Source of the DNA: Zobellia galactanivorans
Lineage (GTDB): Bacteria; Bacteroidota; Bacteroidia; Flavobacteriales; Flavobacteriaceae
Reading direction: 5' to 3'
Assembly: GCF_000973105.1 (NCBI RefSeq)
Contig: NC_015844.1
Span: 2,476,501 to 2,540,500, forward strand
DNA length: 64,000 nucleotides
Numbering within the stretch: the first letter of the stretch is position 1; each line of letters begins with the position of its first letter. Made by a program: the position numbers and the translations under genes. The notes beneath the pieces are model-generated. The model did no database searches, was not told the origin of the DNA, and was given only the letters and a program-made list of their open reading frames with translations. Below are positions 1 to 64,000 of this stretch, piece by piece.

Positions 1-2
1 CT

Positions 3-863
3 TACCTCAATGAGGTAGGTATCAAGAGCAATTGGGTCGATATTCGCGACTTTATCAAAACCAATGACAGTTATCGCGATGTGTCGGTCAATTGGGAAAA
101 GACCCAAGAACGGGTTGCTAGAAACATTGATAAGTCCAAACTCAATATAACCCAGGGCTTTTTGGGTAGTGACGACAATAACTTTACAACGACCTTGGGT
201 AGGGAGGGGTCAGATTATACGGCCGCCATATTGGCCTATTGCCTAAATGCCGATTCGGTTACCATATGGAAAGATGTACCCGGCGTACTCAATGCCGATC
301 CACGGTATTTTTCGGAAACCCAATTATTGAACAACATATCATATCGTGAGGCGATCGAATTGGCGTTTTACGGGGCTTCGGTAATCCACCCGAAGACGCT
401 TCAGCCTCTGCAGAAAAAAGAAATTCCGCTTCACGTGAAATCTTTCTTGAATCCTTCCGATCCGGGTACTACGGTGGGTAAGGGTGTAGGGATAGAGCCC
501 AAGGTGCCTTGTTTTATCGTTAAGAAAAACCAGGTATTGATGAAATTGTCTTCCTTGGATTTTTCTTTTATCGTAGAAGATAGCATCAGTGAGCTTTTTA
601 AATTGTTCCATGACCATAAAATGAAAGTAGACCTGATCCAGAATTCTGCCATTAGTTTTTCGGTCTGTGTCGATAATCGTTTCGGTCGGTTGGAAGATCT
701 TTTAAACCTTTTGAAAAGCAGGTTCAAGGTCGTACACCATGAAGGCGTATCCCTTTATACCATTAGACATTTTGACGAAAAAGCGATCGAGTCTTTGCAG
801 AACGGACATGAAGTGCTCTTAGAACAGAGAGGTAAGGAGACTTTACAATTAGTAGTGAAGTAA
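3..863 (+). CDS. lysC: Aspartate kinase, C-terminal part (5' end outside window)
   Basis: The reading frame is open from base 3, so the gene starts upstream of the window. Aspartate kinase phosphorylates L-aspartate, the first step to lysine, threonine and methionine. The visible part carries the end of the amino-acid kinase domain (TLGREGSDYTAA, then DVPGVLNADPR, and ASVIHPKTLQP, all typical of the family), followed by two ACT-like regulatory segments of about 140 residues that would bind feedback inhibitors. There is no homoserine dehydrogenase domain after the ACT region, so it is monofunctional. It ends with TAA and is followed by about 90 bp before the next gene on the same strand. Which isoenzyme it is cannot be told from this fragment. 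Confidence 0.93.
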   Translation, partial: YLNEVGIKSNWVDIRDFIKTNDSYRDVSVNWEKTQERVARNIDKSKLNITQGFLGSDDNNFTTTLGREGSDYTAAILAYCLNADSVTIWKDVPGVLNADPRYFSETQLLNNISYREAIELAFYGASVIHPKTLQPLQKKEIPLHVKSFLNPSDPGTTVGKGVGIEPKVPCFIVKKNQVLMKLSSLDFSFIVEDSISELFKLFHDHKMKVDLIQNSAISFSVCVDNRFGRLEDLLNLLKSRFKVVHHEGVSLYTIRHFDEKAIESLQNGHEVLLEQRGKETLQLVVK

Positions 864-952
864 TCTTCATGCTGTAGGTCTAAATTTGTTAAAAAGCGGT
901 TGGCCTCTCGTGTTTTTCCTATCTTAGCGGTTACCTAATTGATGATATAACT

Positions 953-2764
953 ATGGGTTTAGTGACCGCGAAGGAAGTGGCCAATGCTACCAATCTTGAT
1001 AAATACGGGTTTTTTGGTACGTTCGTGGCTTGGATATTGCTAAGGGTCACGAAAATTTCAAACATGAACCGACGGTACGATAAGATGAGCCATCTTAATG
1101 GTACCGATTTCTTGGATGCCGTTCTGGAAGAGTACGAAATCGATTATGAAATTCCCGTAAACGATTTGAAGCGGCTTCCTAAAGAAGGGGCGTTTATCAC
1201 GGTGAGCAACCACCCGCTTGGGGGAATGGACGGTATTATACTACTGAAGCTGATGCTTCAACATCGGCCGCAGTATAAAGTAATAGCAAATTTTCTCTTG
1301 CAAAGGTTCAAGCCTTTGGCTTCCTATATTTTTCCGGTGAATCCGTTTGAAGACCATAAAGAGGCCAAAAGCAGTATGGCCGGTTTTAAAAGCGCCATGT
1401 TGCATTTGAAGGAAGGCCATCCCGTCGGAATTTTTCCTGCAGGGGAGGTGTCTACTTTTAAGGAAGGAAAACTGGTGGTCGATAGGCCATGGGAACCTAC
1501 TGCCATGAAATTGATACGCAAGGCCCAAGTGCCCGTGGTACCTATTTATTTTCACGCGAGAAATAGCAAGCTTTTTTATCGCTTGGCGAAGATCAGCGGT
1601 GTCTTTCGAACGGCAAAACTACCCTCAGAGGTATATTCGCAAAGGAACCGGCCCATTAAGGTACGCATTGGCCAGCCTATTTCGGTAGCTACCCAGAATG
1701 AACAAGAATCATTGGAGGAGTTTACTGAACTTATACGGAGAAAAACCTACATCCTCTCTAATATTTATGAGAAGGAACGATTGATCGACCAGATTCCTAC
1801 CACATTAAAATTACCGAAACAGCCCCGGCAGATCGTTCAACCCGTTCGGGCCGATCTTATAGAGGCTGAAATCGCAAAGCTTATCGAAAACGATAGGCGT
1901 ATGGTGCAGAGCAAAAATTACGAGGTGTTTTTGGCCCCGGCCGATGAAATGCCCTATGCCCTTCAGGAAATTGGACGTCAACGGGAGATTACCTTTCGCG
2001 AGATTGGGGAAGGAACCAATAACTCCATCGACATTGACGAGTTCGACTCGTATTATCATCATATGTTTCTGTGGGACAATGAGGCAAGAGTGATCGCGGG
2101 GGCCTACCGAATGGGACTTGGGTCTGAAATTTTCGCCAAATACGGGATAGATGGTTTCTACCTTCAAGACCTGTTTCGCTTTGAGCCCGAACTCTTCGGG
2201 ATGATGAGCCAGTCCATTGAGATGGGAAGGGCCTATATCGTCAAGGAATACCAGCAGAAGCCCATGCCCCTTTTCCTTTTATGGAAGGGCATTGTTCATA
2301 CCACTTTGCGCTACCCCGAGCATAAATATCTGATTGGAGGGGTGAGCATTAGTAACCAGTTCTCGAACTTTTCAAAATCGCTGATGATCGAGTTTATGAA
2401 GAGTAATTATTGGGATCCCTACGTGGCCCAGTATGTAAGGCCTAAGAAAGAGTTCAAGGTTAAATTGAAAGACGCCGATAAGGAGTTTGTCTTCGATGAG
2501 ACCCAAGCCGACCTCAATAAATTTGATAAACTGATCGATGAGGTAGAACCGGGAAGCCTGCGTTTGCCCGTATTGATAAAAAAGTATATCAAGCAGAATG
2601 CGAAAGTTGTGGCCTTTAATGTGGACCCCCTGTTCAACAATGCGGTAGACGGATTGATGTACATTAAAATATCAGACTTGCCCGAAAGCACGGTAAAACC
2701 TGTAATGGAAGAGTTTCAGGCCGAATTGGAGCGCAAGTTTATGGAAGCGCAACAAAATTCATAG
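953..2764 (+). CDS. OlsF-like bifunctional aminolipid acyltransferase (PlsC-type domain plus GNAT-like hemolysin domain)
   Basis: This 603-residue protein joins two acyltransferase domains. The N-terminal part (about 70-270) is a PlsC/lysophospholipid acyltransferase domain with NHPLGGMDG around His87; the spacing to Asp93 is one residue longer than the usual HX4D. The following FPAGEVS block is also typical. The C-terminal part (about 300-590) resembles the OlsB/hemolysin family of N-acyltransferases (FYLQDLFRF, EMGRAYI). Fusions of this order in Flavobacterium and Serratia (OlsF) make ornithine lipids; glycine lipids are an alternative in Bacteroidota. Membrane-associated action is inferred. 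The stop codon lies inside a hairpin shared with the convergent gene at 2781. Confidence 0.75.
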   Translation: MGLVTAKEVANATNLDKYGFFGTFVAWILLRVTKISNMNRRYDKMSHLNGTDFLDAVLEEYEIDYEIPVNDLKRLPKEGAFITVSNHPLGGMDGIILLKLMLQHRPQYKVIANFLLQRFKPLASYIFPVNPFEDHKEAKSSMAGFKSAMLHLKEGHPVGIFPAGEVSTFKEGKLVVDRPWEPTAMKLIRKAQVPVVPIYFHARNSKLFYRLAKISGVFRTAKLPSEVYSQRNRPIKVRIGQPISVATQNEQESLEEFTELIRRKTYILSNIYEKERLIDQIPTTLKLPKQPRQIVQPVRADLIEAEIAKLIENDRRMVQSKNYEVFLAPADEMPYALQEIGRQREITFREIGEGTNNSIDIDEFDSYYHHMFLWDNEARVIAGAYRMGLGSEIFAKYGIDGFYLQDLFRFEPELFGMMSQSIEMGRAYIVKEYQQKPMPLFLLWKGIVHTTLRYPEHKYLIGGVSISNQFSNFSKSLMIEFMKSNYWDPYVAQYVRPKKEFKVKLKDADKEFVFDETQADLNKFDKLIDEVEPGSLRLPVLIKKYIKQNAKVVAFNVDPLFNNAVDGLMYIKISDLPESTVKPVMEEFQAELERKFMEAQQNS

Positions 2765-2781
2765 CCGCTAGGGGAGCGGCT
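2763..2781. terminator. Hairpin between convergent genes overlapping both stop codons
   Basis: A 7-bp perfect inverted repeat (AGCCGCT/AGCGGCT, 5-nt loop) spans the 18 bases between two convergent genes and includes bases of both stop codons. The T-tract on either side is weak, so termination efficiency is uncertain. Confidence 0.45.
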
Positions 2782-3281
2782 TAATCATTTCCTACGGCCG
2801 TACTTCTTCGTTCAAATAACAGATTGTCTTTCCAGACTCCATCTCTTTTGCCAACACGTTCGCGTTTGCCAATATAGCGGAAGCCCATTTTCTCGTGAAG
2901 GTGGATGCTTCCTGTATTTTCGGGGAAGATTCCCGATTGTAGGGTCCATAGACCGTGTTTTTCACTTTCCTTGATCAAAGACTGCATCAATCGAGAACCT
3001 ACCCCTTTTCCTCGGGCGTCCTTTGCAATATAGATGCTGACTTCGGCCACACCTCGGTATACCGCCCTTTTCGATACGGGCGACAGGGCCGCCCAGCCCA
3101 TGCATTTATCCCCTGAATAAGCAATGAGCCTGCAGCTTTCAAGATGGTTGGCATTCCATGCTTCATAAGAGGGGAGTTGATATTCAAAAGTGGCGTGGCC
3201 CGTGGCCATGCCATCGGCATATATTTCGGATACCGAGGCCCAGTCTTTCTTACACATGGGTTTTAATTCTATTGCGGACAT
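2781..3281 (-). CDS. GNAT family N-acetyltransferase (phosphinothricin/methionine sulfoximine acetyltransferase-like)
   Basis: The 166-residue protein is a single GNAT fold. It has the acetyl-CoA pyrophosphate-binding segment ARGKGVGSRLMQSL (R/Q-x-x-G-x-G/A type) and the family block FPENTGSIHLHEKMGFRYIG near the C-terminus, which together match the Pat/YncA branch that N-acetylates small amines such as phosphinothricin, methionine sulfoximine or other amino-acid analogues. The substrate is not predictable from sequence. It lies 25 bp downstream of the gene ending at 3307 on the same strand and may be co-transcribed with it. Confidence 0.85.
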   Translation of the reverse strand: MSAIELKPMCKKDWASVSEIYADGMATGHATFEYQLPSYEAWNANHLESCRLIAYSGDKCMGWAALSPVSKRAVYRGVAEVSIYIAKDARGKGVGSRLMQSLIKESEKHGLWTLQSGIFPENTGSIHLHEKMGFRYIGKRERVGKRDGVWKDNLLFERRSTAVGND

Positions 3282-3306
3282 CTATTAAAAATTAACCCTC
3301 GGTTCA

Positions 3307-3705
3307 TTATAGGCTTTTAAACCAGTCTTGAAAGTATTCGCCCACGACCGCTGTTGGGGCCATTTTATTGTTGGCCGCATTGATCAGGCTCATCACGATC
3401 AATACCAAACCGATTACTGCAGCGAAACAGCCTATGATGGGAATAAAGGCTAAAAGAATGGTAAGTAGCCAGATGCCCAAGGTCTGCCGGATATAGAAAC
3501 TTCCGAACTCTGTTTTGTTCTGTGAGTTCATAATCAGCGCCGCGATCCATCCGATTATGGTAATATGGGCGATGATGGCTACAATCTTTCCGCTTTCGGG
3601 CTGGTTTGGGTCAAAAGTTTCCTTGACTTCTTCCTTAAATTCATTGGCGGCTTTTTTTGCTTCCTCTGCAAAATCTTTTCCGAAATCTTTTTTTTCTTCT
3701 GACAT
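3307..3705 (-). CDS. DUF4870-type small membrane protein
   Basis: The 132-residue protein has a charged, probably helical N-terminus (residues 1-45, rich in K and E), followed by three hydrophobic segments (about 43-60, 75-95, 95-112) in the pattern of the DUF4870 family of small integral membrane proteins. No enzymatic motif is visible. A second DUF4870-like gene is at 41195. The role is unknown. Confidence 0.7.
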   Translation of the reverse strand: MSEEKKDFGKDFAEEAKKAANEFKEEVKETFDPNQPESGKIVAIIAHITIIGWIAALIMNSQNKTEFGSFYIRQTLGIWLLTILLAFIPIIGCFAAVIGLVLIVMSLINAANNKMAPTAVVGEYFQDWFKSL

Positions 3706-3867
3706 GGTTATAGTTTTTTTTGAGCAGTTTGTTTCTATAAAATTACGCGATAATGAACTTATAAAAAAGCCTGTTTAATGGTTTTCCTAGCTTTGTTTAG
3801 GGGTGCTTTTCTTGTCGGTAAATATGTTTTTTTGCCTCGTTAAGAAAACCTCCGGTTGGGGTCGGGC

Positions 3868-4335
3868 TTACTTATTTTTGGGCCTTAGGGTGTTCTCGTA
3901 CAGTGCGATCCAATCGTCAACGGACATCTTTTTACAAAGTTCGGCAATGAGGTCGTAAGGTATGTCGTTCATCGATTTAAAACGGATGCAGCTTTTTCCC
4001 ATGTCCAATTTCCGTTTACAGTGTTTAGGGTATTCGGAAATAAACCAACTGTATAGTTTGTGGTCGGCATAAATGGCCAAATGGTACAGTGCAATAAAGT
4101 TCTTTTGTGAGGCCAGGTTTATAAAGGGAAGTGGAAGTTCAGGATTGCAATGATAGCCATTTGGATAAGCGGAATGGGGAACCACATAGCCAAGCATGCC
4201 GTAGCTCATTTGTTCTTCGAAGCCTTTGGGCAGGTGGTCCAAAACGGTCTTTCGAAGTCGGGAAAGGGCTTCTTTACGGTCTTCCGGTAGTTGGGCGATA
4301 TATGCTTCCGGCGTATCGGCCTTGTGTTTCATCAT
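3868..4335 (-). CDS. DUF1801 (YdhG-like) protein
   Basis: This 155-residue protein has the DUF1801 pattern: TPEAYIAQLPEDRKEALSRLR at the N-terminus, EQMSYGMLGYV, then a hydrophobic core and KLDMGKSCIRFKSM near the C-terminus. Structures of the family are iron-chaperone/frataxin-like folds, but the biochemical role is unsettled. Its ATG overlaps the stop of the upstream VOC gene by one base (TAATG), so the two are translationally coupled and form a two-gene operon. Confidence 0.85.
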   Translation of the reverse strand: MMKHKADTPEAYIAQLPEDRKEALSRLRKTVLDHLPKGFEEQMSYGMLGYVVPHSAYPNGYHCNPELPLPFINLASQKNFIALYHLAIYADHKLYSWFISEYPKHCKRKLDMGKSCIRFKSMNDIPYDLIAELCKKMSVDDWIALYENTLRPKNK

Positions 4336-4706
4336 TAAAGGTGTTGGTCTACTAGAATAGGGTTGCCGTCAGGGTCTTTGAGCATAAAACTTGCCGGGCC
4401 GGTACTTTGCTCATCGGCTTCGGTATCTAGTGTGATGCCTTGGGCCTTGAGTTGTTTTTGCAGGTCCCGAATGTCGGTAAAGGAGTCAAGCTTTTCCGCA
4501 TTGCTATTCCAGCCGGGATTAAAGGTGAGGATGTTCTTGTCGAACATACCTTGAAAAAGGCCCACCGTAGCGTCACCATTTTTCATGATCAACCAGTTTT
4601 GGGAAGCATCTCCGCCGAAAACGGAGAAGCCCAAGGTTTCATAAAATTGTTTTGACACCTGAATGTCCTTGACATTCAGGCTTACCGAAAAGTTACCTAA
4701 GTGCAT
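4335..4706 (-). CDS. VOC/glyoxalase-fold protein
   Basis: The 123-residue protein is one vicinal-oxygen-chelate unit: [22 protein letters not shown] at the N-terminus and [17 protein letters not shown] at the C-terminus are the two halves of the beta-alpha-beta-beta-beta repeat. Members include glyoxalases, dioxygenases and antibiotic-resistance proteins; the substrate cannot be assigned. It is the first gene of a coupled pair with the DUF1801 gene. Confidence 0.85.
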
Positions 4707-4789
4707 CGTTTTTTGATTTTATGATGAATAAACTCAACGTTTCACAATCCGATGGGGGTACTTTACAGCGTGGATTATAGTCTTCTAAG

Positions 4790-5770
4790 TTAGCAAAATT
4801 TTGCCTTAATCTTGTCGACTACCGTTTGGGCCAGTTTTTCGAGACTTTCTACCGTCCATCCAGCTACGTGGGGTGTCAGTACGACATTGTCGGCTTGGAT
4901 CAGGTATTGGAAGGCCTCGGGCATTCCGCTAAGGTCTGCGGGGCTATTGTCGTCATTCGTGGTTCCGAACATGTTCTCGAAGGAAGCCTTTTCGTATTCA
5001 AGGACGTCTAGACCCGCACCTAGCACTTTACCCGACTTAAGGGCAGAAACCAAATCTTCGCTTACGACCGCCTTGCCCCTTGCCGTATTCAACAACCAAA
5101 ACGGGTTGTGGAATTTTTCTATAAACTCACTGTTGATCATGCCGATGGTAAGCTCGGTCTGGGGTACGTGCAAGCTCAATACATCGGTACGTTGGTGTAA
5201 TTCCATGATTCCGACTTGACGGGCATTTTCGTCGCCTACGCCGCCTTGAAGGTCGTAACAGATGACTTCTACGTCAAAGCCACGGAGCTTTTTGGCAAAG
5301 GCCTTGCCCATATTGCCATATCCGACAATACCAACCGTCTTGCCGTCTAATTCTATACCGCGGTTGCCCTCACGGTCCCATTTGCCTGAACGCACTTCTT
5401 TATCGGCTTTTTGGAGTTTGTTGAATAGGGAAAGTAACATGCCCAAGGTATGTTCCCCAACGGCATTACGGTTGCCTTCCGGCGCCGCGGCCAAAAATAT
5501 ATCGTTGGCTTCGGCATGGCGTACGTCAATATTTTCTAGACCGGCACCCAGCCTACCTATAAATTTGAGCTTACGGGCCTTGTTTAGAAACCCACTGTCA
5601 ATGCTAAATCGACTGCGGATAATAAGTCCGTCGTACTCATGTATTTTACTTTCGATTTCCGCTTTGGAGGAAGTGTAGTCTTCGTCATTTTGAAAACCAA
5701 GTTCGTTAAACTGTTCTATCAGTAAGGGGTGGTTTACATCTACATGTAAAATTTTCATTTTTTCAGCCAT
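4790..5770 (-). CDS. D-isomer-specific 2-hydroxyacid dehydrogenase (D-3-phosphoglycerate dehydrogenase-like)
   Basis: The 326-residue NAD-dependent enzyme has the N-terminal substrate-binding half, the Rossmann motif VGIVGYGNMGKAFAKKL, and the catalytic set of the family: Arg in NTARGKAVV, Glu in LDVLEYEKASF and His in LTPHVAGWT. It lacks the ACT domain of long SerA proteins, and its best general match is phosphoglycerate dehydrogenase (serine synthesis) or a related short-chain hydroxyacid reductase. The start at 5770 gives MAEKMKIL; the Met at residue 5 is an equally possible start. It stands alone on the minus strand. Confidence 0.85.
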   Translation of the reverse strand: MAEKMKILHVDVNHPLLIEQFNELGFQNDEDYTSSKAEIESKIHEYDGLIIRSRFSIDSGFLNKARKLKFIGRLGAGLENIDVRHAEANDIFLAAAPEGNRNAVGEHTLGMLLSLFNKLQKADKEVRSGKWDREGNRGIELDGKTVGIVGYGNMGKAFAKKLRGFDVEVICYDLQGGVGDENARQVGIMELHQRTDVLSLHVPQTELTIGMINSEFIEKFHNPFWLLNTARGKAVVSEDLVSALKSGKVLGAGLDVLEYEKASFENMFGTTNDDNSPADLSGMPEAFQYLIQADNVVLTPHVAGWTVESLEKLAQTVVDKIKAKFC

Positions 5771-5949
5771 AGTTGTATGGGCGTTGCGCCTTTTTATAAG
5801 TGTTCGTATAAGCTATATCCCCACCGTATGAAGAAAGCCTATGTGTTCGGTTTACCTAAGATGGTTTTGTCTTGATTCGAATGGAGAGGAGAGATGTGTC
5901 CTATATTCCATTGAATAGCCTACGAAGGTACTAAAATAGATGATTTGCC

Positions 5950-7302
5950 TTAGATGCCCAACACCATTTTTGCTATGGAAAAGTAGATAAGGATACCGAA
6001 TATGTCGTTGCTGGTGGTAATAAACGGTCCGGTTGCTATTGCAGGGTCGATGCCGCGTTTGTGCAGGAATAAGGGGATAAAGGTGCCTATAAAGCCCGCA
6101 ACTAGGATGACCGCTACCAAAGATAGGCAAATAGACAGGGAGGTAAGGAAGTCGCCCTTCCATAGCCAAGTAAAAAGTAGTAAGATCAAAGCTAGGATGG
6201 TACCGTTTAGAAGGGCCAATAGCATTTCTTTTATCAAACGGTTTCCTACACTGCCCTTTAAGTCGTCGTTGGCAAGACCCTGAACCACGATTGCACTCGA
6301 TTGTACTCCTACGTTGCCCGCCATTGCGGCAATTAAAGGGGTAAAGAAGAACAGCACCGCGTGTTTGCTGATCAGTTCCTCAAATCCGCCCATGATACCT
6401 GCGGCCCCAATACCACCGACAAGTCCCAAAAATAGCCAAGGAAGCCGTGCGCGGGTGAGTACCCAAATACTATCATCGGCTTCTACGTCTTGTGAGATAC
6501 CCGCCGCCATTTGATAATCTTTGTCGGCCTCTTCACGGATAACATCTACAATATCATCAATGGTAATACGGCCTACCAAACGTCCGATTTCGTCAACTAC
6601 GGGAATGGCCTCCAAATCGTATTTAGACATGATCTTGGCTACTTCTTCGGGTTTTTGGTTGACGTTTACCGAATCGACTTTTGGGATGTACACCTCGCTG
6701 ATATGGGTTCTGGTGGAGGTGGTCAGTAAATCTTTTAATGAAAGGCGGCCTTTGAGTTTATCTTCATCATCTACTACGTAAATGGAGTGGACCCTAGTGA
6801 CGTTCTCGGCCTGTGCGCGCATTTCTTTTACGCACTTGAGAACATCCCAACTTTCCCTGACCTTTACGAGCTCTTTGGCCATTAGACCCCCTGCGGAATT
6901 CTCATCATAGCGCAAAAGGTCTACGATGTCTTTGGCGTGCTCTCGGTCTTCAATTTCGGAAATGACCTCTTGGATAATTTCGTTCGGAAGCTCCCCGATA
7001 ATATCGGCGGCATCATCGGTGTCGAGTTCATCGAGCTCTTCGGCAATTTCCTTGGCCGAAAGGTTGTTCAGGATATATTCTCGAACATCTTCGTCAAGTT
7101 CCGTCAGAACATCGGAGGTCTTATCGCTTTCAAGAAGCTTGATCAGGTAGGTAGCTTCGTCTTCGTTTAACTCATTGATGATTTCCGCGATATCGGCGTA
7201 ATGTATATCTTCCATCAGGTTTACCAATTCGGTATCCCTTCGGGATTCTATAAGCTGCTCGATCTCAGCTAGGAGTTCATCTGTGAGTTTAAACGGTGTC
7301 AT
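5950..7302 (-). CDS. mgtE: Magnesium transporter MgtE
   Basis: The 450-residue protein has the full MgtE architecture: an acidic N-terminal Mg-sensing superhelix (about 1-130, repeated E/D-rich helices), a tandem CBS module (about 135-255) and five hydrophobic helices (about 285-450). The pore-lining signature AGNVGVQSSAIVVQGLA is present. It imports Mg2+ across the inner membrane, gated by cytosolic Mg2+ binding between the N and CBS domains. The leader is short and no Mg riboswitch was seen. rsmA lies about 170 bp upstream on the same strand. Confidence 0.95.
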   Translation of the reverse strand: MTPFKLTDELLAEIEQLIESRRDTELVNLMEDIHYADIAEIINELNEDEATYLIKLLESDKTSDVLTELDEDVREYILNNLSAKEIAEELDELDTDDAADIIGELPNEIIQEVISEIEDREHAKDIVDLLRYDENSAGGLMAKELVKVRESWDVLKCVKEMRAQAENVTRVHSIYVVDDEDKLKGRLSLKDLLTTSTRTHISEVYIPKVDSVNVNQKPEEVAKIMSKYDLEAIPVVDEIGRLVGRITIDDIVDVIREEADKDYQMAAGISQDVEADDSIWVLTRARLPWLFLGLVGGIGAAGIMGGFEELISKHAVLFFFTPLIAAMAGNVGVQSSAIVVQGLANDDLKGSVGNRLIKEMLLALLNGTILALILLLFTWLWKGDFLTSLSICLSLVAVILVAGFIGTFIPLFLHKRGIDPAIATGPFITTSNDIFGILIYFSIAKMVLGI

Positions 7303-7471
7303 TTTATGCTATCATAGAAAACGGTAAAGAAGAAACTGCCGCAAAGCTAAAGAAAAACGACTAAAGCGTTGCGCTCTTTACGATTTCTTAGCACGCTTTA
7401 TCAATAAAAATTCCGTTTTAGTGCAGGGCAATGCCAATATCTCTTCTTGAAAGTGATAGCCGAAGCAATCG

Positions 7472-8335
7472 CTATGCCATATCAGCGGCTATTTTCTTGG
7501 TCAATGCGATAAAATCGTTTACGCTAAGCTGTTCAGGGCGTTGGTCAAAGAGGGTGTCGCCCTTGAGTTCGGGAGATAGGTCGAAAGTCTTTAGGCTGTT
7601 GCGAATGGTCTTTCTGCGTTGGTTAAAAGCGGCTTTCACTACCCTGAAGAACAATTTTTCGTCGCAGTCAAGGGTAAAGTCCTTTTTGCGGACCAAGCGG
7701 AGTACGCCCGACTGCACTTTTGGAGGAGGGTCAAATACTTGGGGAGGTACCGCAAACAAATATTCGGCATCGTAATAGGCCTGTACCAATACCGATAGAA
7801 TGCCATAGGTTTTATTGCCTTCCCCTTCGCAAATACGTTGGGCCACTTCTTTTTGGAACATACCTGAAAACTCGGGTACCTGTTCCTTTAGTTCCAGCAT
7901 CTTGAAAACGATTTGGGTAGATATGTTGTAGGGGAAGTTTCCTGTTATGGCAAAGGGCTCATTGCCGAATACATCCGATAGGTCGTATTTTAGGAAGTCG
8001 GCCTCAACTACTTGTAAAGAGCCTTTTCCGGCCATGGCTTTAGGGTGTTCCAAGGGAAAACTGTGGTTAAGGTAGACGATGGAATCGGCATCGAGGTCCA
8101 TGGCAACAAGGTTCATATCGCGCAAGAGCAAATGTTTGGTGAGCACGCCCGTACCCGGACCTATTTCCACTACATTTCTATAGCCTTCCAGGGAAAGGGT
8201 GTCCGCAATTTTTTTGGCAATCTCCTCATCCTTTAAAAAGTGCTGGCCTAAATGCTTCTTCGCCTTTACGGGACTATCTTCTTTCCAAGACTTTGTGGAG
8301 TGTTGTTCGTAACGTTTCTTCTTTTTTTTGCCCAT
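7472..8335 (-). CDS. rsmA: 16S rRNA (adenine1518-N6/adenine1519-N6)-dimethyltransferase
   Basis: The 287-residue enzyme (KsgA) dimethylates two adjacent adenosines in the 3' hairpin of 16S rRNA during small-subunit assembly. The SAM-binding motif I ([14 protein letters not shown]), the start block KKHLGQHFL and the catalytic motif NFPYNIST are all present. The lysine-rich N-terminal extension (about 25 residues before KAKKHLGQ) may be real or may indicate a later start. It lies 9 bp downstream of the gamma-glutamylcyclotransferase-like gene, in a probable operon. Confidence 0.95.
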
Positions 8336-8344
8336 ATTTTTCTT

Positions 8345-8647
8345 TTAAGCCCTTATATAAACCCAAGCCGTCTTGCCCGATTTTAAACCGACTTTCTTTT
8401 TCTTGTATGCGGCGCCTTCGTATTGGTCCGCCTTTGTCAATTCGTTTTGTTCTAATTCGTAAACCACGCCTTCAATACGGTCTTCCGTACTGTTTGTTTC
8501 TTCGGCAACCAGGTATCTGCCCATTATTTTTTCTGGGGAAATACGAAAACCGTTCAGCACATCGGGACTTCCCTCCAGGCTGCGCCCGAAAACCTGTTGT
8601 TGTATATACGGGTCTTGAAGGGTTCCGTAAGTAAAGAGGTGTGGCAT
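8345..8647 (-). CDS. Gamma-glutamylcyclotransferase-like (AIG2/GGCT fold) protein
   Basis: Starting at MPHLFTYGTLQDP gives a 100-residue single-domain protein. The YGTL substrate loop and a conserved acidic residue in DQYEGAAY identify the GGCT/AIG2 fold, whose members release 5-oxoproline from gamma-glutamyl amines. The substrate is not assigned. An ATG ten codons upstream (8677) would overlap the preceding gene by 11 bases; I preferred the start that begins directly at the conserved strand. Confidence 0.8.
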   Translation of the reverse strand: MPHLFTYGTLQDPYIQQQVFGRSLEGSPDVLNGFRISPEKIMGRYLVAEETNSTEDRIEGVVYELEQNELTKADQYEGAAYKKKKVGLKSGKTAWVYIRA

Positions 8648-8666
8648 TTTTACTGGAGCTGAATCG

Positions 8667-8978
8667 TTAGTGTTCACTTACGATTTCCATCTCGGTCCTG
8701 AACGAAACGAATTTGTTCGGAAACCGTTTATGGGCATCTTCACGCAATCTGGGTGCGTCTTCCGCATAATAGCTTTCCAGTACTTCCTTGCTCAAGGTGG
8801 TGAACTGAACCGAGTAGCTGATACCTCCCATTTCTTCTTCTACCAATATCTTGCTCATCTTGGCGTTCAAGAATTTGCCGGTGGCCAATACATCGGGTAT
8901 GTGCACTTCACGCATCCATATAAGCCATTCGTCATGCACCGACTCTTCTATATTGGTTGTTACATTGTATATGTACAT
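8667..8978 (-). CDS. DUF4286 protein
   Basis: A 103-residue soluble protein with the DUF4286 pattern: MYIYNVTTNIEESVHDEWLIWM at the N-terminus, HIPDVLATGKF, and FPNKFVSFRTEMEIV at the end. This family is widespread in Bacteroidota and is commonly near rsmA, as here; its function is not known to me. It lies between the S41 peptidase gene (9 bp upstream) and the GGCT gene in a same-strand run of genes. Confidence 0.85.
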   Translation of the reverse strand: MYIYNVTTNIEESVHDEWLIWMREVHIPDVLATGKFLNAKMSKILVEEEMGGISYSVQFTTLSKEVLESYYAEDAPRLREDAHKRFPNKFVSFRTEMEIVSEH

Positions 8979-8987
8979 AGTGTTGTT

Positions 8988-10652
8988 TTAGTCTTTTAGC
9001 AAATCTAATGCCTTTTCCAATACCTCGTCCCTTCCTTCTTGAATACCTGCGATAGTAGGTTTTACTTCTACATCAATTTTTACGCCAACTCTCTGGGTTT
9101 TTGTTCCATCAGGATAAAAAATACCTGTCCCGGAAATTCCTGTTTTGAAACCGCCTACGAATCCAATTGGGCTAACATTTCCATCGGCAGCACAGGTTTG
9201 GCTGCCAATTGTCATTACATTGTCGTATGTCTGAAAAGCCATGGTGGTAAACTCGGCACGGCTGATTGTCTGTGAGTTGACCAACAGAATAATTTTGCCC
9301 TTATAGTGTTCCTTAGTTTTATTGGAGCCTCCGCATTTTAGTGTTTTTGTCCACTTAAACCTACCTGGGTAACCCAAATCTGGAACTACAATTTTCACAA
9401 ATTCTTTTGGACTGCTGTTCAGGTAATTTGCTATTAGGTACATAGTGCCTTTAGGATAATTTCGGATATCAAAAATGATAGCTTTTTTGTCTATTAAACT
9501 ATCCATCATTTGCGAGACGTCCTCTTGGGTAACTTCTCCCATATTTACGTAACCAATAGTATTGTTGAGTATTTTATATTTTTTCTTTGTGGGTTGCTCG
9601 TAATTAAAGTCTTTAAACGGGTACCTTCCTATTTTTTTGGTAATGGGTTTTCCATTCCTTAGTAATTCTACCGTGACCGAATCTGTACTGCCATTAAAAA
9701 TTTTGTTCCGGGCAAAAGCAAGCTTAGCGGCATGGTTGGAGCCTTGTATATAGTTTTTTCTTTCTTCAAAAACATCAATAACGTTCTGTCCGTTCACTTT
9801 GCTAATGACATCTCCAATTTTTAAATCGTTTAGTCGGGCCAATGAATCGTTAAAAGGTCTTACGATTACAGCTTTATTGTCGATTATCCTGTGGGTCACG
9901 GGAATGTAATTATTCCCAAAATATTCATTTAGTGTGTCTGTACTTAAACCCGCGTGGCTATCATCAATATGTACCACTAGTTCTAGCATAGCCAAATGGT
10001 AATCCAATTCAGATTCGGGGTGAAGAAACTTAGGCAGTATTTGTGTTAATACATCGTTCCAAGGGGTGTCCATTTGATACTTGTATGGAAAAAAATACGC
10101 AACCGTATTCCAATATCTGAATAAGGCTAGTAGCCTTAAGTTCTTATCTTTCCATAGGAAGTTTGGGTATTCAGGTTCATTTTGGATAATGATATTTTGT
10201 GCCTTTGTTGTCTTTTTAGCTGTGGTCACGTAGTATTGCTTGCCTTGAAACCTATTTGTTTCTATAAACCGGAGTTTATCGGAAAGCTGTTTTGAAAAGA
10301 GCTGGTTATCCTGTATCCACGATAGATCAAAGTTTTTATTGAAACGGGCCGTAGATGTGGGCGTTTGGCAAGACTTGCAGGGTTTTATTTCACCGAGTGA
10401 ACCTATCCAATCTATTAATACTTGTGATAGTTCTTCCTTGGAATTGGTCTTTTCCGTTCTAGCCAGAATTGTGAATAACTGCTCGTCCCAATTGAATTTT
10501 CCTTTGGCTACATTGGGGTGGTAATATTTTAGGAAACCCCAGACTTTGCCGACCGAAGCAAGTTTTTCGGTTTCGTTCAGTGGGGTGGGTTTTGCTATCA
10601 CCTGACCCGAAAAAAATAGTGTAATTAGAAAAATCAAAGTGAATCTGCCCAT
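8988..10652 (-). CDS. Secreted S41-family peptidase with PDZ domain
   Basis: The 554-residue protein starts with a signal peptide (MGRFTLIFLITLFFSGQVIA). A helical N-terminal region precedes a PDZ-like domain (about 250-345, LKIGDVISKVNGQNV) and an S41 (C-terminal processing/tricorn-core type) protease domain. The probable nucleophile is Ser464 in NSQTISRAEFTTMAF, followed by IGSQTCAADGNVS; there is no Lys in the usual CtpA position, which is common in the tricorn-like Bacteroidota branch. Periplasmic or surface proteolysis is inferred. GC and codon use look slightly more AT-rich than the adjoining genes. Confidence 0.85.
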   Translation of the reverse strand: MGRFTLIFLITLFFSGQVIAKPTPLNETEKLASVGKVWGFLKYYHPNVAKGKFNWDEQLFTILARTEKTNSKEELSQVLIDWIGSLGEIKPCKSCQTPTSTARFNKNFDLSWIQDNQLFSKQLSDKLRFIETNRFQGKQYYVTTAKKTTKAQNIIIQNEPEYPNFLWKDKNLRLLALFRYWNTVAYFFPYKYQMDTPWNDVLTQILPKFLHPESELDYHLAMLELVVHIDDSHAGLSTDTLNEYFGNNYIPVTHRIIDNKAVIVRPFNDSLARLNDLKIGDVISKVNGQNVIDVFEERKNYIQGSNHAAKLAFARNKIFNGSTDSVTVELLRNGKPITKKIGRYPFKDFNYEQPTKKKYKILNNTIGYVNMGEVTQEDVSQMMDSLIDKKAIIFDIRNYPKGTMYLIANYLNSSPKEFVKIVVPDLGYPGRFKWTKTLKCGGSNKTKEHYKGKIILLVNSQTISRAEFTTMAFQTYDNVMTIGSQTCAADGNVSPIGFVGGFKTGISGTGIFYPDGTKTQRVGVKIDVEVKPTIAGIQEGRDEVLEKALDLLKD

Positions 10653-10686
10653 GCTCTATTGTTTGTGTTTGCTTTAGATAACTATC

Positions 10687-12471
10687 TCAGTTCACGGCAT
10701 CACCTCGCAACATTCTAAAATTCTTTCGCGCTTGTGGAAAATAATAACTGTCTTGGTAGTTATAGATAATTTTCTCGTAGTGCGTTTTGGCTTTTTCGGG
10801 TTGGTTCAGTTTGTTTCTATAGAGTTCGGCGAGTTTAAAGTGCGCATCGTCAGCCAGTATACCGTTGGCGTAGAACTCGATTATTTTTAGGTAGTTGTAT
10901 TCGGCCGCTTCGTAGGCTTTGGTGCGTTCTAAGAGCTCGCCTTGCTTTAAAAGGGCCTCGTCTTCAATTTTTTCGCCTTTATGGTTTTTTAAGATATCGT
11001 CAAGTTCGGTGATGGCCTCTTTTGTTTTGTTCTGATAGGCGAGCAGGTCGGCCCGGGCGTATTTTTTTAGGGCGGTCTGTGTAGAGTCTTCCAGTGAATT
11101 GTCTGAAATCAATAGGCTCAATTGCATGGCGTCGTTGGCAATAAGTTGTGAAGTGGAACTCCTCAATACTTTTAACTGGGTAAGGGCCCAATCAAAATCG
11201 CCCTTGTAAAAACTGGTCTGTGCCACTTTGTAACGTGCATTTTGCCCTAAGACGTCGTTTTTAAGGTTCTTTTGTATTTGTGAAAAATAGATGAGCGCTT
11301 CGTTAAATCGCCTGTCAAAGACCAAGATGTCGCCCAGTGCGAGTTTTACGAAGGCTTTGCCCCGGTTGTTCAGCGGTAGCTCAAGACTTTGTTTTAAGAC
11401 TTGTACGGCTTTTTCGGGATTCTCTTTTTTAAAGGTGAGAAAGTTGGCGTAGGCCACCTGTAACTGAAGGGTCTGTGCCTTGTATCCGTGAAGCGCTATC
11501 AGCTCGTCAAATTGCTTTTGTATCTCTTCAAGCGCTTTTTCCGAAGGGTCTAAAAGCTGGATGTCTATTAGATTGAGCTGGGCGTTGAGCTTGGTTATGG
11601 CATCGGCGCTGTTATCGGCTATATATTGAAAAATTTCTTGGGCGGTATCGGTTTCGTTGTCCTCTAGGGTAATGTTTCCGAGGGTGTTGAGACGTTGGGT
11701 ATTGGCGCCTTCCATACGTTTGTAAATAGCCTTCTCTTGCCGAAAGGCACTGCCGTATTGTTTCTGTTGCACAAAGAGCCAGCTTAAAAGTTCGTTCCAA
11801 AGGATATTGGGGTTTTTCTGGGCATTCTGCAACAGTGTTTTTTTGAGAATGAGGTTGTTCTCGTTTTCGGGATCGGCAGTAATAAAATCGTCAATGCTCC
11901 GTAGTACGTTCGATTTTGAGGTTTTTCCCTCGCTGATCAGGTTTAAATACGAAACGTACATTTTTTCAATATTGCCCTGTTCCCCATAAATGCGGGCCAT
12001 TTGATAATTATAATCAAGTTGGGGATTGAGTTCCATTGCCTTGTTGTAGGCCTTGAGGGCCTCGTCGAGCAAGGCGTATTTTTGAAAGCGATACCCTATG
12101 CCATAACCGTAATTGGGGTTTTGGTCTATTTGGGAGATGGCTTTTTCGTAGTATTCCTTGGCCTTTTCAGGACGGTTCTGCAGGGTGTAGTTATATCCCA
12201 ATTCTATGAACAAGGTGGGGTAGACATGGGGTTCTTGAATTTTTTTTAAGAGAAATTCCTCTGCGTCCGTATATCGTTCCAGTTGCTGGTAGGTGGCTAT
12301 CAGGCCTTCGGTGTAGTCTGTTCTACGCGGATTTTTCTCCACTAATTTTTCGTAGTAGATCACCGCTTTTTCAAAATCACCATCATTAAAATACTGTTTC
12401 GCCAAGAAGTCTTCTTGGGCTACAGCGGAAAATGTTATAAGAAGAATGGCGATAAAGTAGAGAGCCTTCAT
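10687..12471 (-). CDS. Periplasmic tetratricopeptide-repeat protein
   Basis: The 594-residue protein has a cleavable signal (MKALYFIAILLITFSAVAQ) and TPR-like helical repeats across nearly its whole length, for example DFEKAVIYYEKLVEKNPRR near the N-terminus and ADDAHFKLAELYRNKLNQ near the C-terminus. No catalytic domain is seen. Such proteins serve as envelope scaffolds in Bacteroidota; the partner is unknown. It ends with a helical tail with FPQARKNFRMLRGDA. Confidence 0.8.
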   Translation of the reverse strand: MKALYFIAILLITFSAVAQEDFLAKQYFNDGDFEKAVIYYEKLVEKNPRRTDYTEGLIATYQQLERYTDAEEFLLKKIQEPHVYPTLFIELGYNYTLQNRPEKAKEYYEKAISQIDQNPNYGYGIGYRFQKYALLDEALKAYNKAMELNPQLDYNYQMARIYGEQGNIEKMYVSYLNLISEGKTSKSNVLRSIDDFITADPENENNLILKKTLLQNAQKNPNILWNELLSWLFVQQKQYGSAFRQEKAIYKRMEGANTQRLNTLGNITLEDNETDTAQEIFQYIADNSADAITKLNAQLNLIDIQLLDPSEKALEEIQKQFDELIALHGYKAQTLQLQVAYANFLTFKKENPEKAVQVLKQSLELPLNNRGKAFVKLALGDILVFDRRFNEALIYFSQIQKNLKNDVLGQNARYKVAQTSFYKGDFDWALTQLKVLRSSTSQLIANDAMQLSLLISDNSLEDSTQTALKKYARADLLAYQNKTKEAITELDDILKNHKGEKIEDEALLKQGELLERTKAYEAAEYNYLKIIEFYANGILADDAHFKLAELYRNKLNQPEKAKTHYEKIIYNYQDSYYFPQARKNFRMLRGDAVN

Positions 12472-12676
12472 GTATGAAATTTAACAAATTTAAACTAGCC
12501 TGGGAAAAGAATCTGTTAAGGGGATTATAATTTGGACATATTTAAGCTTTAAAAGCAATTTACTCCATTCCGTACAATATTGAAAGCCGTTCGTACAATG
12601 TTCCTATGGTCTCTTTTTGATTTGTAATATATTTATAATCAATGTATTGATTGTTTTATTTTTAAAATTTAAAAAC

Positions 12677-12988
12677 ATGGCGGTTTTTGTAAAAAATTGT
12701 GAGCGTTACTCGGCCTTTCTATATCCGAACGGGAGTAATTCCGGAAGAATTAATTTGTATTGTGCCGATGGGAACAAGCTGTATCTTCTTTTTAAAAACG
12801 GTGCCCTGCCGGCCAATAGCTATGATGATAGTACAAAATCAGGAGTGGGTTATGAGCCTATGGACCGGTTCAGCGATTATTTGGATCTGATCAGAAACGA
12901 AAAACCGATTTGGGTTACGTTCAATACTTCGAGAAAAACCTATGTGGTCTATACTTCAGGAGAAGAAGTAGGGGAAGGGGAAATGTAA
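12677..12988 (+). CDS. Small hypothetical protein
   Basis: A 103-residue protein of no recognised family. I chose the ATG at 12677 (MAVFVKNCERYSAF); an in-frame upstream ATG at 12617 would add 20 residues translated from very AT-rich DNA that looks like a leader. The sequence appears to be a compact all-beta protein with GRINLYCADGNKLYLLF and two cysteines. It is alone on the plus strand and is followed by a strong hairpin shared with serS. Confidence 0.6.
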   Translation: MAVFVKNCERYSAFLYPNGSNSGRINLYCADGNKLYLLFKNGALPANSYDDSTKSGVGYEPMDRFSDYLDLIRNEKPIWVTFNTSRKTYVVYTSGEEVGEGEM

Positions 12989-13002
12989 ACGAAAAAAATA
13001 AA

Positions 13003-13035
13003 AATCGGCCAGAAGCAAATATGCCCTGGCCGATT
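13003..13035 (-). terminator. Rho-independent terminator of serS
   Basis: A 10-bp perfect stem (AATCGGCCAG/CTGGCCGATT) with a 13-nt loop lies between convergent genes. On the minus strand it is followed by a long T-rich tract, so it fits serS termination; it may also stop the plus-strand gene. Confidence 0.75.
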
Positions 13036-13044
13036 GTAATACGC

Positions 13045-14316
13045 TTAGTCTATACGGTCAAATCCGCAATAAGGCACCAAAACTTCGGGAATCTGAATTC
13101 CGTCGGGAGTTTGGTAGTTTTCCAAAATTCCCGCTAAAACCCGGGGTAGGGCCAAGGAACTTCCGTTTAGGGTGTGTGCCAGTTGGCTTTTTCCGTTTTC
13201 GTCTTTATAGCGAAGCTTTAATCGGTTGGCCTGATAGGTTTCAAAATTAGATACCGAACTGATTTCCAGCCATCGGTCTTGCGCCGTCGAGAAGACTTCA
13301 AAATCATAGGTAAGGGCCGAGGTAAAACCTAGGTCACCGCCACAAAGCCTAAGGATGCGGTAAGGTAATTTGAGTTCCCTAAGTATATTTTTTACGTGTT
13401 CTACCATGCCATCCAAGGCGTGGTACGAATTGGCCGGATTTTCTACGCGGACAATTTCAACCTTGTCGAATTGGTGCAGGCGGTTCAGGCCGCGAACATG
13501 CGCTCCATAACTTCCGGCTTCCCTTCTAAAACAAGGGGTGTAGGCGGTATAGCAAATAGGAAAATCGCTTTCTGCGACTATCTCGCCACGAAAAAGGTTG
13601 GTTACCGGTACTTCCGCAGTAGGGATGAGGTATAGGTCATCTTCTCCCACGTGGTACATTTGGCCTTCCTTGTCGGGCAACTGTCCGGTTCCAAAGCCGG
13701 AAGCTTCGTTCACCAAATGCGGTACTTGCATTTCGGTATAACCGGCTTCTGTATTTTTATCGAGAAAATAGGAAATCAGGGCACGTTGTAAGCGCGCACC
13801 TTTTCCTTTGTAAACGGGAAAGCCGGCGCCGGCAATTTTTACGCCCAGTTCAAAATCGATGATATCGTATTTTTTTGCCAGTTCCCAGTGGGGAAGGGCA
13901 TCGGTGTTCAAAACGGGGATTTCACCTTCTTTGAAGACCTCTTCGTTGTCTTCGTCCGTATTGCCCGAAGGTACCGATTCGTGCGGAACATTGGGTATTT
14001 GGTAAAGGGCCCTTTGCAGTTCTTCGGCAATGGTGTTGAGTTCTTCGCCCAGCTTTTTCGAATCTTCCTTTAGGGTTCCTGTCTTTTCTTTAAGGGCATT
14101 GGCTTCTTGGGCCTTGCCAGTTTTAAAGAGTATGCCTATTTCTTTGGAAAGTTTATTGCTTTCCGCCAAGGTGTTGTCCAAAGCAGTTTGTGTTGAACGT
14201 CTCTTTTCGTCCAATTCCAATACTTCATCAATCAATGGTGCGGCATCTATATTGCGCTTTTTCAATGCGTTTATGATGTCGTCTTTTTTGTCTCTAACGA
14301 CCTGTAGCTGTAACAT
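13045..14316 (-). CDS. serS: Seryl-tRNA synthetase
   Basis: The 423-residue class II synthetase charges tRNA-Ser (and the tRNA used for selenocysteine where present). The N-terminal coiled-coil arm (about 30-100, KR- and E-rich) binds the long variable arm of the tRNA. Motif 2 (CFRREAGSYGAHVRGLNRLHQF region) and motif 3 (LNGSSLALPRVLAGILENYQ) are intact and the length is normal. It is monocistronic with its own terminator. Confidence 0.97.
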   Translation of the reverse strand: MLQLQVVRDKKDDIINALKKRNIDAAPLIDEVLELDEKRRSTQTALDNTLAESNKLSKEIGILFKTGKAQEANALKEKTGTLKEDSKKLGEELNTIAEELQRALYQIPNVPHESVPSGNTDEDNEEVFKEGEIPVLNTDALPHWELAKKYDIIDFELGVKIAGAGFPVYKGKGARLQRALISYFLDKNTEAGYTEMQVPHLVNEASGFGTGQLPDKEGQMYHVGEDDLYLIPTAEVPVTNLFRGEIVAESDFPICYTAYTPCFRREAGSYGAHVRGLNRLHQFDKVEIVRVENPANSYHALDGMVEHVKNILRELKLPYRILRLCGGDLGFTSALTYDFEVFSTAQDRWLEISSVSNFETYQANRLKLRYKDENGKSQLAHTLNGSSLALPRVLAGILENYQTPDGIQIPEVLVPYCGFDRID

Positions 14317-14395
14317 TGCTCTTAAATTTAGTCTGCAAATTTAAACTAATGATTAAAAACCAATACATTTACGGCCGTTATAATCTTATTATTTT

Positions 14396-14773
14396 ATGGT
14401 TTTTGAACATTTTGCGCTCAACGTTACCGAAATACATAAAAGGGTAGACTGGTTTGTTGTGCATTTGGGGCTACAGGTCGTGGTGGCCCAAGAAAAATCG
14501 CCTTTTATGACCTTTTTGGCCGATACTACGGGCAGGGTCATGTTAGAGCTGTACCAAAAAGAGGAAGAGCCCCTGAGCAATTTCAAGGAGCGGCATCCGG
14601 CCACCTTTCATGTAGCCTTCGTTTCCGATAATGCCGAAGGCGATAAACTAAGGCTTGTGGCCGAAGGGGCCACGCTTGTCGAAGAGGTAAAAAGGGAAGG
14701 GCTACATTTAGTAATGCTTCGTGATCCTTGGGGCATGCCCTTGCAATTATGCCAGCGTGCTAAAAAGTTTTAG
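14396..14773 (+). CDS. VOC/glyoxalase-fold protein
   Basis: The 125-residue protein has VOC half-motifs FEHFALNVTEIHKRVDWFVVHLG and LVMLRDPWGMPLQLCQR. A His near the N-terminus and a Glu in MLELYQKEEE are in positions where the family places metal ligands. The substrate is unknown. Its 3' end overlaps the convergent HTTM gene by 14 bases. Confidence 0.85.
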   Translation: MVFEHFALNVTEIHKRVDWFVVHLGLQVVVAQEKSPFMTFLADTTGRVMLELYQKEEEPLSNFKERHPATFHVAFVSDNAEGDKLRLVAEGATLVEEVKREGLHLVMLRDPWGMPLQLCQRAKKF

Positions 14774-16100
14774 GCACTTTTTCTGCGGTAGATGAGGGTA
14801 AAATCCATTCATTATGCCAAAAATAATTCCATTTTGCACTGGCCAGATCTACCGTCTGGTCAATAAAGGCACGGTACGGTTTTCCGTTGACACTTACTTT
14901 CGAGTTAAGGGCGTATACCGCTATGTCTTTTCCTTTTTCGGCATATTCCTTTTTTAACCTTTGGGCGAATTGCCAGATAAAATCGGGGTAGCCTCCAATT
15001 CTTCTTTGTTGTTTTTTTGTAAGGTAATCTTTTGTGTTGATGGTCGTTTTTTCTCCGTTTTCCTTGTCCACTACCTGAAATTTGATGCTTCCGGAACGAC
15101 TTCTTAGCATCATGCGCCAACTGAGTCTATGGCCTTCTTCGGTCCATAGTACATCGTCTTTTATAAAGTGATGCCTGATAGGAAGCGCCAATTGTACCAC
15201 GAAATATAGGCCTCCCAAGATATAGACCGTGTTTCTGAAAGAAGGCACTTCGATTTTTTGCAAGAGGTAGGGAGGCTTCTTCTTGAAAAAAATACGGCGT
15301 ATGGTCTCAGGTTCGAAAAAGAATACGGTAAATGCCAGCGATAAATAGGGGAATATACCGATTTGAAAGACTATGGAGTTGAACAGATGGAAAAATACGG
15401 AGGCGATAAACGCTATTTTTCGTGTAGGCTTCCATAGAAGGGCCGGTACGACCAGTAAGTCGAAAAGAATACCGTAAACGCCCATAATCTTGTGAATGAA
15501 GGGCTCTTGCAAAAGCTCTCCTATAATCGGGTAACTGGCTTTGTTGAGCATCAGGATACGGATAATCCCGAAATCTAACCAATCCCCGTAGAGCTTGGCA
15601 ATCGAAGCATAGGTGTATACGATAAGCAATTGAAGGACGATGGCCCATTTAACATAGGCGAACATGCTGTCACTTTTTAATCCCCGATTGCTCCGTAGGT
15701 CGAAAGAGTGGCTTCGGTGTGCCGGAAGAAAGCACATGATGAATGAAATGAGTATTAGTAGGTAATAGTGGTTGTTGTACGATGTTTTTTGCATGAGGTA
15801 GACGCCGGTCCATAGCAGGGTGAAAGAGATGATGCTAAAACGGTATTTGTAGCCGAGGGCCACCATAACGCCCAGGGTACCCATGATAAAAAAATAAACA
15901 TACATGCCGTAACCGGGTAGGGGCTGTAGCCAGTCGAAGCCGATAAAGTTGAAAGTGAATTGGGGTTCGACCAAGGTTCGTTTGATCCAGCCTGTAAGTA
16001 TGGCACCGTAACATTCTAAGGAAATGAGTATTCCGAAAAATATACGGAAAATGATCAAGGGGGAATTATCGATTTTCGAAAAAAGAAAACGATTCAACAT
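14760..16100 (-). CDS. HTTM-domain integral membrane protein (vitamin K-dependent gamma-carboxylase-like)
   Basis: The 446-residue protein has about nine hydrophobic segments in residues 15-310 in the HTTM pattern (first helix SPLIIFRIFFGILISLECYG, then YNNHYYLLILISFIMCFLPAHRS), followed by a soluble C-terminal domain of about 130 residues. HTTM is the membrane domain shared with vitamin K-dependent gamma-glutamyl carboxylase; bacterial versions mostly have unknown activity. It starts one base after the ribF stop region (16100/16101), so it is transcribed with ribF. Confidence 0.75.
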   Translation of the reverse strand: MLNRFLFSKIDNSPLIIFRIFFGILISLECYGAILTGWIKRTLVEPQFTFNFIGFDWLQPLPGYGMYVYFFIMGTLGVMVALGYKYRFSIISFTLLWTGVYLMQKTSYNNHYYLLILISFIMCFLPAHRSHSFDLRSNRGLKSDSMFAYVKWAIVLQLLIVYTYASIAKLYGDWLDFGIIRILMLNKASYPIIGELLQEPFIHKIMGVYGILFDLLVVPALLWKPTRKIAFIASVFFHLFNSIVFQIGIFPYLSLAFTVFFFEPETIRRIFFKKKPPYLLQKIEVPSFRNTVYILGGLYFVVQLALPIRHHFIKDDVLWTEEGHRLSWRMMLRSRSGSIKFQVVDKENGEKTTINTKDYLTKKQQRRIGGYPDFIWQFAQRLKKEYAEKGKDIAVYALNSKVSVNGKPYRAFIDQTVDLASAKWNYFWHNEWILPSSTAEKVPKTF

Positions 16101-17027
16101 TTATTTAGGGATTAACGAAAACGATGTCTGTTTGTCTTTTTCCAGCTGACGCTTTAAGGCTTCGACCGATTCAAATTTGTGTTCATCACGTATGCGGTGT
16201 AAGATGTCGATCTGTAATTCTTGCCCGTAGAGATCTTGGTCAAAATCGAAAAAGTTGATTTCAATGGTCTTTTCCTTTCCTTCTACGGTAGGGTTGTACC
16301 CAATGTTCATCATACCGAAGACGGTTTTGCCCATCAAGTTGCTTTGTACTACATACACCCCGTTTTTGGGTACCAGCTTGTACGTTTCGGGAATATGGAG
16401 GTTTGCCGTAGGAAAGCCGATCTGCCTGCCTAGGCCCTTTCCTTTTTGGATGCTGCCCGTAAGCATATAGTTGTAGCCTAAATAAGTGTTTGCCGTGGCA
16501 ATGTCCCCTGCTTCGAGTGCCTTTCTGATTTTGGTGGAGCTTACCGATACGGCGTCTATTTCTTGGGCCGAAATTTCCTCTACCTCAAAATTGAAGGTAG
16601 AGCCGAACGCCCGTAGGTCGGTGATGTTCGCGTTGCGGTTCCTGCCGAAACGATGGTCGTAACCAATGATGATTTTCTTGGTGTGCAATTGATTGACCAG
16701 ATTGTCCCTGACGAATTCAGTGGCCGATAGCCGAGAAAATTCTTGGGTGAACGGATGGATGATAAGTAAGTCTAGGCCTAAAGCTTCAAGGATTTTTGTT
16801 TTTTCGGCTATAGTGTTGAGTAACTTGATGTTGGTATCTTTTTGTAAGACCATCCGCGGATGCGGAAAAAAGGTGAGTACCGTAGACTTGAGATTTAGGG
16901 CCGCCGCGGTTTTAATAAGCCGTTCTAGAATTTCCCGATGACCGATGTGCACACCGTCGAAAGTGCCTATCGTAATGGCAGTGGGGTGTAGTTTATCGTA
17001 TTTGGAAATGCTTTGGACTGTTACCAC
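16101..17027 (-). CDS. ribF: Bifunctional riboflavin kinase / FAD synthetase
   Basis: The 308-residue enzyme makes FMN from riboflavin and then FAD. The N-terminal nucleotidyltransferase domain has TIGTFDGVHIGHREIL and the ISSTKIRKAL-like block (VSSTKIRKALEAGD); the C-terminal flavokinase domain has GRQIGFPTANL and NGVYVV. The length is standard. It is the first gene of a two-gene minus-strand unit with the HTTM protein and divergent from the metalloprotease gene at 17080; no FMN riboswitch was seen in the 52-bp spacer. Confidence 0.97.
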   Translation of the reverse strand: MVTVQSISKYDKLHPTAITIGTFDGVHIGHREILERLIKTAAALNLKSTVLTFFPHPRMVLQKDTNIKLLNTIAEKTKILEALGLDLLIIHPFTQEFSRLSATEFVRDNLVNQLHTKKIIIGYDHRFGRNRNANITDLRAFGSTFNFEVEEISAQEIDAVSVSSTKIRKALEAGDIATANTYLGYNYMLTGSIQKGKGLGRQIGFPTANLHIPETYKLVPKNGVYVVQSNLMGKTVFGMMNIGYNPTVEGKEKTIEINFFDFDQDLYGQELQIDILHRIRDEHKFESVEALKRQLEKDKQTSFSLIPK

Positions 17028-17050
17028 CTAATAAAAATAATAAAAAGACT

Positions 17051-17058
17051 TATATTTG
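17051..17058 (+). promoter_or_regulatory. Putative Bacteroidota -7 element for the metalloprotease gene
   Basis: TATATTTG matches the TAnnTTTG consensus of the primary sigma factor in Bacteroidota and lies 21 bp before the ATG at 17080. No convincing TTTG -33 element was found at the normal spacing, so confidence is limited. Confidence 0.35.
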
Positions 17059-17079
17059 ATTCTGTTCTAAACCCCCTTA

Positions 17080-20000
17080 ATGGTTACAAAATTACGTCTT
17101 GTTTTTTCAATTACCATAGTATTTCTCTCCTTTTACGCTTCGGCGCAAAGTAAATATTGGGAAGCGTCTACGGTAAGCAAGCGTGTACAACGAAGTGTTT
17201 TACAGGGTTCCGAGGATAATGACAGTAAAATCTTCACGTTACGTGAGAATCTTTTTAAGGAAGAGTTGAAGTCTTCCATTACTTCCAAAAAGGCTTCCCA
17301 TATCGTATATTTTCCAAATTCGAAGGGGGAAATGGTGGCTTATCGCGTACACGAGAGTCCTGTTTTGTCGGCAAAGCTTTCGGAAAAGTACCCGGAAATC
17401 AAGTCATATTCGGGCCGGGCCTTGAACGATAGCCAAGATCGTGTGCGTTTTAGTATTTCGCACAACGATGTTCAGGCGATGATCGTTTCGGCCAAAACGC
17501 ACAAGAACAGTTTTATTGAAAAGAACGAAGATCAAACTTATGTGCTGTATACCGAATCTTCTGATTGGGTCGATAAGTCCGATTTTATTTGTAGTACGGC
17601 GGATAAAGTAATGAAGGCCGAACCAAATTTGACGGCCAAGCCTTTAGATGGGCAGGTGCTTAGAAAATATAGGTTGGCCATTTCGGCAACGGCGGAGTAT
17701 ACCCAATACCATGGGGGAACGGTAGCCGATGCCCTTGCGGCGATCAATGCCACCCTTACCCGTGTAAACGAAGTTTTTGAAACCGATTTGGCCGTACGTT
17801 TGGAATTGGTATCCGACACCGATAAAATTATTTATACCGATAGTGGCTCTGATCCGTATACAGGTTCGTTGAGCTTGTTGGGCGAACAGGCCCAAAATGC
17901 CATGACCAGTGAGATCGGTGAGGCGAATTACGATTTGGGACATGTTTTCCATAAAGGGGAAAATGGGGGGAATGCCGGTTTTATCGGGGCCGTATGTGTA
18001 GATAACAGAAAAGGGAGTGCTTACTCCTCAAGCTTGGTGCCTAAGGGCGATAAGTTCGACCTTGATTTTGTAGCCCATGAATTGGGCCACCAGTTAGGGG
18101 CCAACCATACCTGGTCGCACGAGAACGAGGGTACCCAAGTACAGGTCGAGCCCGGTAGTGGTTCTACGATCATGGGGTATGCCGGTATTACCGGGGTCAA
18201 TGATGTAGCGGCTAGGGGAGATGATTATTTTCATTATATCAGCATCAAGCAGATTATTGACAACCTTAAGGAGAAGAGTTGCGGGGAGGTCATTAGTATA
18301 GTCGATACGCCACCGGAGGTAGCCCCTTTAGAAGATTATGTGATTCCGAAATCGACACCCTTCGTATTGGAGGGAAGTGCCACCGATGCCGATGCCGGTG
18401 ATGTTTTAACCTATACTTGGGAGCAGATTGACAATGGTATTGTTACCAATTCGTCTTTTGGGCCGAATAACGCCAGTGGGGCCAATTTTAGGTCACGCTT
18501 GCCCAGTTTGGTTCCGGTTCGGTATTTTCCCATGCTTTCGCGGGTAATCCAAGGTCGGTTGACCGAAACCTTTCCGACCCGGGGCTCTGCTTGGGAAACG
18601 GTATCGGATGTAGAACGCGATATGAATTTTGCCTTTACCGTACGCGATAATGCCGCAGGTGGGGGTCAAGTGGTTTCGGAATTGATGAACGTTCAGGTGG
18701 TAAACAGTGCCGGACCGTTTAAGGTTACATCACAGGCCTCGCCCCAAGCCTTCGTAGCGGGGGAGGTCATTGAAATCGATTGGGATGTTGCCGGCACCGA
18801 TATGCTGCCCATTGCTACTAAAAAAGTGGATATAATGCTTTCCGTAGACGGGGGGCTTAGCTTTTCCGAACCTTTGGCGACAGGGGTTGATAACAATGGT
18901 ACGCATAAGGTCGTATTACCAGGGGTAACCGCCACCAAGGCCCGTATCATGGTCAAGGCGGCCGACAATATTTATTATGCGGTCAACGATGCCGATTTTA
19001 GTATTGCGGCCTCGCCCTTCATTATGAACTTTTCCGAATTGGAATATGAGGCTTGCCATTTTGATGACCTGATCATTCCCTTTATATACGAAACATATTC
19101 GGGTTTTAATGAAGAGGTTACCTTTCAGGCATCTGACGTTCCTGATAATTTGGGTATTTCCTTTACGCCGGCTACAACATCGGTTGGAGGCACTCCTGTA
19201 GATATCCTACTCGAAAACACGGAGAATGTACCAGAAGGCGCTTACTCCATTACCATTTCTGCCGTTTCGGCCAGCTTGACGAAAGACATTACCTTCGATT
19301 TGAACATATATGACGACGACTTTCCCGAGGTACAGCTTAACGCTCCGGTCGATGGGGCCATAGATGTGTCTATCAACGAATTGTTGGAATGGGAGGAAGA
19401 CCCGTCGTATACCGCATATGAAGTGCATATCGCCACCGATGCCGCCTTTAGCAACTTGGTAGAGCTCGTTACCGTTAACACCAATAGTTACGTACCGGCG
19501 GAATTGAACAACCAAACGCAGTACTATTGGAGGGTGAAACCCTTGAATGCTTGTGGTGGAGGGCCTCTTAGTGCTACTCGAAGCTTTACTACCATTCAGG
19601 TGGATTGTACCAATAAGCGCGCGAGGGACCTTCCTTTGGAAATCGTTTCGACCCAACGGAGTACGGTGATTTCAAAAATCGCCTTCTTTGAAGATTTGAA
19701 GGTTGACGATATTGATGTGAGGTTGGATATTGACCACGAGTATCTCGAAGATTTGGTGGTGACCCTAACTTCACCGTCAAATACGGTAGTGCCTTTATTT
19801 TCAAGTTCTTGTGGAAAATTAAGGAATGTAGATGCCACTTTTGACGATTCGGCGTCCGACTTTGTATGTGGCACTTCTTCAAGTGATGCCATTCAGGGAA
19901 GGGTAAAGCCCTTAGGCTCTTTAAGTGCCTTTAAAGGCGAATCGGTTTTGGGGGAATGGATATTGACCGTAGTCGATAATGCTTCGGGTGATGGAGGGGT

Positions 20001-20865
20001 TATCAATAGCTTTTCTTTAGACATTTGTGTAGAGGGTGAATTTAGGCCCGATGTAGATGACGATGGGGTTTTTGATGATGGGGATGATTTGTGTCTTAAT
20101 ACGCCCCCTGGGGTTGAAGTCGATGTCTCGGGTTGTCAGGTTTTTCGCTTTCCGTCCGATAATTTTGTGATTACCGTTGAGAGTGAGACCTGTAGAAACA
20201 ACGACGATGGAATGATTTCCTTAACCGCAGCATTGCCCTTGGATTACACGGTTACCGTTACGGGTAATGGACAGGATGTTACGGATACCTTTACCAGTGA
20301 TTTTGAATTGTTGAACCTTGGCTCGGGTACATATACCTTGTGTATAAATGCTTCGACCCCAGAGTTCGACTATGAGCCGTTTTGTGTGGAAGTGACGGTT
20401 TCGCAGCCCGAGCCCTTAGGGGTCTCGTCTTCGGTTTCGTCAGACGGAAAGCAGCTGGTGCTCGCAATGGAAGGTGCCGACCTGTATACCATTCAATTGA
20501 ATGGGGAAACCTTGTTGACCGATAAATCGGAAGTTACCTTAGATCTAAAGTCCGGAAGCAATACTTTACGGGTATCTACCGGTTTGGCCTGTCAGGGCAT
20601 TCATGAAGATAGTTTCTTTGTGGCGGGCGACCCCGTGGTATTTCCCAATCCGTTTGACGAGACTACCAAGATTTTGCTTAGGTCGTCGACAGAGACCGTT
20701 AGAATCGATATCTTTACTTTAGCGGGTAGATTGGCCAGGAACACCGAAGCTATCCCTCGTAGCGGCGCTATCGACCTCGATTTTACGGGGTTGCCATCGG
20801 GGATATATTTGGTAAGGGTCGAAGGGGAGACGATAAAAGGTGTGGTTAAAGTGATAAAACGATGA
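17080..20865 (+). CDS. Secreted reprolysin-type zinc metalloprotease with P domain and T9SS C-terminal sorting domain
   Basis: The 1261-residue protein starts with a signal peptide (cleavage near ASAQ). A propeptide-like region of about 175 residues precedes an M12B/reprolysin-like catalytic domain with HELGHQLGANH (zinc ligands His333, His337, His343; Glu334 catalytic) and a Met-turn SGSTIMGYAG. It is followed by Ig/FN3-like segments, a proprotein-convertase P domain (about 855-985, LDIDHEYLEDLVVTLTSP), an Asp-rich linker (DVDDDGVFDDGDD) and a type A T9SS sorting domain (VFPNPFDETTKILL to the end). It is predicted to be cell-surface or secreted. The last base pairs overlap the next gene (ATGA). 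Confidence 0.9.
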   Translation: MVTKLRLVFSITIVFLSFYASAQSKYWEASTVSKRVQRSVLQGSEDNDSKIFTLRENLFKEELKSSITSKKASHIVYFPNSKGEMVAYRVHESPVLSAKLSEKYPEIKSYSGRALNDSQDRVRFSISHNDVQAMIVSAKTHKNSFIEKNEDQTYVLYTESSDWVDKSDFICSTADKVMKAEPNLTAKPLDGQVLRKYRLAISATAEYTQYHGGTVADALAAINATLTRVNEVFETDLAVRLELVSDTDKIIYTDSGSDPYTGSLSLLGEQAQNAMTSEIGEANYDLGHVFHKGENGGNAGFIGAVCVDNRKGSAYSSSLVPKGDKFDLDFVAHELGHQLGANHTWSHENEGTQVQVEPGSGSTIMGYAGITGVNDVAARGDDYFHYISIKQIIDNLKEKSCGEVISIVDTPPEVAPLEDYVIPKSTPFVLEGSATDADAGDVLTYTWEQIDNGIVTNSSFGPNNASGANFRSRLPSLVPVRYFPMLSRVIQGRLTETFPTRGSAWETVSDVERDMNFAFTVRDNAAGGGQVVSELMNVQVVNSAGPFKVTSQASPQAFVAGEVIEIDWDVAGTDMLPIATKKVDIMLSVDGGLSFSEPLATGVDNNGTHKVVLPGVTATKARIMVKAADNIYYAVNDADFSIAASPFIMNFSELEYEACHFDDLIIPFIYETYSGFNEEVTFQASDVPDNLGISFTPATTSVGGTPVDILLENTENVPEGAYSITISAVSASLTKDITFDLNIYDDDFPEVQLNAPVDGAIDVSINELLEWEEDPSYTAYEVHIATDAAFSNLVELVTVNTNSYVPAELNNQTQYYWRVKPLNACGGGPLSATRSFTTIQVDCTNKRARDLPLEIVSTQRSTVISKIAFFEDLKVDDIDVRLDIDHEYLEDLVVTLTSPSNTVVPLFSSSCGKLRNVDATFDDSASDFVCGTSSSDAIQGRVKPLGSLSAFKGESVLGEWILTVVDNASGDGGVINSFSLDICVEGEFRPDVDDDGVFDDGDDLCLNTPPGVEVDVSGCQVFRFPSDNFVITVESETCRNNDDGMISLTAALPLDYTVTVTGNGQDVTDTFTSDFELLNLGSGTYTLCINASTPEFDYEPFCVEVTVSQPEPLGVSSSVSSDGKQLVLAMEGADLYTIQLNGETLLTDKSEVTLDLKSGSNTLRVSTGLACQGIHEDSFFVAGDPVVFPNPFDETTKILLRSSTETVRIDIFTLAGRLARNTEAIPRSGAIDLDFTGLPSGIYLVRVEGETIKGVVKVIKR

Positions 20866-21542
20866 GGATACTGACTTTCATAGTGATGGGAATAGTGCTC
20901 TTGTCGGCTTGTAAAAAAGACTCGCCAAAAGCACCTGAAAAGGCTGATTTAATAGCTCCTGCCAAAAACTCGGAATGCACCCCGGTGCAAGACGATGGTG
21001 CCAACAGTAGTTTGGTAAGGTTTAATTGGAAGGCTTCCGATCATACCGAAAACTATGAGCTAAGGGTGAAAAACCTTAATACCGATGCCGTGTTTTCAAA
21101 AAGTACGACCGGTACCGTAGAAATCGTTTCCTTAGATAAGGGTACGCCTTTTTCGTGGCAGGTTATAACCACTAACTCTGGAACGAATACGGCTACCGAA
21201 AGTGATGTGTGGTTGTTCTATAACCCCGGGAGCCAGACCGATCATGTGCCGTTTCCGGCAGAGATCATTTCACCGGTACAAGGGTCGACCGCTTTTAAGG
21301 ACATCAACAATAAGGTAAGCCTAAAATGGTCGGGATTTGACCTTGATGGAGATATAGTGGGCTTTAAGGTGTATTTTTCCACTGAAAATCCGCCTACCGA
21401 TTTATTGAGTGAGGTCAAGGCAAATGTTGATGAGGTAGAAGTAGGGGTGGCCTCTAACACCCTTTATTTCTGGAAGGTGGTTACCACAGATGGAAAAGGC
21501 AATATTTCCACTAGCGATATATCGGAGTTTAAGACCCGTTAA
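20862..21542 (+). CDS. Surface lipoprotein with two fibronectin type III-like modules
   Basis: The 226-residue protein has a lipobox LLSAC with Cys17 as the lipidation site, then two beta-rich modules each with a Trp in a FN3-like core (FNWKASDHTENYELRV and LKWSGFDLDGDIVGFKVYF). The start overlaps the metalloprotease stop in an ATGA arrangement, so it is translationally coupled and probably acts with that protease, for example as a surface anchor or substrate-binding partner; this is inference. The 3' end overlaps pth by 14 bases on the other strand. Confidence 0.75.
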   Translation: MRILTFIVMGIVLLSACKKDSPKAPEKADLIAPAKNSECTPVQDDGANSSLVRFNWKASDHTENYELRVKNLNTDAVFSKSTTGTVEIVSLDKGTPFSWQVITTNSGTNTATESDVWLFYNPGSQTDHVPFPAEIISPVQGSTAFKDINNKVSLKWSGFDLDGDIVGFKVYFSTENPPTDLLSEVKANVDEVEVGVASNTLYFWKVVTTDGKGNISTSDISEFKTR

Positions 21543-22158
21543 ATAGGTTCATGGTTCGGGTAACACCGGCCAATACGAAGGATTGTACGAGTTCCGTGCT
21601 TTTTTCGAAGCGTTCCTTTAAGGCCTCCTTTTCGGCTTCGCTCCATTCCCCTAAAACGTATTCTACCTGCCGTCCTTTGCCGAAATCGGCGCCGACGCCA
21701 AACCTAAAACGGTTGTAGTTGACGGTCTGAAGTACATTTTGGATATCCTTTAAACCGTTGTGGCCACCGTTACTGCCCTTGGTCTTTACACGAAAGGTAC
21801 CGAACTCCAGATTGATGTCGTCGGTAATTACCAAGACGTTTTCCAAAGGTATTTTTTCTTTGTCCATCCAGTATTTAAGGGCTTTTCCGCTTAAGTTCAT
21901 AAAGGTTGACGGCTTAAGGCATAGCACGCTTCTGCCCTTTATTTTAAAAAGACCTATATCGCCCAATTTTGCCGTTTCAAAACTAAAGTCCATTTTGTCG
22001 GCAAGGGCGTCTAGTACCTTGAATCCGATGTTATGACGTGTTTCGGTGTATTTGTCGCCAATGTTTCCTAAGCCAACGATAAGGTATTTTTTCATGCTGT
22101 CGGTTTCTTGTAAAACGGTTTTGTTATTGGTGAAAATAGATTTAAATAAGTGAAACAT
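21529..22158 (-). CDS. pth: Peptidyl-tRNA hydrolase
   Basis: The 209-residue enzyme releases tRNA from dropped-off peptidyl-tRNA. The core has YLIVGLGNIGDKYTETRHNIGF with the catalytic His, LKPSTFMNLSGKAL with the substrate Asn, VITDDINLEFG with the catalytic Asp, and GGHNGLKDI. The first 21 residues (MFHLFKSIF...) are an extension also seen in flavobacterial homologues by my recollection; the Met at 22095 (MKKYLIVGLG) is the alternative start. Confidence 0.95.
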   Translation of the reverse strand: MFHLFKSIFTNNKTVLQETDSMKKYLIVGLGNIGDKYTETRHNIGFKVLDALADKMDFSFETAKLGDIGLFKIKGRSVLCLKPSTFMNLSGKALKYWMDKEKIPLENVLVITDDINLEFGTFRVKTKGSNGGHNGLKDIQNVLQTVNYNRFRFGVGADFGKGRQVEYVLGEWSEAEKEALKERFEKSTELVQSFVLAGVTRTMNLFNGS

Positions 22159-22233
22159 AAGGTTTCGTTTTATAAGGATTATGTATTCATTCCCCTCGGA
22201 AAGATATAAACTTTGGGTATTTAAAAATACAAA

Positions 22234-22255
22234 AGCGCCCTGGTTTCAGGGCGCT
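22234..22255 (-). terminator. Rho-independent terminator after rplY
   Basis: A 9-bp perfect stem (AGCGCCCTG/CAGGGCGCT) with a 4-nt loop lies 24 bp downstream of the rplY stop. On the minus strand it is followed by CTTTTGTATTTTT. Confidence 0.8.
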
Positions 22256-22278
22256 CTTTATAAAACTTCAATTGAAAT

Positions 22279-22908
22279 TTACTCTTGGCTTTCTGCACCC
22301 TCGGCTGCGCCTTCAGCTGCTCCTTCTTCACCTTCACCTTCTTCTTCGTCGTCAACGACTACAGCTGAACGCTGGGTCTTAACTTGAACAACAACAGTGG
22401 TTTCTGGGTGTAAGATGCTAAATTCATCTTTCAACAAAGACTCTACGGTAATGTTTTCGCCGATTTTCAATTTCGATATATCTACATCGAAGAAATCAGG
22501 CAAGTTGTCAGGAAGTGCTTTAATGGCAAGTTTTCTCTTTCTGAAAAGTAAACGGCCACCACTTCTAACCCCTGGTGCATTACCTTGAAGACGAACAGGA
22601 ATGTTCATCGTAACCTCTTTGTCATCGAACAGTTGGTAAAAGTCGATATGCAAGATTCTATCCGTTACGGGATGAAATTGAATGTCTTGCATGATAGCTC
22701 TTACTTTGCTACCGTTCAAGTCAATCTCTACGGTGTGTGCGGCTGGGGTGTAAACTAAATCCCTGAACGCTAACTCATCTGCTGAAAAGTGTAATGGTTT
22801 CTCCCCTCCGTATACCACGCAAGGAACCTGTCCAGCATTACGTAGGGCTTTCGTTGCCTTCTTGCCCACGCTTTCTCTTTCTGATCCTTTAATCTTAATT
22901 GACTTCAT
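22279..22908 (-). CDS. rplY: 50S ribosomal protein L25/general stress protein Ctc
   Basis: The 209-residue long form (CTC type) binds 5S rRNA. The N-terminal L25 domain contains [28 protein letters not shown] and the C-terminal TL5-type domain contains the beta barrel with [18 protein letters not shown] very acidic, Ala/Glu-rich tail (about the last 25 residues) is low-complexity and typical of Bacteroidota versions. It lies 46 bp downstream of prs, with which it is commonly paired. Confidence 0.96.
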
Positions 22909-22954
22909 TATATGGTTTAAAATTAATACTCGTTATTGATTCGCTTTTTTACGG

Positions 22955-23896
22955 CTACATTAAAAATTTTGATGCGATAGAGGTGTTGTGGTGAACCCTA
23001 TGCATTACATCGGCAAATAGTTCGGCACAGCTCAGTATTTTAACCTTATCGGACTTCCTTCTTGCCGGAATGGAGTCGGTTACGATAAGTTCGAGCAATT
23101 GCGAATTTTCAATTTTTTCATAGGCGTCTCCCGATAAAAGGGCATGGGTGGTAATGGCCCTAACGCTCAGTGCGCCTTTTTCCATCATTAAATCGGCAGC
23201 TTTCGTCAAGGTTCCGGCAGTGTCTACCATATCATCGACCAAAACTACGTTCTTGTCCTTAACGTCGCCAATAAGCTCCATGTGTGATATAACATTGGCC
23301 ACGGCACGCTGTTTGTAGCAGATCACAACGTCGCTTTCCAATGCTTTCGAATAGGCATAGGCTCTTTTAGAACCGCCCATATCGGGAGACGCAATGGTCA
23401 GGTTGTCGAGGTTTAGGCTTTTCAAATAAGGTAAGAACATGGTAGACGCGAACAGGTGATCTACAGGTTTTTCGAAAAAACCTTGGATCTGGTCCGCATG
23501 TAAATCCATTGTAATTATTCTTGTGGCACCGGCGGCCTCGAGCATTTTTGCAACGAGTTTTGCTGCGATCGGTACACGTGGTTTGTCTTTTCTGTCTTGT
23601 CTGGCCCAACCGAAATAGGGCATTACCGCTGTAATGTGTCTTGCCGATGCACGTTTGGCGGCATCTAGCATAAGCAACATTTCCATAAGGTGCTCCGAAC
23701 TTGGGTTCGTAGATCCTATAATGAAAATACGGGCGCCACGTACCGATTCTTCGAATGAGGGCTGGAACTCTCCATCACTGTATCTCGAGAATATTACGTT
23801 GCCTAATTCGGCGCCATATGACTTGGCTATTTTAGCAGCCAATTCGGCACTTTGTGTACAGGCAAAAATTTTCGGTTCGGGAACTTGGTAGGCCAT
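22955..23896 (-). CDS. prs: Ribose-phosphate pyrophosphokinase
   Basis: The 313-residue enzyme makes PRPP from ribose-5-phosphate and ATP for nucleotide, histidine and tryptophan synthesis. The substrate loop YFGWARQDRKDKPR, MDLHADQIQGFF, and the PRPP-binding motif VVLVDDMVDTAGTLTKAA are intact. Length is standard. It is first in an operon with rplY and is divergent from the tRNA-Leu gene. Confidence 0.97.
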   Translation of the reverse strand: MAYQVPEPKIFACTQSAELAAKIAKSYGAELGNVIFSRYSDGEFQPSFEESVRGARIFIIGSTNPSSEHLMEMLLMLDAAKRASARHITAVMPYFGWARQDRKDKPRVPIAAKLVAKMLEAAGATRIITMDLHADQIQGFFEKPVDHLFASTMFLPYLKSLNLDNLTIASPDMGGSKRAYAYSKALESDVVICYKQRAVANVISHMELIGDVKDKNVVLVDDMVDTAGTLTKAADLMMEKGALSVRAITTHALLSGDAYEKIENSQLLELIVTDSIPARRKSDKVKILSCAELFADVMHRVHHNTSIASKFLM

Positions 23897-23948
23897 GGGT
23901 AACGTATTGTGAACTAGTTTATTGACAAGTCGTTTTGTTAGCGAGGTG

Positions 23949-23978
23949 CAAATTTAGAAATTTATTTGTCTTGCTAAA
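23949..23978 (-). promoter_or_regulatory. Putative Bacteroidota promoter of prs-rplY
   Basis: On the minus strand TAAATTTG (plus positions 23949-23956) matches the TAnnTTTG -7 element. An imperfect -33 (TTTA, plus positions 23975-23978) is 18 bp upstream. The -7 element ends 53 bp before the prs start codon. Confidence 0.45.
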
Positions 23979-23997
23979 GGATAAATGTTGTTATTTT

Positions 23998-24030
23998 TTT
24001 GTGATGGGAATAAATTTTTTTTTACTTTTG
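23998..24030 (+). promoter_or_regulatory. Putative Bacteroidota promoter of tRNA-Leu
   Basis: TTTG at 23998-24001 and TACTTTTG at 24023-24030 match the -33 and -7 consensus (TTTG and TAnnTTTG) with a 21-bp spacer. The -7 element ends 18 bp before the mature tRNA 5' end at 24049. Confidence 0.6.
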
Positions 24031-24048
24031 CAGTCCAATTTTAGTGCT

Positions 24049-24129
24049 GCTCGAGTGGCGGAACTGGTAGACGCGCTGGATTCAAAATCCAGTTCCTTTG
24101 GAGTGTGGGTTCGATTCCCACCTCGAGTA
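24049..24129 (+). tRNA. tRNA-Leu (anticodon CAA)
   Basis: The 81-nt sequence folds as a class II tRNA. The acceptor stem is GCTCGAG with CTCGAGT (a G1-U72 wobble), the anticodon stem is CTGGA/TCCAG around loop TTCAAAA, giving anticodon CAA at 24083-24085 (reads UUG). There is a 12-nt variable region and a T arm GTGGG/CCCAC with TTCGATT. The discriminator is A73. The 3' CCA is not encoded. A terminator follows 15 bp downstream. Confidence 0.95.
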
Positions 24130-24143
24130 CAAGATTGAAACGT

Positions 24144-24174
24144 AAAAGCCGAGACTATAATCTCGGCTTTTTTT
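24144..24174 (+). terminator. Terminator of tRNA-Leu; copy 1 of a 31-bp direct repeat
   Basis: An 11-bp perfect stem (AAAAGCCGAGA/TCTCGGCTTTT) with loop CTATAA is followed by T's. The same 31 bases occur without a mismatch at 29354-29384, flanking the SusC/SusD pair. Confidence 0.88.
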
Positions 24175-24763
24175 ATGGGCTAAAGTGTTGGTCTTTAAAA
24201 AGGAAGGCTATTACATCATAAAGCTTTAAAGAACCTGTTTTCAGTAAAATACATTATCATTCTTAGCTTCCTTAGGTACATTGCATTTTAGTATATGTGT
24301 TTACTAAACTTCACAGATGTAACGGAAACTGCAATTTGCGACATAAGTTTTTGTATTGGATTTCTATATGTAAAAATTCCGAAAGATTGCAGGATTTCAT
24401 CATCTCCACCATCATTCATAACGCTTTGTTAACATTGTACACGATCCTGCTAATTAATGGAATCCCAACCACGATTAGAAGAATTAGATTTACCCACGTT
24501 GCTAATTATGGTTTAAATACAGGGTTTTCGCCTATCGAGAATTTAAGTTTAAGGCCTAATTGATGTATTCTGTTCCGACTTATAGTTTATGGGAGTCTTT
24601 CTACTAAAAGGGACTTTAGTGTAGTTCCCTGTAATGCATATTTGGGGAGGAAAAGGTAATTCAATAGCCTTGAGCTTAATTGCATCAAGCCATAGTAAAA
24701 TAGGTAACAAAGGAACATTACTTAACATTAAACACTCTATGGTGTGATAGAAAAACCAAACCT
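24175..24763. other. 589-bp AT-rich region without a supported gene
   Basis: This spacer follows the tRNA-Leu terminator and precedes susC. The longest open frame (24297-24563, 88 codons, plus) has no recognisable domain, and neither strand gives a convincing gene. The region could hold the susC promoter and leader or the remains of older inserted DNA. I saw no tRNA, no direct repeats of tRNA sequence and no integrase. Confidence 0.5.
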
Positions 24764-27700
24764 ATGCAAAAATTACCTCTAAAGTTTAAATTTGACAAAT
24801 TGCTGAAGCCGTCATTAACACTTGTGCTAAGTGTTATGGTTGTTTTGCCGAGCGGCATAAGTTATGCCTCGGACTCAAAAATTAATAGCACAATTTTAAA
24901 TTACGAACCATTAAATACTTTTGTTGAGAGGCCCAATCTTCAAAAAGAAGTTAGCGGTGTAGTATTGGACACTAATGGGCAACCCTTGTCTGGGGCGACT
25001 ATTTCGGAAAAAGGCACTTTAAATGGAGTCATTGCCGATTTTGATGGTAAATTTTCGATTTCCGTTACCGACGAAAATGCCGTTCTAGTCGTTTCATACA
25101 TCGGATTTGCCAGCAAAGAAATTGCTGTTAATGGCAAGGAAAGTATTCAAATTACTTTAGAAGAAGCCGCTGCAGGCTTGGACGAAGTCGTTGTTATTGG
25201 GTATGGCACAGTTAAAAAGAGTGATTTGACCGGTGCTGTCAGTTCAATAAAGGCGGAAGATTTAAATACAGATTCGCAGGCATCTATTGATGAGATTATT
25301 CAAGGTAGGATCTCAGGTGTACAGGTTACACAAACTAGCGCGGAACCGGGAGGTGCGTTTTCAATTAGGATAAGGGGAACAAACTCCATTACTGCAGGAA
25401 ATGAACCTTTATACGTAATTGACGGATTGCCTGGTGCAAACCCGGGAAATTCTTTGAACCCTGCCGACGTAAAATCAATTGAAGTACTAAAAGATGCTTC
25501 GGCAACTGCCATTTATGGTGCTAGGGGGTCGAACGGAGTGGTTTTAATAACGACTAAACAAGGGCTCAAAAACTCTAAACTAGAAATAAATTATAACCTA
25601 TCCACTGGGATACAGAGTGCTTCTAAGACTCTCGATTTACTCAATACACAGGAATATATCACCTTTTACAATGACCTAAGTTTAGATCGGGGCGTTGAAG
25701 CTCCATTTAGTCAAGAGTACATTGATAATATAGGATTGGGTACGGACTGGCAAAAGGAAGTTTTACAAACCGCTTTAATGCAGGAACATCGACTTTCATT
25801 CTCGGGTGGTTCAGAGGATACGCAATACTATTTATCACTTAACTATTTTAATCAAGAAGGGATTGTAATCGATTCTGGTTTTGAAAGATTTACAGGAAGG
25901 GTCAATTTAACCCATTCCATAGGAGATAAACTAAAGGTAGGTATAAACCTCAGTAACAGTTTGTTGAATGAAGATCTAATACCATCTGGAACGGGAACTA
26001 ACCGGGATGCAGGAGTAATTGCAACAGCGCTTCAATTACCACCGACTTTACCCGTATATGATGCCAATGGCGACTACTCACTGAGTTTACAAGATCTAAG
26101 TAATTCTGTTGCACAAGCGAAAACCATAGAGCAGTTTACAAAGAGTACACGTATATATGGGAATACCTTCATCGATTATCAAGTTTCTAAAAATTTCAAT
26201 TCTAGGATCAATTTGGGATATGACCACACTATCTCCGAAGGTGACGAGGTTTTGAACAAAGAAACCCAAAGAGGAATACTCTTTGAAGGAAGGGCTACAA
26301 GAAGTTCAACGGAAAACAACAGTTATCTTTTTGAATTTATAAATGAGTATAGTAAAGATTTTAGCGAGAAGCATAAATTTAAAGCGCTTGCCGGGTACTC
26401 GTATCAAAAGTTTCAAAATTCAAGATTTAGTGCGTCTGCACAAAATTTCCCTAGTACATCCTTTGGTTCGAATAACCTCGGGGCCGGTGATCCAAGCCAG
26501 TACTCTGTAAGTTCGTCTAAGGATGAGAATACTATTATATCTGGTTTCGGAAGACTAAACTATAACTACGATGATAGGTATTTATTGACCGGGTCGATTA
26601 GGGCAGATGGTTCTTCTAGGTTTGGGGAAAATAATAAGGTAGCCTATTTTCCTTCGGCCGCTTTGGGTTGGAATGTTTCTAATGAATCATTTTATTCTGA
26701 TGAAAGTGTAGTTTCTAATCTAAAACTAAGGGCTAGTTACGGCTTAAGTGGAAATCAAGAAATCAATAATGCGAGATCTTTGGTGTTGTTGGGAAGTGGA
26801 CCAATTGCTGTTTTAGATGGGAACGAGGTGCAATCCATAGCGCCAATTCAGTTAGAGAATCCCTATTTAAAATGGGAAACCACTGAATCGCTCAATTTTG
26901 GTCTAGATTATGGAATTCTTAATGGGCGGGTCACAGGCTCATTTGAGTATTTTATAAATAAGACAAGGGATTTGTTGCTAGACTTGCCAGTGCCTACAAC
27001 AACCGGGTTTGCCAGCTCCTTGCAAAATGTTGGCGACACAAGGAACAGCGGTTTTGAGCTGAATATCTCTTCTAATAACTTTATAGGTGAGTTTGCATGG
27101 ACTACAGATTTTAATTTCTCTACGGTTAAAAATGAAGTGCTGAACTTAGGGGAATTGCCTAGGGTTTTGCAAGGTAACACAAGGTTTGTACAGGAATTCA
27201 CCATACTTGAAGTAGGACAGCCGATCAATTCATACTATGGATATGTTTTTGACGGGGTATTTCAATCTCAAGACGAAATAGACAATACTCCTAGTCAAGC
27301 AAATGCTGCTCCTGGAAGCAGGAGATTTAAGGATTTGAATGACGATGGTTTAATAGATGATGAAGACAGAACGGTTTTAGGGGACCCATTTCCCGATTTT
27401 ACTTTCGGACTTAATAACAACTTCAATTATAAAGGTATTTCATTAGATGTCTTTTTAGAAGGTAAGATAGGTTTTGAATTGGCAAATTTCACCAATATTG
27501 ATTCTGATAATCCGATTGATAACTTAAGAAACAGACAAACGTATGTCTTAGATAGGTGGACACCCGAAAACCCTTCTAACGAAACCCCTTCTTTTGTGAG
27601 TCCGTCTCGAACATATGATTTCAACAGTAGAATTGTAGAGGACGCATCATTTGTGCAAATAAAAAATGCAAGGTTGGGTTATTCATTCCCTAACCTGAAA

Positions 27701-27877
27701 ATAAAGAGAATCTCTTCATTATTGGTCTATGTGTCAGGTCAGAATTTGGCCATGTTCACAAATTATAAAGGGTATAATCCGAACGTAAATGCATTGGGCT
27801 CTTCGAATGTCCGAATTGACTACAATGCATATCCGCTTGCAAGGATATATTCAATAGGAATTAATGTAAAATTTTAG
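24764..27877 (+). CDS. SusC/RagA-type TonB-dependent transporter
   Basis: The 1037-residue outer-membrane receptor imports a large ligand, usually an oligosaccharide, together with its SusD partner. It has a signal sequence (about 1-36), a carboxypeptidase-regulatory-like (CarboxypepD_reg) domain (about 62-140, [21 protein letters not shown]), a TonB box region, the plug ([20 protein letters not shown] and [31 protein letters not shown]) and a C-terminal beta-barrel. The gene is more AT-rich than the surrounding housekeeping genes. It is followed after 3 bp by susD, with no regulator or enzyme beside it, so the substrate cannot be inferred. Confidence 0.95.
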   Translation: [1037 protein letters not shown]

Positions 27878-27880
27878 AAA

Positions 27881-29335
27881 ATGAAAATAATAAAAACATA
27901 TTATACGCTCCTTCCAATACTAGTTCTGTTTCTTGCTTTTACAGCTTGTGATGACGCATTGGATGAAAAAACTTTTACAACATTGAGTCCAGATGATTTT
28001 TTGACCAATGGCGAAGATGTAGAGGTTCTTCTTAATTCTGTTTACGGGGAACTAAGGTATAGTGACATAACACGTGATGCCATTACCATCAATGAAGTAA
28101 ATACGGACATTCACATAGAACGCAATGGAGGTATTTTTGCCGCTAATGAACTTATGGAGGAGTTTATTTGGACTTCCTCACATAGTTATTTACAAAGCTC
28201 ATGGGAGAGACGGTATAGAACCATATTTAATGCTAATGTTGTGTTGGATAACGTTCCTGCCGTTGATATGGATGAATCAAGAAAGGAAGAGGTTTTGGCG
28301 GAAGCTAGATTTTTAAGGGCATTTTCTTATTACTTGTTATTTGACCTTTTTGGTCCCGTTCCATTGATTACATCTAGTGAAACTGCGGTGACGGACCGTC
28401 CTGCCCGCGCCTCTGAGGAGGAAATGATTGCTTTCATAGAGAGCGAGTTGGTGTATGTAAGTAGTGTTCTTCCTGTAACCCCGCCCAGGGATGAGTATGG
28501 GAGGCCGACAAAAGGGGCTGCCCTAGGGATTTTGGCAAAGTTTTATATGATGAACAAAAAATGGCAAGAGGCTGCGGATACTTCATTGGAGGTTATGGAT
28601 CTTGGGGTGTACGACCTTTTTGTTGATGGTAATAGAACCGAATTGTTCAGTCCTGAACATCAACGTGACAATGAGTTTATTTTTGTCTCTGTCATGTCCG
28701 ATACCCCAAATGATAATACGGGCAACGGCTGGTTGAGTCATGTGGTTCCAAGAGGGTATCAATGGCAATATCCACCTAGGGCTATATTTGCTGCGGAATT
28801 TAAAATTAGATCGGAATTTCTTGAGCTTTTTGAAGCTGAAGACGAACGGTTGGATGCGTTTTTATTCGAATTTGTAAACGAAGAGGGTGAAACTATCATA
28901 CTTGGAGAGGATGATGCAAGAAGTTTGAAGTTCCCGGAATACCCGAACCAAGATATAAGTAGGGCCTCAGATGATTTTCCGTTCCTAAGGTATGCAGATA
29001 TCCTTTTGTCAAGAGCGGAAGCCCTAAACGAGCTTAATGGATTGAACCAAGCCTCTGTTGATCTCTTGAACATGGTAAGGGAAGCTGCCGGGGTTGGTAC
29101 ATTTGTGATTGGTGATTTTGCGAGTGAAGAAGACTTTAGCGACTTTATATTAGACGAAAGGGGAAGGGAATTTCACACAGAGGGCCTAAGGCGACAAGAT
29201 TTAATTAGGCACGATAAATTTATTGAGTCGGCTATAGAAAGAGGCAAGTCTGCCGATGATTTTCGTGTTCGGTTTCCGATTCCGCAAACTGAAATTGAAC
29301 GTAACCCAAGCCTAACCCAAAATGATGGGTATTAA
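27881..29335 (+). CDS. SusD/RagB-type nutrient-binding lipoprotein
   Basis: The 484-residue partner of the SusC protein 3 bp upstream. Lipobox FTAC with Cys23 gives an outer-membrane lipoprotein. The SusD fold is supported by the N-terminal helix pair and by LLSRAEALNELNG, RDERGREFHTEGLRRQDLIR and the terminal FPIPQTEIERNPSLTQNDGY, the usual end of the family. It acts as the lid over SusC that captures ligand at the cell surface. Confidence 0.95.
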   Translation: MKIIKTYYTLLPILVLFLAFTACDDALDEKTFTTLSPDDFLTNGEDVEVLLNSVYGELRYSDITRDAITINEVNTDIHIERNGGIFAANELMEEFIWTSSHSYLQSSWERRYRTIFNANVVLDNVPAVDMDESRKEEVLAEARFLRAFSYYLLFDLFGPVPLITSSETAVTDRPARASEEEMIAFIESELVYVSSVLPVTPPRDEYGRPTKGAALGILAKFYMMNKKWQEAADTSLEVMDLGVYDLFVDGNRTELFSPEHQRDNEFIFVSVMSDTPNDNTGNGWLSHVVPRGYQWQYPPRAIFAAEFKIRSEFLELFEAEDERLDAFLFEFVNEEGETIILGEDDARSLKFPEYPNQDISRASDDFPFLRYADILLSRAEALNELNGLNQASVDLLNMVREAAGVGTFVIGDFASEEDFSDFILDERGREFHTEGLRRQDLIRHDKFIESAIERGKSADDFRVRFPIPQTEIERNPSLTQNDGY

Positions 29336-29353
29336 GCTTTATACAGACTTAAA

Positions 29354-29384
29354 AAAAGCCGAGACTATAATCTCGGCTTTTTTT
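29354..29384. terminator. Bidirectional terminator between susD and the NagX-like gene; copy 2 of the 31-bp direct repeat
   Basis: The same 31 bases as 24144-24174. T-tracts lie on both sides, so it can terminate the plus-strand SusC/SusD unit and the minus-strand NagX unit. Confidence 0.88.
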
Positions 29385-29415
29385 GTATTCGGGTATGGGT
29401 TTTGAATAACCTATC

Positions 29416-30519
29416 CTATACCTTAATGTAGATTTTTTTTCTGTCCAACCAAAGGCCGATACTCCAGCAGAAGAGCATAAAGACCAGGGCAAAGGCAAAA
29501 GAGCCAAAATAAGGTCCTATCCAGCTAAAGCCTTTTTCATAGCAATATTGGTAGAGGGTCTGTTCTCCGTCTACGCGGATAAAGTTCATGCCTATGGCCA
29601 GGTACTCCGAGAGTAGATAGATGAAAAGCGGGTTTTTACCGAATATTTCAAAGAAATTATAGTTAATCGGTCGCTTTAGGAATTCAATGGTATAGATCAA
29701 TACGGACAATACCACGATATCAAGACCTACGGTAAGCACCACGAAGGAGCTGGTCCATAATTTTTTGTTTACGGGAAAAGTAAGGTCCCATAAATAGGCC
29801 ACTACCAGTAAACCCGCTCCTACAAGAAGCATTTTGGCCAGTTTTTCGTAATCGATGCCCTTGTCAATAATATACTTTCCTACCAGATAGCCGCCAAGAA
29901 CGTTGCATATGGAGGGCAAGGTGCTCAAAAGCCCTTCAGGGTCAAACGGAATACCATTGCCCATATAGAGGTGGCTGTCGCCCAAAAGCATTCGGTCTAT
30001 GGTTCTAACAAAGTTTCCTTCCAAGGTGTAATCGCCAAAGGCGCTTAATAGTCCCCAATAGCCCAATAGAATCACGGCCGAGGCTATAATCAATTGCCTA
30101 TTGGTTAGAAAATAGATCATAATGGCGCCAATGAAATAACATAGGGCAATGCGTTGTAGTACGCCTAGAATCCTTGTTTCGCTAAAAGGAACGGCCGCAA
30201 GATCTCCAGTTTCCGTCCAAGAGAAAAAGGGAATCCAATACATGGTATATCCTAATAGAAATATAATCAAGGTACGCTTGGCTATTTTCTTGAAAATGTC
30301 GGAAAGCGGTTTGTCGGCCCATTTCGTTTTGACGAAAGCAAAGGCGTTGCCAACGGCGAACAAAAACGAAGGAAATACCAAATCGGTAGGGGTGAAGCCG
30401 TGCCATTTGGCGTGTAATAGTGGTGAAAAGGTCATGTCCCAGTCTCCAGGCGTATTGACAATAATCATCAGGCAAATGGTCAATCCGCGGAAAACGTCGA
30501 GCGCTTTGAATCTTTTCAT
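29416..30519 (-). CDS. NagX-like membrane acetyltransferase (heparan-alpha-glucosaminide N-acetyltransferase family, DUF5009)
   Basis: The 367-residue protein has about ten hydrophobic segments and begins with RFKALDVFRGLTICLMIIVNTPG, the family signature, followed by LLHAKWHGFTPTDLVFPSFLF with the conserved His believed to carry the acetyl group. The family transfers acetyl from cytosolic acetyl-CoA to glucosamine or other sugars at the outer face of the membrane. It lies 13 bp downstream of the alkaline phosphatase fusion gene on the same strand, so the two are probably one operon. The real substrate is unknown. Confidence 0.85.
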   Translation of the reverse strand: MKRFKALDVFRGLTICLMIIVNTPGDWDMTFSPLLHAKWHGFTPTDLVFPSFLFAVGNAFAFVKTKWADKPLSDIFKKIAKRTLIIFLLGYTMYWIPFFSWTETGDLAAVPFSETRILGVLQRIALCYFIGAIMIYFLTNRQLIIASAVILLGYWGLLSAFGDYTLEGNFVRTIDRMLLGDSHLYMGNGIPFDPEGLLSTLPSICNVLGGYLVGKYIIDKGIDYEKLAKMLLVGAGLLVVAYLWDLTFPVNKKLWTSSFVVLTVGLDIVVLSVLIYTIEFLKRPINYNFFEIFGKNPLFIYLLSEYLAIGMNFIRVDGEQTLYQYCYEKGFSWIGPYFGSFAFALVFMLFCWSIGLWLDRKKIYIKV

Positions 30520-30532
30520 GGTCGGTTATATT

Positions 30533-32341
30533 TTATTTGGACTCTAAGTTAAGTGCTCTTGTGATCTTTTCAAACATATCACTGTTTTCATAGATGCCTT
30601 GAAATGATTGCGAGCTTGGGCCATAAGCAAAAATAGGAACCATAGTGGCCGTGTGGTCGAAGGTAGTAAAAGTTCCTTCAATTATTCCTTTTTTGAGGTC
30701 GCCTTGTGGTATGCTAAAACCGGAGGTTTCGTGATCGGCGGTAATGACTACCAAAGTATTTCCCGATGTATCGGCAAATTTTATCGCTTCGGTGATGGCC
30801 CGGTCAAAGTCAATTCCTTCGGTAACGATACCTCCCACATTGTTGTAGTGCCCGTTACTGTCTATTTGGGCGGCCTCAACCATTAAAAAAAAGGGTTTGT
30901 CCTTAGAATTCAAAAATTCAATGCCATTTTTGGTGGCTACGGCTAGCGCATTGCCACGACCCTCCAAAACTCCGGGCACTCCTTTTTTAGAAAGAAAATA
31001 GCCAAGCTTGTCGGCCTTATGTTGACCGATTTTATCGATACGGTCTACAATGGTAAAATCGGTGTTTTTCCAATCGAAGGTGAAATTTTCTTCCCCTCCG
31101 CCAATAAAAAGGGAAAGTTTGCTCTTAAGGATGTCTTGGGCGATTTCTTTGGTGTCCGATCGGTCTTTTTGGTGGGCGAAGAAGGAAGCGGGAGTCGCAC
31201 CGGTAACCTTGTCCGTGGTAATGATACCCGAAACGTAACCGTGTTTTGCGAGAAATTCGGGCATGTTCTCAATAGGCTTCCTCGAAGGGTCTAGGCCGAT
31301 AGCGCGATTATAGGTTTTTGTACCCGTGGCCAGTGCGGTACCTGCCGCGGCCGAGTCCGTGGTGAAATCATCGGAAGATTGTGTCTTTAAAAAGCCGATG
31401 CTCTTTAGTTGCGAAAGGGTAAGCTCACCGCCATTGGCCAAAACGGCCGATGAAATTTGGTTTAGGCCGTTTCCGTCGCCGATCAGTAGTATCACGTTTT
31501 GTATGGGCACCTCTTTTTGGTCCGTAGCGTAGGTAGGGCGGTATACTTTTGAGTTTATGGTGTTGGTGTAGGTGCGTTTTTCCAGCGTATTGAGGTAGGC
31601 CGATGTCTCGTGGGGCATATCGGTATTTATGATGTCTACGCCCAAATCGGAAAAGGCTTTCCATGCGGTGTTTGAATCCGGTGTTCCCCAAAATCGGAAG
31701 GGCTTATTGAGATTGTGGGCTTTTGTAATGGCTTCCGATACGGTTTGGTAATCTTCTTGGGTAAGCCTGCCCTTTCCGTTCCATTCCGAATAGTTTTTAA
31801 AATTGACACTGATAAAAGCGACCTTTTTCCAATCATCGGAATCAAGGTCGCTCTCTAGCTTCTGATAATCGAAATAAATGAATTCGGGATAGGAACTATA
31901 GGTTTCGGGGTCGGGCCTTTGCCCAGAAATAACAATCTTTATGTCGGGCCGTGAGGTGATTTCGGGGTATTTTTTGAGTGCGACCAATATTTTCTTTAAG
32001 GTAGGAAGGGCTTTCGATTTGACATCGAGCATCAGCATAAGGCCGGAAGCGTCACCAATGTTGTTTTTGATGGCATACTTTATAGGGTCTAAATAAAGCA
32101 TTTGTAATGTATTGCCCTCAATGATTTCCGATTCGGTGTGGGCAATGTTCAATTTACCGTTCTTTAAAACGACATCGGCCTCAATAATATCGAGACCATT
32201 GGCGTAAGCCTTCCAAAAGGGGACGTTTTGAAGGTAATCGTTGTGGGAGTGGATCAGGGTTTTTCGATTTTCTTGGGCAGTGAGCAGCGTAATGCAGAAA
32301 AGAGCGAATACGAAGGAATACTTTGTTTTGAATCTATACAT
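30533..32341 (-). CDS. Secreted fusion of a PI-PLC/glycerophosphodiesterase-like domain with alkaline phosphatase
   Basis: The 602-residue protein has a signal peptide (about 1-22) and two domains. The N-terminal half (about 27-255) is a TIM-barrel phosphodiesterase-like domain (RKTLIHSHNDYLQNVPFW, then ANGLDIIEADVVLKNGKLNIAHTES). The C-terminal half (about 280-600) is an alkaline phosphatase with the Ser nucleophile in FTTDSAAAGTALATGTKT, metal-binding blocks LIGDGNGLNQI, VEAAQIDSNGHYNN, VITADHETSGFS and FDHTATMVPIFAYGP. A two-step release of phosphate from a phosphodiester is plausible but is inference. A terminator lies between this gene and the upstream susD. Confidence 0.85.
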   Translation of the reverse strand: MYRFKTKYSFVFALFCITLLTAQENRKTLIHSHNDYLQNVPFWKAYANGLDIIEADVVLKNGKLNIAHTESEIIEGNTLQMLYLDPIKYAIKNNIGDASGLMLMLDVKSKALPTLKKILVALKKYPEITSRPDIKIVISGQRPDPETYSSYPEFIYFDYQKLESDLDSDDWKKVAFISVNFKNYSEWNGKGRLTQEDYQTVSEAITKAHNLNKPFRFWGTPDSNTAWKAFSDLGVDIINTDMPHETSAYLNTLEKRTYTNTINSKVYRPTYATDQKEVPIQNVILLIGDGNGLNQISSAVLANGGELTLSQLKSIGFLKTQSSDDFTTDSAAAGTALATGTKTYNRAIGLDPSRKPIENMPEFLAKHGYVSGIITTDKVTGATPASFFAHQKDRSDTKEIAQDILKSKLSLFIGGGEENFTFDWKNTDFTIVDRIDKIGQHKADKLGYFLSKKGVPGVLEGRGNALAVATKNGIEFLNSKDKPFFLMVEAAQIDSNGHYNNVGGIVTEGIDFDRAITEAIKFADTSGNTLVVITADHETSGFSIPQGDLKKGIIEGTFTTFDHTATMVPIFAYGPSSQSFQGIYENSDMFEKITRALNLESK

Positions 32342-32356
32342 GCTTTAAAATTATAA

Positions 32357-32385
32357 AAAGGGTGCCCCTTAAGGAAGCACCCTTT
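32357..32385 (-). terminator. Terminator of the minus-strand SusC/SusD unit
   Basis: A 9-bp perfect stem (AAAGGGTGC/GCACCCTTT) with an 11-nt loop lies 36 bp downstream of the susD stop. On the minus strand it is followed by TTTTTATAATTTT-like T-rich sequence. It separates SusC/SusD from the phosphatase fusion gene, which starts 16 bp further. Confidence 0.75.
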
Positions 32386-32420
32386 CGTAAAAAACTAAAC
32401 TAACGAACTGATTTTTGTGA

Positions 32421-34010
32421 TTACCATCCTTTGTTCTGTTGAATTCCAGATGATTCTATTACTGTATTGGGTATGGGCCAAACATTCATGTAGGAGGCGT
32501 CAAAATTTCGTGCAGGCCATACAATTTCAGAACTGTAGGGCGAATCGGGATCGGAACGATCGGTGTAGATACGGCCATAAATAGGCTCGGCATACGTATC
32601 GGCAGCATCGCCCCAACGAATAAGGTCAAAATGTCGGTTGGCGAACTCGCCGGCAAGCTCTACCCTTCTTTCATGTTTTAAATCGCTCATGGTCGCATTG
32701 GTAATGGGGGCAAGACCGGCCCTTTCCCGTACCATATTCAATGGGGCATCTCCATTTTTGCCGTCCATAATGAGGGCTTCGGCTTTCATAAGTAAGACTT
32801 CCGCGTAGCGCATTAAAGGCACATTGTAAACGGTAGAAGGATCGTCGCCATTGCTGTTCAGGTACGTGCCGATAGGGTTTTCAAATTGAAACTCGTACAT
32901 GTATTTGTTGAACTGAAAACCTGATAGGGAGTTTTCCGATTGATATCTTCTGGTTTCGCCGAAAAAGGTAAATTCATCACCGAAATTCAATATGGTTACC
33001 GCCTTTCTGGCATCGTCGTCTTCAAATTCGTTGTAAAGGCCTTCGGAAGGCGTATAATAGCCCCAACCGTTATATTTGCCCCATCCCTTGTTCTCCAACA
33101 TAACACCGGTTAAGATGCTGCCTTTGTCGACTCCTGAGTTAACGGACCAAATGTACTCACTGGTCCAGTTGTTCAAATGGCTGTGCAATTCACGGTAATC
33201 TTTTGAAGGATTGCCCGTGTTGATCAATGCCCTGCCCGAACCACTATTGGTAACGGCATCGGCGTACTTTACTACCTCGGCATATCTAGAGGCGTCGTGT
33301 TGTGCCCAGTATAGATTGGTTTTTGCCATATAGGCGTAAGCGGCGTCCTTATGTGGGCGACCATAGTTATCGGAAGAATATTCGGTGAATAGCGGTAATA
33401 ATTCCGCGGCTTTCATAAGGTCGGCCTCTATTTGCTTGTAGTTTTCGACCACGCTGGCCGGTCTTGAGTAACTACCGGCCTCATCGTTCATGTTCTCTTC
33501 CGTAATAATGGGTACGCCCCCATTTTCGCCATTATCTCCATAGGTATGGGCCACCCAGAAGTAACTGAAGGCCCGCATAAAGTAGGCTTCTCCCAAATAT
33601 TGGTTTTTTAGGCTTTCGCTTATTTCCATATTGGGGACGTTCAAAATAACATCATTGGCCCTACGGATTACCTGATAACTTTTAGGGTAGCAAGTTGAGG
33701 TATACCCGCCTTCGCCGCCGGTGATATTGAAATCTTTGATATTGTCGGCAGAGGCTTTGATTCGACCGGTAATCATATCATCAGAGGCATTGATGTACCA
33801 AAAGAAGCCCCTAGAGAACATCTCTTGGTCCGTCATGTACTGATACATACTGTTCACCGCCTCTGATGCATCTTGTTCAGATGCCCAAAAATTGGCGTAT
33901 GACGTGCTTCCTAGGGGAGTGACCTCCGTAAAATCGTCAGAGCAACTAATCAGGTTAAGGCCGGCAAAGCCCAGTACCAAGCTCATGGTTTTTATGCTAT
34001 TGAATTTCAT
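32421..34010 (-). CDS. SusD/RagB-type nutrient-binding lipoprotein (second pair)
   Basis: The 529-residue lipoprotein (lipobox LISC, Cys23) has the SusD architecture: an N-terminal TPR-like helical region (FWASEQDASEAVNSMYQYM), the RAFSYFWVAHTYGD block, LLMKAEALIMDGKNGDAPLNMVRERAG and HFDLIRWGD, ending WPIPNTVIESSGIQQNKGW, the usual SusD end. It is 21 bp downstream of the SusC gene and is the second half of the pair. Confidence 0.95.
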   Translation of the reverse strand: MKFNSIKTMSLVLGFAGLNLISCSDDFTEVTPLGSTSYANFWASEQDASEAVNSMYQYMTDQEMFSRGFFWYINASDDMITGRIKASADNIKDFNITGGEGGYTSTCYPKSYQVIRRANDVILNVPNMEISESLKNQYLGEAYFMRAFSYFWVAHTYGDNGENGGVPIITEENMNDEAGSYSRPASVVENYKQIEADLMKAAELLPLFTEYSSDNYGRPHKDAAYAYMAKTNLYWAQHDASRYAEVVKYADAVTNSGSGRALINTGNPSKDYRELHSHLNNWTSEYIWSVNSGVDKGSILTGVMLENKGWGKYNGWGYYTPSEGLYNEFEDDDARKAVTILNFGDEFTFFGETRRYQSENSLSGFQFNKYMYEFQFENPIGTYLNSNGDDPSTVYNVPLMRYAEVLLMKAEALIMDGKNGDAPLNMVRERAGLAPITNATMSDLKHERRVELAGEFANRHFDLIRWGDAADTYAEPIYGRIYTDRSDPDSPYSSEIVWPARNFDASYMNVWPIPNTVIESSGIQQNKGW

Positions 34011-34031
34011 TTTTTTTTGTATTTTTTTAGG

Positions 34032-37000
34032 TTAGAGCGATAATGATAGACCAGCGGTAATGGTTCTTGACAATGGGTATCGTGCGATATCCAATCCTTT
34101 GCCACCAACTTCGGGGTCCATGCCCGTATAATCTGTAATGGTAAATAGGTTTTCTGCGGAGATGTAAAAACGCAATGACGAGCCGGGCAATACGGTATTC
34201 ATAATCCGGTCGTTTATGGTATACCCAAGGGTTACGTTCTTCATTCTCAAGTATGAGGCATCTTCAAGATACCAGCTCGATGCCAGACCAAAGTTTTGGT
34301 TGTCGTCTTTGGTCGATAGCCTTGGTGTAGTGGCCCCTGTGTTGGAAGGAGACCATGCGTCAAGTACCCTGTTATCTAGGTTATATCCGGTAAGCGAAGC
34401 GTTATAGGTAGAAAACTTGTATCCGTTAAATACTTCAACACCTGAAACCCCTTGAAACAACATGCCTAAATCAAAATTTTTGTAATTCAGGTTCAGACCG
34501 AAGTTATAGGTAAAATCGGGTTGGTAACTGTCGTAAAAGACCTTGTCGTTATCATCTATTTTTCCATCATTGTTGCTATCGGCAAATTTAAAATCGCCAG
34601 GCTGGGCGTTGGGCTGTATTAGATTGCCGTCTTTTACATAGGCATCAATTTCCGCCTGATTTTGGAATATGCCCAATTGAGGCACAACATGAACCGAGTA
34701 TAAGGCCCGTCCGACCTCTGAACGGAAGGGTCTAAGTACCCCTCTGACATTGTCGCTGTGGGCAATGAAGTCGATTCCACTTTTGTTATATCCGTCTAGG
34801 TTTACTAGCTCGTTCTCAAGTACGCTGGTATTGGCATTGAGGGTGAAATCGAGCTCACCTATTTGCTTGGAATAACTTGCCGAAATTTCAAAACCATTGT
34901 TCTTTACCTCTCCACCGTTTACATCGGCAGCCGATGTACCTTGGTGTAGATCTTCAAGACCGGGAAGGATCATTCCCTTGGTCGATTTTTCGAAGTAATC
35001 GAAAGTAAGGCTTAGACTATTGTTGAAAAGGGCCGCGTCAATACCAAAGTTGACTGATTCCGACACCTCCCAGTTCAGGTTCGGGTTCGATTGCTTTCCA
35101 ACGTATGCGCCCTTGTCGTCATGTGAGGCGTCTTCGCCAATAGTAACTACCGTGGTGTTCAATGGAACGTCAAAAGAATAATAACCTACGGAGTTGATAT
35201 TTCCTATCTGTCCCCAAGAAGCTCTAAATTTCAGGTCATTGATGGCCTCGACATTGAAGAATGATTCGTCTGACAATCTCCAGCCCACGGTGGCCGATGG
35301 AAAGTTATCCGCTTGATTGTTTACCGCTAAGCGTGAGGTCATATCCCTTCTGATACTCCCTGAGATAAAGTAGCGATTCTTGTAATTGTACATAACCCTA
35401 CCAATGGCCGATGTCAAGGCATCTTCATAAACTGAGGTGCCGGGGTTTCTGATGACGGATGCATTCGATAGATATTGGTTGAACGCATCTTCGTTGCTAA
35501 AACCTTCCCCTCGGTTAGATAGGCTCTCAAAGTCCGTATGCTGGGAAGAATAGATAGCGGTAAGGTCTAGGTTGTGGTCGCCAAATGATCTTTTATAGCT
35601 CAATTGGTTGTCCCAGACCCAGCGGTTCGTGGTTGAGGTCGTCTGATCTAGGTAGTTGTTCGGGTTTGAACGCCCCAGTTCAGGTACTTTGGGCTGAAAC
35701 CTTTTGTACTGCGAATGGGTATAACTGTATGAATAATTGGTTTTAAACGATAGGCCGTTCAAGATTTTATATTCTAAAAATACATTGGCGTTCAAAAAGT
35801 TTGTAGGCGCATTGGTCGTAGGTCTTAGCAAGAGGGCCAAAGGGTTGTACACATCACCATAGGCTCCTGCGAACTGTGATAGGTTTTCAGGGGCTACCCC
35901 GGCAAAACTGCCGTCGTCGTAACGGGTAGGGGAGGCTGAAGGCATGTAAACCGCATTAATGATGGTGCCGGAATAGGGGTTGTCGGTATTCGTTCCTACG
36001 GCCTCGGTTTTTGAAAAATAAACGTTTTCGCCAATTTTGATTTTGTCGGAAAGGTCAAAATCGGATTTCACCCTAAAATTATAGCGCTCAGAACTTGTTC
36101 CTTCCAAAAGGCCCTCTCTTTTGGTGTATCCGAAGGAGGTAAGATAGTTCATGCTTTCACCTGCACCGCTTATGTTTATATTGGCATTGTTCATGCCTGC
36201 GGGCCTGAAAATCGCATCTACCCAGTTGGTACGGTTTACTTGTCCGTAGGGGTTTTGCTCGAGGTCGTGGGCAGATTGTCTTGGGGTTCCGGCATTATCC
36301 GCAGCGGTATTGTATGTGTTGGCTTGCTGTTGTGCCGTAAGCGGGGTTGGTAGGTTGGTGGCTTCTTGGATACCACCATAGTAGTCTACGGTAATACGGG
36401 GTTTGCCCATCTCTCCTTTTTTGGTTTGGATTACGATGACCCCCGATGCTGCTTGTGCTCCATAAATAGCTGCTGATGCCGCATCCTTAAGAACAGAAAT
36501 GGAGGCAATATCGTTAGGGTTGATGGCAGGGCCATAATAAGGAACACCATCTACTACGGTAAGCGGACTTTCATTAGCGAAAGTTCCTAGACCGCGAATA
36601 ACGACGTTGCCGCTAGAGGTAGGGTCACCACCTTGGTTTAGTACGGTTACACCGGCAACATTACCTTGTAAGAACTCCGTAGCGTTCGTAACGGGTCTTG
36701 ACGCAATACTCTCTACATTGCTTACCGTTGCAATAGCTGTTGTTAAATCACCTTTTCTTGAGGAGCCGTAGCCGATAAGGACTACTTCATCCAAGAAGCT
36801 GGCTTCTTCATTCATCGATACATTCAGGACCTGGTCTCCTGAAAAGTTTACTTCTTTAGTGGCAAAACCCAGGGAAGAGAACACTAGGGTTCCACTTTCT
36901 TCGGAGAGGCTTAGCGTAAAGTTACCGTCAAAATCTGTTGAGGTACCGGTTTGGGTTTCCCCTTTCAGTACAATCGATACCGAAGGAACCGGCATTCCAT

Positions 37001-37097
37001 CTGTTTCGGAAACTACCGTTCCCTTTACTGTTACTTGCGAATAAGAAAAGGAAATACATCCTAATGCTATTAGCAGAACTAAGTACACTTTTTTCAT
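34032..37097 (-). CDS. SusC/RagA-type TonB-dependent transporter (second pair)
   Basis: The 1021-residue receptor has a signal peptide (MKKVYLVLLIALGCISFSYS), a CarboxypepD_reg domain (VTVKGTVVSETDGMPVPSVSIV), the plug with VVLIGYGSSRKGDLTTAIAT and ASISVLKDAASAAIYGAQAASGVIVIQTKK, and a beta-barrel ending RTITAGLSLSL. It differs in sequence from the SusC at 24764, so the two pairs are not recent duplicates. It follows the regulator gene by 178 bp on the same strand. Confidence 0.95.
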   Translation of the reverse strand: MKKVYLVLLIALGCISFSYSQVTVKGTVVSETDGMPVPSVSIVLKGETQTGTSTDFDGNFTLSLSEESGTLVFSSLGFATKEVNFSGDQVLNVSMNEEASFLDEVVLIGYGSSRKGDLTTAIATVSNVESIASRPVTNATEFLQGNVAGVTVLNQGGDPTSSGNVVIRGLGTFANESPLTVVDGVPYYGPAINPNDIASISVLKDAASAAIYGAQAASGVIVIQTKKGEMGKPRITVDYYGGIQEATNLPTPLTAQQQANTYNTAADNAGTPRQSAHDLEQNPYGQVNRTNWVDAIFRPAGMNNANINISGAGESMNYLTSFGYTKREGLLEGTSSERYNFRVKSDFDLSDKIKIGENVYFSKTEAVGTNTDNPYSGTIINAVYMPSASPTRYDDGSFAGVAPENLSQFAGAYGDVYNPLALLLRPTTNAPTNFLNANVFLEYKILNGLSFKTNYSYSYTHSQYKRFQPKVPELGRSNPNNYLDQTTSTTNRWVWDNQLSYKRSFGDHNLDLTAIYSSQHTDFESLSNRGEGFSNEDAFNQYLSNASVIRNPGTSVYEDALTSAIGRVMYNYKNRYFISGSIRRDMTSRLAVNNQADNFPSATVGWRLSDESFFNVEAINDLKFRASWGQIGNINSVGYYSFDVPLNTTVVTIGEDASHDDKGAYVGKQSNPNLNWEVSESVNFGIDAALFNNSLSLTFDYFEKSTKGMILPGLEDLHQGTSAADVNGGEVKNNGFEISASYSKQIGELDFTLNANTSVLENELVNLDGYNKSGIDFIAHSDNVRGVLRPFRSEVGRALYSVHVVPQLGIFQNQAEIDAYVKDGNLIQPNAQPGDFKFADSNNDGKIDDNDKVFYDSYQPDFTYNFGLNLNYKNFDLGMLFQGVSGVEVFNGYKFSTYNASLTGYNLDNRVLDAWSPSNTGATTPRLSTKDDNQNFGLASSWYLEDASYLRMKNVTLGYTINDRIMNTVLPGSSLRFYISAENLFTITDYTGMDPEVGGKGLDIARYPLSRTITAGLSLSL

Positions 37098-37126
37098 TTA
37101 GGTAGAATTTTAAATTGGTTATGAAC

Positions 37127-37134
37127 CAAAAGTA
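37127..37134 (-). promoter_or_regulatory. Putative -7 element of the SusC/SusD operon
   Basis: Reading the minus strand, TACTTTTG fits TAnnTTTG and ends 29 bp before the SusC ATG at 37097. No good -33 TTTG was seen; a promoter needing an activator, such as the adjoining AraC-type regulator, would fit. Confidence 0.4.
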
Positions 37135-37275
37135 GTCGGAGGTGCTACTTCTTCCAGATGAAAAAAGAATCATAAAGGTGTACTTATGCCTCAAAAAAGG
37201 GGGTGAATGGTTTCTTTTTAGTGCACTTTCGTTACAATAATTTTAACGTAACATTGTGATAATATGTAGCTAACG

Positions 37276-40200
37276 TTAGGCGTTGTCGGTTTTGGCGCGA
37301 TATGCTTTTGGGCTACAATCGAAATTTTTCTTAAATAGGCGGCTAAAGTACTTAGGGTCGTTAAAACCACATTCTATACTTATTTCGGAAATGTTCAAGG
37401 TGTGGTTTTTAAGTAGAAATTCGGCTTTTTGCAGGCGTAACTTTATAATGACGTCGGAAGGGGACTGCTGGAGCACCTCTTTAAAGGCCCGATAGCATTT
37501 GATCTTTGATACGAAAAGCAATTCTTGTAGCTTCTGAACATTAAAGGAGGGGTCGTTGAGGTTCTTGTTTATCAGGGCCAATGCCTTTTTTACCAGTTTT
37601 TCGTTGACCGATAGGGTTTTGGTTTCATCGAAAGGCGGAACATAGAAGAGGTGTTTTGATGTGTTGTTCGCATATTCTTTTCTGACGGATGTGAGTTTCG
37701 AGATTTTACTTTGAATAAAAGACTTGCTTACGGGCAACTGTATAAAGGTGTCTACACCAAGTTCCGTAGTCTGTATGCGCAATGAATGGTTTATTTCTTC
37801 GGAAACGTACAGCACCGAAACGGCTATCTGGGTCCCGTTGCTCTTTATAAGATGAAAGAGTTGTACCAACTGTTCGTCAATGGGAATATTGTATAGGGCC
37901 AGGCAATGTATGTTTACGTGCTTGATGGCCGAGCTTACCGCTGATGCCGTTTTTTCAAAGATTAGATTGTTGTCGGGGTGGTCGAATAATTGAAGGGCCG
38001 GCAAGGCGTCGTCATCATTACAAAAAACTAGAATGTTGTTTTTGTCCGAGGGTAGCTTTTCATTTAGGTCGAGGTGCTTCCATAAGACTTCTTCTACCTT
38101 ATTGTTTTCGGTATCTACCACCTTGATCGGCAAGTGTACCGAAATGATCAGTTCGTCGTTTTTTTCAATGCTAAGGTTTCCTTCCATAGCAGCTAGCAGG
38201 GTGTTCGATGCTTTGTAATACGGACTGTAATGTTGTATGCTGAAAAAGTTGTCGGAGAGTACTTTACTGTCCGACTTTATAAAGAGTCCTAAGGAATTAC
38301 CTTTTGTCCTTACCGTAAGTTTTAGGTAGCTGTCTTTCGAAAGGTATTTTAGAATGTCGTTAAAGAGGTATTTGAAAAACAATTTAAAACGGAGGGAGTC
38401 TAGTTCTACCCATTGGTCTTCGATATCTAGGGTGTAGTCTAAATTGATTTTCGATTTTCGGGCATGTGTAGCGAGTCCGTCTACAAGTACTTTTATGGTT
38501 TGTCTTATTTTGGTCGCCGATTTTTTTAGTTCGCCTATGTCCTTAGAGTTGGTAAGGTAGTCCCATTCCGATAGCAATGTGATCAATTTGTTCGACTCCT
38601 TATTGATGTTTCGTTTTGTGCCGTCGTCTTCGTTCAGTTCTTTGGTGTTCTCAATAATTTTGGAAACCGGTTCCTTGAACTCCGACAATACGAAGGTCTT
38701 GAACTTTTCGATTTCAAAATCTTCGTTTTTAAGCTGGTGATAAGAGCTTAAGAGTTCTTCCCTTTGGCGGTTGATTTCTTTGTTTTTTTCATCTAAGGTA
38801 TGGTTGACCTTCAAGAGCCGTTCTTTTTGCCGGTTTATGGTTTCGGTCCGTTCCTCTATTTTACGTTCCAATTCTTTCTGGTTTTGCGCAATGTTGCGGT
38901 TTCGTACCAGTACCCAGCTTGTAAGGCTTAGTAGTAAGGTGGTCAATAGAAGTAGGTAGAAGAGGATGGTCTTGTAAAACGGTTTTTTGATGATGATGGG
39001 AATGCCTTTAAAGGCTAGGTCTTTGGCAGAAGAGTTTTTTACTTCAAAAATATATTCGCCATCGGGCAGACCGGTGTAATGGACAGGGCCTTGGCCTTCC
39101 TTGAATTCTTGAAAATCGGTGTCGTAACCGGAAAGTTTATACAGTACCCGATTGTTGGGGTCTTGCGTAAAAACAACGGGTTCGATCTTTATATCTAGGG
39201 AATTGTCGATAAAATTTTTAGTAATACCTTTCGTAAAATCGCTGGTATCGTCTATTTCGATCTTTATTTTCGGTAGTTTTTTGGTAATGTTCAGACTCGC
39301 TGGCGAAAAGTAGTTGAGCCCGTTTATTCCCGCAAAGAACAAGGTGCCTTTGCGGTCTTGGTAGTAGGCGCCCTCTGAGAATTCACGGGCCTGCCAGCCT
39401 TCATCCATATTCAGGCCTGTAACTGAAAAATCGTTTCTGTCTACGGCGGCAATCCCTTTGGTCGTACTCACCCAAACCTTATCGCTGTCTAAGAGCAGGC
39501 CATATACCATATGGCTCGGGAGGCCCTGTTTTTCTGAAATATGTTGTATAAGCCCCTTGTTTTTGTCGTATACGCTGATGCCGCCAAGGCTTCCCGTCCA
39601 ATAATAACCCGACTGCTTGTCTTTAAAGGAAGAATAGACGCTATTGCCCAAGAGTCCGTCTTTTACCGTGATGTCCGTTAGTTCGCCAGTGGCAAGGTCA
39701 AGCAATACCAGACCTTCGTTTTCGGTGCTGACCAAAAGCTCGTTATCGGCGTATTCTATGTTTCTGATATGGTATGGGGCCAATGCCGATTGACCTTTAA
39801 AAGCCTCAAAGCTATCGGTCTTCAGGTTGAATTTGGCCACCCCTCCCCAACAGGCTATATAGAGCTGATTACCGTTGTCTTCTTGAAACGAATAGTTTCT
39901 GTCGTTGGGAAGATTGGCGGTGTTTTTAGATTGATACAGGGTATAGCCGTTCTTCTTAATTCGAATAATACCGGCATAGGTGCCTGCCCAAATTTCACCA
40001 TTGGAGGTGGTGTAAAGCGACCGTACCCGCCCCCAGTCTGAATTTTCTTGGGCCTCGGCAATATGATATTTTAAGTAGCACGGTTCTTCTTGGTCAAAGT
40101 AAAACAGGCCTTTTGTGTAATATCCGAGCCAGATGCGATTATTGAAGTCCTTGGTAATTGCCCGTATGGTTTCGTTGGGTAAATGTGGATATTTGTTCGG

Positions 40201-41007
40201 ATGTGGTATAATTGTAGAGATTTGCTCAGAGCCGCTATAGGCCATGCTAAGGCCTCCGTCTTTATGTCCTAACCATATATTGCCAAAACTGTCCTCGTAT
40301 ATTTTTTCTACTTCATTGCTGTCAAAACTATAGGGGTCGTAGAGGTCGTGAAAGTAATGATCGATCTGCTCATTGTCGCGGTTGGTCGTGCTGTTGGGAA
40401 TGATATAGATACCGTTCCTTCGGGTGGCATACCAGATATGTCCGGATTTGTCTTTGAGGACATCGTTGATAATGGTATTCGGAAATTTGTCCAAAAGAAG
40501 CTCCCTGAGGATACTGTTGTCTTCCTTTTTTTTCTCGACAAATTGAGCTTTTTTAAAGTCGCCATCGATAAATTCGTAACGGGTATTATCGGTCCGGATG
40601 CCTATTCCTCCCTCTTTGGTGAGGGCCATATATTGTAGGGGTTCATCAAAGGAAAAATTTTGAAACTTGCCGTTGCCTAGGTGTTTGCTTATTTTTTTAT
40701 CCTTTGTAACAATCCAAATATTTCCTTGGCCGTCTTTTTTTAGATGCTGAATATTGTTTCCGGCTATGGAAGTCGAATTTTTTATATCGTGTTTGTAGAC
40801 CGTGAATTTTTGGCCGTTGTAACTGTTGAGTCCGTCCCAAGTGGCAATCCATAATATACCATCGTCATCGCTTATCAAATCGGTGATGGAATTATTCGAA
40901 AGCCCGTCGTTGGTACTGAGGGTCTTGAATTTTATATTTTGCCCAAAAACCGGGTTGATGGACAAAAGTATAAGGAGTGCATATAACAGTAAGTAGGGTG
41001 GTTTCAT
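37276..41007 (-). CDS. Hybrid two-component-type regulator with degenerate kinase and receiver domains and a C-terminal AraC-type DNA-binding domain
   Basis: The 1243-residue protein has a signal (about 1-22), a two-component-regulator beta-propeller (about 25-580, repeats such as ILWIATWDGLNSYNG and IWVSTTKG), a Y_Y_Y domain (about 590-670), one membrane helix (about 680-702), a coiled-coil, a kinase-like region, a receiver-like region (about 1005-1120) and an AraC helix-turn-helix (about 1145-1240, LNISEISIECGFNDPKYFSRLFKKNF). The H-box reads FVLSEFKEPVS, with Ser775 where the phosphoacceptor His is expected; the G-boxes are not recognisable. In the receiver, ALYNIPIDEQL has Tyr1039 where Asp is expected. 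It probably senses a ligand in the periplasm and controls the neighbouring SusC/SusD by a non-phosphorelay route; this is inference. Confidence 0.85.
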   Translation of the reverse strand: MKPPYLLLYALLILLSINPVFGQNIKFKTLSTNDGLSNNSITDLISDDDGILWIATWDGLNSYNGQKFTVYKHDIKNSTSIAGNNIQHLKKDGQGNIWIVTKDKKISKHLGNGKFQNFSFDEPLQYMALTKEGGIGIRTDNTRYEFIDGDFKKAQFVEKKKEDNSILRELLLDKFPNTIINDVLKDKSGHIWYATRRNGIYIIPNSTTNRDNEQIDHYFHDLYDPYSFDSNEVEKIYEDSFGNIWLGHKDGGLSMAYSGSEQISTIIPHPNKYPHLPNETIRAITKDFNNRIWLGYYTKGLFYFDQEEPCYLKYHIAEAQENSDWGRVRSLYTTSNGEIWAGTYAGIIRIKKNGYTLYQSKNTANLPNDRNYSFQEDNGNQLYIACWGGVAKFNLKTDSFEAFKGQSALAPYHIRNIEYADNELLVSTENEGLVLLDLATGELTDITVKDGLLGNSVYSSFKDKQSGYYWTGSLGGISVYDKNKGLIQHISEKQGLPSHMVYGLLLDSDKVWVSTTKGIAAVDRNDFSVTGLNMDEGWQAREFSEGAYYQDRKGTLFFAGINGLNYFSPASLNITKKLPKIKIEIDDTSDFTKGITKNFIDNSLDIKIEPVVFTQDPNNRVLYKLSGYDTDFQEFKEGQGPVHYTGLPDGEYIFEVKNSSAKDLAFKGIPIIIKKPFYKTILFYLLLLTTLLLSLTSWVLVRNRNIAQNQKELERKIEERTETINRQKERLLKVNHTLDEKNKEINRQREELLSSYHQLKNEDFEIEKFKTFVLSEFKEPVSKIIENTKELNEDDGTKRNINKESNKLITLLSEWDYLTNSKDIGELKKSATKIRQTIKVLVDGLATHARKSKINLDYTLDIEDQWVELDSLRFKLFFKYLFNDILKYLSKDSYLKLTVRTKGNSLGLFIKSDSKVLSDNFFSIQHYSPYYKASNTLLAAMEGNLSIEKNDELIISVHLPIKVVDTENNKVEEVLWKHLDLNEKLPSDKNNILVFCNDDDALPALQLFDHPDNNLIFEKTASAVSSAIKHVNIHCLALYNIPIDEQLVQLFHLIKSNGTQIAVSVLYVSEEINHSLRIQTTELGVDTFIQLPVSKSFIQSKISKLTSVRKEYANNTSKHLFYVPPFDETKTLSVNEKLVKKALALINKNLNDPSFNVQKLQELLFVSKIKCYRAFKEVLQQSPSDVIIKLRLQKAEFLLKNHTLNISEISIECGFNDPKYFSRLFKKNFDCSPKAYRAKTDNA

Positions 41008-41128
41008 GTTGGTTGGTTCTGCGATGCTTTGGGGCGCAGGTTAAAAATATGAAATTTAAGCTATACCAGCGTAATCGGTATATCGATGTTAATGGTTTGA
41101 TGTTGTTCGGGGGGTATAGAAGCAAAAA

Positions 41129-41152
41129 GCCCGCGATAATACTATCGCGGGC
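41129..41152 (-). terminator. Terminator of the DUF4870 gene
   Basis: A 10-bp perfect stem (GCCCGCGATA/TATCGCGGGC) with a 4-nt loop lies 42 bp downstream of the DUF4870 stop codon; T's follow on the minus strand. Confidence 0.8.
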
Positions 41153-41194
41153 CGAGTATGGTCATAGACCTATTTGTTCTATAAAAGGTGATTT

Positions 41195-41560
41195 TTACGA
41201 GATAAACCGAATGGTCATAAAATTGCTTGGAGTTTCGCCGTTGCTTGCTTTTACAGCATTCACGATGGGAATTACAAAAGCGATTATGCCAATGAAAATC
41301 AAACTTAAGATGCCTAGGCCTAAAAGCAAAATGGCCGGAATACTAAGTATGGTAAAAAGGAGCATACTCAATTGAAAATTGACAATCGACTTGCCATGCT
41401 CGTCCATGCCGTCAACGTTGTCCTTTGTGGAGAGCCATAGTATTAAGGGTACGATAAGCCCGCCAAAACCGGTTACATAGGTCAGCAACTGTGATAGGTG
41501 TGCAATGACCAATAGTTGATTGTTCTTTTCTAATGATTTGTTTTGATTGATGACTTCCAT
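41195..41560 (-). CDS. DUF4870-type small membrane protein
   Basis: The 121-residue protein has three hydrophobic segments (about 25-40, 62-80, 80-105) and the DUF4870 pattern QLLTYVTGFGGLIVPLILWLSTKDN and FQLSMLLFTILSIPAILLLG. The same family is at 3307 but the two are divergent in sequence. No enzymatic motif is present. It is a single gene with its own terminator. Confidence 0.7.
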   Translation of the reverse strand: MEVINQNKSLEKNNQLLVIAHLSQLLTYVTGFGGLIVPLILWLSTKDNVDGMDEHGKSIVNFQLSMLLFTILSIPAILLLGLGILSLIFIGIIAFVIPIVNAVKASNGETPSNFMTIRFIS

Positions 41561-41640
41561 TTTTCGATTGTTTAGGGGTTCTAAATATAAGACGAGCTAA
41601 AAACCAAAATGTTACAATTTAAGATGGCGATAAGAAATAA

Positions 41641-41676
41641 AAAAATCCCGTACGACATGGAGTGTACGGGATTTTT
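41641..41676. terminator. Terminator hairpin
   Basis: A 13-bp perfect stem (AAAAATCCCGTAC/GTACGGGATTTTT) with a 10-nt loop sits between the gene ending at 41701 (minus) and the gene starting at 41560 (minus). A/T-tracts on both flanks make it usable in both directions. Confidence 0.8.
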
Positions 41677-41700
41677 GAAAATAAATTTTAGTGGATACTA

Positions 41701-42156
41701 CTATAGCTTACGCTCTATTTTCAACAGTTTTTCCTGATTCTTTGCAATGCTACTTTTTAGTTTGCTTAGTTTCTTTTCGATTTTAGTGATATCGTTGGGA
41801 GAAAGTTTTCCTTTGATTTTGTCCACTTCCATTTTGTTGCTGATCTTGCTGACTTTCTTTTCGTCGCGGTCCAAGGTTTTTCTGATCGCACTGATTTTGT
41901 CATTCAGTTTTTCGATTCTTTTAGCTGCTTTATCAGCTCTTTTTTGCTCTTTTTTAGCGGCTTTGGCCGCCTTTTCGGCTTCTTTAGCTTCTCTTTCGGC
42001 CGCTTCGATTTGTTTTCTGATTTCCTTGGCTTCCCTTTCCGCTTGTTCGACTTGGGAAATAGAGTCGTTTTGAACTTCTCCTTCTTCTTCCTGGGCAAAG
42101 GTCAAGGTGGTCACCCCTATAAAAATCACACAAAAAGTCAATAAACGTATTTTCAT
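41701..42156 (-). CDS. Secreted coiled-coil protein, uncharacterised
   Basis: The 151-residue protein has a signal peptide (about 1-21, MKIRLLTFCVIFIGVTTLTFA) and then an almost continuous charged alpha-helix rich in E, K and A (EAEKAAKAAKKEQKRADKAA) that should form a coiled coil. No domain of known function. It is monocistronic and divergent from mnmE. Confidence 0.65.
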   Translation of the reverse strand: MKIRLLTFCVIFIGVTTLTFAQEEEGEVQNDSISQVEQAEREAKEIRKQIEAAEREAKEAEKAAKAAKKEQKRADKAAKRIEKLNDKISAIRKTLDRDEKKVSKISNKMEVDKIKGKLSPNDITKIEKKLSKLKSSIAKNQEKLLKIERKL

Positions 42157-42279
42157 AATAAATTTAATTTATAATAGTTAATGGAGGCGCGAAGGTAGAT
42201 ATTTTCGGCTATTGTTGCACTTTGGTGCAATTATATTTTTGTCGTACAAGAAGGCCGAAGACTTCTATCTGTTTTTGAG

Positions 42280-42287
42280 TACTTTTG
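42280..42287 (+). promoter_or_regulatory. Putative -7 element of mnmE
   Basis: TACTTTTG matches TAnnTTTG and ends only 13 bp before the mnmE ATG at 42301, so the leader would be about 6-10 nt. No -33 TTTG at normal spacing was found. Confidence 0.35.
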
Positions 42288-42300
42288 CAAAAACTCATGA

Positions 42301-43698
42301 ATGATCCCTAACGATAACATCATAGCATTGGCCACGCCTTCAGGTGCCGGGGCTATTGCGGTAATACGTATTTCTGGCGAAAAGGCCATAGATATCGTAG
42401 CCCCCTTTTTTCAATCGGCCTATGGTAAGGATTTGACCAAGAAGAAGAGCCATACCATTAGTTTGGGTCATATTGTCGATGGAGGGAAGTTGTTGGACGA
42501 GGTTCTTGTATCGGTTTTTAAAGGGCCGAATTCGTATACAGGGGAGAACGTTGTCGAGATTTCATGTCATGGTTCCCCATTTATTCAACAACAGCTCATT
42601 CAGCTCTTCTTAAGGAACGGATGTAGAACGGCCGAAGCAGGGGAGTTTACCCTTAGGGCCTTCCTCAATGGTAAAATGGACCTTAGCCAGGCTGAAGCGG
42701 TGGCTGACCTGATAGCCAGTGATAATGCGGCCAGTCACCAGATAGCCATGCAGCAGATGCGCGGCGGCTTTAGTAACGAGATCAAGTCTTTGAGACAAGA
42801 GCTCTTGAACTTCGCGTCTTTAATTGAATTGGAGTTGGATTTTTCTGAGGAAGATGTAGAGTTCGCCGACCGTACGCAGTTTAAGGAGTTGCTTGGGCGT
42901 ATTCAGAAAGTATTGAAGGGATTGATCGATTCTTTTGCCGTAGGAAACGTTATTAAAAACGGAATCCCGGTAGCCATTGTGGGTGAACCCAATGTGGGAA
43001 AATCTACCTTGCTCAATGCATTTTTGAATGAAGAGCGTGCCTTGGTTTCCGATATTGCAGGTACTACTAGGGATACGATAGAAGACGAGATCTCGATTGG
43101 AGGTATCGGTTTTCGTTTTATCGATACGGCAGGGATACGCGAAACGGAAGATGTGGTTGAGGGTATGGGTATAAAACGGACTTTCGAAAAGATCGAACAG
43201 GCTCAGGTCGTTTTGCTTCTTGTTGACGGGGCCAAGCTTAGGGCCAATAATGACAAGCTAAAAAACATTGTAGTCGATTTCGAAAAAATAAAAAACCGCA
43301 ACCCGCAAAAACCTTTGCTTCTATTGGTAAACAAGGCCGATACTTTGACCGAAAAGGATAAGGAAAATATTGCAGGGGCATTAAGTGAGGTGAGGTATAT
43401 TTCTGCCAAAACCGGAGAAGGGGTAGAGGACTTGCAGAACAAACTTTTGGAATTCGTAAATACGGGAGCCTTGCGTAACAATGAGACAATTGTAACCAAT
43501 ACACGGCACTACAATTCGCTCTTAAAAGCGCTTGAGGAAATAGAAAAGGTGCAATTTGGTATGGAAGAAGGGCTCTCTAGCGACCTTATGGCCATTGATG
43601 TTCGCGAAGCCCTATATCATTTAGGGGAGATAACCGGCCAAGTGACCAATGATGAACTATTGGGGAATATTTTCGCTAATTTTTGTATCGGGAAGTAA
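42301..43698 (+). CDS. mnmE: tRNA modification GTPase
   Basis: The 465-residue MnmE works with MnmG to install the 5-carboxymethylaminomethyl group on U34 of several tRNAs. It has the folate-binding N-terminal domain (MIPNDNIIALATPSGAGAIAVIRISG), the helical middle, a G domain from about 222 with GEPNVGKSTL, TTRDTIEDEIS, DTAGIRETED and NKAD, and the C-terminal FCIGK with the conserved Cys462. Length is standard. Confidence 0.97.
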   Translation: MIPNDNIIALATPSGAGAIAVIRISGEKAIDIVAPFFQSAYGKDLTKKKSHTISLGHIVDGGKLLDEVLVSVFKGPNSYTGENVVEISCHGSPFIQQQLIQLFLRNGCRTAEAGEFTLRAFLNGKMDLSQAEAVADLIASDNAASHQIAMQQMRGGFSNEIKSLRQELLNFASLIELELDFSEEDVEFADRTQFKELLGRIQKVLKGLIDSFAVGNVIKNGIPVAIVGEPNVGKSTLLNAFLNEERALVSDIAGTTRDTIEDEISIGGIGFRFIDTAGIRETEDVVEGMGIKRTFEKIEQAQVVLLLVDGAKLRANNDKLKNIVVDFEKIKNRNPQKPLLLLVNKADTLTEKDKENIAGALSEVRYISAKTGEGVEDLQNKLLEFVNTGALRNNETIVTNTRHYNSLLKALEEIEKVQFGMEEGLSSDLMAIDVREALYHLGEITGQVTNDELLGNIFANFCIGK

Positions 43699-43752
43699 TG
43701 GCAAAAGGTTTTGTTGTCCACCGTTTATATATTGGTTAGCGTTCAATACGGA

Positions 43753-43809
43753 TATATCAAGCAATATGCTTTGATATAAAATAACCTCTTAAGACATGGT
43801 CTCAAGAGG
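43753..43809. terminator. Paired hairpins between convergent mnmE and the GH82-like gene
   Basis: Two inverted repeats are present: TATATCAA/TTGATATA (43753-43778) and CCTCTT/AAGAGG with flanking partial matches (43785-43809). Both are in the 138-bp spacer between converging genes. They may form bidirectional terminators, but T-tracts are short. Confidence 0.45.
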
Positions 43810-43836
43810 CTATTTACAGACTTGATAGGGCAATTG

Positions 43837-45111
43837 TTATGGGGTGCAGTTTACCTTGTCGTTTTCGGTGATGATGCTTTTTTGAGTAGGGCCAAAACCT
43901 TTTTTTGTGACTCTTGAGATGGTAGCTTCGTAATGGCCAGGTCCTTCTCCCGAGGCATCGTACAATATGGGGGTAATAGAAGGGCCTATAAAAATTTCTT
44001 TGCCGAGATTGCCGGTAAATTCATCGGGATTCGGGGTTAGCAAGGCCCTTGAGTCGCAATCCAAGTACTTGTCCCAGTGTTTCCATTTAAGCTGTGAGGT
44101 TGTGCCATAGGTGGCTTTAACGTTCGAAATGGTCGGGTTTTTAAAGTAACCGGGAGATATTCCTAGTTCTGACTGTGATTTGTTGGCAAAACCTTTATCG
44201 ATACGAACTGCAAATCCGCAATTGTTGGCCACAACATTCTTTATGTGTACATGCCCGTTTTTGATGGTATGGGGGGATATCATGACGGCGGAATTCCCGT
44301 TTTCCCCGATGATATTTTTCGCTTTAATATCGAAAATGCCGAGTCCTTCAGGTTGTAATTCATTGAATTTGTTTTCCCCTGTTTCCAATCGCAAGGTCAC
44401 TCCGCCCTCACTATAGAGGTTTTTGAATTCTACGTTTTTGCCTACCTGTGCTTGAACCAAACCATAGCCGTAGTGTGTGGAAAAGGCACTAATGTTTTTG
44501 ACCGTACCGTTGCGTGGTCCGAAATACTTGCCGTCATAGGAAGCTAAACCGAAAGTAATCGCTGAAAACTTGGTGAGTTGGTCCAATACGCCAAAATCTG
44601 AAAGTACAAATCCGTCCACATTTCCACATTGAATGACCCTGACATTGGTATTCTCGACCTCTCGTAAATCGACGGTGAACTTGCCGCAACTTCCGGTTAT
44701 TTTTACGTTTTTCACTACGCCGGAGTTTACACCTAGATAGAAAACAGAGTAGTTTTTATTGTTTTCCCTTCCTATGGGCTTAATGATAGTTCCGTCTTCA
44801 AAAGATAAATGGACATTGGATTTTAGGCTTATCTCACTGAGGTAGTATTGGCCTTGAGGTATGAATATTATACCTCCTCCATCTATGGCCGAAACTTCGT
44901 CTATGGCCTGTTGTAATTGTTTACTGTCGTTCTCTTGGTCGGTGCCATCAGCTCCATAATCGACTACTAGGTTCTTTTGCACCCTGTCATCGTCTATTTT
45001 GCATTGTGAGGGTTCTTGATCGCTTCCCGACCCGATGTAGTCGTTTATTTCACATTGAACGAGTAAAGCGGAAAGGGCAATTGTGGCTAAATACATTTGA
45101 ATTTTTTTCAT
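43837..45111 (-). CDS. GH82-like (iota-carrageenase family) beta-helix lipoprotein
   Basis: The 424-residue protein has a lipobox (Cys20, LLVQC). It has the N-terminal cap and coil VVDYGADGTDQENDSKQLQ, then right-handed parallel beta-helix. By recall of the A. fortis iota-carrageenase sequence (structure 1H80), several blocks agree: SNVHLSFEDGTIIKP, FKNLYSEGGVTLRLETGEN, KNGHVHIKNVVANNCGFAVR and KEIFIGPSITPILYD. The reported catalytic region there has Q222, E245, D247 and H281; here Gln220, Glu243 and His281 are kept but the D247 position is Gly245 (GGG codon, 44377-44379). It may have altered or no hydrolase activity. Alignment needs checking. Confidence 0.75.
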   Translation of the reverse strand: MKKIQMYLATIALSALLVQCEINDYIGSGSDQEPSQCKIDDDRVQKNLVVDYGADGTDQENDSKQLQQAIDEVSAIDGGGIIFIPQGQYYLSEISLKSNVHLSFEDGTIIKPIGRENNKNYSVFYLGVNSGVVKNVKITGSCGKFTVDLREVENTNVRVIQCGNVDGFVLSDFGVLDQLTKFSAITFGLASYDGKYFGPRNGTVKNISAFSTHYGYGLVQAQVGKNVEFKNLYSEGGVTLRLETGENKFNELQPEGLGIFDIKAKNIIGENGNSAVMISPHTIKNGHVHIKNVVANNCGFAVRIDKGFANKSQSELGISPGYFKNPTISNVKATYGTTSQLKWKHWDKYLDCDSRALLTPNPDEFTGNLGKEIFIGPSITPILYDASGEGPGHYEATISRVTKKGFGPTQKSIITENDKVNCTP

Positions 45112-45163
45112 AGATATAGATTTGTGGTTTCGGTGTAAAGCTATGATCCCGCATAAAGCCAGA

Positions 45164-45193
45164 TGTATTTAGGGGTAAATGATTTGTATTTAG
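45164..45193. repeat. Two direct repeats TGTATTTAG 21 bp apart upstream of the GH82-like gene
   Basis: TGTATTTAG at 45164-45172 and 45185-45193 are spaced by 21 bp, two helical turns, in the promoter region of the GH82-like gene. A third copy is at 45384-45392 before the nickel permease. The AT-rich context makes chance possible. Confidence 0.3.
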
Positions 45194-45402
45194 TAGTATA
45201 TATCTTATTAAATTATAATCATTTTACTACATCTATTATAGGTCTATATTATCCTGTTATTAAGTTGTATTCTACGTGTGGGAACAGCTTCTAAAGCGCC
45301 TAGATTCAGGTGTTTCAAATTATCGCCATAAACTGAAAAATGCAGGGTTAAGATGCGCTTGATAATCTGAAATTTCCTTACATTGTATTTAGAATTGTCA
45401 AT

Positions 45403-46107
45403 ATGATAAGTTTTCCACTATTTGCAGGTATTGCCGCTGCCGTACTACATGTGGTTTCCGGACCGGACCACTTGGCCGCGGTTACGCCCCTAGCCATTGA
45501 AACCCGTCGTAAAGTATGGAAAATAGGTCTGTTTTGGGGTTTTGGACACTTGGTGGGAATGCTCCTCATCGGCCTGCTTTTTCTGGCCTTCAGGGAATAC
45601 ATTCCCATCGAAAGGATATCGGAGCACAGCGAGCAATTGGTCGGGGTGGTGCTGATCGCCATCGGGCTATGGGCCTTGGTCAGTCTCTTTTACAAGGCTA
45701 AAAACCACAAACATCCTCATGTACACGATGGGGACGAGCCCTACATTCATGTACATGAACACGATCATGATGCCAATAAACTCGAACACTCCCATCCCCA
45801 CGATAAAAAGGTAAAACAGAACGTTTGGTCCTCTTTTGGAATCGGCGTGCTGCACGGACTTGCCGGGGTGGCGCATTTTATTCTTCTTCTCCCGGTATTG
45901 GGATTCGAAAGTCAAGGGGACAGCCTTCAGTATATCATTGGCTTTGGCATAGGTACGGTTTTGGCCATGACCATATATACGTTTTTATTGGGGAAGGTAT
46001 CGGGCTATGCCAAGGGCCAAAGCAAATCACTTTTTAAGATGGTTCGTCTTTCGGGGGGACTCTTCGCCATTTTCGTAGGCGTCTATTGGCTGTATTTGGG
46101 ACTCTAA
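45403..46107 (+). CDS. UreH/HupE-type nickel (or cobalt) permease-like protein with His-rich loop
   Basis: The 234-residue membrane protein has six hydrophobic segments and the UreH/NicO pattern, with HVVSGPDHLAAVTPLA in the first helix (the HxxxxD-type metal motif) and GVLHGLAGVAHFILLLPVLG in the fourth. Between helices three and four lies a loop of about 45 residues with a very high His content, which could bind Ni2+ or Co2+. Its position at the end of the hydrogenase cluster suggests supply of nickel for the active site. It ends 4 bp into the convergent NHL gene. Confidence 0.8.
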   Translation: MISFPLFAGIAAAVLHVVSGPDHLAAVTPLAIETRRKVWKIGLFWGFGHLVGMLLIGLLFLAFREYIPIERISEHSEQLVGVVLIAIGLWALVSLFYKAKNHKHPHVHDGDEPYIHVHEHDHDANKLEHSHPHDKKVKQNVWSSFGIGVLHGLAGVAHFILLLPVLGFESQGDSLQYIIGFGIGTVLAMTIYTFLLGKVSGYAKGQSKSLFKMVRLSGGLFAIFVGVYWLYLGL

Positions 46108-47198
46108 AATTTCAAGTTGGTAAGCACTAGGCGGTGGTTGCCCGTATCGGCAATGATCAGCTTGTTCCCTTGGGTACAGATCGAAAAGGGCCAGTAGAGC
46201 GAACTTGAGGTGCCATGTAGGGTGTCCTTGTTTTCACTTCCCGTTTTAAAATCGCGCTTTCCGATGACGGCCGTGGCCTCGGCGTTGTGGGTCTTTGGAA
46301 TGGACTCGAACCACAATATCCTGCTGTTTCCCGTATCGTTTACCAAAAGGCCACCTTTATAAAAACAGGCATCGTAAGTCCAGTTTAAGGATCGTGCGTT
46401 AGGAAAGAGTCCGAATTGATTCTGCCCACAGGCATCAAAATCCGCTTGGCCAACGATTACGTCGGCCGGTTTTGAAAAGGCTTCTTCGGCATTGTTCCAA
46501 ACGAGGTTTCTGTAGAACTGCGTATCGGCGACGACCATTTGCTTGTTGGCGTTCACTTTAACCGAATAGGGCCAAATGGGTTCGTGGTTTTCGTAATCTC
46601 GGGTTGTAAAATCGGGCTTTCCGATGACCTTATCGGCTGTTTTATAGTTGGTTTTGGGGATGTCATGGTAAAAGAGGATCCTCCGGTTGCCGGTATCGGC
46701 GATCCAAAGCCGGGTGCCATCGGAAAAAACACCGTAGGGCCAATTCAAGCTTCGAGCAGAAGGGTCGTTTCCTATCCCGGCAACGTTGGGCTGGTTGGAG
46801 ACGAAGTCCGGCTGCCCCACGACCACGTCGGCCGCTTGGCCATTCTTTGTGGGCAGGGTATGCCAGATCAGCACCCGATGGTTCCATGCATCGCCGACGA
46901 TCAATAGATTGCCGTCGCTCCAAATGCCGGAAGGGTAGTGCAAGGTATGCTCCGATGCAAGTCCGCCCGAATTTCTTCCCGTTTCCTCCATGTCCGTCTG
47001 GCCCAGGACGACGTCAGGTTCCTGATACTCGGTGGTAGGCAGGGTCTTCCAGATAAACACCCGGTTTCGCCCTGTATCGGAAACAAAAAGATGGCCGTTG
47101 GCGACAAAGACACCCCGTGGTGCCAAAAAGGGAGTTTGCTCCGAACCTTTAAAAATATAGGAATTGCTAACGTTCGGACCTAAGGTTTCAAAATTCAT
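46104..47198 (-). CDS. NHL-repeat beta-propeller protein
   Basis: The 364-residue protein consists of about six NHL-type blades such as PRGVFVANGHLFVSDTGRNR, PSGIWSDGNLLIVGDAWNHR and PYGVFSDGTRLWIADTGNRR, each followed by an ADVVVGQPDF-like stretch, and ends with IADTGNHRLVLTNLKF. No signal peptide is visible, so it is cytosolic as predicted. It is the last gene of the hydrogenase run, 58 bp downstream of hypE. NHL-repeat genes have been described near high-affinity hydrogenases in other phyla as I recall; the role is unknown. Confidence 0.8.
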   Translation of the reverse strand: MNFETLGPNVSNSYIFKGSEQTPFLAPRGVFVANGHLFVSDTGRNRVFIWKTLPTTEYQEPDVVLGQTDMEETGRNSGGLASEHTLHYPSGIWSDGNLLIVGDAWNHRVLIWHTLPTKNGQAADVVVGQPDFVSNQPNVAGIGNDPSARSLNWPYGVFSDGTRLWIADTGNRRILFYHDIPKTNYKTADKVIGKPDFTTRDYENHEPIWPYSVKVNANKQMVVADTQFYRNLVWNNAEEAFSKPADVIVGQADFDACGQNQFGLFPNARSLNWTYDACFYKGGLLVNDTGNSRILWFESIPKTHNAEATAVIGKRDFKTGSENKDTLHGTSSSLYWPFSICTQGNKLIIADTGNHRLVLTNLKF

Positions 47199-47256
47199 GG
47201 ATAGGTATTTTCTCGGTCGGTACTTTTACGGACATCTTGGGTTTTTAATGTTCTGT

Positions 47257-48318
47257 TTAGCAGATCCTGGGTAATTGTTCACCGGGCAACATGCTGATGA
47301 CGCGTTTTCCGCCTATGGCACTTTCCATAATCACCTGCTTGGGGTGTTCGCCGACTACGCTTCCAATGATCCGTGCGTTTTTGCCCTTTTCATCTTGCTG
47401 TAATCGTTCCAAAACCGCATCGGCCGATGCTTCGGGGACAAAGGCGATGAAGAGCCCTTCGTTGGCCACATACAAAGGGTCGAGCCCCAAGAGTTCACAG
47501 GCGCTGGCCACTTGGTTGTCGATAGGTAGGTCTTTTTGAAACAGGTCGATTCCGATTTCCGACGATTGGGCTATTTCCTTGAGTACCGTTGCCACGCCGC
47601 CCCGTGTCGGGTCGGTCAATAGGTGGATGTCCCCTCCAAATTCATCGATCAGCTTAATGACCGTATGGTTAAGGTTGGTGGTATCGCTTTCAATCTCGGA
47701 ATCGAATTCCAGCCCTTCACGTACAGACATAATGGCCATTCCGTGCGAGGCGATATTTCCGCTGATGATAATTTTATCGCCTACCGCTATATTTTTGGCA
47801 CTGATATTGGCTTTCGGATGTATGGGGCCTACACCCGAGGTATTGACGAATATTTTATCGCCCTTTCCCTTTTCCACTACCTTGGTATCGCCGGTTACGA
47901 TTTGCACGCCCGCTTTTTCACAGGCGAATTTGATGGCCACTAAAATATCCCAAAACTCCTTTACGGGCAGGCCTTCCTCAATGATAAAGCTGAGGGACAG
48001 GTATTTTGGGGTGGCCCCGCACATGGCCAGGTCGTTTACCGTTCCGTTCACCGCAAGCTCACCGATGTTCCCGCCCGGAAAAAAGATGGGGGACACCAGA
48101 AAACTGTCCGTAGAGAAGGCGGTCTTGCCGTTGAGTTCAAGAAAAGCACCATCGTGTCTTTCGTTCAGGATATCGTTACTGAGCAGGTCAAAGACCCCGC
48201 TGTCCAATAGTTTGTTGGTCAATACCCCTCCGCTTCCATGCCCTAGGGTAATGACATCAAAGTCCAGTTTGGGCATGGGGCATTGCAGTTGCATGCGTAT
48301 TTTGTTGTTTTCTTTCAT
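47257..48318 (-). CDS. hypE: Carbamoyl-dehydratase HypE
   Basis: The 353-residue HypE converts the carbamoyl thioester on its C-terminal Cys to thiocyanate, the CN source of the NiFe active site. The ATP-binding AIR-synthase fold is shown by ITLGHGSGGVLTNKLL near the N-terminus and GDTKVVEKGKGDKIFVNTSG. It ends in LPGEQLPRIC with the required C-terminal Cys. It is separated from hypD by a RAYT gene and two palindromes, the nearest one 11 nt upstream of its ATG. Confidence 0.95.
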   Translation of the reverse strand: MKENNKIRMQLQCPMPKLDFDVITLGHGSGGVLTNKLLDSGVFDLLSNDILNERHDGAFLELNGKTAFSTDSFLVSPIFFPGGNIGELAVNGTVNDLAMCGATPKYLSLSFIIEEGLPVKEFWDILVAIKFACEKAGVQIVTGDTKVVEKGKGDKIFVNTSGVGPIHPKANISAKNIAVGDKIIISGNIASHGMAIMSVREGLEFDSEIESDTTNLNHTVIKLIDEFGGDIHLLTDPTRGGVATVLKEIAQSSEIGIDLFQKDLPIDNQVASACELLGLDPLYVANEGLFIAFVPEASADAVLERLQQDEKGKNARIIGSVVGEHPKQVIMESAIGGKRVISMLPGEQLPRIC

Positions 48319-48329
48319 TTTTTTCGGTC

Positions 48330-48362
48330 AGACCTCACGGGTCTCCAAGACCCGTGAGGTCT
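48330..48362. repeat. REP-like palindrome, copy 1
   Basis: A perfect 15-bp inverted repeat AGACCTCACGGGTCT with 3-nt loop CCA. Arms match copies 2 and 3 exactly. It lies 11 nt upstream of the hypE start codon and about 90 nt downstream of the RAYT stop. Confidence 0.92.
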
Positions 48363-48395
48363 CATTTTTTCGGTGAGACCTGATGTTTTTAGTTC

Positions 48396-48428
48396 AGACC
48401 TCACGGGTCTTCAAGACCCGTGAGGTCT
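48396..48428. repeat. REP-like palindrome, copy 2
   Basis: Same 15-bp arms as copy 1 with loop TCA. It is 33 bp from copy 1, and 23 bp downstream of the RAYT stop. Partial half-sites follow at 48429-48450 (TGAGGTCT and AAGGTCT). Confidence 0.92.
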
Positions 48429-48451
48429 CATGAGGTCTCCTATAAGGTCTA

Positions 48452-49012
48452 TTATTCTAAAGTTAAACTTTTTTCCAGTTCCATTTTTTTGTTCAAATGG
48501 GCATGTACAAAATTGGACCTGTCTTCGAACAGCCCTAGTATAAATTCCCGATCGAGCTTCGAGGGCAAATCGGACAAATAACTTGAGTACGAAGAATACT
48601 TGTACCTTCTAAAATCATTGGTAAACCCGTGGTGTTCGGGATTCAAATGCACATACACGATCAAGTTTTTAAGGTAGTTTTCGTCTTCTATTCTCTTTCT
48701 TCGGAATCTGTCCCGAAAAAGACTTCCCGTGCGTTCATAGGCCTTGTTTATGGCCTTGGCATAGGAGTTGAACAGGTTGGATAGTTTTTGTGAAATCACC
48801 TTGTCGGCCACATTTTCATTGAATTTCAAGACGATGTGAAAATGGTTTTTCAATAAACAGTAGGCGTATATGTCGCTTATGGCATCGAGGTATTTGTACA
48901 TTAATCGAAGGAAGTAGGCATAATTCCTACCTTCAACAAAGATGTCCTCTCCGTTGTTTCCCTGATTGTAGATATGATAGTATTGGTCCGATCGTATCGG
49001 TTCGTATTGCAT
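48452..49012 (-). CDS. REP-associated tyrosine transposase (RAYT, Y1/HUH family)
   Basis: Starting at MQYEPIRSDQYYHIYNQG gives 186 residues; this is the usual start of the family, and it leaves a 49-bp gap after hypD. The alternative ATG at 49072 would overlap hypD by 11 bases. The HUH pair HFHIVL and the catalytic Tyr in LIVYVHLNPEHHG are intact, with the terminal LFEDRSNFVHAHLNKK. RAYTs cut and join single-stranded DNA at REP palindromes; two palindromes lie immediately downstream. The gene separates hypD from hypE, in the same orientation as the operon. Confidence 0.88.
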   Translation of the reverse strand: MQYEPIRSDQYYHIYNQGNNGEDIFVEGRNYAYFLRLMYKYLDAISDIYAYCLLKNHFHIVLKFNENVADKVISQKLSNLFNSYAKAINKAYERTGSLFRDRFRRKRIEDENYLKNLIVYVHLNPEHHGFTNDFRRYKYSSYSSYLSDLPSKLDREFILGLFEDRSNFVHAHLNKKMELEKSLTLE

Positions 49013-49061
49013 TTGGATATGATTTAGTCTATACCTGAAACCCCTTGTCCCGATGGGGTCG

Positions 49062-50156
49062 TTATGCTTCAACCATTCCCGAAAAGTGATAGTAGGCGGC
49101 GCAGGCCCCTTCGCTGCTCACCATGGGTGCGCCCAAGGGATTCGTAGGTTTGCATGTTTTGCCGAACTGCGAACACTCAAATGGTTTTTTGATGCCCTTC
49201 ATGATCTGTCCCGAAATGCATAAGGGGTTTTCGGGAGCTTCCGTTATACTGACCTCGTATTTTTTGGTGGCATCGTATTCGGCGTATTTCTCGCGTACCG
49301 CATAGCCACTATCGGGAATTTCACCGATACCGCGCCACATTTGGTGGCGCACCTCGAACACTTCATTGATAATCTTTTGTGCTTCTGTATTTCCCTCCTC
49401 CCGAACGATACGGGCATACTGGTTTTCGACTTCCGATTTGCTCTGTTCCAACTGGCGGATGACCATCAAGATACCTTGAAGCACGTCCAAGGGCTCAAAG
49501 CCGGTTACGACGATAGGCACCTTGTATTCGGCCGATAGCGGGTGGTACTCCGTATTGCCCATGATGGTACATACATGGCCTGCGGCCAAAAATCCGTCGA
49601 TCTTACTTTCCTCGTCCTCCATAACCGCCTTTATGGCCGGGGGCACCAATACATGCGATGCTAAGATGGAATAGTTTTTTACTCCTCTATGATGGGCATG
49701 CACAACGGACAGGGCATTGGCCGGAGCCGTAGTTTCGAACCCCACGGCAAAGAAAACCACTTCTTTATCAGGATTGTCCTTCGCAATTTTCACGGCTTCC
49801 AAAGGAGAATATAAAATCCGTATATCGGCCCCTTCGGCCTTGGCTTCCAAAAGACTCTTTTCGGAGCCCGGTACGCGGAGCATATCGCCAAAGGAACAAA
49901 GGATTACGCCCTTTTCCGTAGCCAGGTGAACGGCTTTGTCGATCAGGTTCAAGGGAGTAACGCAGACCGGGCAACCGGGCCCATGGATCATGGTGACCTT
50001 ATCGGGCAACATGTCGATGATGCCGTTCTTTACCAGACTGTGGGTCTGCCCGCCACAGACTTCCATAATGGACCAAGGCCGGGATACGGTTCTTTTTATT
50101 TCCTCCAAATACTTTTTTGCCAACGCGGGATCGCGGTATTCCGACATGTACTTCAT
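49062..50156 (-). CDS. hypD: Hydrogenase maturation factor HypD
   Basis: The 364-residue HypD carries the Fe(CN)2CO unit with HypC. Characteristic blocks are MEVCGGQTHSLVKNG, HGPGCPVCVTPL, VVFFAVGFETTAPA, GHVCTIMG and the [4Fe-4S]-binding C-terminal region with ECSQFGKTCKPTNPLG-like (FECSQFGKTC) and SSEGACAAYYHF. Six bases separate its ATG from the hypC stop. Internal Met4 is a possible start. Confidence 0.96.
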   Translation of the reverse strand: MKYMSEYRDPALAKKYLEEIKRTVSRPWSIMEVCGGQTHSLVKNGIIDMLPDKVTMIHGPGCPVCVTPLNLIDKAVHLATEKGVILCSFGDMLRVPGSEKSLLEAKAEGADIRILYSPLEAVKIAKDNPDKEVVFFAVGFETTAPANALSVVHAHHRGVKNYSILASHVLVPPAIKAVMEDEESKIDGFLAAGHVCTIMGNTEYHPLSAEYKVPIVVTGFEPLDVLQGILMVIRQLEQSKSEVENQYARIVREEGNTEAQKIINEVFEVRHQMWRGIGEIPDSGYAVREKYAEYDATKKYEVSITEAPENPLCISGQIMKGIKKPFECSQFGKTCKPTNPLGAPMVSSEGACAAYYHFSGMVEA

Positions 50157-50162
50157 AGTTCG

Positions 50163-50441
50163 CTAGTTATCGGTTTTGGGTAAATATTCATCAACGTCTT
50201 CCAGGTCGCCCAGTTCCCCGATTTCCTCGAGGTATTTGAACGTTTTTTGGGCCTCTTCCTCGTCCACCTTACTGATCGCGACACCCACGTGCACCAAGAC
50301 ATAGTCGCCTACATCGGCATCGGGAAGCATCTCTAGACTGGCTTCCTTGGTGATACCGCCAAAAGATACTTTGGCCATACGCACCATACCGTCGTATTGC
50401 GATTCGATACTCTTTATTTTACCTGGAATTGCTAAGCACAT
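50163..50441 (-). CDS. hypC: Hydrogenase assembly chaperone HypC
   Basis: The 92-residue HypC starts MCLAIPGKI with the essential Cys2 that binds iron with HypD and the large subunit precursor. The OB-fold continues with KVSFGGITKEASLEMLPDADVGDYVLVHVG, typical of the family. The C-terminus is acidic. It lies 3 bp downstream of hypF. Confidence 0.95.
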   Translation of the reverse strand: MCLAIPGKIKSIESQYDGMVRMAKVSFGGITKEASLEMLPDADVGDYVLVHVGVAISKVDEEEAQKTFKYLEEIGELGDLEDVDEYLPKTDN

Positions 50442-50444
50442 AAT

Positions 50445-52706
50445 TCAATTTTTAATATACTGATGATAGCATAATTGTCCGAACGAAATGTTCTCGTCGT
50501 TACTAGACAATATACGATTAAATTTTAACTTGATGCCCTGTTTTTGCGCTAGTTGCGACAGTTTTTCGACCAATACCGAATTCTGAAAAACACCACCGCT
50601 ACAGGCTATGGTTCCGCAATGGTTTTGTCTTGCCGTTTTTAAAATCGATAGGGCCAGGGTATGGATAAAACCATGCGCGATTTGCGATTTGGCGAGTCCT
50701 GCTGTTTTTGCTTTTAGGATGTTGGCCGTAAGTATTCTTGTAGGGATGTTTTGGGATGCCCTTCCTTCCAAAAAATCGATAGGATCGCCGCCCGTGTAAT
50801 TTCGGGCCTCGTTTTCCAAAAGCATGGCGGCCTCACCTTCGTAGGAAGTGTTGTCGCATATATCCAAAAGGGAGGCCACGGCGTCGAACAAACGGCCGAC
50901 GGAAGAGGTTTTTAGGGTGTTTTTCTTCAACATTGTGTTGTAGACCTTCCATTCGGTTTGCGAAAATTTATGGCGAACAACTTCCCTTTCGCTTTCGGGA
51001 AGCATACAGAGCAAGGACAAACGGGGTTCCTTGGCCATTTTGTCCGCAGCGATCCAATCGACATATTCAAAATGGGCCAAGCGTTCTATCCTTCCGTTTT
51101 CAAAAACAAAGAACTCACCGCCCCAAATGGCACCGTCGTCGCCTAACCCGGTACCGTCCCAAACCGTTCCCAGTATTTTTTCTTCGGTCTCGAAGAGGCG
51201 ATGCTCTCCCAAAACGCTGGCGAAATGGGCTTTGTGGTGTTGAATCGGGTACAGTTCGGCCTTCCATTTATCGGCCAGCTCCCTGCCCATAATACTGCTC
51301 TGGTATTGGGGGTGGGCATCGATCAAAACGATTTCGGGCCGTGTTTCGAAGAGGGAGGTGAATTTTGTGATGCTTTCTTGATAGCGCTGTGAGACCTCGT
51401 AGTTGTCGAGGTTTCCGAAATAGGGACTCACATAGGTATGCGTATTGGGAACGAAACCAAAGGAGCTTTTGAGGTGGGCGCCCATGGCCAATACCTTTTG
51501 GTTGCCCGAAAGGGGACTATTCAAATAATTCGGGGCCAAGCCGCGTGAACGCCGTAGGGTAATCCGTTGTTCGCCGGCAAATCGCACTACCGAATCGTCC
51601 TGGGGAAAGGAGATGTTTAGATTGTGGTGTACAAAATAGTCGGCAACGCCCGATAACTTTTGAATGGCATCTTCGGCCTCGCAAATGATGGGGGAGCCAT
51701 GGATGTTTCCGCTCGTGGCGATGATGGGTATTTTTAAGGCATCCATCAAAAGGGTGAGCAGGGCGGAAGAGGCCAACATTGCCCCCAATTGGTCCAGCCC
51801 TGGAGCTATGGCTCCTAGTGCCAAATCGGAGATGTTTTTTTTCGGATTGAGAATGACAATGGGGCCGGCCGAAGAAGTAAGCGCCTTTTCCTCCGCAGTA
51901 CCAAGTTCGAAGTCCTTTTTTATTTTTTCGAGGGATGGGTAGAGGAGGGCAAAGGGTTTGGTGGGACGTTGTTTTTTTTCACGCAAGCGCCCTATGGCCG
52001 TTTTGTTGTTGGCATCGCAGCAAAGCAAATAGCCGTTCGTGTTTTTAAGGGCCACGATTTTTCCCGACAGAATAAGCCCAGAAACCTTTTTGATAATCCC
52101 AGGGGTGTCGGTTGCTATGGGGATTCCGTCCGCAGTCGTCAATCGTAATTGAATGCCGCATTCAGTACAACTATTGGTCTGTGAATGAAAGCGTCGGTCG
52201 TTGGGGTCGGTGTACTCGGTTTCGCATGGGGTACACATATGAAATTTGGACATGGTTGTATTTGCCCGTTCAAAAGGAAATTTGGTGGTTATGGCATACC
52301 GCGGTCCGCAATGGGTACAGGTGGTAAAGGCATAGCCGAAGCGCCGATGGGCCGTATTTCTAATCTCGGATTTGCAGGATTCGCAAATGACAAAATCGGG
52401 CGTTAAGGGAATGTCGATCTGGTGTTTGCTTTCCGAGGGAAGGATCCTAAAATCGGAATAGGAACGCAGGGGAAGCTCGGATAGGCTGTGGGATTGTATC
52501 ACGGAAATGGCCGGGGCCTTTTGCAACAGGGCGTGCAAGAACTCGGTGGCCCTTTCTTCGGAGGCGCTTATATGGATCAACACCCCATTTTCATTATTGC
52601 AAACCATGCCTTTTAATCGATATTGATGCGCCAAACCATAGACAAAGGGGCGAAATCCGACTCCTTGTACCTGCCCCGAAATAATGATTTGAAAAGTTTT
52701 TTCCAT
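50445..52706 (-). CDS. hypF: Carbamoyltransferase HypF
   Basis: The 753-residue HypF transfers carbamoyl phosphate to the C-terminal Cys of HypE. It has an acylphosphatase domain (MEKTFQIIISGQVQGVGFRPFVYGLAH), two zinc-finger-like CxxC clusters (CESCKSEI, CTHCGPRYA, CTPCETEY, CTECGIQ), a YrdC-like domain (about 200-370) and the Kae1-like carbamoyltransferase domain (HHKAHFASVLGEH, DGTGLGDDGAIWGGEFF, ACSGGVFQN). I chose MEKTFQII at 52706; an upstream ATG at 52739 would translate part of a palindrome. Confidence 0.96.
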   Translation of the reverse strand: MEKTFQIIISGQVQGVGFRPFVYGLAHQYRLKGMVCNNENGVLIHISASEERATEFLHALLQKAPAISVIQSHSLSELPLRSYSDFRILPSESKHQIDIPLTPDFVICESCKSEIRNTAHRRFGYAFTTCTHCGPRYAITTKFPFERANTTMSKFHMCTPCETEYTDPNDRRFHSQTNSCTECGIQLRLTTADGIPIATDTPGIIKKVSGLILSGKIVALKNTNGYLLCCDANNKTAIGRLREKKQRPTKPFALLYPSLEKIKKDFELGTAEEKALTSSAGPIVILNPKKNISDLALGAIAPGLDQLGAMLASSALLTLLMDALKIPIIATSGNIHGSPIICEAEDAIQKLSGVADYFVHHNLNISFPQDDSVVRFAGEQRITLRRSRGLAPNYLNSPLSGNQKVLAMGAHLKSSFGFVPNTHTYVSPYFGNLDNYEVSQRYQESITKFTSLFETRPEIVLIDAHPQYQSSIMGRELADKWKAELYPIQHHKAHFASVLGEHRLFETEEKILGTVWDGTGLGDDGAIWGGEFFVFENGRIERLAHFEYVDWIAADKMAKEPRLSLLCMLPESEREVVRHKFSQTEWKVYNTMLKKNTLKTSSVGRLFDAVASLLDICDNTSYEGEAAMLLENEARNYTGGDPIDFLEGRASQNIPTRILTANILKAKTAGLAKSQIAHGFIHTLALSILKTARQNHCGTIACSGGVFQNSVLVEKLSQLAQKQGIKLKFNRILSSNDENISFGQLCYHQYIKN

Positions 52707-52730
52707 GGTTTTGAATACAGACCGACCTAC

Positions 52731-52763
52731 AGACCTCACGGGTCTTAGAGACCCGTGAGGTCT
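52731..52763. repeat. REP-like palindrome, copy 3
   Basis: Same 15-bp arms as copies 1 and 2, with loop TAG. It lies in the 87-bp gap between hypB stop (52794) and hypF start (52706), 24 nt upstream of the hypF ATG. Confidence 0.92.
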
Positions 52764-52793
52764 CTTGTCTTGAGAGATTCCTTTTACGAAGAC

Positions 52794-53567
52794 CTATCCT
52801 TTCTTTTGTTTCACTTTTTCCAACAACCAGTTGCACCATTCGTCGATACCTTCACCGGTAGTCGAAGATATTTGCAGCACTTCGATTTCATGGTTCACTT
52901 CACGCGCATCCTTGGTAACGGCTTCTACCGAAAAGGGCACGTAGGGAAGCAGGTCGGCCTTGGACACCAGCATCATGTCGCTGGTCAAGAACATTTTGGG
53001 ATATTTTTTGGGTTTGTCGTCGCCCTCGGTAGTGGCCATCAGGGTCACTCGGTAGTCTTCGCCCAAATCAAAGGACGAGGGGCAGACCAAATTGCCGACA
53101 TTTTCAATAAAGAGCAGATCGATGTTTTCCAAATCGAACTGGTCCAATACCTGGTGTACCATTTGCGCTTCCAAGTGGCAGATGCCGCCGGTTACGATCT
53201 GCAGGGCCTGAATGCCCGTTTCTCGAATACGGTCGGCATCCCGCTCGGTTTCGAGGTCACCTACCATCACGGCGATGTTTATCTTGTCTTTCAGCTTTTC
53301 GGCCGTTTTTTGCATAAGGGTCGTTTTACCGCTTCCTGCCGAGGAGGTAATATTGATTAAAAGGGTGCCGGTCTTGGCCATTTCCTTTTTGATGATATCG
53401 GCCACAAAATCATTGGCCTTGAGCAAATGGATGTTCGTGTTTTCACATTGCACGGTACCTCGTGCCGCTTTCGTTGATTTTTCTACCATTTTCTTTCCTT
53501 TTTTTGAGTGACCCTTGGGGTCGTAATTCCTTGTTATAATCGGCTGGCCGCTAGGCTCAGTCTTCAA
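52794..53567 (-). CDS. hypB: Hydrogenase nickel incorporation GTPase HypB
   Basis: The 257-residue GTPase inserts nickel with HypA. It has a P-loop SSAGSGKTTLMQKTAE, switch MVGDLETERDADRIRE, the metal/dimer-site region GGICHLEAQMV and LVCPSSFDLGEDYRV, and SKADLLPYV. The N-terminus lacks the CXXCGC motif and the His-rich stretch of some HypB, so it has only the G-domain nickel site. Its start overlaps the end of hypA by 11 bases. Confidence 0.96.
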   Translation of the reverse strand: MKTEPSGQPIITRNYDPKGHSKKGKKMVEKSTKAARGTVQCENTNIHLLKANDFVADIIKKEMAKTGTLLINITSSAGSGKTTLMQKTAEKLKDKINIAVMVGDLETERDADRIRETGIQALQIVTGGICHLEAQMVHQVLDQFDLENIDLLFIENVGNLVCPSSFDLGEDYRVTLMATTEGDDKPKKYPKMFLTSDMMLVSKADLLPYVPFSVEAVTKDAREVNHEIEVLQISSTTGEGIDEWCNWLLEKVKQKKG

Positions 53568-53904
53568 ATTCTACTTTGTGGATCAGCATTTCCTCGCCTT
53601 GGATCACATTTTTGCTGGGCCGGTCACAATTTTCACAGATAAACCGATAGTTCTGCACGTCGGTAATATGGTTGCAGACCTCACATTGGATCTTTAAAGG
53701 GGTCGATTCTATGTGCAGTTCCACATGGTGGTACCCCGGGTTGCTCAAATGATAGGCGCTATAGGCATTGTGCAAAAGGCGGGGTTCAATGTTCGATAAG
53801 ACCCCTACTTTCAAATGAATGGCCTTCATTTTATTTAATTTTTCCCTTTCGAACTCCTGTTCCAAGGTGCGCATAATGCTATTTACGATCGATGTTTCGT
53901 GCAT
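53557..53904 (-). CDS. hypA: Hydrogenase nickel insertion protein HypA
   Basis: The 115-residue HypA begins MHETSIVNSIM with the conserved His2 and Glu3 that form the nickel site. The zinc loop contains CEVCNH and CENCDR. It ends 11 bases into hypB, so the two are coupled, and shares one base (53904) with the stop of the upstream TPR gene. Confidence 0.95.
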   Translation of the reverse strand: MHETSIVNSIMRTLEQEFEREKLNKMKAIHLKVGVLSNIEPRLLHNAYSAYHLSNPGYHHVELHIESTPLKIQCEVCNHITDVQNYRFICENCDRPSKNVIQGEEMLIHKVEFED

Positions 53905-55385
53905 TAAATTAAACTTTTTACTTTTTCCAATTCCTCTAAATGCTGATCCGCCTGGGCAATCAGGTTTTTGTCGTCGACCAAGGTTTTGATCTCTTCGGCC
54001 TTGGCCTTCATTTCTTCGTATTTTTTCAGTTCTTCGGAACTGTTTTCGTTGTGCGTGAGCCAGCCCAGTTCCAATTGGTTCAATAGGGTGAGGGCCCGCT
54101 CGAAGGGATATTCGCTTGCCGTTCGTATTTCGAGGGCCTCGTTGAAAAGTCCCGCCGCCTTCTCCAGGTTGTCGTGGATTTTTGCCGGGGGAAAATGCAT
54201 CAGGGCCGTTGCATAATTGTGGCTGGCCATGGCATGTTCGTACGGGTATTTATCCTTGGTATAAAAAGCGAGTACCTCTTTGAAGGAAGAAGCACAAAAG
54301 GCCGTCCACATGGGTTTTTCTTCTGAGGATACCGGAATTTCCGAATAGATAAGCGCCAAATTATGGTGTACATCGGCAAATTTCTGCGGATGCGTATCGC
54401 GCTTAAATACCTTTAGAACGTCTTGGAAGGCGTTAATGGACGCCTTGTAATACTGTGGATTGCCGTTCTTTGACCAGGTGTACAAAAGAATGGCTTTTTT
54501 ATACATGGCTTCCCCTAGGAATTCGGGAATATCTTCCTTTCTAAAATATTGGATCGCCCGGTTGATGAGTTCCTTCGAAGCGATAAAATCTTTCTTGAAA
54601 TTGGCGATTTCCGCGGCATCCACCAATAACATACCGGCCTGTACACTAAGGCCTTTTTCCTCGAAATAGGCAATGCAGCCCAGTTGGAGTTCATGGACTT
54701 CATTTAATTTTTCGGGGTCATGGGGCATTTGTAACTGAGCCATTAGAATGCCGGCCAAATGGCTGTTCATGGCATTTTTGGCATCGTCGGAAACAGCGAT
54801 TTTCAGTTGCTCTTCCACTAATGCTTTGGCCTCCTTCAATTCTCCCGCATCCAATAACAAGTTCAGGTAATGTTTTGCGGTAAAAACCTTGACCTCGTCG
54901 TTTTCGGCTTTTGTTAGGGCTTCGATAAATCCCTTTTTAAGCTCGGCATGTCCTTGGGAGGGCGTCACGGCACCGTAATAATTGATAATGGCGCTATTGT
55001 GGGCCGAGGTGTTGTAGCAGAAATCGATCATGTTGGTCGAAATCTCGTAACCGAACTGTAAATGGGTCGCAATCAGAAGGTGATGGTACAGGGGTGATGC
55101 TTCCGAAACAAATTCAAAAGCCTTCTGATGGTTTCCCAATTTGTAGAAAACCAAGGCGAGCAAATTTTTGGGAGTAAACGGAATCTCAGGAAACACATAG
55201 GGCGGTTCCAGGTCGTACCAATCCAAGGTAACCGATAGGGTGTCGGTATCGGCCGTTAGCATTTTTGTGTCGCCTATATTTTCAGGAGCCTCGGTTACCG
55301 TAACCAGTTCATCGAGCCGGTCGACGCTCCCAATCGCATCTTGTACTTTTTGAAAGGCATCAGTTGTCGTTAATATCGTAAGCAT
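53904..55385 (-). CDS. Uncharacterised helical repeat protein in the hydrogenase operon
   Basis: The 493-residue protein is soluble and mostly alpha-helical, with TPR-like repeats from about 100 onwards (for example NHQKAFEFVSEASPLYHHLL and KYPYEHAMASHNYATALMHFPPAK). No signal peptide, no membrane segment and no cysteine motif are visible. The start overlaps the end of the 85-residue gene by 26 bases, and its stop shares a base with the hypA ATG, so it is coupled on both sides. It probably helps assemble or scaffold the enzyme; no function is known to me. Confidence 0.75.
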   Translation of the reverse strand: MLTILTTTDAFQKVQDAIGSVDRLDELVTVTEAPENIGDTKMLTADTDTLSVTLDWYDLEPPYVFPEIPFTPKNLLALVFYKLGNHQKAFEFVSEASPLYHHLLIATHLQFGYEISTNMIDFCYNTSAHNSAIINYYGAVTPSQGHAELKKGFIEALTKAENDEVKVFTAKHYLNLLLDAGELKEAKALVEEQLKIAVSDDAKNAMNSHLAGILMAQLQMPHDPEKLNEVHELQLGCIAYFEEKGLSVQAGMLLVDAAEIANFKKDFIASKELINRAIQYFRKEDIPEFLGEAMYKKAILLYTWSKNGNPQYYKASINAFQDVLKVFKRDTHPQKFADVHHNLALIYSEIPVSSEEKPMWTAFCASSFKEVLAFYTKDKYPYEHAMASHNYATALMHFPPAKIHDNLEKAAGLFNEALEIRTASEYPFERALTLLNQLELGWLTHNENSSEELKKYEEMKAKAEEIKTLVDDKNLIAQADQHLEELEKVKSLI

Positions 55386-55617
55386 CTTTGTCTACTTTTT
55401 GTGTGCCTCGGGGGTCTTTGGCCGCCGTCAACATCATGTTTCTTCCATAAATCTCGGCCAGGCGCTCTGTCCTATAATCCCCAATGGTCTGAATTAAGAC
55501 CTGTTTCGGGTCTTTGGTGTTGATGAATATCAGCGAAACTTCCCAACGGCCTTTGACCGGGGTAACCTTGTACTGTACCTCGGCATCTATCAGCCAATTG
55601 TTGTTTTGTTTCGTCAT
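55360..55617 (-). CDS. Uncharacterised small protein in the hydrogenase operon
   Basis: The 85-residue soluble protein (NNWLIDAEVQYKVTPVKGRWEVSLIFIN) has a mixed beta/alpha composition. No family recognised. It starts 4 bp within the end of the previous gene (55614-55617) and overlaps the next by 26 bases, so it is translated in a tight series. The reading frame is intact and its codon use is like its neighbours. Confidence 0.65.
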   Translation of the reverse strand: MTKQNNNWLIDAEVQYKVTPVKGRWEVSLIFINTKDPKQVLIQTIGDYRTERLAEIYGRNMMLTAAKDPRGTQKVDKDAYDINDN

Positions 55618-55934
55618 CTAACAGCCACCTTGATTAAACGGGTCTTTTCAATAATTTCATAGTCGAGTTCCCTATCCGTCATATCCAGATCGTTATCTAT
55701 CAACAACTCGCGAACGGCAAGGGTCTTGTCACCCTTTAAGTTACGCGTTTTCAATAGAAACTGCGTGGGTTTGTACATTTTTACGAACCACTGGCTCGTG
55801 ACGGGCGTGATCAAAATAGTGCCCTGTTCCCTTACATAGGTTACATAGGCATATTGGGTTTCTCCAAAAATGGGGGCGATCAACTCATGGTCTAAGTAAA
55901 TATGGGAAGTTTTTAGGCTGATTCTAGGGTTCAC
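55614..55934 (-). CDS. Uncharacterised protein in the hydrogenase operon
   Basis: The 106-residue protein reads MNPRISLKTSHIYLDHELIA and ITPVTSQWFVKMYKPTQFLLK; it is soluble and beta-rich. No family recognised. The start overlaps the protease stop by 4 bases (ATGA type) and its end overlaps the next gene by 4 bases. Position after the protease suggests a maturation or electron-transfer accessory role, as inference. Confidence 0.65.
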   Translation of the reverse strand: MNPRISLKTSHIYLDHELIAPIFGETQYAYVTYVREQGTILITPVTSQWFVKMYKPTQFLLKTRNLKGDKTLAVRELLIDNDLDMTDRELDYEIIEKTRLIKVAVR

Positions 55935-56410
55935 GAGGGTATCGGTAGCTTTAGGTCTTCCAAAATGTGTTGTACAATTTTGTCCCCGGCGTCTTTCACT
56001 TCATCGCTAAGGTCTACCTCTAGCTTCGTATTTTCTATGGCCACTAGGTACACTTGAATGTCTTCGGGATATTCGTCTTGCATTATCTTTTTGGTGTACG
56101 ACAAGGCCTGGTCCCACTTCATGCCGTGCAAGAAGACCATGGGGTCGTCTTGCGGAGCTTTCATAACCTCTTCGGCGGGAACCTTGAACAAGGTACCTAC
56201 AGGTTCATTGCTGTTAAGGACCGCATCTACCAAAATGATCCTGTCGTGTCCTTTTAAGCCGAAAAGCACCTCAAAGGCCGCGGTGCCCATGTCAAAAATG
56301 CTGATGTCTTCCGTTTCGGGGAGTTTTTTTCGCAGTTCTTCGATGACGTAAATACCTACCGCATCATCGCTACGTACGGGGTTTCCGAAGCCCATTATGG
56401 CCGTCTTCAT
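55931..56410 (-). CDS. [NiFe]-hydrogenase maturation protease (HyaD/HoxM type)
   Basis: The 159-residue endopeptidase removes the C-terminal tail of the large subunit after nickel insertion. It begins MKTAIMGFGNPVRSDDAVGIYVIEEL and contains VDAVL and FLHGMKW. In HycI the nickel ligands are Glu, Asp and His; here the first is Asp in the SDDAVG block, and the others fit Asp in ILVDAV and His in FLHGMKW. It lies 82 bp downstream of the large subunit, and a palindrome occupies the gap. Confidence 0.9.
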   Translation of the reverse strand: MKTAIMGFGNPVRSDDAVGIYVIEELRKKLPETEDISIFDMGTAAFEVLFGLKGHDRIILVDAVLNSNEPVGTLFKVPAEEVMKAPQDDPMVFLHGMKWDQALSYTKKIMQDEYPEDIQVYLVAIENTKLEVDLSDEVKDAGDKIVQHILEDLKLPIPS

Positions 56411-56433
56411 ATGCTTTCTTGTTTTAGATATAA

Positions 56434-56466
56434 AGACCTCACAGATCTCTAAGATCTATGAGGTCT
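56434..56466. repeat. REP-like palindrome, copy 4 (divergent)
   Basis: Arms AGACCTCACAGATCT/AGATCTATGAGGTCT pair at 14 of 15 positions, with loop CTA. The outer half is the same as copies 1-3; the inner part differs. It sits between the large subunit stop (56493) and protease start (56410), 23 nt upstream of the latter. Confidence 0.85.
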
Positions 56467-56492
56467 AAGGTAATCATTATCGAAATCCGTAA

Positions 56493-58085
56493 TTATAGTT
56501 TAAATCGGGATAGTTCAACACCACTGTTTGCATCATGGGCATGTACGGTACATACCAGGCACGAGTCGAAGGAACGCGCCACGATACCCACTTCAACGGG
56601 ATCTGACGGATCTTCTATCTCGGTGCCCAACAGGGCGGTTTCTATAGGTCCGGGGTTATCGTTACCGTCTTGCGGACCGACATTCCATGTGGTCGGCGCC
56701 ATGACTTGGTAGTTTTTGATCACACCGTTTTCGATTTCGATCCAGTGGGCGAGGGCACCACGTGCCGCCTCGGTAGCACCGAAACCTTTGCCGTCTTTCT
56801 CAACAGGTTTTACGTAGAACTCACCGTCCAAATCGATTTCCGATAACCATTTTTCAATAAAGGTGTAGATTCTCGGAGCCTCATGTACCCTGGCCAATAC
56901 CCTGGTAAATACACTGGGGCCTAGCTTTTTAATTATATCGCCAAACAAAGGGTCTTGAATTTGATGGTCTTTGTTGGCCGGGTTAGCGTTCATGATGGCA
57001 CGGGCCAATGGTCCGGCTTCGGCGGCATGGCCGTCGTAACGAGGCGATTTGGACCAACTGTATTGGTTGTCAAAATCGGTTTCGTGCAAGGTCTGCGATT
57101 TCATGGGCGTTGGTAAGGGCTCGTCCCAAGGGTGGAGCCCGTCTTTTTGATTATCGTACCATGAATGCTTCACGTGCTCGCTGATCTTCATGTGGTCGAA
57201 CTCGTGATAGTTCTCGCCGTCGAAGAATCCGCTCGAGGAAATCAAGGCGGCATTTCTACCTTCGATGGTCGGGTTGTTGTACATGTCTTTGTGCAAGTAG
57301 GTTCCTGTTGCCAAGAACTTGCCCACACCTTGACCGAATTTATCCAATCCGAACTCGATTCCTGCACGTATCAATAGGCCTAGATCACTGTTTTTCTGTG
57401 ATTCGTTCTCTTCGACCCACGCCAACATATCGTCCCAGGTCTTGATTTCCATGTAACGTTCAATGGAACAACCTAGCCAAACGGGTTCCAGCCAATCGTT
57501 TTTGAACTGGGCCAGAATGGCATGCGCCCTTGTAATATCCTTAAGGGTAGGGGCACACATAACACCGCCCGGAACCATATAGCTCGAGTGGGGCCATTGG
57601 CCACCGAACAGGGCGTAGATCTGAACAGGCAGTCCACTGGCGGTCAATCCTATTTGAAAGGTTTCGCCAACGTAGGCGGACCAGCGTTTTACTACTTCCT
57701 TATATAAAGGTTTATCGGCATATTTTTTATTCGCCAAATCGGTCGCGAAGATAGCGTAGAACCATCTGGGGATACTTTGTAGGGTTTCCGAAGCTTGGCC
57801 TATGGCCCTTAACAAAAGGGCATTGGGCGTTAGTTTGGTACCCCAAGCGGTATCAAGTGCCGACGAGGCGCAATAAAGGTGCGATCCTCCGCAGATTCCA
57901 CAAATCCTTGGCGTAACTACGAGTCCCGATTGGGGGTCCTTGCCCGCCATTATTTTCTCGAAGCCCCTGAACATCGCAGCTTGCGTATGGGCACGGGTCA
58001 CTTTGCCGTTGTCGATATAGACTTTTACGTCCAAATCGCCCTCAACACGGCCAACAGGAGATATATTTAATTCTTTAACTGACAT
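56493..58085 (-). CDS. [NiFe]-hydrogenase large subunit (group 1h/1l-like)
   Basis: The 530-residue catalytic subunit holds the Ni-Fe site. The L1 motif RICGICGGSHLY has Cys62 and Cys65 with His69; L2 at the C-terminus is DSCLVCTVH with Cys509 and Cys512. A 15-residue tail after His515 (AHDANSGVELSRFKL) should be removed by the protease encoded downstream. The overall sequence resembles the actinobacterial-type high-affinity (Hhy/Huc) subunit; group 1l, described in Bacteroidota, is also possible. No signal peptide; it is cytosolic. It follows the small subunit by 21 bp. Confidence 0.93.
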   Translation of the reverse strand: MSVKELNISPVGRVEGDLDVKVYIDNGKVTRAHTQAAMFRGFEKIMAGKDPQSGLVVTPRICGICGGSHLYCASSALDTAWGTKLTPNALLLRAIGQASETLQSIPRWFYAIFATDLANKKYADKPLYKEVVKRWSAYVGETFQIGLTASGLPVQIYALFGGQWPHSSYMVPGGVMCAPTLKDITRAHAILAQFKNDWLEPVWLGCSIERYMEIKTWDDMLAWVEENESQKNSDLGLLIRAGIEFGLDKFGQGVGKFLATGTYLHKDMYNNPTIEGRNAALISSSGFFDGENYHEFDHMKISEHVKHSWYDNQKDGLHPWDEPLPTPMKSQTLHETDFDNQYSWSKSPRYDGHAAEAGPLARAIMNANPANKDHQIQDPLFGDIIKKLGPSVFTRVLARVHEAPRIYTFIEKWLSEIDLDGEFYVKPVEKDGKGFGATEAARGALAHWIEIENGVIKNYQVMAPTTWNVGPQDGNDNPGPIETALLGTEIEDPSDPVEVGIVARSFDSCLVCTVHAHDANSGVELSRFKL

Positions 58086-58106
58086 TTTTGATTCTTTAAG
58101 GTTCGG

Positions 58107-59066
58107 TTATTTTGAAGTTTCCTGTACTCGCTTGTTCGAAGGCATGATCTTTTGGAAACCTGCCTCCATGTAATAGGCTAGTTTAGTTCTTCCTTCAGGA
58201 ACCTCTTTTGGAAACGTGCCCATATATTTCATGGTTTTCATAACACTTCCCTTTTTGAGGTCGTGGTGCGGGAAACCGGGTTCGGTACAACCAAGACAGG
58301 GGTGATTGGCCCGTGTCTTACTTGACTGTCTGTTCCAAAGAATGTTGTTACAGCTAGCCCTGGTCATTGGTCCTCTACAACCAACCTCATAGAATAGGCA
58401 TCCGCCACGCCTACCAAAGCCACCATCTACTTTTTGTGCAAAGTTGACCACGTTGGTACAACCGGTCTGCACAAAATCGGTAAAGAAGGTTTTTGGCCTA
58501 TGGTAATCGTCGATTTGAACATCGCCAATCCTTCCTACGGCAATGGCCACAAGAATTTGCGTGATCCAATCGGGGTGGGCCGGACAACCGGGAATATTAA
58601 TCACCGGCAAGCCTCCCTTGGAAACGTAGTCGGCCCCTAGGAAACCGCCTTTGTTTTTCTTATGGAATTGCAATCCGGTAGACTCACTGGGGTTCGGAGG
58701 AACCGCAGGTATACCTCCCCATGTTGCGCAATCGCCGATAGCGACGACATAACCCGCAACTTCCGAGAGTTCTTTAATCCAGTCCATCATCGGACGGTCG
58801 GCGAAATAGTTCATTGTACCCGTGTTGTTCGGGCCTTGGATCAACGAACCTTCGTAAACAAGAATGTCCATCTGTACCTTACCGGCAAGGATATCCTTTA
58901 AGAGGTCTTGAACTTGGTCCCCGATCTGTAAACCCGTTGTGGGGTGCCATAAAATGTTGAGGCCGAAGTCGGTAATAAGCTCCACTACCGTGGGTTCTTC
59001 GGCATTTAAAAAGGACATGGTGTTGCCACTGCATGCACCTCCTTGCAACCATAATACATTTGCCAT
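58107..59066 (-). CDS. [NiFe]-hydrogenase small subunit (group 1h/1l-like)
   Basis: Beginning at MANVLWLQGGACSGNTMSFL, the usual start in this lineage, gives 319 residues; an in-frame ATG at 59126 would add 20 residues without the RRxFxK Tat motif. The protein carries the Fe-S clusters. The block GGACSGNTMSF replaces the CxxC of ordinary small subunits with Cys12-Ser-Gly-Asn, as in the oxygen-tolerant group 1h enzymes where an Asp replaces a Cys at the proximal cluster. Later Cys are in GDCATWGG, GCPAHPDW, FVQTGCTN, GCLFYEVGCRGPM and HPCLGCTEPGFP. It is the first gene of the operon. Confidence 0.93.
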   Translation of the reverse strand: MANVLWLQGGACSGNTMSFLNAEEPTVVELITDFGLNILWHPTTGLQIGDQVQDLLKDILAGKVQMDILVYEGSLIQGPNNTGTMNYFADRPMMDWIKELSEVAGYVVAIGDCATWGGIPAVPPNPSESTGLQFHKKNKGGFLGADYVSKGGLPVINIPGCPAHPDWITQILVAIAVGRIGDVQIDDYHRPKTFFTDFVQTGCTNVVNFAQKVDGGFGRRGGCLFYEVGCRGPMTRASCNNILWNRQSSKTRANHPCLGCTEPGFPHHDLKKGSVMKTMKYMGTFPKEVPEGRTKLAYYMEAGFQKIMPSNKRVQETSK

Positions 59067-59438
59067 ATTCTTATGAAATATTTGGTTTGGAAACATTAAA
59101 GTATAAATATGACACTTATTTAGCAAAATAATTATGATATTCTCATTAATTTGGAATATATCTAAATAATATGTAAGGCTATTCTGATGTTTTGTTGTAA
59201 AGGGGGTGGATTGTAAGGAAATCGTGCTTTTTCGGAAGATGTTCTTGGTCTTTTGAGTTTCTTGATCGTCTGTGGGTTTGCGTCTTGGGTGTATGTAAAT
59301 CTTCGGTAGAATAGGATTTAGAAAACCTGATTAAAATCATATTTTGTAAGAAATTAAGACCCGATTTTTGAGGGTTTAGTTTTGGTTTTATGGACGAAGA
59401 GGTTCACTAGGGTCAAATCATCACAAAAATTATATGTT
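59067..59438. other. Divergent 372-bp intergenic region between hydrogenase operon and the 604-residue gene
   Basis: AT-rich spacer that must hold both promoters. On the plus strand TAGTTTTG at 59377-59384 matches TAnnTTTG (54 bp before the ATG at 59439). For the minus strand the nearest match is a single-mismatch TTATTTTG (plus 59124-59131). No FNR-like or other palindromic operator was clearly seen. Confidence 0.5.
59377..59384 (+). promoter_or_regulatory. Putative -7 element of the 604-residue gene
   Basis: TAGTTTTG matches the Bacteroidota TAnnTTTG. No TTTG at normal -33 spacing was found, so this is weak. Confidence 0.35.
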
Positions 59439-61253
59439 ATGACGTACGCACATTCCTTTCATATCCCGGTTATGGGTATAGGTTTTACTATTGACTCTCC
59501 TTTAAAAGTTTCACAATTCGGTATCGACTCGGTCATTTCGTTGGTCGATGATGTGCTCTTGGAAAAGCTTCGCAAGATGTATTCGGGCAAGCATGGCCTT
59601 CCCTACAAGGAAATTACGGATAACCAAAACGATTTTAGGGCAAAACGTATCAGCTCGTATCTCAATATGGTCCACGATCTGGCCCACGAGAAATTCGAGG
59701 AATTCAAGATGAGCACCACGGAAACCGCACAGAGCATCAAAGAGTACTTCCATATGCTGCCGGATTCGTCAACGTTTAAGCGGGAATTCAACCAGCTTAC
59801 GGAGCATTGCTTCAATTTGACCGAAATCAAGGACTGGGTAAGGGAGCAAATGCCCATGGGGAGTATTGATGTGAACATCATGACGAAGGTCGATAAGGAC
59901 AATTATATTAAAAAGGAAAAGCTGTCCTCGGAATATAACGATGCCCATGCGGCCCTAAGAGGCTTCGCGAAAAGTAAGTTGCAGTCTTCAGTAGTGCTCT
60001 CTGCTGGAATGAATCCCAGATTGTATAGTTATTTGGAGCAGTTTGATGACTTTTACCCCGATGCCGAGGGAAGGGTCAAGAAGAAAATAGTTCTCAAGGT
60101 AAGCGATTACCGTTCGGCCTTGATCCAAGGAAAGTTTTTGGCGAAAAAAGGAATTTGGGTTTCGGAGTACCGTGTGGAGTCAGGGCTCAATTGTGGGGGC
60201 CATGCCTTTGCCGCGGATGGCTACTTAATGGGGCCGATTCTTCAACAGTTTAAAGATAATCGACAGGAACTGATCGATACGGTTCAAGGGCTTTTGATCG
60301 GGGCGCTTGAAAGCAAGGGGCGTACGGTTCCTAAAAAACCGCTGCCTTTAAAGATTTCTGCCCAGGGCGGTGTGGGCACGGCCGAAGAGCATCAATTTCT
60401 TCTCGATAGGTACCAGATAGACTCCGTAGGTTGGGGTTCCGCTTTTCTTTTGGTGCCAGAGGCCACGACGGTGGATCAAGATACTTTGGACAAATTGGTA
60501 AAAGCGAAAGAGGACGATCTTTATTTGAGCAATATTTCCCCTCTCGGTATTCCTTTTCATAGTTTGAAGGGAAATACCAAGGATTTGGAAAAAGAGAAAC
60601 GCATTTCTGCGGGAAGGCCTGGTAGTCCGTGTCCGAAAAAGTTCGTGGCACTGAACAAAGATTTCAATGAGAAGGGGCTGTGTACGGCATCGCGTCAATA
60701 CCAAAATCAAAAATTAAAGGAACTCAAAGGTCAAAACCTATCAAAAGCCGAGTACGAATACCATTTTCGTAAGATTACCGAAAAATCGTGTACTTGCGTA
60801 GGTTTGGGAACGACGGCACTTTTGGCCTATGATCTGGATACCAAAATCGAAGGGGAAGGGGTGTCGGTCTGTCCGGGCCCGAATATGGCCTATTTTTCAA
60901 AGCTTACTTCCCTAAAGGAAATGATTGGCCATATTTATGGCAAAACCAATATCATATCTCGTACCGACCGCCCGAATATGTTTGTCAAGGAACTGCATAT
61001 CTACCTCCAATATTTCAAGGAACAGATTGCGGAATACGAAAGGTCGCCATCAAACAAACAGAAAAAGCAATTGTTGTCATTTGGCGAACACCTTAACGAC
61101 GGCATTACCTATTACGAAAACTTGTTTGGGGAAGGCCAAGAAGGGAAGGCCCCCTCATGCGGACATTTATTGGACCAGTTAAGGGAAAGCCGTGACCTTC
61201 TAAAACAGTTGCTTCAGGAAATTGAAGTGTTTGATGGGAAATTGGTTTCTTAG
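59439..61253 (+). CDS. Uncharacterised 604-residue TIM-barrel-like, cysteine-containing protein
   Basis: I chose MTYAHSFHIPVMGIGF at 59439; an upstream in-frame ATG at 59382 adds residues from the leader. The middle and C-terminal parts recall nitronate monooxygenase/FMN-binding TIM barrels (SAQGGVGTAEEHQFLLDRY and DSVGWGSAFLLVPEATT). Six Cys-containing blocks lie at intervals: GLNCGGHAFAADG, GSPCPKKF, GLCTASRQ, KSCTCVGLG, VSVCPGPN and PSCGHLL. A metal or Fe-S site is possible. No signal peptide. It is divergent from the hydrogenase operon and ends in a strong terminator. It might be a redox partner; this is inference. Confidence 0.65.
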   Translation: MTYAHSFHIPVMGIGFTIDSPLKVSQFGIDSVISLVDDVLLEKLRKMYSGKHGLPYKEITDNQNDFRAKRISSYLNMVHDLAHEKFEEFKMSTTETAQSIKEYFHMLPDSSTFKREFNQLTEHCFNLTEIKDWVREQMPMGSIDVNIMTKVDKDNYIKKEKLSSEYNDAHAALRGFAKSKLQSSVVLSAGMNPRLYSYLEQFDDFYPDAEGRVKKKIVLKVSDYRSALIQGKFLAKKGIWVSEYRVESGLNCGGHAFAADGYLMGPILQQFKDNRQELIDTVQGLLIGALESKGRTVPKKPLPLKISAQGGVGTAEEHQFLLDRYQIDSVGWGSAFLLVPEATTVDQDTLDKLVKAKEDDLYLSNISPLGIPFHSLKGNTKDLEKEKRISAGRPGSPCPKKFVALNKDFNEKGLCTASRQYQNQKLKELKGQNLSKAEYEYHFRKITEKSCTCVGLGTTALLAYDLDTKIEGEGVSVCPGPNMAYFSKLTSLKEMIGHIYGKTNIISRTDRPNMFVKELHIYLQYFKEQIAEYERSPSNKQKKQLLSFGEHLNDGITYYENLFGEGQEGKAPSCGHLLDQLRESRDLLKQLLQEIEVFDGKLVS

Positions 61254-61287
61254 GAGGAAGTCGCAAAATATCAATAGCCAAAAACTA

Positions 61288-61321
61288 AAAAGAGTCTTAT
61301 CGAAACCGATAAGACTCTTTT
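61288..61321 (+). terminator. Rho-independent terminator of the 604-residue gene
   Basis: A 15-bp perfect stem (AAAAGAGTCTTATCG/CGATAAGACTCTTTT) with 4-nt loop AAAC and terminal T's, 34 bp after the stop codon. Confidence 0.88.
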
Positions 61322-61590
61322 ACGAGAACACTATATGAAAATGAAAAATTTTATTTCTGAATGATTAACACTGTAAACTTACGGCAGTAGGTCTCTATTT
61401 GAAAAAAAATGATGTGAAACGCCCAATTTGTGTTGTGAAACTATCCTTTTGAATGCTTCCCCGTCAAATACACCTATAAATTCCCTTGGGGGAAGCCCTA
61501 ATTTTTTCAAATGGGGGCATATATCATCCCGGAAATATGCCAGGGGCAATTCCGTTTAAGGGGATCAACTGATTCGGATGGTGGTGGCTG
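61322..61590. other. Intergenic region without a supported gene
   Basis: The 269-bp spacer between the terminator and the convergent acyl-CoA dehydrogenase. It contains an inverted repeat GCTTCCCC/GGGGAAGC (61455-61488), possibly a terminator for the minus-strand gene, but with a long loop and no T-tract. Nothing else was seen. Confidence 0.4.
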
Positions 61591-62769
61591 CTACTGAAAG
61601 GCCGGAAATCCGGTAATATCGGCACCGGTGATCAATAGATGGATGTCGTGGGTGCCCTCATAGGTGATAACACTCTCTAGGTTCATCATATGCCTCATAA
61701 TGCTGTATTCGCCGGTAATGCCCATTCCGCCCAATACTTGTCGGGCTTCTCGGGCTATGGTGATGGCCATTTCCACGTTGTTGCGTTTGGCCATTGAAAT
61801 CTGTGCCGATGTCGCCTTGCCTTCATTCTTTAATTGGCCTAGGCGAAAGGCCAATAACTGGGCCTTGGTAATCTCGGTGATCATTTCGGCCAGTTTTTTC
61901 TGCTGTAATTGGGTGGCGGCGATCGGTTTTCCGAACTGTATGCGTTCTTTGGCATACCTCAATGCGGTATCATAACAGTCCATGGCCGCGCCGATGGCTC
62001 CCCATGAAATTCCGTAGCGTGCAGAGTCGAGGCATCCGAGTGGGGCCCCTAGGCCCGATTTATTGGGCAATAAATTCGCTTTAGGTACTTTGACGTTGTC
62101 AAATATCAATTCGCCCGTAGCCGAGGCTCTTAAAGACCATTTGTTGTGCGTTTCGGGTGTTGAAAAACCTTCCATACCGCGTTCAACGATAAGTCCGTGA
62201 ATACGGCCTTCCTCATTTTTGGCCCATACTACGGCAATGTCGGCAAAAGGGGAATTGGATATCCATAATTTGGCGCCGTTCAATAGGTAGTGGTCGCCCA
62301 TATCCTTGAACTTGGTTTCCATTCCGCTGGGGTTGGAACCGTGATTGGGTTCTGTAAGTCCGAAACAGCCCATCATTTCGCCCGAGGCCAATTTGGGCAA
62401 GTACTTTTTTCGTTGTTCTTCGGTGCCGTAGGTGTAGATCGGATACATGACCAATGACGACTGTACCGAGGCCGTAGATCGCACCCCGCTATCACCACGT
62501 TCTATTTCTTGCATGATGAGTCCGTAACTGATCTGATCGAGTCCCGCTCCTCCGTATTCCTCGGGAATATAGGGTCCGAAGGCCCCAATTTCGGCCAAGC
62601 CCCCTAAGATTTGCTTTGGGAACTCTGCTTTTTGGGCATATGCTTCGATTATGGGCGAGACGTCTCTTTTAACCCATTGGCGTGCGGCATCACGCACCAA
62701 TTTATGTTCTTCTGAAAGAAGGTCGTCAAGATGGTAGTAGTCTGGAGCTTCGAACAAATCAGGTCTCAT
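61591..62769 (-). CDS. Acyl-CoA dehydrogenase (glutaryl-CoA dehydrogenase-like)
   Basis: The start MRPDLFEAPDYYHLDDLL is the usual one; a further ATG six codons upstream (62787) is possible. The 392-residue flavoenzyme has the FAD/substrate blocks MGCFGLTEPNHGSNPSGMETK, WISNSPFADIAVVWAK and the C-terminal MGITGEYSIMRHMMNLESVITYEGTHDIHLL. The Glu in TYEGTH (residue 371) fits the catalytic base of the glutaryl/isovaleryl-type. Lysine or tryptophan breakdown is a likely pathway; the substrate is not certain. It is cytosolic. Only 55 bp separates it from trmN6 on the same strand. Confidence 0.9.
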   Translation of the reverse strand: MRPDLFEAPDYYHLDDLLSEEHKLVRDAARQWVKRDVSPIIEAYAQKAEFPKQILGGLAEIGAFGPYIPEEYGGAGLDQISYGLIMQEIERGDSGVRSTASVQSSLVMYPIYTYGTEEQRKKYLPKLASGEMMGCFGLTEPNHGSNPSGMETKFKDMGDHYLLNGAKLWISNSPFADIAVVWAKNEEGRIHGLIVERGMEGFSTPETHNKWSLRASATGELIFDNVKVPKANLLPNKSGLGAPLGCLDSARYGISWGAIGAAMDCYDTALRYAKERIQFGKPIAATQLQQKKLAEMITEITKAQLLAFRLGQLKNEGKATSAQISMAKRNNVEMAITIAREARQVLGGMGITGEYSIMRHMMNLESVITYEGTHDIHLLITGADITGFPAFQ

Positions 62770-62824
62770 AAAGTGAATTTTAATCAAATGTACTAATGAA
62801 ACGTAACATTACGAATACAAATTG

Positions 62825-63535
62825 TTACATTTTTAAATAAAAATCTTTGGTAAGCGCGACATAGGCGTCGGTGTATTCGTGCCGGCCGATTTCAATGGTA
62901 AGTTCGTCGGTAAGTGGGGTGGACTTCGTACGTGCGAACTGAAGCAGGCTACGCTTGATCTCGGAGGTGGGACTGCCTTTTACACGGGTGATACGCTGTG
63001 GATATAGTTTAAAGGAATCCGCCAGTTGCAAAAATGCGGCTTCTTCTTTATACGGAATAATGGTGGCAAAGGTACCTTCGGGAGCCATTAGCTTCGCTAC
63101 GCCTTCCAGGAGTTCGTCAAAGGGGAGGGATTGGTTCTGCCTCGCGTTGTCACGGGAAGCATTCCCGCTGGAAACCTCTTCTGTGTAAAAAGGGGGATTT
63201 GAAACGACCAGCTCGTAGGGGTCTTCCCATTCCTCTACAAACTCGTCAAGCCCTGCGTGATAGCAAAAGAGCCTATCGCCCCAATCGGAGGCTTCAAAAT
63301 TTGATACGCATTGCTCGTAGGCGTCCTCGTCGATCTCTAGGGCGTCAATGGTATCTGCTAGGCTGCGTTGTGCCATCATAAGGGCTATTAGGCCTGTTCC
63401 CGCGCCAATATCCAAAATGGATTCAGGAGCGCTTTCCAAAGAGGTCCAAGCGCCCAATAATACACCGTCGGTGCCCACTTTCATGGCACAACGGTCTTGA
63501 TCTACGGTAAATTGTTTGAATTTGAAGGGTTTCAT
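62825..63535 (-). CDS. trmN6: tRNA1(Val) (adenine(37)-N6)-methyltransferase
   Basis: The 236-residue SAM-dependent enzyme (YfiC) methylates A37 in tRNA-Val. It has the start FKFKQFTVDQDRCAMKVGTDGVLLGAW, motif I LDIGAGTGLIALMMAQR, and motif IV NPPFYTE, which is the N6-adenine type. I use MKPFKFKQF (63535); an alternative ATG six codons upstream exists. Confidence 0.92.
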   Translation of the reverse strand: MKPFKFKQFTVDQDRCAMKVGTDGVLLGAWTSLESAPESILDIGAGTGLIALMMAQRSLADTIDALEIDEDAYEQCVSNFEASDWGDRLFCYHAGLDEFVEEWEDPYELVVSNPPFYTEEVSSGNASRDNARQNQSLPFDELLEGVAKLMAPEGTFATIIPYKEEAAFLQLADSFKLYPQRITRVKGSPTSEIKRSLLQFARTKSTPLTDELTIEIGRHEYTDAYVALTKDFYLKM

Positions 63536-63821
63536 TCTATAAGGGCGTTTCATCCGTTTAGTGCCTTCCGTTCTCAGGAGAGGTCCATGGGCTGAAACGG
63601 CTGATTGTATTTTGTATGTTTAAAAGACAAGTGAAATATCGGAATATAATTTCAATGCAGGCCGCTTTTTGTTACAGCTGACATAAAAACTTGTCACTAG
63701 GGTTGAAAATACTTAATTTTCTTGTGATAATTCGTTCCTTTATGAATTATGGTTTTTCTTTTTTAGGGGATGGTTTTCCTTAAAAAAGCAAAATACGACT
63801 CAAACCAAAATATATACTCAA

Positions 63822-64000
63822 ATGCAAAACGATTCAAAGTCCGGAAGGCGCAAGTTTTTAAAGAATACCCTAGCGGTGGCCGCAGGGTCAACACTGATTA
63901 CGCCCTCGCTTTTTGGGGCTCCGTCCATTTTAAAACATTACAAAAAACCGAATTCCAGATTTAACGGGGTGCAAGTCGGGGTCATCACCTATTCGTTCAG
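63822..64000 (+). CDS. Tat-exported sugar phosphate isomerase/epimerase-like protein, N-terminal part
   Basis: The gene runs past the right end of the window and begins MQNDSKSGRRKFLKNTLAVA, a twin-arginine signal peptide (RRKFLK) followed by a hydrophobic stretch. The mature part starts NSRFNGVQVGVITYSF, the first strand of an AP-endonuclease-2-like TIM barrel (sugar phosphate isomerase/epimerase family). Secreted forms of this kind are frequent in sugar-utilisation loci of Bacteroidota. Only 59 codons are visible, so the family call rests on a short segment. Confidence 0.6.
   Translation, partial: MQNDSKSGRRKFLKNTLAVAAGSTLITPSLFGAPSILKHYKKPNSRFNGVQVGVITYSF

Follow-up and report, generated by a model that had tools for sequence, protein, structure and literature searches.

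HucE has been proposed as the electron carrier of the Huc hydrogenase, and HucM as its quinone conduit. HucE is common, though not universal, in the gene clusters of group 2a [NiFe] hydrogenases. Huc is assigned to group 2a and Hhy to group 1h (available text of PMC6883350). In Mycobacterium smegmatis, deletion of either hucE or hhyE lowers H2 oxidation, and deletion of both abolishes it (available text of PMC6883350). Huc binds menaquinone and reduces it directly, and loss of HucM costs the enzyme its oligomer but not its activity (PMC10017518). Group 2a genes show high RNA:DNA ratios in seawater (available text of PMC10305171). As of 2020, Islam et al. knew of no report of H2 oxidation by Bacteroidota 2a enzymes, as far as the available text of PMC7784904 goes. 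Among the publications found, with supplements, figures and most subscription journals outside reach, none describes Bacteroidota as having lost HucE or HucM.

Organization and conservation of the operon

The [NiFe]-hydrogenase operon of Zobellia galactanivorans runs from 59066 to 46104 on the minus strand of the window (the whole analysed stretch of 64,000 nucleotides), and all of its named genes are in frame (Table 1). It encodes the small and large subunits, a maturation protease, two small proteins (u106 and u85), a TPR-like protein, HypABFCDE and an NHL protein; the hyp genes are named from their likeness to annotated genes in plasmid 2a clusters. Frames and domain searches agree with the initial annotation, which had listed both subunits, a full hypA-F set, a protease and an NHL protein on one strand. 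Consecutive frames from the protease to HypB share 1 to 26 bases each, which is compatible with a single transcript. The alignment of the small subunit with HucS begins at the ATG at 59066; the mechanical start of this open reading frame is a TTG at 59126. The large subunit has a C-terminal stretch beyond DSCLVCTVH. Both flanking genes (45403-46107 and 59382-61253) lie on the plus strand, so that no carrier gene outside is co-transcribed with the operon; a co-transcribed Fe-S carrier gene just outside had been named beforehand as evidence that would count against the initial annotation. The former flanking gene encodes a DsbD_2/UreH-like permease with six membrane-like stretches by hydropathy, whose probable substrate is nickel and whose Sphingopyxis relative adjoins hypA.

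Table 1 Features of the operon and its immediate surroundings, by position in the window
Feature	Positions	Strand	Basis
Hydrogenase small subunit (HucS-type), 319 aa from ATG	58107..59066	-	Oxidored_q6, NiFe_hyd_SSU_C; HucS match
Hydrogenase large subunit (HucL-type), 530 aa	56493..58085	-	HucL match, tree
Diverged palindrome copy, between large subunit and protease genes	56434..56466	.	
HycI/HupD-type maturation protease	55931..56410	-	PF01750, TIGR00072
u106, putative accessory protein, no Cys	55614..55934	-	71/73 Bacteroidota loci
u85, putative accessory protein, no Cys or His	55360..55617	-	69/73 Bacteroidota loci
TPR-like protein, 493 aa	53904..55385	-	TPR_12, score below its cut-off
HypA	53557..53904	-	resembles annotated hypA; 67/74 loci
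HypB	52794..53567	-	resembles annotated genes
33-nt palindrome (REP-like), hypF-hypB junction	52731..52763	.	repeat search
HypF	50445..52739	-	resembles annotated genes
HypC	50163..50441	-	resembles annotated genes
HypD	49062..50156	-	resembles annotated genes
REP-associated tyrosine transposase-like gene, between hypD and hypE	48452..49072	-	NF047646
33-nt palindrome (REP-like)	48396..48428	.	repeat search
33-nt palindrome (REP-like)	48330..48362	.	repeat search
HypE	47257..48318	-	resembles annotated genes
NHL-repeat protein	46104..47198	-	PF01436; 56/74 loci
Probable nickel permease (DsbD_2/UreH-like), convergent with operon	45403..46107	+	PF13386; 38/74 loci

The operon was compared with 74 related loci, comprising 73 from Bacteroidota and one that encodes a distant Bacillota enzyme. 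The large subunit is present in all 74, the small subunit and the protease in 73 each, u106 and the TPR protein in 71 each, and u85 in 69; given this recurrence, the association of the genes is not due to chance. The gene order differs between loci, with the hyp genes inverted or upstream in some, and a u85-like gene lies 5' of the small subunit gene in 30 loci, mostly at a distance of some 650-970 bases. The large subunit shares 99% identity with its counterpart in other genera, and the cluster seems to have been passed, as one block, among marine Flavobacteriaceae genera. Such movement could allow marine heterotrophs to gain the use of H2.

The transposase-like gene and the intergenic palindromes had not been described in the initial annotation. 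Copies of the palindrome adjoin this Y1 transposase-like gene, which matches NF047646 with 50 bits (E 2.5e-13) and thus falls under the curated cut-off of 80. The gene is present in three of the 74 loci; in two of the others, L006 and L009, it is absent and the cluster is continuous over the site.

Group placement of the hydrogenase

The large subunit matches HucL over its full length with 676 bits, as against 131 bits for structure 5aa5, and the small subunit matches HucS with 459 bits over chain residues 47-352. In the tree, the large subunit falls inside a 24-row 2a clade (99/99) together with HucL and Sala_3198. HofG (1h) and three Flavobacteriaceae 1h/1l-like enzymes form a separate clade (100/100), in which HofG is the single named 1h row and the 1l label of the other three is our assignment. 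By HucL match and tree, the large subunit is of group 2a (Huc type). The initial annotation had proposed the 1h/1l lineage and had written of "Hhy/Huc (group 1h)", conflating Huc with Hhy; placement of the large subunit outside 1h/1l, which it had itself named as contrary evidence, is what the tree gives. Its broader suggestion of a trace-H2-type lineage is supported, and the enzyme can probably oxidise trace H2. The subunits had also been described as free of a Tat signal and membrane helices; consistently, visual inspection shows no twin-arginine motif at the N-terminus of the small subunit, and hydropathy reveals no membrane-helix-like stretch in either subunit. No 1h-type enzyme turned up when 296 Bacteroidota genomes were searched at E 1e-40, but this search had no positive control and is given no weight.

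Helper proteins and the proposed route to menaquinone

Ten plasmid clusters were fetched, two from Bacteroidota and eight from elsewhere, out of 17 matches with at least 53% identity among the 40 matches listed; the other seven were left out. The HucE (NifU-Rieske) profile is positive in all eight non-Bacteroidota 2a clusters and the HucM (DUF1641) profile in three of them. In contrast, neither profile finds a member in the 73 Bacteroidota loci, where the best E for HucE is 0.82. When the HucE query was run against 23 whole genomes, NifU-like and Rieske-like pieces were met solely at separate places. The Z. galactanivorans genome contains no DUF1641 match; a match in one of the 23 genomes, G018, covers 20 of 39 positions with 22 bits, barely above the cut-off, and was taken as chance. 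No other recurrent carrier-like gene was seen in the loci. The Bacteroidota relatives thus seem to lack both Huc helper proteins, and the earlier remark that the operon has no carrier, neither a cytochrome b-like membrane protein nor a HucE-like one, holds and extends to the 73 Bacteroidota loci.

The small subunit retains HucS residues Asn15, Gln200, Lys212, Tyr229 and Tyr301. Of 72 Bacteroidota small subunits, 68 retain Asn15, 71 Gln200, 70 Tyr229 and all 72 Tyr301, and the 10 plasmid 2a proteins compared all carry these four residues. Of five proteins from other groups, four have Cys at position 15, all have His at position 200 and one has Tyr at position 301; Tyr229 is not specific to 2a, since two of the five also have Tyr there. 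The Huc-like ligand changes are present, with Asn replacing the fourth proximal Cys and Gln the distal His. Positions 15 and 200 presumably belong to the proximal and distal clusters, respectively. The C-terminal ED(M/I)FV tail of the small subunit is found in all eight HucE-bearing clusters and is missing from the Zobellia protein.

We favour, with moderate confidence, a cytoplasmic uptake hydrogenase of group 2a (Huc type), in which menaquinone is reduced directly and neither HucE nor HucM takes part. The large subunit would split H2, and electrons would pass along three clusters of the small subunit, probably Huc-like [3Fe-4S] clusters. Menaquinone would bind next to the distal cluster, where the tyrosines equivalent to HucS Tyr229 and Tyr301 lie, and be reduced there, and the menaquinol would feed the aerobic chain; menD is present in the genome. 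u85, u106 and the TPR protein would act as assembly or accessory factors rather than carriers. Direct quinone reduction as in Huc had been offered in the initial annotation as one option, which the retained quinone-site residues support. Counted against it are the effects of the hucE and hhyE deletions, the occurrence of Tyr229 outside 2a, the missing tail and the fact that Islam et al. knew of no H2 oxidation by Bacteroidota 2a enzymes. A soluble enzyme would also have to be supplied with quinone, and no protein was recognised as a membrane adapter.

One of u85, u106 and the TPR protein may replace HucM as a membrane or quinone adapter, a proposal that overlaps with direct menaquinone reduction. 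The frequency of u85 and u106 in the Bacteroidota loci is in line with it, as is the position of the u85-like gene upstream of the small subunit gene in 30 loci, the side on which hucM lies in mycobacteria. u85 relatives were found in just two of the eight non-Bacteroidota clusters, a clear one in M. chimaera (95.6% by hhalign, E 1.1e-8) and a weak one in Sulfobacillus, and none was found in the other six. However, M. chimaera carries both a u85 relative and HucM, the profiles of u85 and HucM are not alike (probability 0.4%, with a HucM alignment of three rows only), and neither u85 nor u106 has a membrane stretch by hydropathy. An adapter role seems doubtful. u85 and u106 are not related to each other by profile comparison. 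The u106 profile gives one clear and six weak matches in the eight other 2a clusters, after the protease or within its frame, and in a mycobacterium u106 and the maturation protease seem to form a single fused protein. Relatives of the TPR-like protein also occur in five plasmid clusters. The alignments behind the structure models comprised 66 of the 70 u85 frames found and all 63 u106 frames, plus the Zobellia protein, the u106 query lacking its first residue. The u106 AlphaFold model has a pLDDT of 95 and no significant PDB match. Fold searches gave nothing at E 0.001 for u106 or u85 (best 0.6 and 0.017, respectively); weak B3-domain and dsRNA-binding-like matches were set aside, and PDB sequence searches with u106, u85 and the u85 profile gave nothing at E < 0.1.

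Given the deletion phenotypes in M. smegmatis, the missing HucE could mean another electron route, with the 2a enzyme passing electrons to an unlinked carrier such as a separate Rieske protein or ferredoxin. Rieske sequences do occur at three places elsewhere in the genome, one of them in a 543-aa frame. However, of the other two, one appears to follow a nitrite/sulfite-reductase-like frame and one resembles a Rieske lipoprotein, and none was found fused to NifU; the kept quinone-site residues also make this route unlikely. That the cluster is not expressed or no longer functional in Z. galactanivorans is improbable: the operon contains a transposase-like gene and palindromes, and two strains with 1l enzymes showed no substantial H2 consumption in tests (available text of PMC10305171), but the frames are open and the large subunit shows 99% identity to that of other genera. 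A 1h or 1l enzyme, with which the missing Tat signal and the high-affinity lineages involved would agree, is ruled out by the HucL score and the tree, and the small subunit of the 1h/1l-like L134 retains the fourth proximal Cys and the distal His.

If direct menaquinone reduction holds, the phylum-wide 2a branch may be a bare menaquinone reductase in which neither HucE nor HucM is needed for trace-H2 respiration. The tail would then be a HucE docking or assembly signal lost together with HucE, and the Huc-type core would consist of the two subunits with the protease, u106-like, TPR, NHL and hyp proteins. This generalization is tentative, falling a little short of an even chance.

Comparison with known hydrogenases

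The 1h (Hhy, HofG) and 1l enzymes are likewise trace-H2 uptake lineages of aerobes. However, they form a separate clade in the tree, and the proximal Cys and distal His are kept in L134, the sole such small subunit compared. The Bacteroidota-associated 2a radiation, counted in 34 genomes (available text of PMC7784904), is very probably the clade to which the Zobellia enzyme belongs. The large subunit of the Sphingopyxis alaskensis 2a enzyme (Sala_3198), which is reported to take up H2 to sub-atmospheric levels (available text of PMC10305171), is 55.5% identical to that of Zobellia, and a u106-like protein follows its protease. As in Zobellia, there is no HucM gene in the fetched plasmid stretch; unlike Zobellia, S. 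alaskensis has a HucE (NifU-Rieske) gene, the small-subunit tail and extra small genes. M. smegmatis Huc (group 2a; PDB 7UTD/7UUS; PMC10017518) resembles the Zobellia enzyme along the length of both subunits and shares the Asn for the fourth proximal Cys, the Gln for the distal His and the menaquinone-site tyrosines. Gene content was compared with the M. chimaera cluster, which has the protease, TPR, NHL and hyp genes in common with Zobellia and also encodes u85 and u106 relatives. Compared with mycobacterial Huc, however, Zobellia lacks HucM, HucE and the tail, which is seen in M. chimaera. Because this clade retains the quinone site but has neither HucE nor HucM, the need for each helper is directly testable by gene deletion, and a marine alga-associated bacterium provides a natural test of whether they are required.

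Group assignment of the hydrogenase

The initial annotation placed the hydrogenase in group 1h or 1l, and this placement is replaced here by group 2a. The large subunit matches HucL, the large subunit of the Mycobacterium smegmatis group 2a hydrogenase Huc, with 676 bits over its length, and structure 5aa5 (HofG, of group 1h) with 131 bits. The small subunit matches its Huc counterpart, HucS, with 459 bits. Among the plasmid matches listed, the large subunit is 59.4% identical to that of Mycobacterium intracellulare, 55.5% to Sphingopyxis alaskensis Sala_3198 and 31% to a C. necator enzyme. In a 36-row tree, it lies with HucL and the Sphingopyxis enzyme inside a clade of 24 rows (99/99), and HofG forms a separate clade (100/100) with three Flavobacteriaceae enzymes of 625-631 aa, which are probably 1l. 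HoxC, Ideonella, HofG, HoxH, L137_486 and the Thermoactinomyces row have long branches; HoxC and Ideonella may be joined falsely, Ideonella lying next to the 24-row clade, and the joins within that clade are unflagged. Because Islam et al. had drawn a Bacteroidota-associated radiation of 34 genomes in group 2a, the lineage was already known; their passage on this radiation states that they are aware of no reported H2 oxidation in it (PMC7784904). Three Flavobacteriaceae loci (L134, L135 and L136) carry 1h/1l-like hydrogenases, with a series of small proteins that look hydrophobic by eye between the subunit genes.

Operon structure and probable spread between genera

The hydrogenase subunits, maturation protease, hypA-F and NHL-repeat protein, previously read as lying on one strand, are indeed all present on the minus strand. 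The gene order is small subunit, large subunit, protease, the accessory proteins u106 (106 aa) and u85 (85 aa), TPR-like protein, hypA, hypB, hypF, hypC, hypD, transposase-like gene, hypE and NHL-repeat protein, and successive frames from the protease to hypB overlap by 1 to 26 bases. Because the flanking genes on both sides are on the plus strand, the unit is wholly contained in the window. The large subunit has a single match in its own genome (5,521,712 bases, one contig). The divergent gene beside the operon neighbours it in 1 of the 74 related loci compared, that of Zobellia uliginosa, and its product has no match in Pfam, NCBIfam or PADLOC.

Features of the hydrogenase operon and its surroundings
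Feature	Position	Strand	Location
Hydrogenase operon	46104-59066	minus	
Small subunit gene	58107-59066	minus	first gene of operon
Transposase-like gene	48452-49072	minus	between hypD and hypE
33-nt palindrome	48330-48362		operon gap
33-nt palindrome	48396-48428		operon gap
33-nt palindrome	52731-52763		operon gap
33-nt palindrome	56434-56466		operon gap
Divergent 623-aa gene	59382-61253	plus	beside operon

The palindromes share the operon with the transposase-like gene, a putative one of the REP type. The exact-stem form occurs at three sites in the entire 5.5-Mb genome, all within the operon, and related palindromes are found in the operons of L006, L007, L008 and L016. Three of the 74 loci (L007, L008 and L016) contain the transposase-like gene; L006 and L009, both from Maribacter, lack it.

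Among 397 genomes sampled from the family, 15 have the large subunit; within the genus, it is present in three of nine, its own genome included. Identities of the DNA from the small subunit to the protease were set against those of a stretch of rpoB, the sole housekeeping gene used; coordinates served to pair the genomes of Pseudozobellia and Z. uliginosa with their loci. The hydrogenase DNA of Pseudozobellia thermophila is 92.6% identical to that of the window (rpoB stretch, 82%), that of Maribacter sp. MMG018 91.5% (82.0%) and that of Maribacter thermophilus 92.0%, whereas the values for Z. uliginosa, which belongs to the same genus as the window, are 91.6% and 96.7%; Maribacter sp. PR1 gives 79.9% and 80.7%. 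Thus, relative to rpoB, the hydrogenase DNA is closer across genera and more distant within the genus. The likeness to the M. thermophilus locus ends near the cluster boundaries. Exchange of the cluster among Zobellia, Pseudozobellia and Maribacter would best explain this pattern, as judged against one housekeeping gene.

Accessory proteins u106 and u85

u106 is found in 71 and u85 in 69 of the 73 Bacteroidota loci; of the loci without them, two break off less than 400 bases downstream and two begin less than 450 bases upstream. Thirty Bacteroidota loci have u85 upstream of the small subunit gene, mostly at a distance of 650 to 970 bases, and eight loci have a second, downstream copy. Outside Bacteroidota, the u106 profile matched clearly once (L096, E 1.3e-5) and weakly six times, at E 0.046 to 1.0, either within the frame of the protease or in the position that follows it; the Sulfobacillus 2a cluster gave no match. 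By hhalign, u106 matches a Sphingopyxis protein (92.3%) and the C-terminal region of the protease protein of M. chimaera (L080:15680-16450; 86.4%). This apparent fusion of a u106-like part to a mycobacterial protease points to a role in maturation. The u85 profile matched M. chimaera (E 3e-7; hhalign, 95.6%), which also has HucM, and weakly Sulfobacillus (E 0.02), with no match in the other six of the eight non-Bacteroidota clusters. The predicted model of u106 (pLDDT 95) has no significant match to known folds; that of u85 (pLDDT 78) has a tail of low confidence.

Conserved quinone-site residues and absence of HucE and HucM

In M. chimaera, the gene upstream of hucS encodes the scaffold protein HucM (7uus_Q, E 2.9e-34; containing Pfam DUF1641), and a NifU-Rieske fusion matching the description of HucE lies between the TPR and NHL genes. 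The HucE profile matched 8/8 non-Bacteroidota 2a clusters (Mycobacterium, Thermus, Sulfobacillus and five Alphaproteobacteria) and the HucM profile 3/8; the informative side is the Bacteroidota zero, because both profiles were built from the same fetched clusters in which they were counted. Neither matched any of the 73 Bacteroidota loci, where E 0.82 was the best value for HucE; 61 of these loci cover the large subunit with 3 kb or more upstream and 6 kb or more downstream, and both the TPR and NHL genes are contained in 56. The earlier suggestion that the cluster has no HucE-like carrier is therefore borne out by the HucE profile. Whole-genome searches agree with this locus-level absence of both proteins: across 23 genomes, completeness being stated for five, NifU-like and Rieske-like pieces were found but never together at one place, and DUF1641 gave one weak match; it was absent from the own genome and matched 3/14 control genomes. 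The most widespread family of unassigned frames around the loci is a TetR-like regulator (28 loci; identified by eye and from the annotation of a Runella relative), followed by an antisense frame (15), a bifunctional-nuclease-like family (8) and a 76-aa family (8); a ferredoxin-like Cys motif occurs in three frames in three loci.

Deletion of hucE or hhyE in M. smegmatis is described as lowering H2 oxidation, and the double deletion as abolishing it (PMC6883350). In a survey, 9.5% of the species bearing a hydrogenase lacked both genes, and the section consulted does not name Bacteroidota. Maturation is another possible role of HucE put forward by the authors of the HucE study. Judging by its NifU part, HucE may act in the assembly of clusters, a task in which general Nfu proteins could replace it. 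All eight small subunits from HucE-bearing clusters have a C-terminal tail with ED(M/I)F. The window small subunit lacks this tail; among Bacteroidota, it is found in 0/72 small subunits and in neither of the two from plasmids. One conjecture in line with this split is that the tail serves HucE in docking or assembly; common descent by itself would also produce the split.

According to the structural account of Huc, Tyr301, Tyr229 and the Lys212 backbone of HucS hold the menaquinone head group beside the distal cluster, HucM provides both the scaffold and the tube for the quinone, and all three clusters are [3Fe-4S] (PMC10017518). The HucS sequence used here reads Y, Y and K at 301, 229 and 212, which confirms the residue numbering. 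Among the 72 Bacteroidota small subunits, Tyr301 is conserved in 72, Lys212 and Gln200 in 71 each, Tyr229 in 70, with one F and one gap in the remainder, and Asn15, which takes the place of the proximal cluster's fourth Cys, in 68 (three gaps, one R); all five residues are conserved in 10/10 plasmid 2a proteins. Of five proteins from other groups, four have Cys and one has Asp at position 15, all have His at position 200, and Tyr301, Tyr229 and Lys212 occur in one, two and one, respectively. Tyr229 and Lys212 are weak markers because they are also present in some of these proteins, and Asn15, Gln200 and Tyr301 are stronger ones. By likeness, the window small subunit would carry clusters of the Huc type. 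The conserved residues and the absent genes together argue for an enzyme that may reduce menaquinone directly. By its subunits, the window enzyme is a member of group 2a, and by what its cluster lacks, it is a variant.
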